From an uncultured Porphyromonadaceae bacterium (GTDB lineage Bacteria; Bacteroidota; Bacteroidia; Bacteroidales; Muribaculaceae): a stretch of DNA of 36,857 nt. Made by a program: the position numbers and the translations under genes. Below the pieces are notes generated by a model. The model did no database searches. It had not been told where the DNA came from and worked only from the letters and a program-made list of their open reading frames with translations. Below, one piece after another: positions 1-36,857 of the stretch; positions within the stretch are counted from its first letter, which is position 1; each line of letters opens with the position of its first letter. The stretch lies in contig CAMWQB010000011.1 in NCBI GenBank assembly GCA_947176295.1, positions 1 through 36,857 of the forward strand, read 5' to 3'.

Positions 1-1181
1 AATGTAAGATGTATCACCCCATTATACTCCATAGGCCGTATCATCGGATTCAAGGATACGACATATTTCGGGTAATTATCCTGAATCTTCAATAAATTCC
101 CAAATTCGCGTTCCATTGTCTTCTCGTCAGCAATAAGATATGCCACCTGAAAATAAACCGGAGCTCTGCCCTTTTCTGCGACAAAATCGATTTCGCCATT
201 GGGGATCACCCCCACGCTTATTTTATATCCAAGATTTTTCAGATGTAAATATACGGCATTTTCGATTACCTTTTCAATGTCGCCCGAGCGATTAGCCCCG
301 GCAAGCATATTTCGAAGGCCCAGATCCTCGAAATAGTATTTGTCATTTGTTTCCAAAAGGCGTTTACCATGTATGTCGTAGCGCGGAACCTTGTTGATTA
401 TGTATGCATTTGAAGCGGCCTTAAGGTAATTTATTGCAGACAAGGGGGTGAGCTCCACACGTTGAGATTTGAGATATTTCGAAAGCGAAGTAGCAGACAC
501 GAGTTGTCCTGCATTGTCGCTTACATATTTCATCAGGTTTTCGAAAAGCGTTACGTTCCGGATTCCTTCTCGTTGAACCACATCTTTCAGCACTATAGTA
601 TTGTAAATGTTATGAATATATTCCCAGACCATGTCCTCTTGTTCAAGCCCGAGGCGATACAGATGTGGTAAGCCGCCGAAACTCAGATATTTTTGAAGAT
701 TTCCATCAGAATCCTCAAGTGCGTGAAATGTCAGAAACTCCCGATAAGACAGGCTCTGTATGTGAATTTCAATATATCGCCCGGCGAGATATGTAGACAG
801 TTCCGATGAAAGCATCGTTGCATTGCTGCCCGTAACGATAATTTGACATTCCTCATCAGCATTGAGGCTGCGGAGAATGTTTTCAAAACCATCGATGTCC
901 TGCACCTCATCGATTAGTAGAAAATTATCTTTCCCAACCTTTATTTTATCTTCAAGATACTTCGATAAATCGTCGGCAGTTCTAATGTCGGCATACGTAG
1001 TCTTTTCCTTGTTGATGTATATGATATTTGCTTCCGGGTTATTCGCTTCAATCTTGGAAACGAGTTGGCGAATTATATAACTTTTGCCGACACGACGTTG
1101 ACCCGTTAGAGCAATTATCAGCCCTTTGCCGATAAATCTCTGAATATGTTCAATATATTGTTGTCTTGCTATAATTTTCAT
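1..1181 (-). CDS. AAA family ATPase with C-terminal DUF4143 domain (partial, C-terminus beyond window)
   Basis: The frame is open from an ATG at 1181 down to the window edge, so about 393 residues are visible and the last residues are missing. A Walker A motif GQRRVGKS (Lys33) lies near the N-terminus, and a Walker B stretch FLLIDEVQD lies near residues 87-95. These mark the AAA_14 ATPase domain. The C-terminal half ends in GEIDFV followed by YFQVAY, the restriction-endonuclease-like pattern typical of DUF4143. Proteins of this family are common in Bacteroidota and in archaea, often in mobile or variable regions; the cellular role is not established. A promoter lies so close to the ATG that the transcript may be leaderless. 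The gene is richer in A+T than the rest of the window, which suggests transfer. Family assignment is firm; function is unknown. Confidence 0.88.
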   Translation of the reverse strand, partial: MKIIARQQYIEHIQRFIGKGLIIALTGQRRVGKSYIIRQLVSKIEANNPEANIIYINKEKTTYADIRTADDLSKYLEDKIKVGKDNFLLIDEVQDIDGFENILRSLNADEECQIIVTGSNATMLSSELSTYLAGRYIEIHIQSLSYREFLTFHALEDSDGNLQKYLSFGGLPHLYRLGLEQEDMVWEYIHNIYNTIVLKDVVQREGIRNVTLFENLMKYVSDNAGQLVSATSLSKYLKSQRVELTPLSAINYLKAASNAYIINKVPRYDIHGKRLLETNDKYYFEDLGLRNMLAGANRSGDIEKVIENAVYLHLKNLGYKISVGVIPNGEIDFVAEKGRAPVYFQVAYLIADEKTMEREFGNLLKIQDNYPKYVVSLNPMIRPMEYNGVIHLT

Positions 1182-1186
1182 ACGTG

Positions 1187-1218
1187 CAAAGATAACCCAT
1201 TTTATTAATCATACCAAA
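1187..1218 (-). promoter_or_regulatory. Bacteroidota promoter of the AAA ATPase gene
   Basis: A -7 box TATCTTTG (1187-1194) and a -33 box TTTG (1215-1218) are spaced by exactly 20 bases. Only five bases separate the -7 box from the ATG at 1181, so transcription should begin at or next to the start codon. Confidence 0.7.
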
Positions 1219-1286
1219 TAAAAACCCAAAAAATCAAATTTTATTTGCTATACCACCCCCCCGCTCACTCCTCACCTCCATTCATT

Positions 1287-1993
1287 TTACTTTTTAATGA
1301 ATTCAATAGCATTTTTTACACCCATGACATACGGATGCTCCTCTCCGACTTCCAACCAAATATTCGGCGCCTTCTGAAAGTATTCCAATGCTTTGTCATA
1401 ATCTCCTTGGCTATCATAAACAGTTCCGATATTATTATAGCTCAGAGCCATGTCGGGATTCTTTTCTCCATATTGTTCAAGGGCACTACTGAGGGCTTTT
1501 TGATAGTAAGACAAAGCGACGCTATAATCTGCGATATAGTTATCGATGAATACACCCGCCTTTAGCAACCATTCGATGTTTGTTGTGTCGCGGTCCGCGA
1601 TGCTGGTGTAGGTGTCGAGTATTTTGCGATTGTTTTCCACCCCACCGGCAAGCTGGAGCATATCGATATAGTGTTCAACGGATGCAAGCAGGCTGTCTCT
1701 CGACTGCTCTTTCGATTCCTTGAGCTCATTTAGCTGCCCGATGGACGAGGAAATTTCCTGAATGTCGGAAATCTCATTGAGATACTTCTCAACATAGTTT
1801 TGTGCCTCATATTTGGCTATTGCCTCATCAAACCGTCCGGCTTCGACAAGCTCGATTATTTTCCTGCTCCACAGTCGAAATTTCCGAGAGGTCTATATTC
1901 GCGAAGCTGTCCACGAAGCTGTCGAGATTGTCGAGCTGACGGTCATGCTCAGCCCTCACCTCCGCAAGCCGCGCACGATACTCCGCCCTCTCC
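1287..1993 (-). pseudogene. Tetratricopeptide-repeat protein remnant, 5'-truncated and frameshifted
   Basis: The open 3' part gives TPR-like helices, including ALSYYQKAL, ALSYNNIGTVYDSQGDYDKALEYFQKA and a short C-terminal tail, ending at 1287. The first ATG in this frame is at 1661, but the frame is open and TPR-like well upstream of it (for example AGRFDEAIAKY), with no ATG. Near a run of four T at 1859-1862 the coding sense appears to jump to another frame, which continues as a plausible charged helical protein to about 1993. Removing one base from that run would join both frames. The 5' end then meets the T-tract of the tRNA-Asp terminator, so no normal start or promoter exists. It is probably a broken gene end left at an insertion boundary. 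A sequencing error could explain the frameshift but not the missing start. The partner of the original protein is unknown. Confidence 0.65.
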
Positions 1994-2040
1994 AAAAAAA
2001 GAATGAGAAACGAAGTCCGAAGGCTTGCTGTTTCTCATTC
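1994..2040 (-). terminator. Rho-independent terminator of tRNA-Asp
   Basis: A perfect 11-bp inverted repeat (GAATGAGAAAC at 2001-2011 and its complement at 2030-2040) is followed on the minus strand by seven T (1994-2000). It starts 15 bases downstream of the tRNA 3' end. Confidence 0.9.
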
Positions 2041-2055
2041 TCCTCTCTCCTCTTG

Positions 2056-2129
2056 CGGTATGGACGGGACTCGAACCCGCGACCCCCTGCGTGACAGGCA
2101 GGTATTCTAACCAGCTGAACTACCACACC
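2056..2129 (-). tRNA. tRNA-Asp (anticodon GTC)
   Basis: A 74-nt cloverleaf reads on the minus strand. The acceptor arm GGTGTGG pairs with CCATACC with one G-U pair. The anticodon loop CTGTCAC carries GTC, and the T arm has the standard GGTTCGAGTCC. The discriminator base is G, as expected for tRNA-Asp. CCA is not encoded. It has its own promoter upstream and a strong terminator downstream, so it is a single-gene unit. Its 3' side borders the A+T-rich patch at the left end of the window, which is a usual place for integrated elements. Confidence 0.96.
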
Positions 2130-2179
2130 GTTTAGTCTCTTTTGGTGGGAGAGGCATCAGCTCTTTTGCTTTTGCGTTG

Positions 2180-2211
2180 CAAAGTTACGGCCTTTTTTTC
2201 GCTTCTCCAAA
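2180..2211 (-). promoter_or_regulatory. Promoter of tRNA-Asp
   Basis: A -7 box TAACTTTG (2180-2187) and a -33 box TTTG (2208-2211) are separated by exactly 20 bases. The predicted 5' leader before the mature tRNA is roughly 45 nt. Confidence 0.75.
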
Positions 2212-2300
2212 TTTTTCAGCAAAAAAATACATATTTTTTTCATCACCCGTCATAATCGCCTGATTCAAAGACGGCCCAAGCCCTCGCCCGAATAAGAAAT

Positions 2301-2327
2301 GCCCGCAGAGCCGTCGGCTCTGCGGGC
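2301..2327 (-). terminator. Terminator of the alpha-amylase gene
   Basis: A perfect 12-bp G+C-rich stem (GCCCGCAGAGCC and its complement) encloses a 3-base loop, 24 bases after the amylase stop codon. The following minus-strand bases (ATTTCTTATT) are T-rich but lack a long T run. Confidence 0.75.
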
Positions 2328-2351
2328 ATGAGGATGTCCCTTGAATAAGCT

Positions 2352-5351
2352 TTAGAGAATCACCTTCTTGCCGCCCACGATGTAGAAGCCGCGGGGGAGG
2401 GAGATGCTGTTGCGACCCGGGTGGACAGCCACGGGGAAGCTTACGCCGTCGGCGCGGACAACAGTCAGAGTGCAGCTGTCGGGTGCCGTTACGATCAGGC
2501 AGCCGCCGCTCACGCTCACCTCAAAGGCCTCGACAGTCGTGCTTTCCACGCCGCTCACATACTGGCCCGAGAAGCCCTGCGCCGTGTACACGCCGCCGTT
2601 CTTAAGCTCGAGGTCGCTCGTCTGAGGCGTGCCGTTGTTGCTGAAGATTATCATCATCTTAGGCGATGCGTCCGTTACGGTGCACGTAAACTTATGGTAG
2701 CCCGACGCAGGGTCGATGCTCAGCGACTGGCCCGGCCACGTGCCGCCCGAGTAGTTCTTGTTGCCATGGTTGGCATCCCACACCCAAGCATACACAGAAC
2801 CCCAGCCCGAAGCCGAGTTGTCGAAGTAGGCCGTGAAAGTCGTCGGGTCGGTAGGCTCGATCGGGTCGTCGCCGATTTCTCCTGCACCCTCGATGGTCTT
2901 CACGTAGCCCGAGGTCGAGTAATAGCCGCCGTTCACGAAGTCCCAGCCGTCCTTGCAGCACTGGTCGTTGCCGTTGGTGCTGAAGATGAGCTTGGCGCTT
3001 GCCGGAATCTTGCCCGTGCCCGTGTAGGTCCATTTGTAGACGTTGTTGCCAAGATAGGTCAGCGCCTGGCCCGGCCAGTTGCCGCCCGTATAGTTGTTGC
3101 CGTCGCCCCAGAGCCATACGTGCACGGGGTTCCACGACGTGTGCTCGAAGAACACGGCCTGCTCGCCCTCGGCCATTGCCGGCTCAACGGGAGTTTCGGG
3201 CTCCACGCGTTCGCCGCCGGGGGTGGGAGTGTTGCCGCCGTTGGGCTTCACCGTCCACGTCTCCTCAGGCATCGTCTCGTCGGGCCATTCCGTCCAGGCC
3301 TTTTCGACAGGAGCCGTCGTGTAGAGATACTTGCCGTCTTCGCCCACCTTGCCGGGAGCCTTGGTCTTTTCCGTGTCCAGAACATACACGCGCATATTGC
3401 CCTTGCCCGAGCATTTTGCCGTGAGCGTGCCGTTCGAAACGTTCTGCACATCGCCCGTTACGGCATCGACATAGCGGCCGTTGAGCACACCCGTGAAGGT
3501 AGCGTCGCCGCTGATGGTTACGAGCACGTAGGAGTCGGTCTTCGTGTCGGTGTAGCGGCGCTTGAAGGCCATCTTGCCCGAGCAGCCCTCGTTGCTGTAT
3601 TGGCCCTTGCGGAGGGCGGGCACGGCAGCACGGATCTTGTTCAGGCGCTGGATGTGGAGCGCCAGAGGATAGCTCAGCGTCGAAGCAAGGTTGCCCGTGG
3701 CACCGGAATATTCCGCGAAGTCGCTCACGTTCACCGAGCCCTCGATGTAGCCGCCGAAGTAAGCGCGGCCCGTTTCCTTAAGAGCCAGCACCGCACCCTT
3801 GTCGATGTCCTTGCCCTTCTGGAATTCTACTTCCGAGCCATAGTAGATACAGGGAATGCCGCGGAAGCTGAACATCAGGGCCAGATTCTCGGCCCACGTG
3901 TCCTGCGAGCCCTTGAAGCGGTAGTTGCTGTCGGGAGCATAGTCGTGAGAATCGACGTACACCACGTTGTAGGTCGCGTCGTTGTAGAGGTAGTCCTGGC
4001 CACGGACGCCGTAAGCCCCCGCTGCCGAGTTGAAGTTCCAGTGCATGGCGAAGTCGATTACGCTCAGGCCCGAGTACTGGCTGTAGTCGGGCGTGTGGTA
4101 GTCGTTGCCCTTGAGCTTGGCATTGTCGCTCTTGCGCAGGATAGCGTCTGCGTGGCCCTTGTCGTCCTTGGCGCTCTGCTGCACCGACTCCCAGTTCACG
4201 TGGCCGCTCACCGTGAAGTAGTCCTGCGAGCCCTCCGTCTGGGTGGGAATAGCCACAACCTCATCCCACGATGCGGGATTCATGTCCCACGCATAGTCCT
4301 TGTTTTCCTTCCACGTGTAGTAGCAGGGCGAGCAGTTGTAGTTGTCGCCGCGGTAGATCACCTCCATCGAGCGGGCGCACACCTCGCCATACATGAAGAA
4401 GGGCGTGTTGCCGCGCTTGGCCTTGGCCTCGGGGCTCTCGGCCGCTGCCAGGAACTGAGGGAGGAACATCTTGTTGAAGGCCAGACGGGGGATGTGGCCC
4501 GCCGTGTCGATGCGGAAGCCGTCGACACCCATCTTGATGAAGCGCGAGTAGCACTCCACGAGATAGTTCGTTACGGTCGGGTGCTCCGTGTTCAGGTCCA
4601 CGCAGTCGCCGGCGATCTGGCCCCACCAGCGGGAGGGGTCGTCCCAGTCGAACCACGCCTTGTGGTGCCAGTAGTTATGGATGTCGCGGTTGGTGAAGTC
4701 GGAGTTCTTCATCATGGCCAGGCGTGTGCCGTATTGGTCGGCAGGCTTCATCGAAGGATAGTTCTCCGGAAGCTGGCCCCCCTCCGATGCCGGCACCACC
4801 AGCATCGAGGCATTGATGTCGCCCAGATTCTTCGAATAGTCTTTCTTGAACATGCGGCAGAGGGTGTTCTCGCCGAAGTTGCCCGTGTGCTGGATCACGA
4901 TGTCAAGGATCAGCTTCATCCCGCGCTTGTGCACCTCGTCGATGAGCTCCTGGAAAGCCACGTCGGCCCCGGCCGCATCAGCGTCCTTCGACACATAGCG
5001 GTGATCCACCTTCGAGAAGTCCATGGCGTGGTAGCCGTGGTAGTCGAGCCCCGAGCCGTTTTCAACCACAGGAGTGATCCACACGGCCGTGAAACCCAGA
5101 GCCTTGATGTAGTCGAGCTTCTGGATCAGGCCCTTGAAGTCGCCGCGCCATTCCGGGTCGTTGATGTTCTTGTCCCCGTCCCAGCAGTAGACGTTGTTGT
5201 CCGGGTCGCCGTCGTAGAAGCGGGTGGTCATCGCGAAGTAGATGGTCTCGTCGCGGAAGTCCGTCCTGTCGCCCACGAAGGTCGCAGCCTGCGAAGCCAA
5301 AGCCGTCCCGGCCATGAGTGCCCCGCAGAGCAGTCTGTTGAAGTTGTTCAT
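2352..5351 (-). CDS. Secreted GH13 alpha-amylase with two C-terminal CBM26-like starch-binding modules
   Basis: A 999-residue protein that should hydrolyse alpha-1,4-glucans outside the cytoplasm. The chosen ATG (5351) begins MNNFNRLLCG, a clear signal peptide of about 22 residues; the frame stays open upstream but runs into the preceding gene. GH13 motifs are in order: DIVIQHTGN, GVDGFRIDTAGH with the nucleophile Asp282, FFMYGEV with the acid/base Glu323, and VDSHD with Asp470. Two modules of about 90 residues follow (roughly 730-820 and 837-930). Each has the CBM26-type pattern of a VYAW or VHVW strand, WPGQ and an IFSNNG or IFSTNG strand. The last 50-60 residues (ending GFYIVGGKKVIL) resemble a type IX secretion sorting tail. 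It follows the 644-aa CotH gene by 74 bp with no obvious promoter between, so the two are probably co-transcribed. The exact substrate (starch, glycogen, pullulan) cannot be read from sequence. Confidence 0.93.
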   Translation of the reverse strand: MNNFNRLLCGALMAGTALASQAATFVGDRTDFRDETIYFAMTTRFYDGDPDNNVYCWDGDKNINDPEWRGDFKGLIQKLDYIKALGFTAVWITPVVENGSGLDYHGYHAMDFSKVDHRYVSKDADAAGADVAFQELIDEVHKRGMKLILDIVIQHTGNFGENTLCRMFKKDYSKNLGDINASMLVVPASEGGQLPENYPSMKPADQYGTRLAMMKNSDFTNRDIHNYWHHKAWFDWDDPSRWWGQIAGDCVDLNTEHPTVTNYLVECYSRFIKMGVDGFRIDTAGHIPRLAFNKMFLPQFLAAAESPEAKAKRGNTPFFMYGEVCARSMEVIYRGDNYNCSPCYYTWKENKDYAWDMNPASWDEVVAIPTQTEGSQDYFTVSGHVNWESVQQSAKDDKGHADAILRKSDNAKLKGNDYHTPDYSQYSGLSVIDFAMHWNFNSAAGAYGVRGQDYLYNDATYNVVYVDSHDYAPDSNYRFKGSQDTWAENLALMFSFRGIPCIYYGSEVEFQKGKDIDKGAVLALKETGRAYFGGYIEGSVNVSDFAEYSGATGNLASTLSYPLALHIQRLNKIRAAVPALRKGQYSNEGCSGKMAFKRRYTDTKTDSYVLVTISGDATFTGVLNGRYVDAVTGDVQNVSNGTLTAKCSGKGNMRVYVLDTEKTKAPGKVGEDGKYLYTTAPVEKAWTEWPDETMPEETWTVKPNGGNTPTPGGERVEPETPVEPAMAEGEQAVFFEHTSWNPVHVWLWGDGNNYTGGNWPGQALTYLGNNVYKWTYTGTGKIPASAKLIFSTNGNDQCCKDGWDFVNGGYYSTSGYVKTIEGAGEIGDDPIEPTDPTTFTAYFDNSASGWGSVYAWVWDANHGNKNYSGGTWPGQSLSIDPASGYHKFTCTVTDASPKMMIIFSNNGTPQTSDLELKNGGVYTAQGFSGQYVSGVESTTVEAFEVSVSGGCLIVTAPDSCTLTVVRADGVSFPVAVHPGRNSISLPRGFYIVGGKKVIL

Positions 5352-5425
5352 GGAAAATTGTTTAATGATGATAATGATGAATAAGTAAGTGAGTGTAAGT
5401 GTGCTGTGTAAGTGTTTGAGTGCGG

Positions 5426-7360
5426 TCAGAATCTCACGGCGCGGGCCTGGTCGCCACGCACTTCGATGTAGATTTCGCCGCGCACGGGCGTACCGCTCAC
5501 GGGCATCCCCTGAAGATTGTAGAGCTTCACGCTCGCAGGAGCCGCATCGCCCTCGACGGCCGGCCCTTCGATGCCTGAATCCTCGCGTGCATACTCGGGC
5601 AGCGCGGCCGCAGGAGTGGCGTCGCGTTCGGGCTCGGTGGCGCCGGGGTTGGCCGCATAGTCGCCGAATTGACCCTTGAGCCATTCGGTTTTAGCCGAGA
5701 GGTGGTCGCGCACGGCCTGCAGGCGCCTCTCCATGTCTGTGTTGTCCACCACGCCCTGGGCGCCCTCGAAGTCCGGACGCCGTGCGTTTTGCCAGCGCGT
5801 GCGGTCGGCCTTTGCGGCTGCCGCGATGTGCGAGGCATAGGCCGTCAATTCAGGCTCCAGAGCCTTGTAGCCCGTGTTCATGAACCACAGCCACGTCTCC
5901 CGCACCTTCTTGTTGAAGGTCGCGTTCTCGCGCATCGACGGAATCCACGTGTTTCCGTAGTGGTCGCAGTTGTAGAAGAAGTCCGTGGTGCGCCCGTTGA
6001 AGGCGTTGCCGCAATCCCACAGCGGCGAGAAGTGCCACTTCTGCCCTTCGCCACGGTCGCGGAAGAGGTAGGTAGAGCCGTGATATGCCTCGTGGTGGGA
6101 GATTATTTCCTCCACGATGTAGTAGCGAGCCGCATCGTCCAGGTCCATGTAGCTCCACACCTCGTCGGAGTTCGAGCCTATGGCGGAGTTCATGGCCGAG
6201 AACTGGTCGGTGATGAAGCGCTTCTGCAGCTCGGAATATTCCTCGGGCGTGTCCCAGGTGATGCGAAGCTCGTCAATGATGTGCTGCCCGCGTGCGCACG
6301 ACAGCTCAGGCATCCGTATCTGGTTTTCCTCCTCATAGTTGTCCAGCTCCACGATGTAGCCGCCGGAGACCAGCGCAGGTGTGTCCACAAGGTCGTCGAG
6401 TTCCTCGATATTCACCCGCTTCTTGTCCACGCGGATGCTCTCCGTCAGGAAGTAGAGGCCGCGGTAGTCGCCGTTGATTATCACCTCCACCGGCTGCTGC
6501 CAGGGTGTCCAGGGCAGCCCGATGGCCCGCCCGAGGCGGAAGCCCGTGAAGTTGCGCATGTAGCCGTAGTTGTCGTCGGCATGGGCCAGCAGGGCAAAGT
6601 GCTTGCTCTTGCTCAGGCCCAGGAGGCTTTGCTTGGCGCCGAGCTTCAGCTTGAAAGGTTTCTTGGCGAAGGCCTTGCGGGTGTAGTTGCCGCGCGCCTT
6701 TATTTCGAGCGGCAGCGGCTCTTCCTTCGAGCCCACCGATGCCGCCCCCTCGGCCTCGAGCCATTCGCAGCCGTTGTGGTCCAGCCAGTATTCAGCGTTC
6801 GAGAAGTAGTTCTTGTGCGAGAGATTGCGGTCGATGATTTCGGGCTCCAGGGCTGAGTGGCTTTCGTCGGTGTAGACATTGATGTAGAGCACCGGCAGCG
6901 TGCCCGAGAGCATCGGGTTCTGAGGCTCCGCGGGCGCCTCCTTGCCGTTGGCGCTGATGCGCAGATATGTGTCGGCCTTGGGCGCGTCCGGCCGGATGGT
7001 TATGCTCAGCGTTACGTCCGTGAGCCCCACGGCCTTGAAGTTGCCGCCGGTGTATCGCGCCGTCAGCGTCGTCGCGTCAGTTATTTCCAGCGCCGGGTCC
7101 TGCTTTGAGTTCTGAGAGCCGTAGTCGAAGTCCCATTCGTCGCCGGCAATCTTGAAATCGCCGTCGAGGCTGGCCAGATGGAGGGTATAGACCTCTCCTT
7201 CGCGGGTGAAGCGGAAGTCCTCACGGGCGCTCCAGCCCTCGGTCATGCTTCCGCGGAGATATATCTGGGGATAGCCGGAAGCATCCATCGTGTCGGCATA
7301 GGCCATGCCGAAGGCTGCGACAGCCGCGATGGCTCCGGTGAAAAGTCGTTTGAAGTTCAT
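5426..7360 (-). CDS. Secreted CotH-kinase-fold protein, single domain, with N-terminal SusE/SusF-like module
   Basis: A 644-residue protein. The start at 7360 (MNFKRLFTGA) gives a signal peptide of about 22 residues and matches the start of the 1470-aa paralog upstream. Residues about 27-140 form a beta-rich module (YLRGSMTEGW, DGDFKIAGDEWDF) of the kind repeated in SusE/SusF-type starch-binding proteins. Residues about 155-570 are a CotH domain: RGNYTR, KKPFKLKLG, HADDN, NGDYRGLYFLTE, VELDNYEEE, YYIVEEIISHHEAYHG and FSPLWDCGNAF, whose Asp449 is a candidate catalytic metal ligand. The last 40 residues (YNLQGMPV to RGDQARAVRF) form a sorting-like tail. CotH proteins of Bacillus spores are known protein kinases; kinase activity of this secreted Bacteroidota form is inferred only. 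The gene has its own promoter and leads into the amylase gene, suggesting a joint role in starch handling. Confidence 0.85.
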   Translation of the reverse strand: MNFKRLFTGAIAAVAAFGMAYADTMDASGYPQIYLRGSMTEGWSAREDFRFTREGEVYTLHLASLDGDFKIAGDEWDFDYGSQNSKQDPALEITDATTLTARYTGGNFKAVGLTDVTLSITIRPDAPKADTYLRISANGKEAPAEPQNPMLSGTLPVLYINVYTDESHSALEPEIIDRNLSHKNYFSNAEYWLDHNGCEWLEAEGAASVGSKEEPLPLEIKARGNYTRKAFAKKPFKLKLGAKQSLLGLSKSKHFALLAHADDNYGYMRNFTGFRLGRAIGLPWTPWQQPVEVIINGDYRGLYFLTESIRVDKKRVNIEELDDLVDTPALVSGGYIVELDNYEEENQIRMPELSCARGQHIIDELRITWDTPEEYSELQKRFITDQFSAMNSAIGSNSDEVWSYMDLDDAARYYIVEEIISHHEAYHGSTYLFRDRGEGQKWHFSPLWDCGNAFNGRTTDFFYNCDHYGNTWIPSMRENATFNKKVRETWLWFMNTGYKALEPELTAYASHIAAAAKADRTRWQNARRPDFEGAQGVVDNTDMERRLQAVRDHLSAKTEWLKGQFGDYAANPGATEPERDATPAAALPEYAREDSGIEGPAVEGDAAPASVKLYNLQGMPVSGTPVRGEIYIEVRGDQARAVRF

Positions 7361-7416
7361 GGCAGAAGGTATGTTCGGTTTATTGTTTTTTGAGGAAATG
7401 CGATAAAGCTTGTCCG

Positions 7417-7448
7417 CAAAGATACAAAAATATCCACGCGAATGCAAA
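7417..7448 (-). promoter_or_regulatory. Promoter of the 644-aa CotH gene
   Basis: A -7 box TATCTTTG (7417-7424) and a -33 box TTTG (7445-7448) are spaced by 20 bases. The -33 box lies in the T tract of the terminator of the upstream gene. The predicted leader is about 50 nt. Confidence 0.75.
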
Positions 7449-7481
7449 AAAAAGAGCCGCGCTGTCTTAGGCGCGGCTCTT
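7445..7481 (-). terminator. Terminator of the 1470-aa CotH gene
   Basis: An 11-bp stem (AAGAGCCGCGC at 7452-7462 with its complement at 7471-7481) is followed on the minus strand by a T-rich tract ending near 7445. It separates two same-strand CotH genes into distinct units. Confidence 0.85.
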
Positions 7482-7512
7482 CGGTCAGTTTTCGATGGAT
7501 GGGGAAGGAGGC

Positions 7513-10500
7513 TCAATAGCGGATGGTGCGGCCCTTGTCGCCGCGCACTTCGATGTAGTATTCGCCTTCCGCGGGGGTGTCGATGCGGACGCCCTGCAGG
7601 TTGTAGTAGCGCACGGCGGCGGCGCTCTCGGCGCTCACGCTGTCCACGCCCGTAACGATTCCCGAAGGACCGTACACATAGAGGTGGCCGATCTGCTGGT
7701 CTGCAGTCTGGTGGTCGGTGCCTCCGGTGCCATCATTGAAGATCACGTTGTGGCCGTTTTCCACGTCCGTAACCGGGAGAGTTACTTTCCAGAGGGGGCT
7801 GTCCGTGGTCGTGGTGGTGTTGCGGAAGCGTGACGGGGCCTGAGCCATGGAAAGGAGGGTCATCTCCGTGCCGGGCCATGCGCCCAGGAGTTCGACAACC
7901 GGCTGCCCGGCAACCTCGTAGTAGGTGTAGGCATAGACCGTCGACCACGGATTCGCCTTCGTGTCGTTGAAGTAGATTTCCACGAGCTCGGCATCTTCGC
8001 GGGCGTAGGCGGGCAGAGGAGCGGCCTCGGTGGTGTCGCGCTCGGGCTCGGCGGCCGTCGGGTTCTGCGTGTAGTCGCCGAACTGGCCCTTGAGCCAGGT
8101 GGTCTTGGCTGAGAGATGGCTCAGCACTGCGTTGAGGCGTGCGTCCATGTCCGAGTTGTCCACGATGAGCGAGGGATTGTTGCCGTTTGCAGGATTGGGC
8201 ATGGGCTCGTCTTTCCAGCGGGCGCGGTCGGCCTTGGCGGCTTCGGCGATGTGGCCGGCGTAAGCGCGGAGGGCTGCTTCAAGCTGCTTGTAGCCGTCTT
8301 CCTTGTTCATGAACCATGTCCAGGTCTCGCGCACCTTGTCGTTGAACTTGCTGTTGGTGCGAATCGAGGCAATCCACGTGTTGCCGTAGCTTGCGTAGTA
8401 GTTGTAGAAGAAGTTGTTGGTGTCTCCGTCGAAAGCGTGGCCGCAGTCCCACAGCGGCGAGAAGTGCCACTTCTGGCCTTCGCCGCGGTCGCGGAAGAGG
8501 TAGGTCGAGCCGTGGTAAGCCTCATAGTGGGAGATGATTTCCTCCACGAGATAGTAGCGGGCGGCATCGTCGAGGTCCATATATTTCCAGAGCTCATCCG
8601 AGGTATTGGCCGTGCCCACGGCGTTGTTCATGGCCGTGAACTGCTCGCTGATAAACTGCTTCTGAAGCGAGGAATATTCCTCCGGGGTGTCGAAGGTAAC
8701 GAGCAGCTTGTGGGTATAGTTCTGAGGCACGCAAGTCTTCTCCTCCATCTGCAGCTGGTTGCTTTCCTCCTCGTAGTTGTCGAGCTCCACAACGTAGCCG
8801 CCGGAGATCAGGGCCGGAGTGGATTCGTTGTCGTCGAGTGCGGTGATGTCCACACGACCCGATTCCACGCGGATGCTCTCCGTCAGGAAGTAGAGGCCGC
8901 GGTAGTTGCCGTTGATCACCACTTCCACAGGCTGCTGCCCTGGAGCCCAGGGGAGGCCGATGGCGCGGCCAAGCCAGAAACCCGTGAAGTTGCGCATGTA
9001 GCCGTAGTTGTCGTCGGCGTGGGCCAGGATAGCGAAGTGCTTGCTCTTGCTAAGGCCTAAGAGGCTCTGCTTCGAACCAAGCTTAAGCTTGAAAGGCTTC
9101 TTCGAGAAGCCCGTGCGGGTGTAGTTGCCGCGGGCCTTGATTTGCAGCGGCAGCGGTTCTTCCTTCGAGCCTACGGAAGTTGCGCCTTCTGCGGCCATCC
9201 ATTCGCAGCCGTTGAGGTCAAGCCAGTATTCGGCGTTGACGAAATAGTTCTTGTGCGAGAGATTGCGGTCGATGATTTCATCTTCGAAGGCCGTCTTGGT
9301 CTCGTCCGTGTAGACGTTGATGTAGAGCACGGGCAGCGTGCCGGAAAGCCCCTCTACGGGCATGTCTTCGCGGAATAGACCGTCGATGCCCACTTTGAGG
9401 ATGTCGGCGCTGTAGCTGCCGTTGTTCTCGGTTAGGGTCATGCGCAGCGTTACGTTCTGCAGTCCCACGGCCTTGATGTTCTTGCCGTCGAAGGATAGGG
9501 AGAAGTCCGTGATGCCGCTGATGCTTTCGCCCGCGTTCTGAGCGCCGAAGTTCACACCCCATTCTGCATCGGAAATCTTGAAGTCGCCGTCGAGGCTCTC
9601 AAGCTCCAGGGTGTAGACGTTCTGTTTGCGGGTGAACTTATACTCGGGGAGAGCGGGCCAGGTGCCGCCGGTCATAGTGCCGCGGACGTAGAGCTCGGGA
9701 TAGCCCTCGTACAGGTCCACCTCATAGCCTTCCTTGGCATATTCGGGCAGGGGAGCGGCCTCGGTGGCGTCGCGCTCGGGCTCGGCGGCCGTCGGGTTCT
9801 GCGTGTAGTCGCCGAACTGGCCCTTGAGCCAGTTGGTCTTAGCCGAGAGATGGCTCAGCACGGCGCCGAGGCGCGAGTTCATGTCGGTGTTGTCGATCAC
9901 GGCCGACGGATTGTTCGAGCCTGTGCTGTTGGGAAGCGGCTCATCCTTCCAACGCTTGTGGTCGGCAGCGGCAGCCGGCGTGATTTCGGCGGCGTAGGCG
10001 CGCAGGGCTGCTTCAAGCTGGCTGTAGCCGTCTTCCTTGTTCATGAACCATGCCCAGGTCTCGCGCACCTTGTCGTTGAACTTGCCGTTGGCGCGTATCG
10101 AGGGAATCCAGGTGTTGCCGTATGTTACTCCGTTGTAGAAGAAGTTGTTGGTCGGGCCGTTGAAGGCGTTGCCGCAGTCCCACAGGGGCGAGAAGTGCCA
10201 CTTCTGGCCCTCGCCGCGGTCGCGGAAGAGGTAGGTCGAGCCGTGATACGACTCCGTGTGCGAGATGATTTCCTCCACGAGATAGTAGCGGGCAGCATCG
10301 TCGAGGTCCATATATTTCCAGAGCTCGTCGGAGCTGTTTGCCACGCCCACAGCATCGTTCATGGCCGTGAACTGCTCGTTTACGAAGCGGCGCATCAGCG
10401 TCGAATATTCCTCGGGAGTATCGAAGGTTATGCGCAGCTTGTCCGTATGGTAGCCGCCCACGCAGGTCTTTTCAGTCATCTGAATCTGAGACTCCTCGGG

Positions 10501-11925
10501 CTCGTCGTAGTTGTCGAGTTCCACGAGATAGCCGCCGGAGATCAGGGCCGGGTCGTTGGTGTTGTCGTCGAGCGACTCGACAGGCACGCGACCGTCGCCC
10601 ACACGGATGCTCTCGGTCAGGAAATAGAGGCCGCGGTAGTCGCCGTTGATCACCACTTCCACGGGGCGTTGGTCGGGCGTCCAGGGCAGCCCCATCTTCC
10701 GGCCAAGCCAGAAGCCCGTGAAGTTGCGCATGTAGCCGAAGTTGTCGTCGGCGTGAGCCAGAATGGCGAAATGCTTGCTCTTGCTCATGCCTAAGAGTGC
10801 CGTTTTCGCCCCTAACTTTAGCTTGAAGGGTTTCTTCGAGAAGCCCGTGCGGGTATAGTTGCCGCGGGCTTTCACCTCGAGCGCCAGAGGCTCCTCCTTC
10901 GAGCCCACGGAATAGGTGCCCGTGGGGTCCTCGATCCAGTATTCGGAGGTCGTGAAGTAGTTCTTGTGCGAGAGGTTGCGGTCGATTATCTCATTGTTCA
11001 GGGCCGAGTGGGTCTCGTCCGTGTAGACGTTGATGTAGAGCACGGGAAGCGTGCCGGTAAGGAACTCCGAAGGGTCGTTTACCTCGATGGGGTCTTCGAT
11101 AACCGGGCCCGAATTTGCCGTAACTTTCAGCACATCGGCCTTGTACGAGCCGTATTCCTCGTGGAGGGTGAAGCTGAGCGTTACATTCGAGAGGTTCTGG
11201 GCTGTGATGTTCTTTCCGCCGGAGCTAAGGCTGAAGTTGGTAGTCCCGCTGATGCTTTTGATGCTTTCGCCCTCGGTCGGAGCACCGAAGTTCACGCCCC
11301 AGTTTGCATCGGAAATCTTGAACTGGCCGTTGAGAGAGGACTTAGCCAGAGTGTAGACATTTCCTTGACGCGTAAACTTATATGCATCGTCTATAGGCCA
11401 GCTGCTGCCGGTCATCTCCCCGCGGATGTAGAGCACCGGATAGTGGGAGTAGGGGTCCGTCGGGTCGTCGGGGTCGTCGGGATCGATGGCTGCGAATTCG
11501 CCGTTGATGCCCACCCGGAGGGTGTTGATGGTGAAAGAGTTGCCGTTTTTGGCAATGACAAAACGGAGATTCACCGTCTGCTCTCCGTCAATCGAGGCTG
11601 TGATGTTATTGTTTGTAGTGGAGATTGCATAATCGGTAATACCGGTTATGGCTGGCGAATTGGAGGTCGGTGCTCCGTAGTTGATGGTGCTCCAATCCTC
11701 GGTGGCAATCTTGAAGTCGCCGGAGAAGCCGCCGTTGATGGTCAGGTCGTAGGTGTCGCCCGTGCGGGTGAAGTGGTAGGCCTCGTTCAGGCTCCAACTT
11801 CCTGTCATGTCGCCGCGGACATACACTTCGGGATAGCCCTCTGCATCAAGCACATCGGCTGCATGGGCCGCTCCACAGGCCATCGCGGCTGCGAGCATTC
11901 CCGTAAGTAAGCGTTTGAAATTCAT
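7513..11925 (-). CDS. Secreted protein with two CotH-kinase domains, three SusE/SusF-like modules and a CBM26-like module
   Basis: A 1470-residue protein with a signal peptide (MNFKRLLTGM, about 23 residues). Order of parts by approximate residue: beta module 1 (30-140), Asp/Pro linker DPDDPDDPTDP, beta module 2 (160-270), CotH domain 1 (290-700), beta module 3 (738-850), CotH domain 2 (862-1275), CBM26-like module (1308-1415: VEIYFNDTKANPW, WPGTEM, NVIFNDGTGG), sorting-like tail (1430-1470). Both CotH domains keep every motif of the 644-aa paralog, including RGNYTRTGF, NGDYRG or NGNYRG, and PLWDCG; the matching Asp residues are 583 and 1160. It arose by tandem duplication of a module-plus-CotH unit. 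It sits upstream of the single-domain paralog and the amylase but has its own promoter and terminator. A secreted double kinase-fold enzyme that binds starch-like glycan is my inference; the acceptor (protein, glycan or none) is unknown. Confidence 0.85.
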   Translation of the reverse strand: MNFKRLLTGMLAAAMACGAAHAADVLDAEGYPEVYVRGDMTGSWSLNEAYHFTRTGDTYDLTINGGFSGDFKIATEDWSTINYGAPTSNSPAITGITDYAISTTNNNITASIDGEQTVNLRFVIAKNGNSFTINTLRVGINGEFAAIDPDDPDDPTDPYSHYPVLYIRGEMTGSSWPIDDAYKFTRQGNVYTLAKSSLNGQFKISDANWGVNFGAPTEGESIKSISGTTNFSLSSGGKNITAQNLSNVTLSFTLHEEYGSYKADVLKVTANSGPVIEDPIEVNDPSEFLTGTLPVLYINVYTDETHSALNNEIIDRNLSHKNYFTTSEYWIEDPTGTYSVGSKEEPLALEVKARGNYTRTGFSKKPFKLKLGAKTALLGMSKSKHFAILAHADDNFGYMRNFTGFWLGRKMGLPWTPDQRPVEVVINGDYRGLYFLTESIRVGDGRVPVESLDDNTNDPALISGGYLVELDNYDEPEESQIQMTEKTCVGGYHTDKLRITFDTPEEYSTLMRRFVNEQFTAMNDAVGVANSSDELWKYMDLDDAARYYLVEEIISHTESYHGSTYLFRDRGEGQKWHFSPLWDCGNAFNGPTNNFFYNGVTYGNTWIPSIRANGKFNDKVRETWAWFMNKEDGYSQLEAALRAYAAEITPAAAADHKRWKDEPLPNSTGSNNPSAVIDNTDMNSRLGAVLSHLSAKTNWLKGQFGDYTQNPTAAEPERDATEAAPLPEYAKEGYEVDLYEGYPELYVRGTMTGGTWPALPEYKFTRKQNVYTLELESLDGDFKISDAEWGVNFGAQNAGESISGITDFSLSFDGKNIKAVGLQNVTLRMTLTENNGSYSADILKVGIDGLFREDMPVEGLSGTLPVLYINVYTDETKTAFEDEIIDRNLSHKNYFVNAEYWLDLNGCEWMAAEGATSVGSKEEPLPLQIKARGNYTRTGFSKKPFKLKLGSKQSLLGLSKSKHFAILAHADDNYGYMRNFTGFWLGRAIGLPWAPGQQPVEVVINGNYRGLYFLTESIRVESGRVDITALDDNESTPALISGGYVVELDNYEEESNQLQMEEKTCVPQNYTHKLLVTFDTPEEYSSLQKQFISEQFTAMNNAVGTANTSDELWKYMDLDDAARYYLVEEIISHYEAYHGSTYLFRDRGEGQKWHFSPLWDCGHAFDGDTNNFFYNYYASYGNTWIASIRTNSKFNDKVRETWTWFMNKEDGYKQLEAALRAYAGHIAEAAKADRARWKDEPMPNPANGNNPSLIVDNSDMDARLNAVLSHLSAKTTWLKGQFGDYTQNPTAAEPERDTTEAAPLPAYAREDAELVEIYFNDTKANPWSTVYAYTYYEVAGQPVVELLGAWPGTEMTLLSMAQAPSRFRNTTTTTDSPLWKVTLPVTDVENGHNVIFNDGTGGTDHQTADQQIGHLYVYGPSGIVTGVDSVSAESAAAVRYYNLQGVRIDTPAEGEYYIEVRGDKGRTIRY

Positions 11926-11994
11926 GGTGATTGTTGGTTTATTGTTGTTTTTGAATCGATATTTCTATCTATCGGATATTGCGCAAAATTCGTG

Positions 11995-12026
11995 CAAATA
12001 TACAAAAAAATCCCCGTATTGGCAAA
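11995..12026 (-). promoter_or_regulatory. Promoter of the 1470-aa CotH gene
   Basis: A -7 box TATATTTG (11995-12002) and a -33 box TTTG (12023-12026) are spaced by exactly 20 bases. The predicted leader is about 65 nt. The site lies in the divergent gap shared with the serine acetyltransferase gene. Confidence 0.78.
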
Positions 12027-12099
12027 AAAGATTTCCGCCACAAACAAGTCTCCGCACATGAGCGTTTTAGGTATGTATCAACTATGTTTATTTATCGCC

Positions 12100-12999
12100 A
12101 TGACCAATATAGCAGCAGATGAAATCCTTGGACGCAACGTCCGCATCCTTTCCGAAACCGGCGAGGCCGAGCGCCGTATGACCCCGCCTGGCGAGGGACC
12201 TCTCCCCTCAGTCGATGCTCTCGACGAATTTATCGACAGTGTCCGGACGGTAATCTTCCCTGAGTTCTTCGACCGCAGACGCTCCATCCGCTCTCTCCGT
12301 CCCGCAGTAATCGGCACAAAAGTCGAAAAGATTTTCACCATCCTCAGCTCCGAGATTGCAAAAGGTTTCCAGCTCGAAGGCCGCACATCCTGCGACGAGG
12401 CTTCCGACCGCTCGCGCCGCCTGGCACTCGATTTCATCGACCGGCTGGCCGAAGTCAAGCGTCTCCTGTACACCGACGTCCAGGCCATATTCAACAACGA
12501 CCCCGCGGCCGACGACTACAGCGAGATAATCCTCAGCTATCCCGCCGTCCGGGCTATGATAAACTACCGTTCTGCCCACGCCCTCCTCGAGTTAGGCATC
12601 CCCGTGATTCCCCGGATGCTTACGGAGCTCGCCCATTCCGCAACGGGCATCGACATAAATCCCGGCGCCAATATCGGCGAATATTTCGCTATCGACCACG
12701 GCACGGGCATCGTCATTGGCCAGACCTCGATTATTGGTCGCCACGTTACGCTCTATCAGGGTGTTACGCTCGGAGCACGCAAGTTTTCGCTCGACGATAG
12801 CGGCCTGCCCGTGAATGTGCCCCGACATCCCATTATCGAAGACAACGTTACGATCTACTCCAACGCATCCATCCTCGGGCGCATCACCGTGGGCCACGAT
12901 TCGATTATCGGAGGCAACGTGTGGCTCACCGACTCCGTGGCCCCGCACTCGAAGGTGCTCCAGAGCTCCACAACCACCATCAGCAATATCAAGAACTAA
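12100..12999 (+). CDS. cysE: Serine O-acetyltransferase (EpsC/CysE type)
   Basis: A 299-residue enzyme that should acetylate L-serine with acetyl-CoA, the first step of cysteine synthesis, in the cytoplasm. The N-terminal half is helical (for example SYPAVRAMINYRSAH). The C-terminal half is a left-handed beta-helix of hexapeptide repeats with IDHGTGIVIGQT (His200), GVTLGARKF and a long insert before the final turns, the form seen in long EpsC-type transferases. I chose ATG 12100 (MTNIAADEIL); in-frame ATGs at 12058 and 12073 would add 14 or 9 residues that do not look conserved. It precedes cysK by 45 bp on the same strand, so the pair forms a cysteine-synthesis unit. No convincing promoter was found: TATGTTTA at 12083-12090 is only a partial match. 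Confidence 0.92.
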   Translation: MTNIAADEILGRNVRILSETGEAERRMTPPGEGPLPSVDALDEFIDSVRTVIFPEFFDRRRSIRSLRPAVIGTKVEKIFTILSSEIAKGFQLEGRTSCDEASDRSRRLALDFIDRLAEVKRLLYTDVQAIFNNDPAADDYSEIILSYPAVRAMINYRSAHALLELGIPVIPRMLTELAHSATGIDINPGANIGEYFAIDHGTGIVIGQTSIIGRHVTLYQGVTLGARKFSLDDSGLPVNVPRHPIIEDNVTIYSNASILGRITVGHDSIIGGNVWLTDSVAPHSKVLQSSTTTISNIKN

Positions 13000-13044
13000 C
13001 ACCCCTCCCCCTCTTCCTTTATCACCCGTAAAATCAAACAAGAA

Positions 13045-13977
13045 ATGGCAAAGATATACCGCAGCCTCACCGAACTTATCGGCCACACGCCCCTGCTCGA
13101 ACTCTCCAATATCGAACGTGCCCAAGGCCTCCGGGCCCGCCTCCTCGTGAAGATCGAAAGCTTCAATCCCGGCGGAAGCATCAAGGACCGCGCGGCCCTC
13201 GCAATGATCGACGAGGCCGAGCGGGCAGGGCTCCTCGCCCCGGGCGGCACTATCATAGAGCCCACCAGCGGCAACACGGGCATAGGCCTGGCGTGGGTTG
13301 CCCGCACGCGAGGCATGCGCCTCGTCCTCACCATGCCCGACACCATGAGCGTTGAACGTCGCCGCCTCCTCGCGGCCCTCGGAGCTGAGCTCGTGCTCAC
13401 CCCCGGCGCCGAAGGCATGAAGGGAGCAATCGCCGAGGCCGAGCGCCTGCGCGACGCCACTCCCGGCTCCATTATCCTCCAGCAGTTCGCCAATCCCGCA
13501 AACCCGCGCATCCATCGCCTCACCACAGGCGAGGAGATATGGCGCGACACCGACGGCGAAGTGGATATTTTCGTGGCTGGTGTCGGAACGGGAGGCACAG
13601 TCTCCGGCGTAGGCGAAGCCCTCAAGGCTCACAAGCCGGAGGTAGAGATCGTTGCCGTCGAGCCCGAGGGTTCCCCCGTGCTCGAAGGCGGAAAGCCCGG
13701 CCCGCACAAGATTCAGGGCATAGGGGCCGGATTTGTCCCCGAAAACTACCATGCCGAGACGGTCGACAAAGTGGAGAGCATCAGCGACGACGAGGCCATG
13801 GAAGGCGCGCGGATGCTCGTGCGCTACGAAGGTCTGCTCGTGGGCATATCCTCAGGTGCCGCCTTTGCCGTGGCCCTGAAGCTTGCCCGCAAGCCCGAAA
13901 ACGCCGGAAAGACCATCGTGGCCCTGCTCCCCGACACCGGCGAGCGATACCTGTCCACGCCCCTTTTCGGCGAATAA
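13045..13977 (+). CDS. cysK: Cysteine synthase A (O-acetylserine sulfhydrylase)
   Basis: A 310-residue pyridoxal-phosphate enzyme converting O-acetylserine and sulfide into cysteine. GGSIKDRAAL carries the PLP-binding Lys47. PTSGNTGIGLAW is the substrate-binding loop, GVGTGGTVSGVGE the phosphate-binding glycine loop, and ISSGAAFAVALK lies near the C-terminus. Length is normal for the family. The sequence AAACAAGAA precedes the ATG. It lies directly downstream of the serine acetyltransferase gene whose product it uses, and the two enzymes often form a complex. The gene converges with upp with only 20 bases between stop codons and no strong terminator hairpin in that gap. Confidence 0.96.
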   Translation: MAKIYRSLTELIGHTPLLELSNIERAQGLRARLLVKIESFNPGGSIKDRAALAMIDEAERAGLLAPGGTIIEPTSGNTGIGLAWVARTRGMRLVLTMPDTMSVERRRLLAALGAELVLTPGAEGMKGAIAEAERLRDATPGSIILQQFANPANPRIHRLTTGEEIWRDTDGEVDIFVAGVGTGGTVSGVGEALKAHKPEVEIVAVEPEGSPVLEGGKPGPHKIQGIGAGFVPENYHAETVDKVESISDDEAMEGARMLVRYEGLLVGISSGAAFAVALKLARKPENAGKTIVALLPDTGERYLSTPLFGE

Positions 13978-13997
13978 TTCTCCCCCACGTTGGAGGC

Positions 13998-14651
13998 TTA
14001 TTCCTTCACGCCGTAGGCCAGGTCGCCGGCATCCCCGAGGCCGGGCACGATATAGCTGTGGCTGTTGATTTCGGGGTCGATTACGCCCACCCAGAGCGTA
14101 GCGTCTTCCGGCATCACGCTGTTCATGTAGTCCACAGCCTTCTGCGATGCAATCACCGAAGCGATGTGCAGCTTGGCCGGGGTGCCTTTGGTGAGCAGCG
14201 CGCGATAGCTCAGCTCCATCGATGCGCCGGTGGCCAGCATCGGGTCGCAGATCACCAGCGTTTTGCCTTCGAGGCGTGGCGATGCGAGATACTCGATGAG
14301 CACGTCGAAATTTTCTTTTTCCTTATACTTCCGGTAGGCGCTGACGAAAGCATTCTCGGCATTGTCGAAATAGCGCAGGAAGCCCTGATGGAAAGGCACG
14401 CCGGCGCGGAATATCGTGGCGAGCACCACTTTGTCGGCAATCACCCGGCAGTCGGCGTCGACGCCTAAGGGCGTGCGCACGGCTTCCGTGCGGTAGTCGA
14501 GCGTGCGGCTCAGTTCGTAGGCCATGATTTCGCCCAGGCGCTCCAGATTGCGGCGGAAGCGCAGGGGGTCCTTCTGAAGTTCGGTGTGTCGCATTTCAGC
14601 CAGATACTGGCTCACGAGCGAAGGATGTTCGGAAAGGTTGATGACTTTCAT
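13998..14651 (-). CDS. upp: Uracil phosphoribosyltransferase
   Basis: A 217-residue cytoplasmic enzyme forming UMP from uracil and PRPP (pyrimidine salvage). The PRPP-binding motif DPMLATGAS starts at Asp136, and the uracil-binding C-terminal motif GLGDAGDLAYG closes the protein. The N-terminus MKVINLSEHPSLVSQYL aligns with the start expected for the family, supporting ATG 14651. It is transcribed alone from a promoter that overlaps the tail of the preceding terminator, and converges with cysK. Length is slightly above the usual 208-210. Confidence 0.95.
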   Translation of the reverse strand: MKVINLSEHPSLVSQYLAEMRHTELQKDPLRFRRNLERLGEIMAYELSRTLDYRTEAVRTPLGVDADCRVIADKVVLATIFRAGVPFHQGFLRYFDNAENAFVSAYRKYKEKENFDVLIEYLASPRLEGKTLVICDPMLATGASMELSYRALLTKGTPAKLHIASVIASQKAVDYMNSVMPEDATLWVGVIDPEINSHSYIVPGLGDAGDLAYGVKE

Positions 14652-14734
14652 ATCTTTGAGGGTGTATATGTTGTGTCAGTTATTTTTTCGGCAGGGTGGC
14701 GGCCAGGACTCCGGGAGCCGCGCCAACGCCCTTG

Positions 14735-14765
14735 CAAAGTTATAAAAAAATCCGCGACCCTAAAA
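14735..14765 (-). promoter_or_regulatory. Probable promoter of upp
   Basis: A -7 box TAACTTTG lies at 14735-14742. The -33 region, 19-20 bases upstream, is only TTTT/CTTT and falls inside the loop of the preceding terminator. The predicted leader is about 75 nt. Confidence 0.55.
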
Positions 14766-14779
14766 GTTTAGGGCCGCGG
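14744..14779 (-). terminator. Terminator of the 848-aa secreted protein gene
   Basis: A hairpin at 14752-14779 has a 7-bp inner stem (CCCTAAA/TTTAGGG), a mismatch, and a further 5-bp G+C stem. Seven T follow on the minus strand (14744-14750). It starts 25 bases after the stop codon. Confidence 0.9.
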
Positions 14780-14804
14780 AGAATTTATTGGAGAGCTTTA
14801 TGGC

Positions 14805-17351
14805 TTAGCGCACAACCACCTTCGTGGCCTTGCTGCCCTGGAGCTTCACGTAGATGCCTGCGGGGAGCTCGCCCGACATTTCCACGCCGTCGAGGCGGAA
14901 GAAGCGTGCGGGAGCTGCGCTGTCGGCTTCGATAGCGTCGATGCCTACGGTGCCGCTGGATTCCTTACCCATCACGCGGAGCTCTTTCAGCTTGATGCCC
15001 CAGCCGGCGTTGAAGGCCTTCGAGGTGTTGAGCGTTACATAGCGACCGGATACGGGCGTTTCTTCGATGAACTGCTTGCGTGCTGTTACGCCTGCACCGC
15101 CTTCGCCATCGGTTACGGTGTAGGTCTTGGTCTCGGCCTTCGCGCGGGCTACCACTGCTTCTGCAGGCAGGTCGGCTTCAACGGTGATGGTGTAGGCCGT
15201 TGCGGATGCGCCTTCCCAGACAACTTCGATCACTTCGATGTCGTGGTTCTTGCCCAGGTCGAGGGCGAAACTGTGTTCTTCGGTGTCGGCGCAGGAGAAT
15301 TCGAGCTGAGTGCCTTCGTTGTCGTCGGTAGCGAAGGCCGGATTGTTGATGGCTGCTTCAGAAGCAACCCCGAGGATGCCGGCTGCAACGTTGGTGGCCT
15401 CCGCGCTGGTGAGGCAGTTGATGGTTACTTCTGCAGAGAAGTCGCCGCAAACGGCTTCTATCACTGCGCTGCCGCGGCCGCCGAGGGTTACGAGGTCGCC
15501 CTCGAGGGTAGCGTTGCCGGAGACGAGGCTCAGGGCCACGTTCTCGTTGAGGAGGAAGTTGCCTTCTGCGTCGGCTGCGTAGTAGGTCAGAGGCACGGCC
15601 ACGTTGGCGGCCACGTCGGTCGACTTAGCCTTGAGAACTACTGCGGCTACGGGGCCGTAAGCCACGGGCTCGTTGGTTTCGCCTACGGTGTAGTTCATGT
15701 TGAAACGGTCCACGCCGCCGGCGTATGCCATCCAGAAGAACATGTCGGCGGGCTTTTCGCCTTCTTCGAATGTCTTGGTCGAGGTATAGGTGTAGACGCC
15801 GTTGGTGTCCTTGCCCATGAGCGAGCCGCTCCATTCGCCGCCGATGTTCACTTCAGGAACCATGCCTACGATCTTGTCCATGCCGTTTACGGAGAAGTTC
15901 ACGGTGATGGTCTTGTCGGCATTGTAGATAGCTTCGGCAAGCATCGATACGGGGAGTTCGCGGCGGGCTGCTTCGGGTTCGCCGGGACGGAGGCCGTTCA
16001 GCACGAAGCCGTTGGTGATGAAGTACTTCACGATAGCCGCGCCGGCTTCACGATAAGTCTTGAAGCTTACGGGAGTTTCGTCCGAAGCATATTCCGTGCC
16101 GTTGAGGGTGGCCATAGCCTTGAAGTTGAAGGTGTAGTCCGTGTAGGCTTCGAGGCCTTCGATGGTGTAGAGGCCGTCGGCGGAGGTTACGTCGGTGTCG
16201 CCCATGAACACCTTCACGTCAGCGCCTTCGAGGCCCTCGGGAAGGGTTACGGTATATTTAACGGTGGCGCTGTTGGTGGTGATTTCGGTCACTTCGAGGC
16301 TGATAGCGGGAATCACGCGCGTGTCTTTCCAGAAGTATACGTTGCCGATGTAGCACTGTGCGCCCGTGTTGCCTTGGTCGAACTTAATCTGGAACACGTC
16401 GTTCATCTCCACGTTATCCCAGTGGCTCAGAGCCACGTCGTAGCTGTTCCATTCGCCCACTTTCACTTCCGAGGCAATCCAGGGTTTTTCTTTTCCCGGG
16501 CTGATGGGGGTGAAGCCGAAGTTGGTCTCCTCGCAGGGGAAGAAATCTACGTGCATGTATTCATAGCCGGTGAGGTCGAGATGGGGGTTCAGCTCCCAGC
16601 CGAGGTAGTTGAAGAGCGTGAGCTTCGCAGCCTGGCGGCCATCGATGTTCACCACCTCATACTGTGTGCTCTGGCCCCAGCCGCCGATGCCGAAGGTGCA
16701 GGCGGGAGTGTAGCCCGAACCGAATACGGACACTACATCCTTGGCTGCGATAGCGGGAGAGGGCACGCTCGTGGGCTCGGGAAGAGTGGGGAGTGCGGGA
16801 GCTGTCCAGCTTTCGTCGATGTCGGTGTAGACCACGTCCTTGAAGTAGATGGCTGCGTCGGAGCTTGCATTTTCAGCTACAACGGAGAAGACATAGCCGC
16901 CGGCCCCCTTGCCGTACTCTTCCCAGGCCTTGGCTACGCCGGGATATGTTTCGGCTACGGAAAGGATGGTTTCGTTCCACTTGCCGGCATTGTCAGCATT
17001 GACGGTGAAGCTATAGTTTTCTTCCACGCCGCCGGTGAGGCGGATGGTATATTTGGCAGTGCCTTCGGCATACCAGTTGAGTTTCAGATTTGCTGAGTGG
17101 AGAGGGCCGGTAATGGAGCCGTTGGAGCAGTTGAGACCCATCGAGCCGGCAGCCCCGCCGCCTTTGACGCTGAATTTGAAAGTCGTGGCTGAGCCGTCGG
17201 GGGCAGCTGCGGCATCGTTGGTCGCGCTGTTCCACCAGTCGAACTTCTGCACGTCGGGCGACATCACGCCATTTGAATAAACGGCAAAGTCGGCTGCATT
17301 GGCTGCGAGCGTGGCCGCTGCAGCTACTGCAAGGGTAAGGATTTTTTTCAT
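14805..17351 (-). CDS. Large secreted glycan-binding-like protein with F5/8-type C-terminal domain
   Basis: An 848-residue protein with a signal peptide (MKKILTLAVA, cut near residue 20). Residues about 20-345 form a two-part beta-rich region shared with the 397-aa neighbour. Its second half (SGYTPACTFGIGGWGQST, NYLGWELN, MHVDFFP, FQIKFDQGN, YIGNVYFWKD) resembles glycan-binding modules attached to Bacteroidota glycoside hydrolases. A fibronectin-III-like segment (about 350-440) and a middle region with a second beta domain follow. Residues about 640-795 look like an F5/8 type C (discoidin) fold: VAAGILGVASEAA, SFALDLG, GRYVTLNTSKA, IKLKELRVMG. The last 40 residues (ARFFRLDGVEM to KATKVVVR) are a sorting-like tail. 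No catalytic motif is visible. It has its own promoter and terminator. Function is unknown; adhesion to a glycan is the best guess. Confidence 0.75.
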   Translation of the reverse strand: MKKILTLAVAAAATLAANAADFAVYSNGVMSPDVQKFDWWNSATNDAAAAPDGSATTFKFSVKGGGAAGSMGLNCSNGSITGPLHSANLKLNWYAEGTAKYTIRLTGGVEENYSFTVNADNAGKWNETILSVAETYPGVAKAWEEYGKGAGGYVFSVVAENASSDAAIYFKDVVYTDIDESWTAPALPTLPEPTSVPSPAIAAKDVVSVFGSGYTPACTFGIGGWGQSTQYEVVNIDGRQAAKLTLFNYLGWELNPHLDLTGYEYMHVDFFPCEETNFGFTPISPGKEKPWIASEVKVGEWNSYDVALSHWDNVEMNDVFQIKFDQGNTGAQCYIGNVYFWKDTRVIPAISLEVTEITTNSATVKYTVTLPEGLEGADVKVFMGDTDVTSADGLYTIEGLEAYTDYTFNFKAMATLNGTEYASDETPVSFKTYREAGAAIVKYFITNGFVLNGLRPGEPEAARRELPVSMLAEAIYNADKTITVNFSVNGMDKIVGMVPEVNIGGEWSGSLMGKDTNGVYTYTSTKTFEEGEKPADMFFWMAYAGGVDRFNMNYTVGETNEPVAYGPVAAVVLKAKSTDVAANVAVPLTYYAADAEGNFLLNENVALSLVSGNATLEGDLVTLGGRGSAVIEAVCGDFSAEVTINCLTSAEATNVAAGILGVASEAAINNPAFATDDNEGTQLEFSCADTEEHSFALDLGKNHDIEVIEVVWEGASATAYTITVEADLPAEAVVARAKAETKTYTVTDGEGGAGVTARKQFIEETPVSGRYVTLNTSKAFNAGWGIKLKELRVMGKESSGTVGIDAIEADSAAPARFFRLDGVEMSGELPAGIYVKLQGSKATKVVVR

Positions 17352-17517
17352 TGTAAGGATTTAGGTTGGCTAATTATTTTTTTGTTGATATTTGATTTAA
17401 AGTTGATGATGAAAAATGAGTACAGCTAAAATCGACAACCCGTCTTTGAGCGGGGTCTCATCTGATTCGTATGCTTATGAAAAAAAATCTAAGGCGGCCC
17501 TCACGGGTCGCGTTCGG

Positions 17518-17549
17518 CAAAGGTAAGTAAAAAAATATTGTCCTGCAAG
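17518..17549 (-). promoter_or_regulatory. Promoter of the 848-aa secreted protein gene
   Basis: A -7 box TACCTTTG (17518-17525) is preceded after 20 bases by CTTG (17546-17549), one mismatch from TTTG. The predicted leader is unusually long for this window, about 160 nt. I see no known riboswitch or strong hairpin in it. Confidence 0.65.
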
Positions 17550-17559
17550 TGTTTTTCGA

Positions 17560-17612
17560 TAAAAAAAGAAAGATGGCCATAAGCCGGACGAAATTCCGGA
17601 CTTATGGCCATC
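17560..17612 (-). terminator. Terminator of the 397-aa secreted protein gene
   Basis: A stem of 12 bp (GATGGCCATAAG at 17572-17583 and its complement at the 3' side ending 17612) continues through a bulge into a CCGG/CCGG inner stem. A T-rich tract follows on the minus strand (about 17560-17570). Confidence 0.88.
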
Positions 17613-17636
17613 AATAGGAGGATAATTTTTTGTAGA

Positions 17637-18830
17637 TTAGCGCACAATCATCTTCGTGGCCTTTTCGCCCTGACGAACCACGTAGATGCCGGCGGGAAGG
17701 TCGGAACCCTGCATCTCCACGCCGTCGAGACGGAAGTAGCGTGCGGGAGCGACTTCAACTGCGTTCACGTTCTCGATGCCGGTCTTGGTCTTCACGAAAT
17801 ATACGTTGCCGATGTAGCACTGTGCGCCCTTGTTGCCCTGGTCGAACTTCACCTGGAAAATCTCGCTGAGGTCTACGACGTCGCTGAAGTAGCTCAGAGG
17901 CACATCGTAGCCGTTCCATTCGCCGACCTTCACTTCAGAAGCCACATAGCCTTTCTCCTTGGGGCCACGGCTGATGGGAGTGAAGCCGAAGCCGGTCTCT
18001 TCGCTGGGGAAGAAATCAACGTGCATGCTCTCGCATTCGCTCACGTTGAGGTCTTCGTTGAGCTCCCAGCCCAGGTAGTTGAAGTTCACGAGCTTCGCAG
18101 CTTCGCGGCCGTCGATCGTCTCCACGCTGTAGCGGGTGCTCTGGCCCCAGTTGCCCACGCCGAAGGTGCAGGCCGGTGTGTAGCTCGAACCGAAGAGCGA
18201 CACTACCTCGTCGGCTTCATAAGCGGGAGCGGGCACGCTCGTAGGCTCGGGAAGGGTGGGGAGTTCGGGTGCTGTCCATGCCTCGTCGATGTCGGAGTAG
18301 TAAATCTTGCTGAAGTAGATTGCGGCATCGGCGCTTGCTTCTGCGGCGATTACCGAGAATACGTAGCCTGCGCCCTTGCCCGTGTAGTTCTCCCACTGTG
18401 AGGCAACGGTGGGGAAGTATTCGGTTACGGAAATCGAAGTGCCCACCCACGAGTTGGCATTTTCGGCATTGACGGTGAAGGTGTAGTTTTCTTCAGCGCC
18501 GGTCTCGGCCGTGAGGCGGATGGTGTATTTGGCGCTGCCGGTGGCATACCAGTTGAAGTTGAGAGTTGCCGAGTGGAGAGGACCGGTCTTCACGTTTTCG
18601 CCGCTTGTGAAAATGCCCATCGAGCCGTCGGCGCCACCGTTTTCAACGTTGAACTTGAAGGTGTGGTCGTCGCGGTCGGGACTGTTGGTGTCGAAGTTCA
18701 TCCCGGCAGCCCACCAGCCATAGACGTTGAGGTCTGCGGAGAGCTGTCCGTCTTCATATACAACGAAGTCGGCGCCCTGAGCTGCGATTGCGGCGGAGGC
18801 GGCTAATGCAAGAGTAAAAAGTTTTTTCAT
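17637..18830 (-). CDS. Secreted glycan-binding-like protein, short paralog of the 848-aa protein
   Basis: A 397-residue protein with a signal peptide (MKKLFTLALA, cut near residue 20). It aligns over residues about 20-345 with the 848-aa protein just downstream: both share LHSA-L-NWYA, KYTIRLT, SYTPACTFG, WGQST, NYLGWELN, VGEWN-YDV and QCYIGNVYF. It then passes directly, after a short linker, into the same sorting-like tail (ARYFRLDGVEMQ to KATKMIVR), so the roughly 450-residue middle and discoidin-like parts of the longer protein are absent. No enzyme motif is seen. It has its own promoter, interleaved with that of the divergent polyprenyl synthase gene, and a strong terminator. Probably an exported or surface-anchored glycan-binding protein; ligand unknown. 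Confidence 0.75.
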   Translation of the reverse strand: MKKLFTLALAASAAIAAQGADFVVYEDGQLSADLNVYGWWAAGMNFDTNSPDRDDHTFKFNVENGGADGSMGIFTSGENVKTGPLHSATLNFNWYATGSAKYTIRLTAETGAEENYTFTVNAENANSWVGTSISVTEYFPTVASQWENYTGKGAGYVFSVIAAEASADAAIYFSKIYYSDIDEAWTAPELPTLPEPTSVPAPAYEADEVVSLFGSSYTPACTFGVGNWGQSTRYSVETIDGREAAKLVNFNYLGWELNEDLNVSECESMHVDFFPSEETGFGFTPISRGPKEKGYVASEVKVGEWNGYDVPLSYFSDVVDLSEIFQVKFDQGNKGAQCYIGNVYFVKTKTGIENVNAVEVAPARYFRLDGVEMQGSDLPAGIYVVRQGEKATKMIVR

Positions 18831-18901
18831 CTTAAGGTTTTTGAATAGGTATATTATTTAAGAAAAATGGATTTTCATGGTGTCCCTTCCCATATCATGC
18901 G

Positions 18902-18933
18902 CAAAGATAGGATATATTTTGAGATTTACCAAA
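18902..18933 (-). promoter_or_regulatory. Promoter of the 397-aa secreted protein gene (minus-strand half of a divergent pair)
   Basis: A -7 box TATCTTTG (18902-18909) and a -33 box TTTG (18930-18933) are spaced by 20 bases. It overlaps the plus-strand promoter at 18918-18949. The predicted leader is about 65 nt. Confidence 0.75.
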
Positions 18934-18949
18934 ACTTTTGCTAATTTTG
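18918..18949 (+). promoter_or_regulatory. Promoter of the polyprenyl synthase operon (plus-strand half of a divergent pair)
   Basis: A -33 box TTTG (18918-18921) and a -7 box TAATTTTG (18942-18949) are spaced by exactly 20 bases. Only 15 bases separate the -7 box from the ATG at 18965, so the leader should be about 10 nt. Confidence 0.75.
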
Positions 18950-18964
18950 CACCGTATTTGCCCC

Positions 18965-19942
18965 ATGAGCTCTTTAGAACATATCCAGATAGCCTGCGGC
19001 GCCGATTTGGAGCGCCTTAACGAACGTATCCACGACTGCCTGCGCAGCTCTTCGGAGCTGATGACGCGTGTGGTCGAAGAAAATCTGCGCTCTAAGGGCA
19101 AACAGATTCGCCCGCTGATGCTTATTCTTTCGGCGCGTCTGGCCGGTGGCTCCGTCGACAGCCGTGTGCTCGATGCCGCCGCCGCGGTCGAGCTCCTCCA
19201 TAACGCATCGCTTATCCACGACGACATTGTCGACGATTCCAAGATGAGGCGCGGGCGCCCGTCGGTAAATGCCGTCTGGGACAATCATGTGGCCGTCCTC
19301 GTGGGCGACTTCTACACCACGGCCGCCATGCAGCGCGCCATCGCCACGGGCGATATCCGCATCATCGACACCCTCTGCCATCTCGGACGCCGTCTTTCGC
19401 TGGGCGAAATCGAGCAGCTTTTCTTTGCCCGGGAGCATACTTTGGCCGAGGAAAACTACTATAAGGTAGTCGACTACAAGACTTCATCGCTCTTTGTGGC
19501 AAGCGCCCGCATGGGCTGCCTCGCCGTCGGGGCGCCCGAAGCCACCACCGAAGCCCTCGCGGAATTCGCCCTTCTCTTCGGCCGCTGTTTCCAGCTCCGC
19601 GACGATATCTTCGACTTCTACGACTCGGCCGTCGTGGGCAAGCCCACAGGCAACGATCTCCGCGAAGGCAAAGTGTCGCTCCCGCTTATCCATGTCCTTC
19701 TCGACCCCGCCACACCCGGCCGCGATGAAGCCCTCGAGCTTCTGCGCCGCGACAGCCTCGCCGACAAGGAGATAGCCCTCCTCCAGGCCATGGCCCGCGA
19801 TTGCGGCGGCATCGACTATGCCTTCGAAGCGATGCAGGCCTTGCGCCGCCGTGCCGCCGAAGTGCTCGCACCTCTGCCCGACGCACCCGAGAAAAAGATG
19901 CTGCTCGACCTGTTTGACTTCGTCATAGCTCGTTCCTATTGA
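18965..19942 (+). CDS. ispB: Polyprenyl diphosphate synthase (trans-isoprenyl chain elongation)
   Basis: A 325-residue cytoplasmic enzyme that extends allylic diphosphates with isopentenyl diphosphate, probably making the long side chain of menaquinone. Both aspartate-rich motifs are present: DDIVD (residues 86-90) and DDIFD (213-217). GKQIRPLMLIL is the substrate-binding lysine/arginine region, and GNDLREGKVSLPLI follows the second motif as expected. I chose ATG 18965 because the upstream in-frame ATG (18938) lies inside the promoter. The stop overlaps the start of the next gene (TGATG), suggesting coupled translation. The symbol is by family analogy; product chain length cannot be read from sequence. 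Confidence 0.93.
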   Translation: MSSLEHIQIACGADLERLNERIHDCLRSSSELMTRVVEENLRSKGKQIRPLMLILSARLAGGSVDSRVLDAAAAVELLHNASLIHDDIVDDSKMRRGRPSVNAVWDNHVAVLVGDFYTTAAMQRAIATGDIRIIDTLCHLGRRLSLGEIEQLFFAREHTLAEENYYKVVDYKTSSLFVASARMGCLAVGAPEATTEALAEFALLFGRCFQLRDDIFDFYDSAVVGKPTGNDLREGKVSLPLIHVLLDPATPGRDEALELLRRDSLADKEIALLQAMARDCGGIDYAFEAMQALRRRAAEVLAPLPDAPEKKMLLDLFDFVIARSY

Positions 19943-21957
19943 TGCGACGCCTCGCGTATCTCTCCGCTCTGGCCCTCCTGGCTGCCTCCTGCGCCAGCAT
20001 CGGCCGCCCCGAAGGCGGTCCGCGCGATGAGGAGCCCCCGGTCTTTGTCAGCTCCACGCCCGAGCCCGGCGCCGTAAACGTCAACCCCAAGAGGATGACC
20101 GTGATATTCAATGAGAATATCCAGCTTGACGATGCCTTCAATAAGGTCGTGTTCTCGCCTCCGGGAAAGACGCCTCCCACGGTGAGGGCAAACGGACGGC
20201 GCCTCACCGCCGAATTCCGCGACACCCTCCGGCCCGACATCACTTATACAATAGACTTTGCCGATGCCATCAAGGACCTTAACGAAGGAAATATCCTCGA
20301 CGGCTTCGCCCTCGATTTCTCCACCGGCCCCACCCTCGACACCCTCCGCATTAGCGGAATTGTCCTCGACGCGCAAACTCTCGAGCCCCAGCAGGGGATG
20401 CTCGTGGGCGTGCACGCGCAGACGGATTCCGTCGACTCGGCCCTTACCACCCGCCCCTTCGAGCGCATTGCGCGCACAAATCAGCTCGGCCAGTTCACGG
20501 TCCGCGGCCTTGCTCCGGGCAACTACAGGGTCTATGCCCTCGACGACGTAAACCGCGACTATATGTGGGACCGCTCGGAGGTCGTGGGCTTCTTTCCCCT
20601 GGCCGTAAGCCCCGTGGCCGAGCGTATCGAAGTGAGCGACACGCTCCGAGCCATTTCAGGCGAAGATTCCATCGTGGCGCGTTCCGGCATCCACTTCCTT
20701 CCCGACGACATACTCCTCTCGACTTTCAGCATAGGATATAAGCCCCAGTACGTCAAGGACTATACCCGCACGGAGCGAAGAAAGGTGAACATCAACTTCG
20801 CCGCCCCGGCAGATTCAGTTGCCGGACTGAGCATCGTCGACGGTGTGCCCGACAGCCTCAGGGGTCTCTCGTGGACACAGTGGGCCATGATGCACCCCAA
20901 CGCCACCCGCGACAGCCTCGACTTCTGGATTACGGCCCCCGAAGTGATAGCCTCCGACTCCTTGCGCCTTGCCCTAAGGTATCAGAAGGAAGATTCCACG
21001 GGCATGCCGGCATGGACCACCGACACTCTCCGCTTCTACTACCGCGAACCCCGCGGAAACAAACCGAAGAAGGAGGAAGCCGACACCCTCCCGCCAGCCC
21101 ACGACAATCTCACGGTCCGCAGTCTCTCCGGCTCCTCGCAGGAGCTCCACAAGCCCTTCGTCTTCGACGTGTCGGAGCCTTTTGCCTCGCTGGATTCCGC
21201 CGGCGTGCGCATCGAAATTCAGCGCGACACTCTATGGGAGCCCGTGGCTTATGGCAACGAAGCCCGCCCCGACAGCCTCAGGCCCTTTCTTGCCCGCGTC
21301 TTCGACATCGGATGGGAGCCGGGAGCGCGCTATCGCCTCAGCATCGATTCGGCAGCCATCCACAGCATATATGGCGAACACAACAAGCCCGTCAGCCTCG
21401 ATTTCACCACCAAGCACAAGGACGACTACTCCACCCTCGTATTCCGCCTCCCGGGCCTCGAGGGCCGTGGTGCTGTCGTCGAGTTGCTCAATAGCTCGGA
21501 TGCCCCGGTATATCGCGCTGTCGTAGCCCCCGGCGAAAGCGTGGCGAATCTCACCTACCTTGCACCGGGCACGTATTACGCCCGCCTCTTCTTCGACGAC
21601 AACTCCAATGGCCGCTGGGATGCCGGCGACCCCGCCACAGGCCTGCAACCCGAAGAGAGCTACTATTATTCCAAAAAGATAGAGCTTAAGAAAAACTGGG
21701 ATGTCGATCAGACCTGGGATATCTACGAATTGCCTCTCGACGCACAGAAGCCGAGGGCAATAAAGAAAAACAAGCCCAAGCTCAAGCGAGGCGAAAAGGG
21801 CCCCCTCGATGGCGACAGCGGCGACGGATTCGACAACGAAGAAGAGCAGTACAACCCCTTCGGAGGCTCCTCTCAGCGTGGTTCCGGCAACAATCGCCGG
21901 CGCCCCAACGGCGCCGGCGGCCTCCGCAACAACAATAACGCCACCCTCCGCCGCTAA
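19942..21957 (+). CDS. Ig-like (BIg_5) domain lipoprotein
   Basis: A 671-residue lipoprotein: MRRLAYLSALALLAASC places the lipid-bearing Cys at residue 17. The next residues (ASIGRPEGGPRDEEPP) lack acidic residues right after Cys, so it may stay on the periplasmic face. Residues about 25-120 (PPVFVSSTPEPGAVNV, VIFNENIQLDD, YTIDFADAIKDLN) fit the bacterial Ig-like domain BIg_5. Residues about 135-210 (GIVLDAQTLEP, YALDDVNRDYMWD) look like a carboxypeptidase-regulatory-like fold, and a related sequence recurs near the C-terminus (ARLFFDDNSNGRWDAGD). The tail is low-complexity, rich in Lys, Gly, Asn and Arg. The family is widespread in Bacteroidota with no known function. It overlaps the polyprenyl synthase stop by one base and must share its promoter. 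Confidence 0.85.
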   Translation: MRRLAYLSALALLAASCASIGRPEGGPRDEEPPVFVSSTPEPGAVNVNPKRMTVIFNENIQLDDAFNKVVFSPPGKTPPTVRANGRRLTAEFRDTLRPDITYTIDFADAIKDLNEGNILDGFALDFSTGPTLDTLRISGIVLDAQTLEPQQGMLVGVHAQTDSVDSALTTRPFERIARTNQLGQFTVRGLAPGNYRVYALDDVNRDYMWDRSEVVGFFPLAVSPVAERIEVSDTLRAISGEDSIVARSGIHFLPDDILLSTFSIGYKPQYVKDYTRTERRKVNINFAAPADSVAGLSIVDGVPDSLRGLSWTQWAMMHPNATRDSLDFWITAPEVIASDSLRLALRYQKEDSTGMPAWTTDTLRFYYREPRGNKPKKEEADTLPPAHDNLTVRSLSGSSQELHKPFVFDVSEPFASLDSAGVRIEIQRDTLWEPVAYGNEARPDSLRPFLARVFDIGWEPGARYRLSIDSAAIHSIYGEHNKPVSLDFTTKHKDDYSTLVFRLPGLEGRGAVVELLNSSDAPVYRAVVAPGESVANLTYLAPGTYYARLFFDDNSNGRWDAGDPATGLQPEESYYYSKKIELKKNWDVDQTWDIYELPLDAQKPRAIKKNKPKLKRGEKGPLDGDSGDGFDNEEEQYNPFGGSSQRGSGNNRRRPNGAGGLRNNNNATLRR

Positions 21958-21994
21958 GCCCCCGGAAATTTTAAGTTCTTGTTTATAAGTCTGG

Positions 21995-22021
21995 CAAGTC
22001 CGACAAGTCCGACAAGTCAGA
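21995..22021. repeat. Three tandem copies of a 9-bp unit (CAAGTCCGA)
   Basis: Copies lie at 21995-22003, 22004-22012 and 22013-22021, the last with one mismatch. GTCTG before and CAGAC at the end can pair as a short stem around the repeats. The unit sits between the Ig-like lipoprotein and MazG-like genes in an otherwise featureless gap of about 195 bases. It could act as a weak terminator or be a variable short repeat. Confidence 0.7.
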
Positions 22022-22111
22022 CCCGTCGGATCAATACCTGCGAGGTGCAGTTCTCGTATTTGGCAGCGGAGATTTTTTTGATGGGGGCTGCAGGGATTGA
22101 GAAAATTTTTG

Positions 22112-22119
22112 TACCTTTG
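22112..22119 (+). promoter_or_regulatory. Possible promoter (-7 box only) of the mazG-deoC unit
   Basis: TACCTTTG fits the -7 consensus. No TTTG is found at the usual 20-base spacing, so support is partial. The predicted leader to ATG 22154 would be about 30 nt. Confidence 0.42.
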
Positions 22120-22153
22120 TGAATCCCACTCCATCTGCGGGGCGCATATCTTT

Positions 22154-22495
22154 ATGACCACGGAAAATCCCCTCACTCTCGCGCAGGTTCAGGAAGCCGT
22201 CGACCGATGGATCCGTTCCATCGGCGTGAGATATTTTTCGCCTCTCACCAACTTGGCCATTCTGGCTGAGGAATGCGGCGAGGTGGCCCGCGTGATTGCC
22301 CGCACCGACGGCGAGCAGAGCTCCAAGCCCGGCGAACGCCTCGACCTCGCCGACGAGCTGGCCGACCTCCTCTGGGTGGCCATTGCAATCGCCAACCAGC
22401 ATGGAATCGACCTCACTGAAGCCTTCCGGCGCAACCTCGAGAAAAAGACCGCCCGCGATGCTTCAAGACACATCCAAAACCCGAAACTAACATAA
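22154..22495 (+). CDS. MazG-like nucleotide pyrophosphohydrolase
   Basis: A 113-residue all-alpha NTP-PPase that should cleave nucleoside triphosphates, perhaps non-canonical ones, to monophosphate and pyrophosphate. The metal-binding pattern is present: EECGE (residues 39-43) followed by DELADLLW with Glu68 and Asp71. Length fits single-domain MazG-like proteins rather than the two-domain MazG. ATG 22154 (MTTENPLTLAQ) is preferred; an earlier in-frame ATG (22097) lies upstream of the likely promoter. It precedes deoC by 27 bp, placing two nucleotide-housekeeping enzymes together. Substrate is unknown. Confidence 0.85.
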   Translation: MTTENPLTLAQVQEAVDRWIRSIGVRYFSPLTNLAILAEECGEVARVIARTDGEQSSKPGERLDLADELADLLWVAIAIANQHGIDLTEAFRRNLEKKTARDASRHIQNPKLT

Positions 22496-22522
22496 CTTCT
22501 CTCTTTATAAAATCCGAAAACT

Positions 22523-23410
22523 ATGAGCGACAACAAGTATCTCGACACAATCGCCGCTTCCGCTGTTATCACCGACGATGCCCGCGTGGCCGATGCAGTC
22601 AAAGAAATTATCGAAAAGCATGCCGACGAGAACCGAAATCTCGACGTCTACAAGTTTCTTTTCAACACCATAGACCTCACCACCCTCAAAGCCACCGACT
22701 CCCCGGTGTCCGTATCCGATTTCACCGAAGCCGTGAATCGCTTCGAGGAGGAATATCCCGAGCTCCCCAATGTGGCCGCCATCTGTGTGTATCCCAACTT
22801 TGCACAGGTAGTCCGCGCTGTCCTCGAGGTGTCTTCCGTCGACGTGGCTTGCGTCAGCGGCGGCTTCCCCTCGTCGCAGACCTTCCCCGAAGTGAAGGTC
22901 GCCGAGACCGCGCTCGCAGTCGAAGGCGGTGCCGACGAAATCGACATCGTCCTGAATGTCGGTGATTTCCTCGATGGCGACTACGAAGGCGTGGCCGACG
23001 AAATCTCCGAGCTCAAGGATGCATGCCACGGCCGCATCCTCAAGGTCATCCTCGAGACCGGCGCTCTCAAGTCGGCTGCAAATATCAAGGCCGCTTCCAT
23101 CCTCGCCCTCTATTCCGGCGCCGACTTCCTCAAGACCTCGACCGGCAAGGAGTTCCCCGGTGCGAGCCTCGAGGCTGCATACGTCATGATGCATGCCATC
23201 AAGGAATACTTCGAGAAGACCGGCCGCCGCGTTGGCTTCAAGTGCTCAGGCGGCGTGGCCACCACCGACGAGGCCGTGCAGTACTACACCCTCGCCAAGG
23301 AAATCCTCGGCGAAGAATGGCTCTCCAACGAGTATTTCCGCATCGGTGCAAGCCGCCTGGCCAACAATCTCCTCAGCGACATCCTCGGCCGCGAAGTAAA
23401 GCACTTCTAA
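22523..23410 (+). CDS. deoC: Deoxyribose-phosphate aldolase
   Basis: A 295-residue class I aldolase that splits 2-deoxyribose 5-phosphate into glyceraldehyde 3-phosphate and acetaldehyde in deoxynucleoside breakdown. The Schiff-base lysine is in DFLKTSTGK (Lys204). Other family motifs are VAAICVYPNF, GGADEIDIVLN, ILKVILETGAL and the second lysine in GFKCSGGV. About 295 residues matches the longer DeoC subgroup rather than the 220-aa type. It lies 27 bp behind the MazG-like gene, likely in one transcript. No clear terminator follows in the 72 bases before the next gene. Confidence 0.95.
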   Translation: MSDNKYLDTIAASAVITDDARVADAVKEIIEKHADENRNLDVYKFLFNTIDLTTLKATDSPVSVSDFTEAVNRFEEEYPELPNVAAICVYPNFAQVVRAVLEVSSVDVACVSGGFPSSQTFPEVKVAETALAVEGGADEIDIVLNVGDFLDGDYEGVADEISELKDACHGRILKVILETGALKSAANIKAASILALYSGADFLKTSTGKEFPGASLEAAYVMMHAIKEYFEKTGRRVGFKCSGGVATTDEAVQYYTLAKEILGEEWLSNEYFRIGASRLANNLLSDILGREVKHF

Positions 23411-23482
23411 GCCCACGCCCCGGATCCCTTCGGTCGGGTGTTCCGCAGCTTCCATACCCCTCCCTTCCACGAGCATAAAGTT

Positions 23483-24073
23483 ATGAAATTCTGGATATAC
23501 CAAGATGGCGCCCAAAAGGGCCCCTTCACCATTCTCGAGCTCTTCGAGATGAACGTAACCCCTCAGACGCCCGTCTGGTTCGAGGGGCTCGACAAGTGGC
23601 GTCCCGCCTCGGAAATCGACAGCCTGCAGGCTCTCCTCCGGGGAGACCGCACTCCCTACGAAGCCGACGCCGCCTCGGAGGGCGAAGTCCCGCCAACAAC
23701 CGATCGCATCGACGCCGTCCTTGTGGAAGAAGTCGTGGAAACCGAACCCCTCGCTCAGGCCGAGGAACCACAGGAGCCGAAGAAGCCCGCATCCAAGTAT
23801 GCCCCCGGCCGGCGCGCTCCACGTCGCACCGAGCTCCCCGACGAGCCCTGCCCGCCCACATATCTGGGCTGGAGCATTTTCCTCACCGTGTGCTGCTGCT
23901 CGCCCGTCAGCCTCGCTTCGCTCGTGGCCTCCATATTTGTTTCCACTTACTACAACAGCGGGCGTCTCGATAAGAGCCGCCGTGCCAGCAACATTGCCGC
24001 GTGGCTCATCATGGTTGCCATCGCTCTGGGCTTCCTGCCCATGTTTTTCCTCTCGGCTCTCACCGGAAATTGA
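23483..24073 (+). CDS. GYF_2 / CD225-type small membrane protein
   Basis: A 196-residue protein. Residues 1-50 (MKFWIYQDGAQKGPF, TPQTPVWFEGLDKWRPASEID) match the GYF_2 (DUF4339) domain, with the GPF and W-x(4)-W spacing of that fold. An acidic and Pro-rich linker follows (about 55-120). Residues about 125-196 hold two hydrophobic segments (IFLTVCCCSPVSLASLVASIFV and AAWLIMVAIALGFLPMFFL, the first split by a Cys/Pro motif) with YYNSGRLDKSRRASN between, as in CD225/dispanin proteins. Such fusions are common in Bacteroidota; the function is unknown. ATG 23483 begins exactly at the GYF domain. The stop overlaps a TTG that probably starts the next gene. Confidence 0.82.
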   Translation: MKFWIYQDGAQKGPFTILELFEMNVTPQTPVWFEGLDKWRPASEIDSLQALLRGDRTPYEADAASEGEVPPTTDRIDAVLVEEVVETEPLAQAEEPQEPKKPASKYAPGRRAPRRTELPDEPCPPTYLGWSIFLTVCCCSPVSLASLVASIFVSTYYNSGRLDKSRRASNIAAWLIMVAIALGFLPMFFLSALTGN

Positions 24074-24450
24074 GTCGCACGAGCCTTTACAAGACTTTGG
24101 CCACGGTTGCAGCTACGGTTGCGGCCGTGGCCCTTGTGTCGTTTATATATTACAATCACGACCCCTCCTCGCCCGCGGCACCAAAGTGCATCTTCAGGCT
24201 CCTCACCGGTTGGGACTGCCCCGGCTGCGGCTCGCAGAGAGCCCTCCATGCCCTCCTCCACGGGCAGCCGGCCCGAGCATGGAGCTTCAATCCTTATATT
24301 TTTTTCGCCGTCCCGGGAGCCGTGGTCTTCATCCTTGTCGAGGCCATGCGCAAGAGCCACCCGCGCCTCCATCGGGCGCTCATAAACGAAGCCACGATAG
24401 CCGCCGTCCTGGCAGCCACCGTGGCCTGGTGGATTTTCCGAAATCTTTGA
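24070..24450 (+). CDS. DUF2752 membrane protein
   Basis: About 126 residues if translation starts at TTG 24070, which overlaps the TGA of the previous gene (TTGA) and would be translationally coupled. No in-frame ATG exists before the conserved region, and a start at 24001 would overlap the previous gene by about 70 bases. The DUF2752 signature CPGCGSQRALHALL is clear, flanked by three hydrophobic helices (near the N-terminus, FFAVPGAVVFILV, and the C-terminal AAVLAATVAWWIF). The conserved Cys pair suggests metal or redox binding, but the role is unknown. DUF2752 and CD225-type genes often sit together in Bacteroidota (from memory). The stop codon abuts the galM stop on the other strand with no base between. 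Confidence 0.78.
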   Translation: MSRTSLYKTLATVAATVAAVALVSFIYYNHDPSSPAAPKCIFRLLTGWDCPGCGSQRALHALLHGQPARAWSFNPYIFFAVPGAVVFILVEAMRKSHPRLHRALINEATIAAVLAATVAWWIFRNL

Positions 24451-25497
24451 TTATTCAGCCCGGAAGTGGAATTCGATTATTTCGTGAAATGTCTCGCCCG
24501 GGTTTAGGCGCGTGGTGGGATAGTCCGGGCGGTTGGGAGCATCCGGATAGTGTTGGCATTCGATAGCCACGGCGCAATAGTCCTCGTAGACAGCGCCGTC
24601 CTTGCCCGCAGGCGATCCCGTCAGCCAGTTGCCCGTATAGACCTGCACGCCTGGTTGGGTGGTGCGCACTTCCATGCTTCGCCCCGAAGCCGGGTCGCGG
24701 AGAATGGCCGCCGTCTGCAGTTTCCCGGCCTCATAGCCGTCGATAGCCCAGCAGTTGTCATAGCCCTTGCCGTATTTCAGCGCCGGGAAATCGGCCTTGA
24801 TGTCGCGGCCTATAGGCTTTGCCATCGTGAAGTCCATGGGTGTGCCTTCCACCGGAGCCGGAGCGCCCGGCAGGGGGATGAGCGAATCGTCGGTGGGCAG
24901 CCAGCGCGAAGCCTTCAGCTCCAGCGTGTGGCCCAGAACCGAGGGCGAGGCATGGCCGCTCAGATTCCAGTAAGCATGGTTGGTGAGATTCACCACCGTC
25001 GGCTCGCCTTCCACGATAGCCTCGAGGTCGAGCCGCAGACTGTTGTCGTCGTTCCAGGTATAGGTGGCGCGTGCTGTCAACCGCCCCGGATAGCCCTCTT
25101 CGCCCGCAGCCGACGTGTATTGCATCACCACGTGGTCAGCGTCGTGCTCCACGAGCGTCCAGAGCCTGTTCTGGAAGCCCGTCGGGCCGCCGTGGAGATG
25201 GTTGGGCCCATTGTTCACGGCCAGCGTGAATTCCTTGCCGTCGAGGCTGAAGTGCCCGCGGGCTATGCGGTTGGCATATCGGCCGGGCACCTTGCCGGCG
25301 CAGGGGCCGTCGGCGAGATAGTCGGCGGGATTTTCGTAGCCTAAGACCACGTCGGCCATGCGGCCCTCGCGGTCAGGCACACACACGCTCACGATTCCTG
25401 CACCCAGAGTGCTCAGGGTGGCCGTGGCGCCCGAGGCGTTCGTCAGGGAGATGAGCGTGCCTTCGCCCAAGGGAGTGGAGAAGTGTGTCAGTTTCAT
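24451..25497 (-). CDS. galM: Galactose mutarotase (aldose 1-epimerase)
   Basis: A 348-residue enzyme interconverting alpha and beta anomers of galactose, feeding galactokinase. Family motifs are NHLHGGPTGF, NLTNHAYWNLSG with catalytic His174, and AIECQHYPDAPN with catalytic Glu313. YPTTRLNPGE sits near the C-terminus. There is no signal peptide, so it is cytoplasmic. The start overlaps the galK stop (ATGA), the mark of coupled translation. It is the last gene of the GH2-galK-galM unit and ends directly against the DUF2752 stop codon. No terminator hairpin is visible downstream. Confidence 0.96.
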   Translation of the reverse strand: MKLTHFSTPLGEGTLISLTNASGATATLSTLGAGIVSVCVPDREGRMADVVLGYENPADYLADGPCAGKVPGRYANRIARGHFSLDGKEFTLAVNNGPNHLHGGPTGFQNRLWTLVEHDADHVVMQYTSAAGEEGYPGRLTARATYTWNDDNSLRLDLEAIVEGEPTVVNLTNHAYWNLSGHASPSVLGHTLELKASRWLPTDDSLIPLPGAPAPVEGTPMDFTMAKPIGRDIKADFPALKYGKGYDNCWAIDGYEAGKLQTAAILRDPASGRSMEVRTTQPGVQVYTGNWLTGSPAGKDGAVYEDYCAVAIECQHYPDAPNRPDYPTTRLNPGETFHEIIEFHFRAE

Positions 25498-26630
25498 AGC
25501 TTGCGTGCGCCGTCGCTGATGATTACTTCATAGATCTTGGGCTCATGGCCGTAGCGGGCCGCGAAATCCTTGCGTGCCTTTTCGACGAAGGGCTCCAGGA
25601 GTTCGTCCTTCACGAGGTTGATGGTGCATCCACCGAAGCCCCCGCCCATGATGCGCGAGCCCGTAACGCCGCACTCGCGGGCTATATCGTTGAGATAGTC
25701 AAGCTCCTCGCAGCTCACCTCATAGTCTTTCGAGAGGCCCTCGTGGGTCTCGTACATCCGCTTGCCCACGGTCTCGTAGTCGCCGGCCACGAGAGCATCG
25801 CACACGTCCAACACGCGCTGCTTCTCCTCGATCACGAATTTGGCGCGCGAGTAGTCCTCGGCCGAAATATCGGCCTTGGCAGCCTCGAGCATCTCCATGG
25901 TGGCATCGCGGAGGGTTTCCACGCCGAGGCGTTTAGCCACGCGTTCGCACGATTCGCGGCGCTTGTTGTAGGGCGAATCGGCAAGTTCGTGTTTTACGAC
26001 CGAATCCAGAAGCACGAGCTTATAGCCCTCGGGCTTGAAGGGGAAGTATTCATATTCCATCGAACGGCAGTCGAGACGCATCAGGTGGTCCTTGCGACCG
26101 AAGACGGAAGCGAACTGGTCCATGATGCCGCAGTTCACGCCGCAATAGTTGTGTTCCGTGCTCTGGCCGATGCGGGCGAGCTCGAATTTGTCGATACTGC
26201 CGCCGTTGAACATATCGTTCAGCGCGAAGGCGAAGCAGCTCTCCAAGGCAGCCGACGAGCTCAGGCCTGCGCCCAGGGGCACATTCCCGGCAAATACGGC
26301 GTCGAAGCCCTCGACCTTGCCGCCGCGCTTGATGATCTCGCGGCACACACCGAAGATATAGCGGGCCCAGCTCTGCGAGGGGGCATCCTCTTCGGCAAGC
26401 CCGAACTCAGCGTAGTCCTTGATGTCGATGGAGTAGACGCGCACCTTTTCGCTGCCGTTGGATTTGAGCTCGGCCATGATCACCTTGTCGATGGCGCCCG
26501 GGAAGACGAAGCCGCCGTTATAGTCGGTGTGTTCGCCGATGAGGTTGATGCGGCCTGCGGAGGCGTAGAACACGCCGCCCTCGCCGAAACGCGATTCAAA
26601 TTCTCGCGAGATTTTTTCTTTCAGTTCCAT
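25494..26630 (-). CDS. galK: Galactokinase
   Basis: A 378-residue GHMP kinase phosphorylating alpha-D-galactose with ATP, the entry to the Leloir pathway. GRINLIGEHTDYNGG is the galactokinase signature, PLGAGLSSSAALE the ATP-binding glycine/serine loop, Asp171 in GIMDQFASVFG the catalytic base, and GSRIMGGGFGG the third GHMP motif. It is 41 bp downstream of the GH2 beta-galactosidase gene and overlaps galM by four bases. Its place behind galactan-degrading genes says the galactose it uses comes from that polysaccharide. galT and galE are not in this window. Confidence 0.97.
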   Translation of the reverse strand: MELKEKISREFESRFGEGGVFYASAGRINLIGEHTDYNGGFVFPGAIDKVIMAELKSNGSEKVRVYSIDIKDYAEFGLAEEDAPSQSWARYIFGVCREIIKRGGKVEGFDAVFAGNVPLGAGLSSSAALESCFAFALNDMFNGGSIDKFELARIGQSTEHNYCGVNCGIMDQFASVFGRKDHLMRLDCRSMEYEYFPFKPEGYKLVLLDSVVKHELADSPYNKRRESCERVAKRLGVETLRDATMEMLEAAKADISAEDYSRAKFVIEEKQRVLDVCDALVAGDYETVGKRMYETHEGLSKDYEVSCEELDYLNDIARECGVTGSRIMGGGFGGCTINLVKDELLEPFVEKARKDFAARYGHEPKIYEVIISDGARKL

Positions 26631-26671
26631 TGTTTTCAGAAGGTATTGAGGTTGTCAGTTATGTCGGGAGT

Positions 26672-29107
26672 TTATTTCACGCTCACGCTCGCACGGCCTT
26701 CCTTGAGGCCCTTGGCGCGGGCGCGCAGGGTGAGGGTGCCGGGCACCGTGGCGGGGCGGGCTATAGCCGTGGCCGCGCCGCTGAAGAGCTTCATCCGCGG
26801 CTCCTGGAATGGCATGATGCACGTCGGGTCGCCGTTGGCCGTAGCCTCGAAGCTGCCCGCACCTTCCACCGTGAAGCTCACCTCCGCATCAGCCACAGGC
26901 ACGGGTGTGCCCTCGCGGTCTTCGGCCGTGATGGTGAAGTACACGAGGTCCTCGCCGTCGGCCCGTGCTTCGAGGCGCGTGGGAGTTACAACCAGGCGAT
27001 AAGGCTTTCCGGCCGTGCGCATGGTCTTCTCGGCTGCGGGGCGCCCCTCGGTGTCGTAGGCCACGACTTTCACTTCGCCGGGCTCGTACACGGTCTCATT
27101 CCACATCAGGCGGTAGCGGTTCTGCACGGTCGAGTCGTTCTTCTCGCGGATACCTTGGCTCTTGCCGTTTATAAACAGCTCGGCCTTAGGGAAGTTGGTG
27201 TAGACAAACACGGGCGTAACTTCGCCTTCGCGTCCGGGCCATGTCCAGTGCGGAAGCATGTGCAGGGTCGTGTCGCTCTCGTTCCATTTCGAGCGGTAGA
27301 GGTAGTAGCGGTCCTTGGGCAGAGAGGCAAGGTCGATGATGCCGAAGACGCTCGAGTGGCTGGGCCATGCGTCGGTGTCGTAGGGCGACGGCTCGCCAAG
27401 ATAGTCGAATCCCGTCCACACAAACTGGCCGATGACCCACTCGCGGTCGTCGTCCATGGCAAAATCCATGTCGGGAGTATTGCTCCAGAAACACGACTCA
27501 TTGTCGTAGGAGTTGCTCTGGTGGTCGGGGTGTTCTTTCTGGTTGTGTTCGGCCCAGTCCACGGGGAAGTGGTAGACCCCGCGCGAGCTCACCGTCGAGG
27601 CCGTTTCGGAACCCAGGACGAGCTTCTGAGGCAGCTTGGCGTAAGCCTCGTCGTAGTACTGCGGCTTGTAATTGAAGCCGGGGATGTCCAGGGCCGCGGC
27701 GAAGCCGTTGTCCAGCACGGCACCTATCTGGTCCATGCCGCAGGTAACGGGGCGTGTCGGGTCGAGCGAGTGCACGAGGTCCTGAAGCATCGTCAGCTCC
27801 TCCACGCCGTCCGGGCCCCACTGCGAGGGCACTTCATTGCCTATGCTCCACATCACCACCGAAGGCGAGTTGCGGTAGTGCTCCACCATGTTCGTTACGT
27901 CCTTCCGGGCCCAGTCCTTGAAGACAGCACCATAGCCGTTGGGGCTCTTGGGGCGGAAGCTCCAGTCGTCGAAAGGCTCCACCATGAGCATCATTCCCAG
28001 TTCGTCGCAAAGCTCCACGAGCTCCGGCGCAGGCATGTTGTGGGACGTGCGTATGGCGTTGGCTCCCATATCCTTGAGCAGCTCCACCTGGTGGCGGAGT
28101 GCCGAACGGTTCACGGCAGCCCCGAGCGGCCCCAGGTCGTGGTGGTTGCATACGCCCTTGAACTTGACGGCCTTGCCGTTGAGGAAGAACCCCCGCTCGG
28201 GGATGTACTCGAGCGTGCGCACGCCGAAGCGCGTGTTGTAGCTGTCGAGCTCCGTGCCGTCGGCATCGTAGAGGCGCGTCTCGGCCGTGTAGAGAGCGGG
28301 GCTCTCGGGGCTCCATAGCGAAGCGTTGTGGATGAGGAAGTTCTGCGCAAATTCCTGGCCGTGGGCCGTATATACCGAGCGGTCGCTCGACACCACGGCT
28401 CCCAGGGGGTCGAGGATACGCGTATCCACCGTGATTTTCTCACCCTTGCGGGCGCCGTCGATGCGCATGCGCAGGTTCACGCTCGCCTCGCCGTCCTTCA
28501 CCGTGGGAGTTGTTACGTAGGTGCCCCAGACGGGGATGTGCACGCGCCCCGTGCTTATCTGATGCACGTTGCGGTAGAGACCCGCTCCGGGATACCAGCG
28601 CGAAGCCCTTTCGTAGTTTTCGAGTTCCACCTGCAGCTCGTTGCTCCCCGCGCGGAGGATGCTGTCCGGAACGGTTACGTAGAAAGAGTTGTAGCCGTAG
28701 GGCCAGAAGGCCACTTCCCGGCCGTTCACGCTCACGCGCGCATTGCTCATTGCTCCGTCGAAGACGAGCGTCGTGGTCTCCGCCTTCGGGTCGGCCACTT
28801 CGAAGCTTCGTCTGTACGAGCCCTTGCCTATGAAGGGCAGGCCGCCCGTGCGTCCGGTCTTGACGGTCTCTTCCGTTTCGCCGTTCTGCTCCACGGCCAC
28901 GGTCTGCAGGTCGTTCGCGCGGTCGAAGGGGCCGTAGATGGCCCAGTCGTGAGGCACGCGCACGTTCTGCCACTTGGCCTCGGGGCTGTCTGCCGCGCCT
29001 TTGGTGAAGCTCCAGCCCTCGCGGAGGGTCTGCTCGGTGCGCGCTCCTGCCGTGAGGACGCCCGCCATCAGGCAGAGGGCCGGTATGATGAGGATTCGTT
29101 TATGCAT
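26672..29107 (-). CDS. Periplasmic GH2 beta-galactosidase
   Basis: An 811-residue exo-acting glycosidase expected to release galactose from galacto-oligosaccharides. ATG 29107 gives a clean signal peptide (MHKRILIIPALCLMAG, cut near residue 22); an earlier in-frame ATG at 29137 overlaps the promoter. Order: N-terminal jelly-roll (about 25-200), Ig-like domain, TIM barrel with acid/base Glu425 (SIGNEVPS) and nucleophile Glu501 (LGSETAST), a DUF4982-type domain (FVYTNFPKAELFINGKS) and a final Ig-like domain. It has no lipobox, so a periplasmic location is likely. It heads the unit with galK and galM. The neighbouring GH53 gene supports beta-1,4-galactan oligomers as substrate. GH2 also contains other activities, so specificity is inferred from context. 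Confidence 0.93.
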   Translation of the reverse strand: MHKRILIIPALCLMAGVLTAGARTEQTLREGWSFTKGAADSPEAKWQNVRVPHDWAIYGPFDRANDLQTVAVEQNGETEETVKTGRTGGLPFIGKGSYRRSFEVADPKAETTTLVFDGAMSNARVSVNGREVAFWPYGYNSFYVTVPDSILRAGSNELQVELENYERASRWYPGAGLYRNVHQISTGRVHIPVWGTYVTTPTVKDGEASVNLRMRIDGARKGEKITVDTRILDPLGAVVSSDRSVYTAHGQEFAQNFLIHNASLWSPESPALYTAETRLYDADGTELDSYNTRFGVRTLEYIPERGFFLNGKAVKFKGVCNHHDLGPLGAAVNRSALRHQVELLKDMGANAIRTSHNMPAPELVELCDELGMMLMVEPFDDWSFRPKSPNGYGAVFKDWARKDVTNMVEHYRNSPSVVMWSIGNEVPSQWGPDGVEELTMLQDLVHSLDPTRPVTCGMDQIGAVLDNGFAAALDIPGFNYKPQYYDEAYAKLPQKLVLGSETASTVSSRGVYHFPVDWAEHNQKEHPDHQSNSYDNESCFWSNTPDMDFAMDDDREWVIGQFVWTGFDYLGEPSPYDTDAWPSHSSVFGIIDLASLPKDRYYLYRSKWNESDTTLHMLPHWTWPGREGEVTPVFVYTNFPKAELFINGKSQGIREKNDSTVQNRYRLMWNETVYEPGEVKVVAYDTEGRPAAEKTMRTAGKPYRLVVTPTRLEARADGEDLVYFTITAEDREGTPVPVADAEVSFTVEGAGSFEATANGDPTCIMPFQEPRMKLFSGAATAIARPATVPGTLTLRARAKGLKEGRASVSVK

Positions 29108-29134
29108 GGTATAGGGTTTTCTTGGGTAGATGTG

Positions 29135-29142
29135 CAAATATA
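29135..29142 (-). promoter_or_regulatory. Possible promoter (-7 box) of the GH2-galK-galM unit
   Basis: TATATTTG matches the -7 consensus, 27 bases before the GH2 start. The nearest TTTG (29157-29160) is only 14 bases upstream instead of 20, so the site is uncertain. It lies just beyond the terminator of the GH53 gene. Confidence 0.42.
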
Positions 29143-29155
29143 CGTATTTCTAACG

Positions 29156-29188
29156 ACAAAAGACCACGGTGTGGCCGTGGCCTTTTGT
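29156..29188 (-). terminator. Terminator or attenuator between GH53 and GH2 genes
   Basis: A hairpin with an outer ACAAAAG/CTTTTGT stem, one mismatch and an inner CCACGG/CCGTGG stem begins 11 bases after the GH53 stop. The T residues lie in the descending arm (CTTTTGT) rather than after it, so some read-through into GH2 is possible. Confidence 0.65.
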
Positions 29189-29198
29189 TAAAATAGAC

Positions 29199-30266
29199 TT
29201 ACTTCTGTTTAAACGGGTCCAGAGCCACCGTCGGTGCTCCATTGTCGAAGCAACCCATGTTGTAGCCGTCGTTGAAGCCGCCGGGGGCCTGGGGCTCCCA
29301 GTAGAAAATGCCTTCCATCGGCGCCGTCATCATCAGCTCGATGAGGTCGCGGCAGGCCTCGGCCTGATTGTAGGGCATGCCTATCTCGCACATCATCACG
29401 GGCTTGCCGTACTTGGCCTTGAGGCGCTTCACATTCTCGATGCAGGTCTCGGCAACCTTGCGCCAGCCGCCCTCCTTGCCTTGCTCCTCGGCCCACCACG
29501 GGTAGAGCGACATGCCTATCATGTCGTACTTCCCGCCGTTTGCCTCCAGGAGATCGAACATCCGGTCGTAGCGCCACGCGTTGTCGCCGCTGTCGAGATG
29601 CACGATGCAGATTATCTCAGGGAACACGGCCTTGGCTGCATCGTAGCCTGCATTATTCAGAGCCGTGAGCCCTTCGGGATTGTTGACGGAGCCCATGGGC
29701 AGCATCATTCCAGGCGTGGTTTCATTGCCGATCTGCATCCATTCGGGCGTTACGCCCGCACGCTTCAGTGCTGTGAGCACATCCGATACGTGTGTGGCCA
29801 CTGCCTTGCACACCTCCTGCAGCTCGAGGCCCTCCCAAGCCGCAGGCATAACCTGCTTCCCGGGGTCGGCCCATGAGTCGGAGAAGTGGAAGTCGATCAT
29901 CGTCCGCAGTCCCAGAGCCTCGGCGCGACGGGCTTTCAGCACCACGTCGTCCACCGAGTTCCAGCCATCGGCCGGGTTCACCCACACGCGCAGGCGGATG
30001 GCATTCACTCCGCAGTCCTCGCGCAGGAGCTGCATCAGCTCTTTTTCAGCATGCTCGTCGCCCGGAGTGTAGAACTTGAGGCCCTCTTTCTCTTGCTGTG
30101 TGAGCCAGCTCACGTCGGCGCCGCGGGCATAGCCGCTTTCCTTTACGTATACCACAGGTTCCGGCGCGGAAGGGTCTTTCACCGTTACGGGGCTCTCCTC
30201 CGTGCAGCCTCCGGCAACGAGGCCGACGGCTGCGATGGCGAGAGCGAATATATTTCGCTTGTTCAT
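29199..30266 (-). CDS. GH53 arabinogalactan endo-beta-1,4-galactanase, surface lipoprotein
   Basis: A 355-residue endo-acting enzyme cleaving beta-1,4-galactan, the side chain of pectic rhamnogalacturonan I. A lipobox (GLVAGGC, Cys21) followed by TEESP fits the acidic signal for surface lipoproteins in Bacteroidota. The GH53 barrel shows RGADVSWL, GVNAIRLRVWVNP, DFHFSDSWADPG, the acid/base Glu182 in MQIGNETTPG and the nucleophile Glu294 in MMCEIGMPY. Only 15 bp separate it from the SusE-like gene upstream, so it belongs to the SusCDE transcript. A terminator-like hairpin follows it. It is the strongest single clue to the substrate of this locus. Confidence 0.96.
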   Translation of the reverse strand: MNKRNIFALAIAAVGLVAGGCTEESPVTVKDPSAPEPVVYVKESGYARGADVSWLTQQEKEGLKFYTPGDEHAEKELMQLLREDCGVNAIRLRVWVNPADGWNSVDDVVLKARRAEALGLRTMIDFHFSDSWADPGKQVMPAAWEGLELQEVCKAVATHVSDVLTALKRAGVTPEWMQIGNETTPGMMLPMGSVNNPEGLTALNNAGYDAAKAVFPEIICIVHLDSGDNAWRYDRMFDLLEANGGKYDMIGMSLYPWWAEEQGKEGGWRKVAETCIENVKRLKAKYGKPVMMCEIGMPYNQAEACRDLIELMMTAPMEGIFYWEPQAPGGFNDGYNMGCFDNGAPTVALDPFKQK

Positions 30267-30281
30267 GTCTCTTTCTTGTGC

Positions 30282-31985
30282 TTATTTTTCAGTGAAGGTA
30301 TAAGTCTGCTTGCCCAGGTCGACGGTCATGATGTAGGTCTTCCCAATGGCCAGCTCGTTGTCGCCCTCGAAGCCCTGCGCCGACGAGTCGGTGCGGAGGT
30401 AGAGCGTGCCCTGCTTGTCGCCGCGGCCGAAGAAGATGTCCCAGCTGCCGTTGATAAGGAGCTTCGTGCCCCAGGGCGTGTTGCCCGTCTTTTCGAACTC
30501 GATGCTCCACACCTCGGGATTGTCGGCGCTCTGCGTGAGCGGACGCATGCTCCAGTCGTCATTCACGCCCGCCCAGCTCAGGCTCTTGATTTCCGTGAGC
30601 TCATAGGTGAGAGCGCTCATGTTGAAGTCCATGGCGTAGAGGCCGGCCGCAGGCGCGGGCACATTGCCGTCGCTTTCAGCTAAGATCAGTGTGCCCGAAA
30701 GCGCTCCCGAGCCGTCAGCAGCCTTGTAGGCCGCGCTCCAGTCGGGCTCGGTGTAGACGCGGTAGCCCCATTCGCTGTCGATGTAGTGAGCGCCGCCATA
30801 GCGCTTGGTGTCGGCATCCGTGAGGGTCAGGGTGGTCTTGAAGCCGTCCCAGTCCACGAGCCCCGAGAAGTAGAGGAGCTCGGGCACTGCCGGCACCTCA
30901 GGCACGTCGCCTGCGCCGATGGTCCAGTTCCACGGGTCGTTCAGGTCAAGCACCAGTGTGCTCTCGCCAGCGGGAAGCGAGACGCTCACAGCCGATGCCG
31001 AGGAGCCGAAGGTGAGGGCGTCGGCCGTGCCTCCGAAGCCGGCCGTGCGGGCCACGCCCGGGCCGTCGGCAGTCGTGTCGGTGTTGTAGAGCGTTGCGTC
31101 GCCGGAAATCACAATGCTGTAGGTGCCTGCGGAAGGAGCATCGACAGCCAGCGTCCACTGGTTGGTCTTGCGGTTGTAGGCCATCTCGCCGCTGAGGTCG
31201 CCGCTCACGTGGAGGCTTTCCACCAGCAGGGCGCTCCACCATTCCTGGCGAGTGTCCACTGTCGTGTAGTAGCAGCCCGACGTGCCCGGATACCAGAAGT
31301 TCCAGCTGTTCGAAGCCGTAGAGATGTGGAAGCTCATGCCGTCCACACCCAGGTTGCCCCAGATGGAATTATCGCCTTCCTGGAGCCACCAGTTTTCCCA
31401 TGCGCCGGCGCCGATGAAGCCTGTGTAGACGCCGTCGGAGTTCGGCGAGGCCAGGATGCGGCCCGTCTCGCCCTTGCTCGCGTCCAGATACTTGGCCACG
31501 CTCATGTCTATGAAGTAGGTCGTTACCGTGAAGGCAAGGGGCTCGCTGTAGACCGGCTCGATGTTAGGGCCTATCGTGCTCTTGATGCGGAGATACAGCG
31601 GCGAGGTCGTGCCTCCCTCGATGCCTATGCGTGCGGTGATGTTGTTCAGCTCCTGGTGGGTGAACTGCGCGTAATAGATTCCGGCCGCAGCGGGATATTC
31701 GTAGACGAGTCCGAAGTCTTCGGCGGCGGCAAACTGCAGAGTGTTGCTCACGGCATTCGACGGGGCTTCCACTGCCGGATTGCTCAGCGTGATGTCGCCG
31801 TTCTCGTTCCAGTAGATTGTGAGGGCCAGGTCCTTGATGTGGTCGATGCTCAGGATTATTTCCTTCGTCGAGGTCTCGGGCGTGGCGCTCGATGCTCCGG
31901 GGGTCGTGAGCATCTCGCCGTCCTTGTCGCATCCCGCCAGGGCAAGAGCAAGGAGGCTAGGATATAGATATTTATAGAGTTTCAT
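30282..31985 (-). CDS. SusE/SusF-type surface glycan-binding lipoprotein
   Basis: A 567-residue lipoprotein (LALALAGC, Cys19, followed by DKDGE, fitting a surface-export signal). The N-terminal part (TKEIILSIDHIKDLALTIYWNENGDIT) is the SusE-type Ig-like domain. Several beta modules follow, some with tryptophan-rich patches (AWENWWLQEGDNSIWG, SWNFWYPG) suited to binding sugar rings. The last module (INGSWDIFFGRGDKQGTLYL, YIMTVDLGKQTYTFTEK) resembles the C-terminal SusE/SusF binding domain. It lies between SusD and the GH53 gene with gaps of 30 and 15 bp. Glycan-binding function is known for the position in the locus, not shown for this sequence. Confidence 0.85.
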   Translation of the reverse strand: MKLYKYLYPSLLALALAGCDKDGEMLTTPGASSATPETSTKEIILSIDHIKDLALTIYWNENGDITLSNPAVEAPSNAVSNTLQFAAAEDFGLVYEYPAAAGIYYAQFTHQELNNITARIGIEGGTTSPLYLRIKSTIGPNIEPVYSEPLAFTVTTYFIDMSVAKYLDASKGETGRILASPNSDGVYTGFIGAGAWENWWLQEGDNSIWGNLGVDGMSFHISTASNSWNFWYPGTSGCYYTTVDTRQEWWSALLVESLHVSGDLSGEMAYNRKTNQWTLAVDAPSAGTYSIVISGDATLYNTDTTADGPGVARTAGFGGTADALTFGSSASAVSVSLPAGESTLVLDLNDPWNWTIGAGDVPEVPAVPELLYFSGLVDWDGFKTTLTLTDADTKRYGGAHYIDSEWGYRVYTEPDWSAAYKAADGSGALSGTLILAESDGNVPAPAAGLYAMDFNMSALTYELTEIKSLSWAGVNDDWSMRPLTQSADNPEVWSIEFEKTGNTPWGTKLLINGSWDIFFGRGDKQGTLYLRTDSSAQGFEGDNELAIGKTYIMTVDLGKQTYTFTEK

Positions 31986-32015
31986 TGCTGTCGTGTGTAT
32001 ATGGATAGCGGGTGC

Positions 32016-33584
32016 TTAGTAGCCCATGTTTTTGAGGTTGGAGTTGGCCGATAGTTCGGAAGCCGGAATCGGGAAGTAGTTGTAGCGGGCATCCACGGCG
32101 CGGCCGTCGGCAGTGCCCCCCTTCCAGTTCCAGAGATACTTGTCGGTGGTGAAGAGCCCGAAGCGCACGAGATCGGTGCGTCGCGTCATCTCCAGATAGA
32201 GCTCGCGGCCGCGTTCGTCGATGAGGAAGTCGAGCGTGAGCTGTGCGTCGGTGATGTTGCCCGAGGCGTCGCCGTATGCGCGGCCGCGGATGGCGTTCAC
32301 GAGCTCCAGGGCCTCGCTGCGGGTCATGCCCTCGCCCCCGCGGACGGTGGCCTCGGCGGCTATGAGATACACGTCGGCAAGGCGGAAGAAGGGGATGTCC
32401 GTGTTGCAACCGTCGGCGGCGCTGTTGCTGGCAGCATCGCCCCCGTCGGTGAGGTTGGTGAACTTGCAGGCATGGTAGCCCTGAGTGCCGTCCTCGAGCG
32501 AGGTGGTGATGTACTGCGTCTGCCCGTCGGTGAAGAAGGTGTTGCGGCTGTCGCCGTCGGCGCCCTTGAAGAGCTCGTAGAACTGGCCGTGGACGCGGAA
32601 GCTGCCCCAGCCCGTGGAGATGCCGTAGTCGGGAGCGCTCTGAGCGTTGTCCGAGCCTATGCATCCGCACACGATGTAGGTGCCGGAGCCCCAGGTCGTG
32701 GCGTTCGTGGCATCGTTCGCGAAGGCCAGGATTATCTCGTTGGTGCGCAGATTGTTTTCGCCGTTGAAGAGTTTCAAGTAGTCGGGCTCCAGCGAGTAGC
32801 CCATGCCCATGGCCTTCTTGCAGGCGCTGATGCACTCGGTCCAGCGAGGAATGCCCGTATAGACTTCCGAGTTGAGGTAGAGCCGCCCCAAAAGGGTGTA
32901 TACGGCGCCCTTGCCCGCACGCCCGTAGGGGGGCATGTTTTCCAAGGAGCCTTCGATGGCGAGGAGCTCGCCTTCGATATATTCGAAGAGCCCGGCGGCG
33001 TCCAGTGCCGGCGGCATCACGCCAGAGGTAGGAGTATTCTCATCCACGAACGGGCCCTGGCGGAAGAGATCGAGCACAAGGCTATAGCTGAGGGCACGCA
33101 TGAAGCGGGCCTCGGAGGCGTAGGTCCGCAGCCGCGCCTGCTCGTCGGCGCTGAAGCCGCTCAGGACGTCGTCGCTGCAGTAGCGCAGAAATTCATTGCA
33201 GAGCGCAATGCTGTAGTAGAGACGATAGTACACGTCCGAAACCGACGGGCACGAGTTGTCCCAGTTCATGAACGGGAGGCTCCACAGATTGTCGCCCGAA
33301 AGCCAGCGGAAGGCGGCCTCGTCGGTGGTGCCCTCCTGCAGGTTGAAGTAGTTGCGCATCAGGTCGTGGCCCGAGTAGGAGGAGAGGTCTTCCTGCCCGG
33401 CCTTGCTCTGGCCGATGAGCGAATAAGAGCCGTATATTTTGGCCATCACCGATTCGTAGCCTTCCACGGTGGAGTAGATCACCCCGGAGGTTACGCCGAT
33501 TTGGGGCTGCTGGTCGAGGTCGTTCGTGCACGAGCCCAACGCTATTCCGAGCGCCGCGATGACCGGTATGATGATTTTTTTCAT
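32016..33584 (-). CDS. SusD/RagB-family glycan-capture lipoprotein
   Basis: A 522-residue outer-membrane lipoprotein (IALGSC, Cys19, then TNDLDQQP, a typical SusD start). It forms the lid of the SusC transporter and binds the incoming oligosaccharide. The helical TPR-like scaffold is recognisable (ARFMRALSYSLVLDLFRQGPF, KGAVYTLLGRLYLNSEVYTG), as is the C-terminal signature (RGRELYLEMTRRTDLVRFG). Length is normal. It follows SusC by 31 bp. The downstream GH53 gene predicts beta-1,4-galactan fragments as ligand. Confidence 0.96.
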   Translation of the reverse strand: MKKIIIPVIAALGIALGSCTNDLDQQPQIGVTSGVIYSTVEGYESVMAKIYGSYSLIGQSKAGQEDLSSYSGHDLMRNYFNLQEGTTDEAAFRWLSGDNLWSLPFMNWDNSCPSVSDVYYRLYYSIALCNEFLRYCSDDVLSGFSADEQARLRTYASEARFMRALSYSLVLDLFRQGPFVDENTPTSGVMPPALDAAGLFEYIEGELLAIEGSLENMPPYGRAGKGAVYTLLGRLYLNSEVYTGIPRWTECISACKKAMGMGYSLEPDYLKLFNGENNLRTNEIILAFANDATNATTWGSGTYIVCGCIGSDNAQSAPDYGISTGWGSFRVHGQFYELFKGADGDSRNTFFTDGQTQYITTSLEDGTQGYHACKFTNLTDGGDAASNSAADGCNTDIPFFRLADVYLIAAEATVRGGEGMTRSEALELVNAIRGRAYGDASGNITDAQLTLDFLIDERGRELYLEMTRRTDLVRFGLFTTDKYLWNWKGGTADGRAVDARYNYFPIPASELSANSNLKNMGY

Positions 33585-33615
33585 TGTCGTGTCTTTGTGA
33601 TGTTGGCGGGGTTGT

Positions 33616-36600
33616 TTAGAAATTCAGGCCGATGGTGAGGGAGTAGGTGCGCGGGCGCGGATATGCGCTGCCCTCTATGCCCCAGTCGCTCTCCGGGTCG
33701 AGGCCCTTGTATTTGGTGATGGTGAAGACGTTCTGGACCATGGCCGACAGGTGCAGCCCGTCGATGGGGCCCAGCTTCCCGAAGTCGTAGGTGAGCTGGA
33801 GATTGTCCATCTTCAGGAAGGAGGCGTTCTCCACGTAGTAGTCCGATTCGTAGCGCTTCTTCGTGAAGTGCGTGTCGGCATAGGAGGCCGAGAGGTTGTT
33901 CACCTGCCCCGAGCACCACGAGAAGCACTCCGAGGCACCCATGTTGGCGCTCATCTGGTTGTAGAGATAGTTGCCGAGCTGGGCGCGTAGCGAGGTCGAG
34001 AGCGTCCATTTTTTCCAGCGCAGCGAGGTCGAGAAGCCCAGCATCCAGTCGGGGTGGGCGTTGTGATAGTAGTAGCGGTCGTTCGCGTCGACGATGCCGT
34101 CGCCGTTAAGGTCGGCGTAGAGCCCTTCCACGGGTGTGCCGCTCTCGTCGTAGATCTGTTTGTAGACCCAGAATGTGTGCGGAGCGTAGCCGGTCTTATA
34201 CACCATTACGGGCGTGGATTCGGCATAGCCCACGTAGGTGTCCGAAGCCTCGCTCTCGGGATTCAGCGAGAGGTTCGTGATTTTGTTGTCCTGCCACGTG
34301 GCATTGAACGTAGCGTCCCACTGCCAGTCGCGGGTGTTGATCAGGTGGGCCGTCAGGGCTATTTCCACACCCTTCGAGTCGACATTGCCCACGTTCGTCA
34401 GCATTTCTTTCGCAAAGTTGATGCCCGCGGGGATAGGCACAGTGGCAAGAAGGTCGTGGGTCTTGCGAGTGTAGTAGTCCACCGAAGCCGTGAAGCGATT
34501 GTTCAGGAAGGCCATGTCGGCGCCGAAGTTCCAGCTCTTGGTGGTTTCCCATTTCAGGTTGCTGTTGTAGGCGTCGGGGCGCGCCGTCTGAATCCACTGG
34601 CCGTTGAACCAGTAGAAGGCGCCGGGCTGCGAGAGCGTGTAGTTCGGGATGTAGGAGTAGTTGTTGATGCCGTCCTGCTGGCCCGTTACGCCGTAGCTCA
34701 CGCGGATTTTGAGGTCGTTCATCACCGGTTTCACGCTTTCCCAGAAGCTTTCGCCGGCCACGCGCCACGCAAGGGCCACCGACGGGAATGTGCCCCAGCG
34801 GTTGCTCTTGGCAAAGCGCGAGGAGCCGTCGCGGCGGAAGGTGGCCGTCAGCAGATAGCGCGAATCGTAGCTGTAGTTCAGGCGTCCGTAGTAGGAGATG
34901 AGCGAGTGGCGCTCGTCCCAGGCGGCCGTCGTGTAGCGGTACTCGCCGGCTTCGTTGTAGGAGTCGTAGGCCGGGCACGAGCTCTTCCAGTATTGGTAGT
35001 CATAGCCTATGGTGGCGTCTACCGTCGAGTTGATGGCCTCGAATTCCTTGTTGTAGTTGGCATAGACCGTCAGCAGGCGGTTGATGTTCTTCTGCGGGCC
35101 CTGCTCGTTCTTCAGGCCCCCGTCGTTGTAGCCCGAGAAGGAGTTCTGGCTCAGGAAATATTTCGACTTGCCGCTGGCCCAGTCGAGGCCGCCCGTGAGG
35201 TGGAAGCGCAGTTCGGGCAGCGGGTGCAGACGGTAGTCTACGTCGGCGTTGCCGATGAAGCGGTAGACGTCAGCCGTGTTGTCGGGAATCTCCACCATGG
35301 CCAGAGGATTGGCAATGGCGCCCTGGCCCGGATGGCCGTTCTTGTCGATGATTTCGTGATAACCTCCCATCAGGGGCGTTCCGTCGGTGAAGAGTAGCTC
35401 GTTGCCTGCGGGGTCGTAGTTGCCGTAGATGGGCTGGGTGGGGTCGTAGGCCAGGGCGTTCCAGATGGCGCCGGAGTTGGAGAAGCGATTGTGGCTGTAC
35501 GAGCCTTTACCGGAGAGGTTCACGCGCAGTTTGTCGCCGAAGAAGGTCGGCGTCAGGTTCAGGTTCGCCGTGTAGCGGGCCACGTTGTCGCGCTTGAGGA
35601 TACCTTCCTGATACATGGCTCCGAGGCTCACGCGGTAGGGCAGCCACTTGGTGGCGCGGCCGCCTATGCTGATGTTATTGTCCGTGCCGAAGCCTGTGCG
35701 GAAGATGGCGTCGTTCCAGTCGGTGTTCTCCGTGCCGAGAGCGGCTATGTAGTCGCGATTGCCCGTGGCCATGATTTCGTTGCGGAACTGTTCGGTGCTC
35801 AGCATCGGCGCATGCCGCGCGGCGTTCGACAGGGAGTTGGTGGTCTGGAACGATACTTTCGCGCGTTCGCCGCCACCCTTTTTCGTGGTGATGATGATTA
35901 CGCCGTTGGATGCGCGCGAGCCGTAGATGGCTGTCGAGGACGCATCTTTAAGCACCGTCATGCTCTCGATGTCGTTGGGGTTGATCATCGAAAGGAAGTT
36001 GCCCGAGCCGGTGATGCCGCCGCCCACTTCCATAGGCACGCCGTCGAGCACGATCAGAGGGTCGTTCGAGGCATTGAGCGAGGCGCCGCCGCGCACGCGG
36101 ATGGTCGATCCGCTGTTGGGCGAGCCGCCGTTGTTGGTTATCTGCACGCCGGCGATTTTGCCGTTGATAAGTTCTTCGGGCGACGAGATTACGCCCTTGT
36201 TGAAGTCTTTCTCGCTTACGGCCGCCACCGAGCCCGTGAGGTCGTTTTTCTTCTGGGTGCCGTAGCCGATCACCACCATTTCCTGGAGGCTCTCGCTCGA
36301 GGGATGCAGGCTCACGTCCAGGCGCTCGCTCCCGGCCGGAATGTCGAGGGTCTGTGTGGTATAGCCCACGTAGGAGAAGACAAGCTGCCGGGTGGCAGCT
36401 GCGATTTTGATGCTGTAGTTGCCGTCGATGTCGGTGGTTACACCCGCACGGTCGCCAACGGCCGTTACGGATGCGCCGATGAGCGGCTCGCCGAGTTCGT
36501 CGAGCACTGTGCCGCTGACGGTGCGTGCCGTGCCTTGTGCCGTGGCCGTGAGCCCGGCGATGGCGGCAAGCGCTATCAGCAGGGCGGCCGACAGACGGCG

Positions 36601-36657
36601 CCCGAGGCCGAGTAGCGTCAGCCCGCTCTGTGGCTTACTGTGGCTTTTCTGTGTCAT
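33616..36657 (-). CDS. SusC-family TonB-dependent outer-membrane transporter
   Basis: A 1013-residue outer-membrane importer. The signal peptide core is LSAALLIALAAIAGL, ending near residue 41. A carboxypeptidase-regulatory-like domain follows (about 46-125: VSGTVLDELGEPLIGASV). The TonB box region is EMVVIGYGTQ. The plug domain includes LINGKIAGVQI, RVRGGASL, PLIVLDGVPM, and DIESMTVLKDASSTAIYG with ASNGVIIITTKKG, a hallmark of SusC proteins. The barrel ends in an aromatic residue (LTIGLNF). It is the first complete gene of the galactan locus and pairs with SusD downstream. No promoter is evident in the 52 bases upstream, so it may be transcribed together with the partial gene at the right edge. 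Confidence 0.97.
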   Translation of the reverse strand: MTQKSHSKPQSGLTLLGLGRRLSAALLIALAAIAGLTATAQGTARTVSGTVLDELGEPLIGASVTAVGDRAGVTTDIDGNYSIKIAAATRQLVFSYVGYTTQTLDIPAGSERLDVSLHPSSESLQEMVVIGYGTQKKNDLTGSVAAVSEKDFNKGVISSPEELINGKIAGVQITNNGGSPNSGSTIRVRGGASLNASNDPLIVLDGVPMEVGGGITGSGNFLSMINPNDIESMTVLKDASSTAIYGSRASNGVIIITTKKGGGERAKVSFQTTNSLSNAARHAPMLSTEQFRNEIMATGNRDYIAALGTENTDWNDAIFRTGFGTDNNISIGGRATKWLPYRVSLGAMYQEGILKRDNVARYTANLNLTPTFFGDKLRVNLSGKGSYSHNRFSNSGAIWNALAYDPTQPIYGNYDPAGNELLFTDGTPLMGGYHEIIDKNGHPGQGAIANPLAMVEIPDNTADVYRFIGNADVDYRLHPLPELRFHLTGGLDWASGKSKYFLSQNSFSGYNDGGLKNEQGPQKNINRLLTVYANYNKEFEAINSTVDATIGYDYQYWKSSCPAYDSYNEAGEYRYTTAAWDERHSLISYYGRLNYSYDSRYLLTATFRRDGSSRFAKSNRWGTFPSVALAWRVAGESFWESVKPVMNDLKIRVSYGVTGQQDGINNYSYIPNYTLSQPGAFYWFNGQWIQTARPDAYNSNLKWETTKSWNFGADMAFLNNRFTASVDYYTRKTHDLLATVPIPAGINFAKEMLTNVGNVDSKGVEIALTAHLINTRDWQWDATFNATWQDNKITNLSLNPESEASDTYVGYAESTPVMVYKTGYAPHTFWVYKQIYDESGTPVEGLYADLNGDGIVDANDRYYYHNAHPDWMLGFSTSLRWKKWTLSTSLRAQLGNYLYNQMSANMGASECFSWCSGQVNNLSASYADTHFTKKRYESDYYVENASFLKMDNLQLTYDFGKLGPIDGLHLSAMVQNVFTITKYKGLDPESDWGIEGSAYPRPRTYSLTIGLNF

Positions 36658-36709
36658 ACAATGTGGTTATGATAGGTTTTTGATTTAAGGATTCTTGGAG
36701 TGTCTTGTT

Positions 36710-36857
36710 TCAGAGAATATCGATAGCCCGGATTTCCACCGAGGCTTCTTGTCCGGGAGGCGAGATGAGCTCGAGGGTCAGCGTCTCGATTTCCGATGGC
36801 CGGAAGGGGGTGGCCGTCGCGGGGTCGGGGACGAAGCGTCGGCTCAGGAAGCTGGGG
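36710..36857 (-). CDS. C-terminal end of an unidentified protein (partial, start beyond window)
   Basis: An open frame enters from the right edge and stops with TGA at 36710-36712, giving about 49 residues. The end reads as alternating hydrophobic strands (ETLTLELISP, SVEIRAIDIL), the style of a C-terminal beta-sandwich domain, as in many secreted glycan-active proteins. It is not enough to name a family. Only 52 bp separate it from the SusC gene on the same strand, so it may belong to the galactan locus. Confidence 0.6.
   Translation of the reverse strand, partial: PSFLSRRFVPDPATATPFRPSEIETLTLELISPPGQEASVEIRAIDIL

Follow-up and report, generated by a model that had tools for sequence, protein, structure and literature searches.

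Proteins joining altered CotH kinase-fold domains to putative starch-binding modules in a Muribaculaceae genome and its relatives

Two adjacent genes of an uncultured Porphyromonadaceae bacterium (Muribaculaceae in the GTDB lineage), here called cotH1 and cotH2, encode proteins in which CotH kinase-fold domains are fused to modules identified as starch-binding by their predicted fold and contact residues, and this type of fusion recurs in many related bacteria. In all three CotH domains of the pair the catalytic aspartate is replaced by glutamate, and the GH13 alpha-amylase gene that follows cotH2 looks like a recent, local neighbour of the CotH genes. The reading we favour, to which we give an even chance of being correct, is that cotH1 and cotH2 encode exported starch-adherence proteins carrying a repurposed CotH-fold domain, with a link to the amylase that is local. 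The genes lie in a contig of 36,857 nucleotides (CAMWQB010000011.1, assembly GCA_947176295.1; hereafter the window), which is part of a 2.2-Mb genome.

All three genes are on the minus strand. The 1470-aa cotH1 product (7513..11925) has a signal-peptide-like start followed by two X25/SusE-type modules (11491..11841 and 11113..11457), a CotH domain (9916..11043), a third X25/SusE-type module (9346..9720), a second CotH domain (8191..9330), a CBM26 module (7693..7974) and a short C-terminal domain (7516..7689) of a type common to many proteins of the genus, which is a possible secretion signal. The 644-aa cotH2 product (5426..7360) is a shorter version of this arrangement, in which a signal-peptide-like start precedes a single X25/SusE-type module (6986..7279), one CotH domain (5762..6892) and the short C-terminal domain. 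The amylase gene (2352..5351) likewise opens with a signal-peptide-like sequence and encodes a GH13 region (3465..5294) and two CBM26 modules (2925..3164 and 2607..2828). The likely true starts of cotH2 (7360, not 7516) and of the amylase (5351, not 5684) were placed where the signal-peptide-like sequence begins in the open reading frame translations.

Pfam places one CotH domain (PF08757) in the 696-aa open reading frame of cotH2 and two in the 1470-aa frame of cotH1, with matches of 113.9 and 190.3 bits against a curated cut-off of 23.8. The CBM26 model PF16738 matches cotH1 at E 4.5e-8 (33.6 bits; cut-off 28.1) and the amylase at 73.3 bits, and the 1110-aa amylase frame contains GH13 (E 1.9e-41) and two CBM26 stretches. 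The original prediction of three CotH domains in two adjacent, apparently secreted proteins with starch modules, next to a CBM26-bearing GH13 amylase, is thereby confirmed, with the secretion element read from the translations. NCBIfam supplied no name for the CotH proteins at E 0.01, and a search of the window with Rfam returned a tRNA only. On the plus strand, a 987-aa open frame lying opposite the amylase gene (2421-5384) is likely an artefact of base composition.

The X25/SusE-type modules, three in cotH1 and one in cotH2, match the X25 fold, and their putative ligand contacts are nearly invariant. In an alignment of the four window modules with 34 of 53 listed modules, the residues corresponding to W620, K654, W661 and N687, which contact malto-oligosaccharide in Sca5X25-2b, are kept in 37, 38, 38 and 37 of the 38 members, respectively. 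The modules had been described as SusE/SusF-like, a designation that the fold and contact residues uphold but that receives no significant Pfam SusE match: PF16411 was found in just one of the 38 (E 0.038), PF14292 is not among the 24 families listed for them, and a profile comparison gave a weak match to SusE 4FCH (E 0.014). CBM53 matched five of the 38, at best with E 8e-6. According to the portion of PMC9112005 drawn on here, the two X25 modules of Sca5X25-2 do not bind when expressed singly, whereas single SusE/SusF modules do bind; given the former result, the presence of only one X25 module in cotH2 counts against starch binding by that protein.

Fusion of CotH to starch modules is widespread among relatives of the window genes. 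In 82 CotH proteins from 80 related loci, X25 occurs in 49, CBM26 in 17, and either module in 58; a CotH gene was called in 79 of these loci, the exception being L142. None of 23 CotH proteins from the best Pfam scorers of the order carries X25 or CBM26, although the contrast between 58/82 and 0/23 is partly built in, because the 80 loci had been selected for their similarity to the window.

The kinase fold of the window CotH domains is supported by the Pfam match and by the predicted fold, in agreement with the original prediction; a phmmer search of cotH1 against the PDB returned nothing relevant, and a profile was required. Residue roles were taken from the parts of PMC7821199 and PMC12189002 used here. 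All three window domains have Glu in the place of the catalytic Asp of Bacillus subtilis CotH (D228, resembling D166 of PKA; Glu424 of cotH2, codon 6089..6091, minus strand) and Ser in the place of the metal-ligand Asn (resembling N171 of PKA), and all three retain the second, metal-binding Asp (D251, resembling D184 of PKA; Asp449 of cotH2, codon 6014..6016, minus strand). Thus, an expectation that the nucleotide and metal ligands would be intact was borne out in part, with the second Asp and the adenine-stacking Trp kept but the catalytic Asp and the metal-ligand Asn replaced. Two of the three PKA-like CotH active-site residues listed in the relevant part of PMC12189002 are therefore altered, and the D228Q substitution is reported in PMC7821199, as far as drawn on here, to abolish the activity of the B. 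subtilis enzyme. Kinase activity consequently cannot be assumed, and the active-site change weakens this part of the original prediction even as the kinase-fold and starch-module parts are strengthened.

The same pattern extends across the family. Among 130 domains, which are not all independent because some genomes are present in both collections, the D228 position is Glu in 114, Asp in 8 and another residue in 8; the Asn position is Ser in 120, the D251 position is Asp in 128, and the adenine-stacking Trp (Trp245) is kept in all 130. An aromatic residue occupies the likely Tyr142 position in 129, the Tyr142 partner being assigned by position only. The Trp, Asp and Ser are retained in every one of the 114 Glu rows, and E424, H427, G428, S429, W448 and D449 are invariant in an alignment of cotH2 with 55 CotH proteins picked by length from the 82 (56 proteins in all); a separate alignment comprised 28 of 30 domains, and a further one (A4) comprised 12 of 13 rows together with the window's. 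Invariance of the altered motif argues for function and against simple decay. It fits a retained chemical role, short of establishing kinase activity, and Glu in place of Asp could still act as a base. In nine multi-CotH proteins (from L119, L120, L124, L133, L134, L136, L137, L139 and L141) the last CotH copy compared looks diverged at the catalytic position, with R, S, K, N or D and not Glu, and in L133 and L134 the second Asp is lost as well.

CotH domains from other Bacteroidales provide a point of reference. Thirty loci, each a short segment surrounding one of the top Pfam scorers, yielded 13 motif-parsed domains, of which all have Asp at the catalytic position and ten have Ser at the Asn position; for one of the 13, from L191, the parse fell on a later Asp, yet its motif also reads Asp and Ser. 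By eye, Asp also stands ahead of the WD motif in L167, L168, L170 and L171, and 13 further loci had no readable motif. Since Ser at the Asn position also occurs in Asp-type Bacteroidales CotH domains, it need not mean inactivity. On a FastTree phylogeny of 143 rows with the motif columns excluded, which placed 13 of 17 extra Asp-type domains and in which long branches were flagged, the Glu, Asp and other states need four changes; Glu thus arose once or very few times and has since been retained.

The two CotH proteins and the amylase have signal-peptide-like starts and no lipobox, as read from their translations. The genome encodes two components of the type IX secretion machinery (PorV, E 7.6e-124; SprA N-domain, E 4.9e-183), and many proteins encoded in related genomes carry the short C-terminal segment; five such segments gave no match to the NCBIfam sorting-domain models. 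With SprA and PorV present and the C-terminal segment recurrent, type IX secretion of cotH1 and cotH2 is plausible. SusE and SusF are outer-membrane lipoproteins of a susCDEF locus; unlike them, the window proteins lack a lipobox in their translations and the amylase has no adjacent susCD pair. The likeness to SusE and SusF of the Bacteroides thetaiotaomicron Sus system lies in X25-type modules, which, in the material of PMC9112005 used here, are found also in the non-hydrolytic surface proteins Sas20 and Sca5 of Ruminococcus bromii. The R. bromii proteins differ in their cohesin/dockerin assembly, and the architectures shown in that source include no CotH.

Compared with the spore-coat kinase CotH of B. 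subtilis and B. cereus (PDB 5JD9/5JDA), the window domains differ by the Glu and Ser replacements, and the proteins add signal-peptide-like starts, starch-binding modules and, in some cases, more than one CotH domain. A closer parallel is provided by cellulosomes, where, in the parts of the reports consulted, CotH proteins are known and structural or kinase roles have been speculated upon (PMC12484212; PMC6083626; PMC8665504). One such protein is Clostridium thermocellum CseP (Cthe_0044), whose locus number is next to that of Cel9N (Cthe_0043) (PMC6083626, in part). As in these bacteria and in the dockerin-CotH proteins of anaerobic fungi, secreted CotH is here tied to polysaccharide-degrading machinery; the cellulosomal complexes, in contrast, are dockerin-based and directed at the plant cell wall, whereas the window proteins come from a Bacteroidales host, bear starch-binding X25 and CBM26 modules, and have no Pfam match to dockerin. 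The earlier statement that no such system had been described must accordingly be narrowed. No starch-binding CotH protein was found in the open-licence literature by title or start of abstract among the matches listed, but cellulosomal CotH is a described theme (PMC12484212, in the part used). Our best reading of the family is as a variant of that theme, in which a repurposed CotH-fold domain is probably held on starch.

A promoter-like site of the Bacteroidetes type (TTG ... TATATTTG; 11997..12025, minus strand), a match to the consensus only, lies upstream of cotH1. Between cotH1 and cotH2 there are a terminator-like hairpin of 12 pairs with a T-run (7451..7482, minus strand) and a second promoter-like site (TTG ... 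TATCTTTG; 7417..7447, minus strand), likewise a consensus match only and absent from the sigma-70 scan list; another terminator-like hairpin follows the amylase (2299..2329, minus strand). Promoter-like and terminator-like sites are no commoner in this region than in shuffled sequence. The 180 bp 5′ of the amylase start, including the 74-bp gap that separates it from cotH2, contain no match of the -7 type, and such a match is present upstream in six of the eight other amylase relatives parsed. The likely transcription units are cotH1 alone and cotH2 with the amylase, co-transcription of the latter pair being suggested by their 74-bp spacing and by the lack of any consensus promoter match ahead of the amylase.

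The association with the amylase is not shared by relatives. Of 37 genomes of the genus, counting that of the window, 13 contain an amylase match at E 1e-20, and among the matches listed from the other genomes no GH13-bearing one shares its contig with a CotH match. Contig breaks limit this linkage test: in one genome (G029), a 77% amylase orthologue starts at a contig edge and its upstream side is unseen. In another (G019 C2), a match limited to CBM26 lies some 32 kb from a CotH gene on one contig. The amylase orthologue is absent from all 80 related loci. By cotH2 identity, the closest relative found is SRR14411245_bin.3. One of its loci (L093) shows synteny with the window on the cotH1 side, and in another (L085) the cotH2 orthologue is directly followed by a tRNA-Asp gene with no amylase between them (93% over 236 bases); in the window, the same tRNA-Asp (2055..2129, minus strand) follows the amylase. 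This bin, whose completeness is unstated, has a 58% amylase relative elsewhere, together with a CBM26 match. Because this bin has no amylase at the corresponding site, the window arrangement is lineage-specific, and it may reflect a gain here or a loss there, with misassembly of the window genome as a residual possibility. The recurring CotH-CBM26-GH13 linkage for which the original prediction had suggested a survey thus did not emerge. A conserved kinase-amylase operon was rejected as a candidate, the GH13 orthologue not lying beside CotH elsewhere as far as the contigs allow.

Under the favoured reading, the X25/SusE-type and CBM26 modules would hold cotH1 and cotH2 on starch or malto-oligosaccharides, presumably at the cell surface. 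The CotH domain, in which the kinase-type fold and most of the nucleotide-binding pocket are preserved, would probably be a conserved domain used at the starch surface for ligand binding, for assembly or for altered chemistry; in this genome, cotH2 would now head a small unit whose second gene encodes a CBM26 amylase acting on the substrate to which the modules bind. Since Glu has taken the place of the catalytic Asp and Ser that of the metal-ligand Asn, the CotH domain is most likely no longer a protein kinase of the Bacillus type. We rank second, and regard as doubtful, the proposal that these are active CotH kinases that use Glu as the base, are tethered to starch by X25 and CBM26, and phosphorylate the glucan, the amylase or a surface protein. 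Precedent for such a reaction exists in the atypical kinase fold of the Fam20 family, which is related to CotH (PMC12189002, where the part used names Fam20C) and includes Fam20B, a glycan xylosylkinase that acts on a sugar (PMC7948968). The loss of B. subtilis CotH activity in D228Q and the change of two of the three listed active-site residues both weigh against this proposal, as does the failure to find a recurring partner gene of CotH among the neighbours compared. Extracellular ATP is scarce, which also counts against it. One specific form of the idea we consider improbable: that Glu-type CotH domains are catalytically active through their changed base and modify alpha-glucan, or proteins attached to it, on starch in the gut, as a bacterial, starch-tethered counterpart of Fam20B.

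We rank third, and judge unlikely, the view that Bacteroidales use CotH as a general module for surface or matrix assembly, with fused modules that bind diverse glucans and an amylase next to it by chance. This view draws support from neighbourhoods that are mostly not conserved across the 24 loci compared, as well as from the absence of the amylase beside CotH in relatives and at the matching site of the closest one. Furthermore, 70 of 80 same-strand neighbours (alignment A5, with 10 doubtful open reading frames dropped) match 124 families, and the 25 shown include no glycoside hydrolase and nothing starch-related except one aldose epimerase. Opposed to it are the near-invariant malto-oligosaccharide contacts of the X25 modules and an enrichment of Pfam-confirmed GH13 genes, which account for 4 of the 150 genes directly beside CotH in the 80 loci and for 1 of the remaining 576 (p 0.007, in a post hoc test chosen once the neighbours were known). 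The four adjoining GH13 genes, in L105, L108, L113 and L153, are of other kinds than the window amylase, and none is co-directional with CotH. Two candidates were rejected in this count: the neighbour in L140, which Pfam identifies as a SusF_SusE/X25 protein, and L105 1-2532 as a non-adjacent GH13 gene, which has no Pfam match.

CotH genes elsewhere in the window's genome that abut a type I pullulanase and an esterase-CBM26 gene likewise tell against a general module. In the first case (L007, 4136-8403), an Asp-type CotH gene lies directly upstream of the pullulanase (TIGR02104, 779 bits) on the same strand, and no pullulanase neighbour was found for its orthologues retrieved from other genomes. 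In the second (L009, 1235-4805), the esterase gene with its CBM26 module begins about 60 bp past the end of a Glu-type CotH gene. In L140 (9492-11126), the SusF_SusE/X25-type protein is encoded about 40 bp 3′ of the CotH gene on the same strand.

Cellulosomes of both fungi and bacteria are reported to include secreted CotH proteins with no settled role (PMC12484212, in the part used). The uniform Asp-to-Glu change, combined with starch-binding modules in the same polypeptide, makes the Bacteroidales family a small, expressible system for studying the role of CotH at polysaccharide surfaces, including whether it phosphorylates anything there. A Glu-type member is carried by Muribaculaceae bacterium Isolate-013 (L091), and the isolate record suggests that a strain may be available.

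Other genes of the window merit brief description. The SusC/SusD pair found in the window (33616-36657 and 32016-33584) lies with GH53 and GH2 genes some 27 kb from the amylase, and a window-wide Sus locus was therefore rejected. This separate polysaccharide locus (24451-36657, minus strand) encodes SusC, SusD, a SusE-like protein (DUF5111/DUF5114), GH53, GH2 and an aldose epimerase, and from its gene content its substrate is probably pectic galactan. Two further minus-strand genes (14805-17351 and 17637-18830), whose DNA sequences are related and which are conserved in synteny in L093, encode proteins that have signal-peptide-like starts and for which Pfam gives either a weak F5/8-type match or none; the product of the former ends in a short C-terminal segment like that of cotH1.
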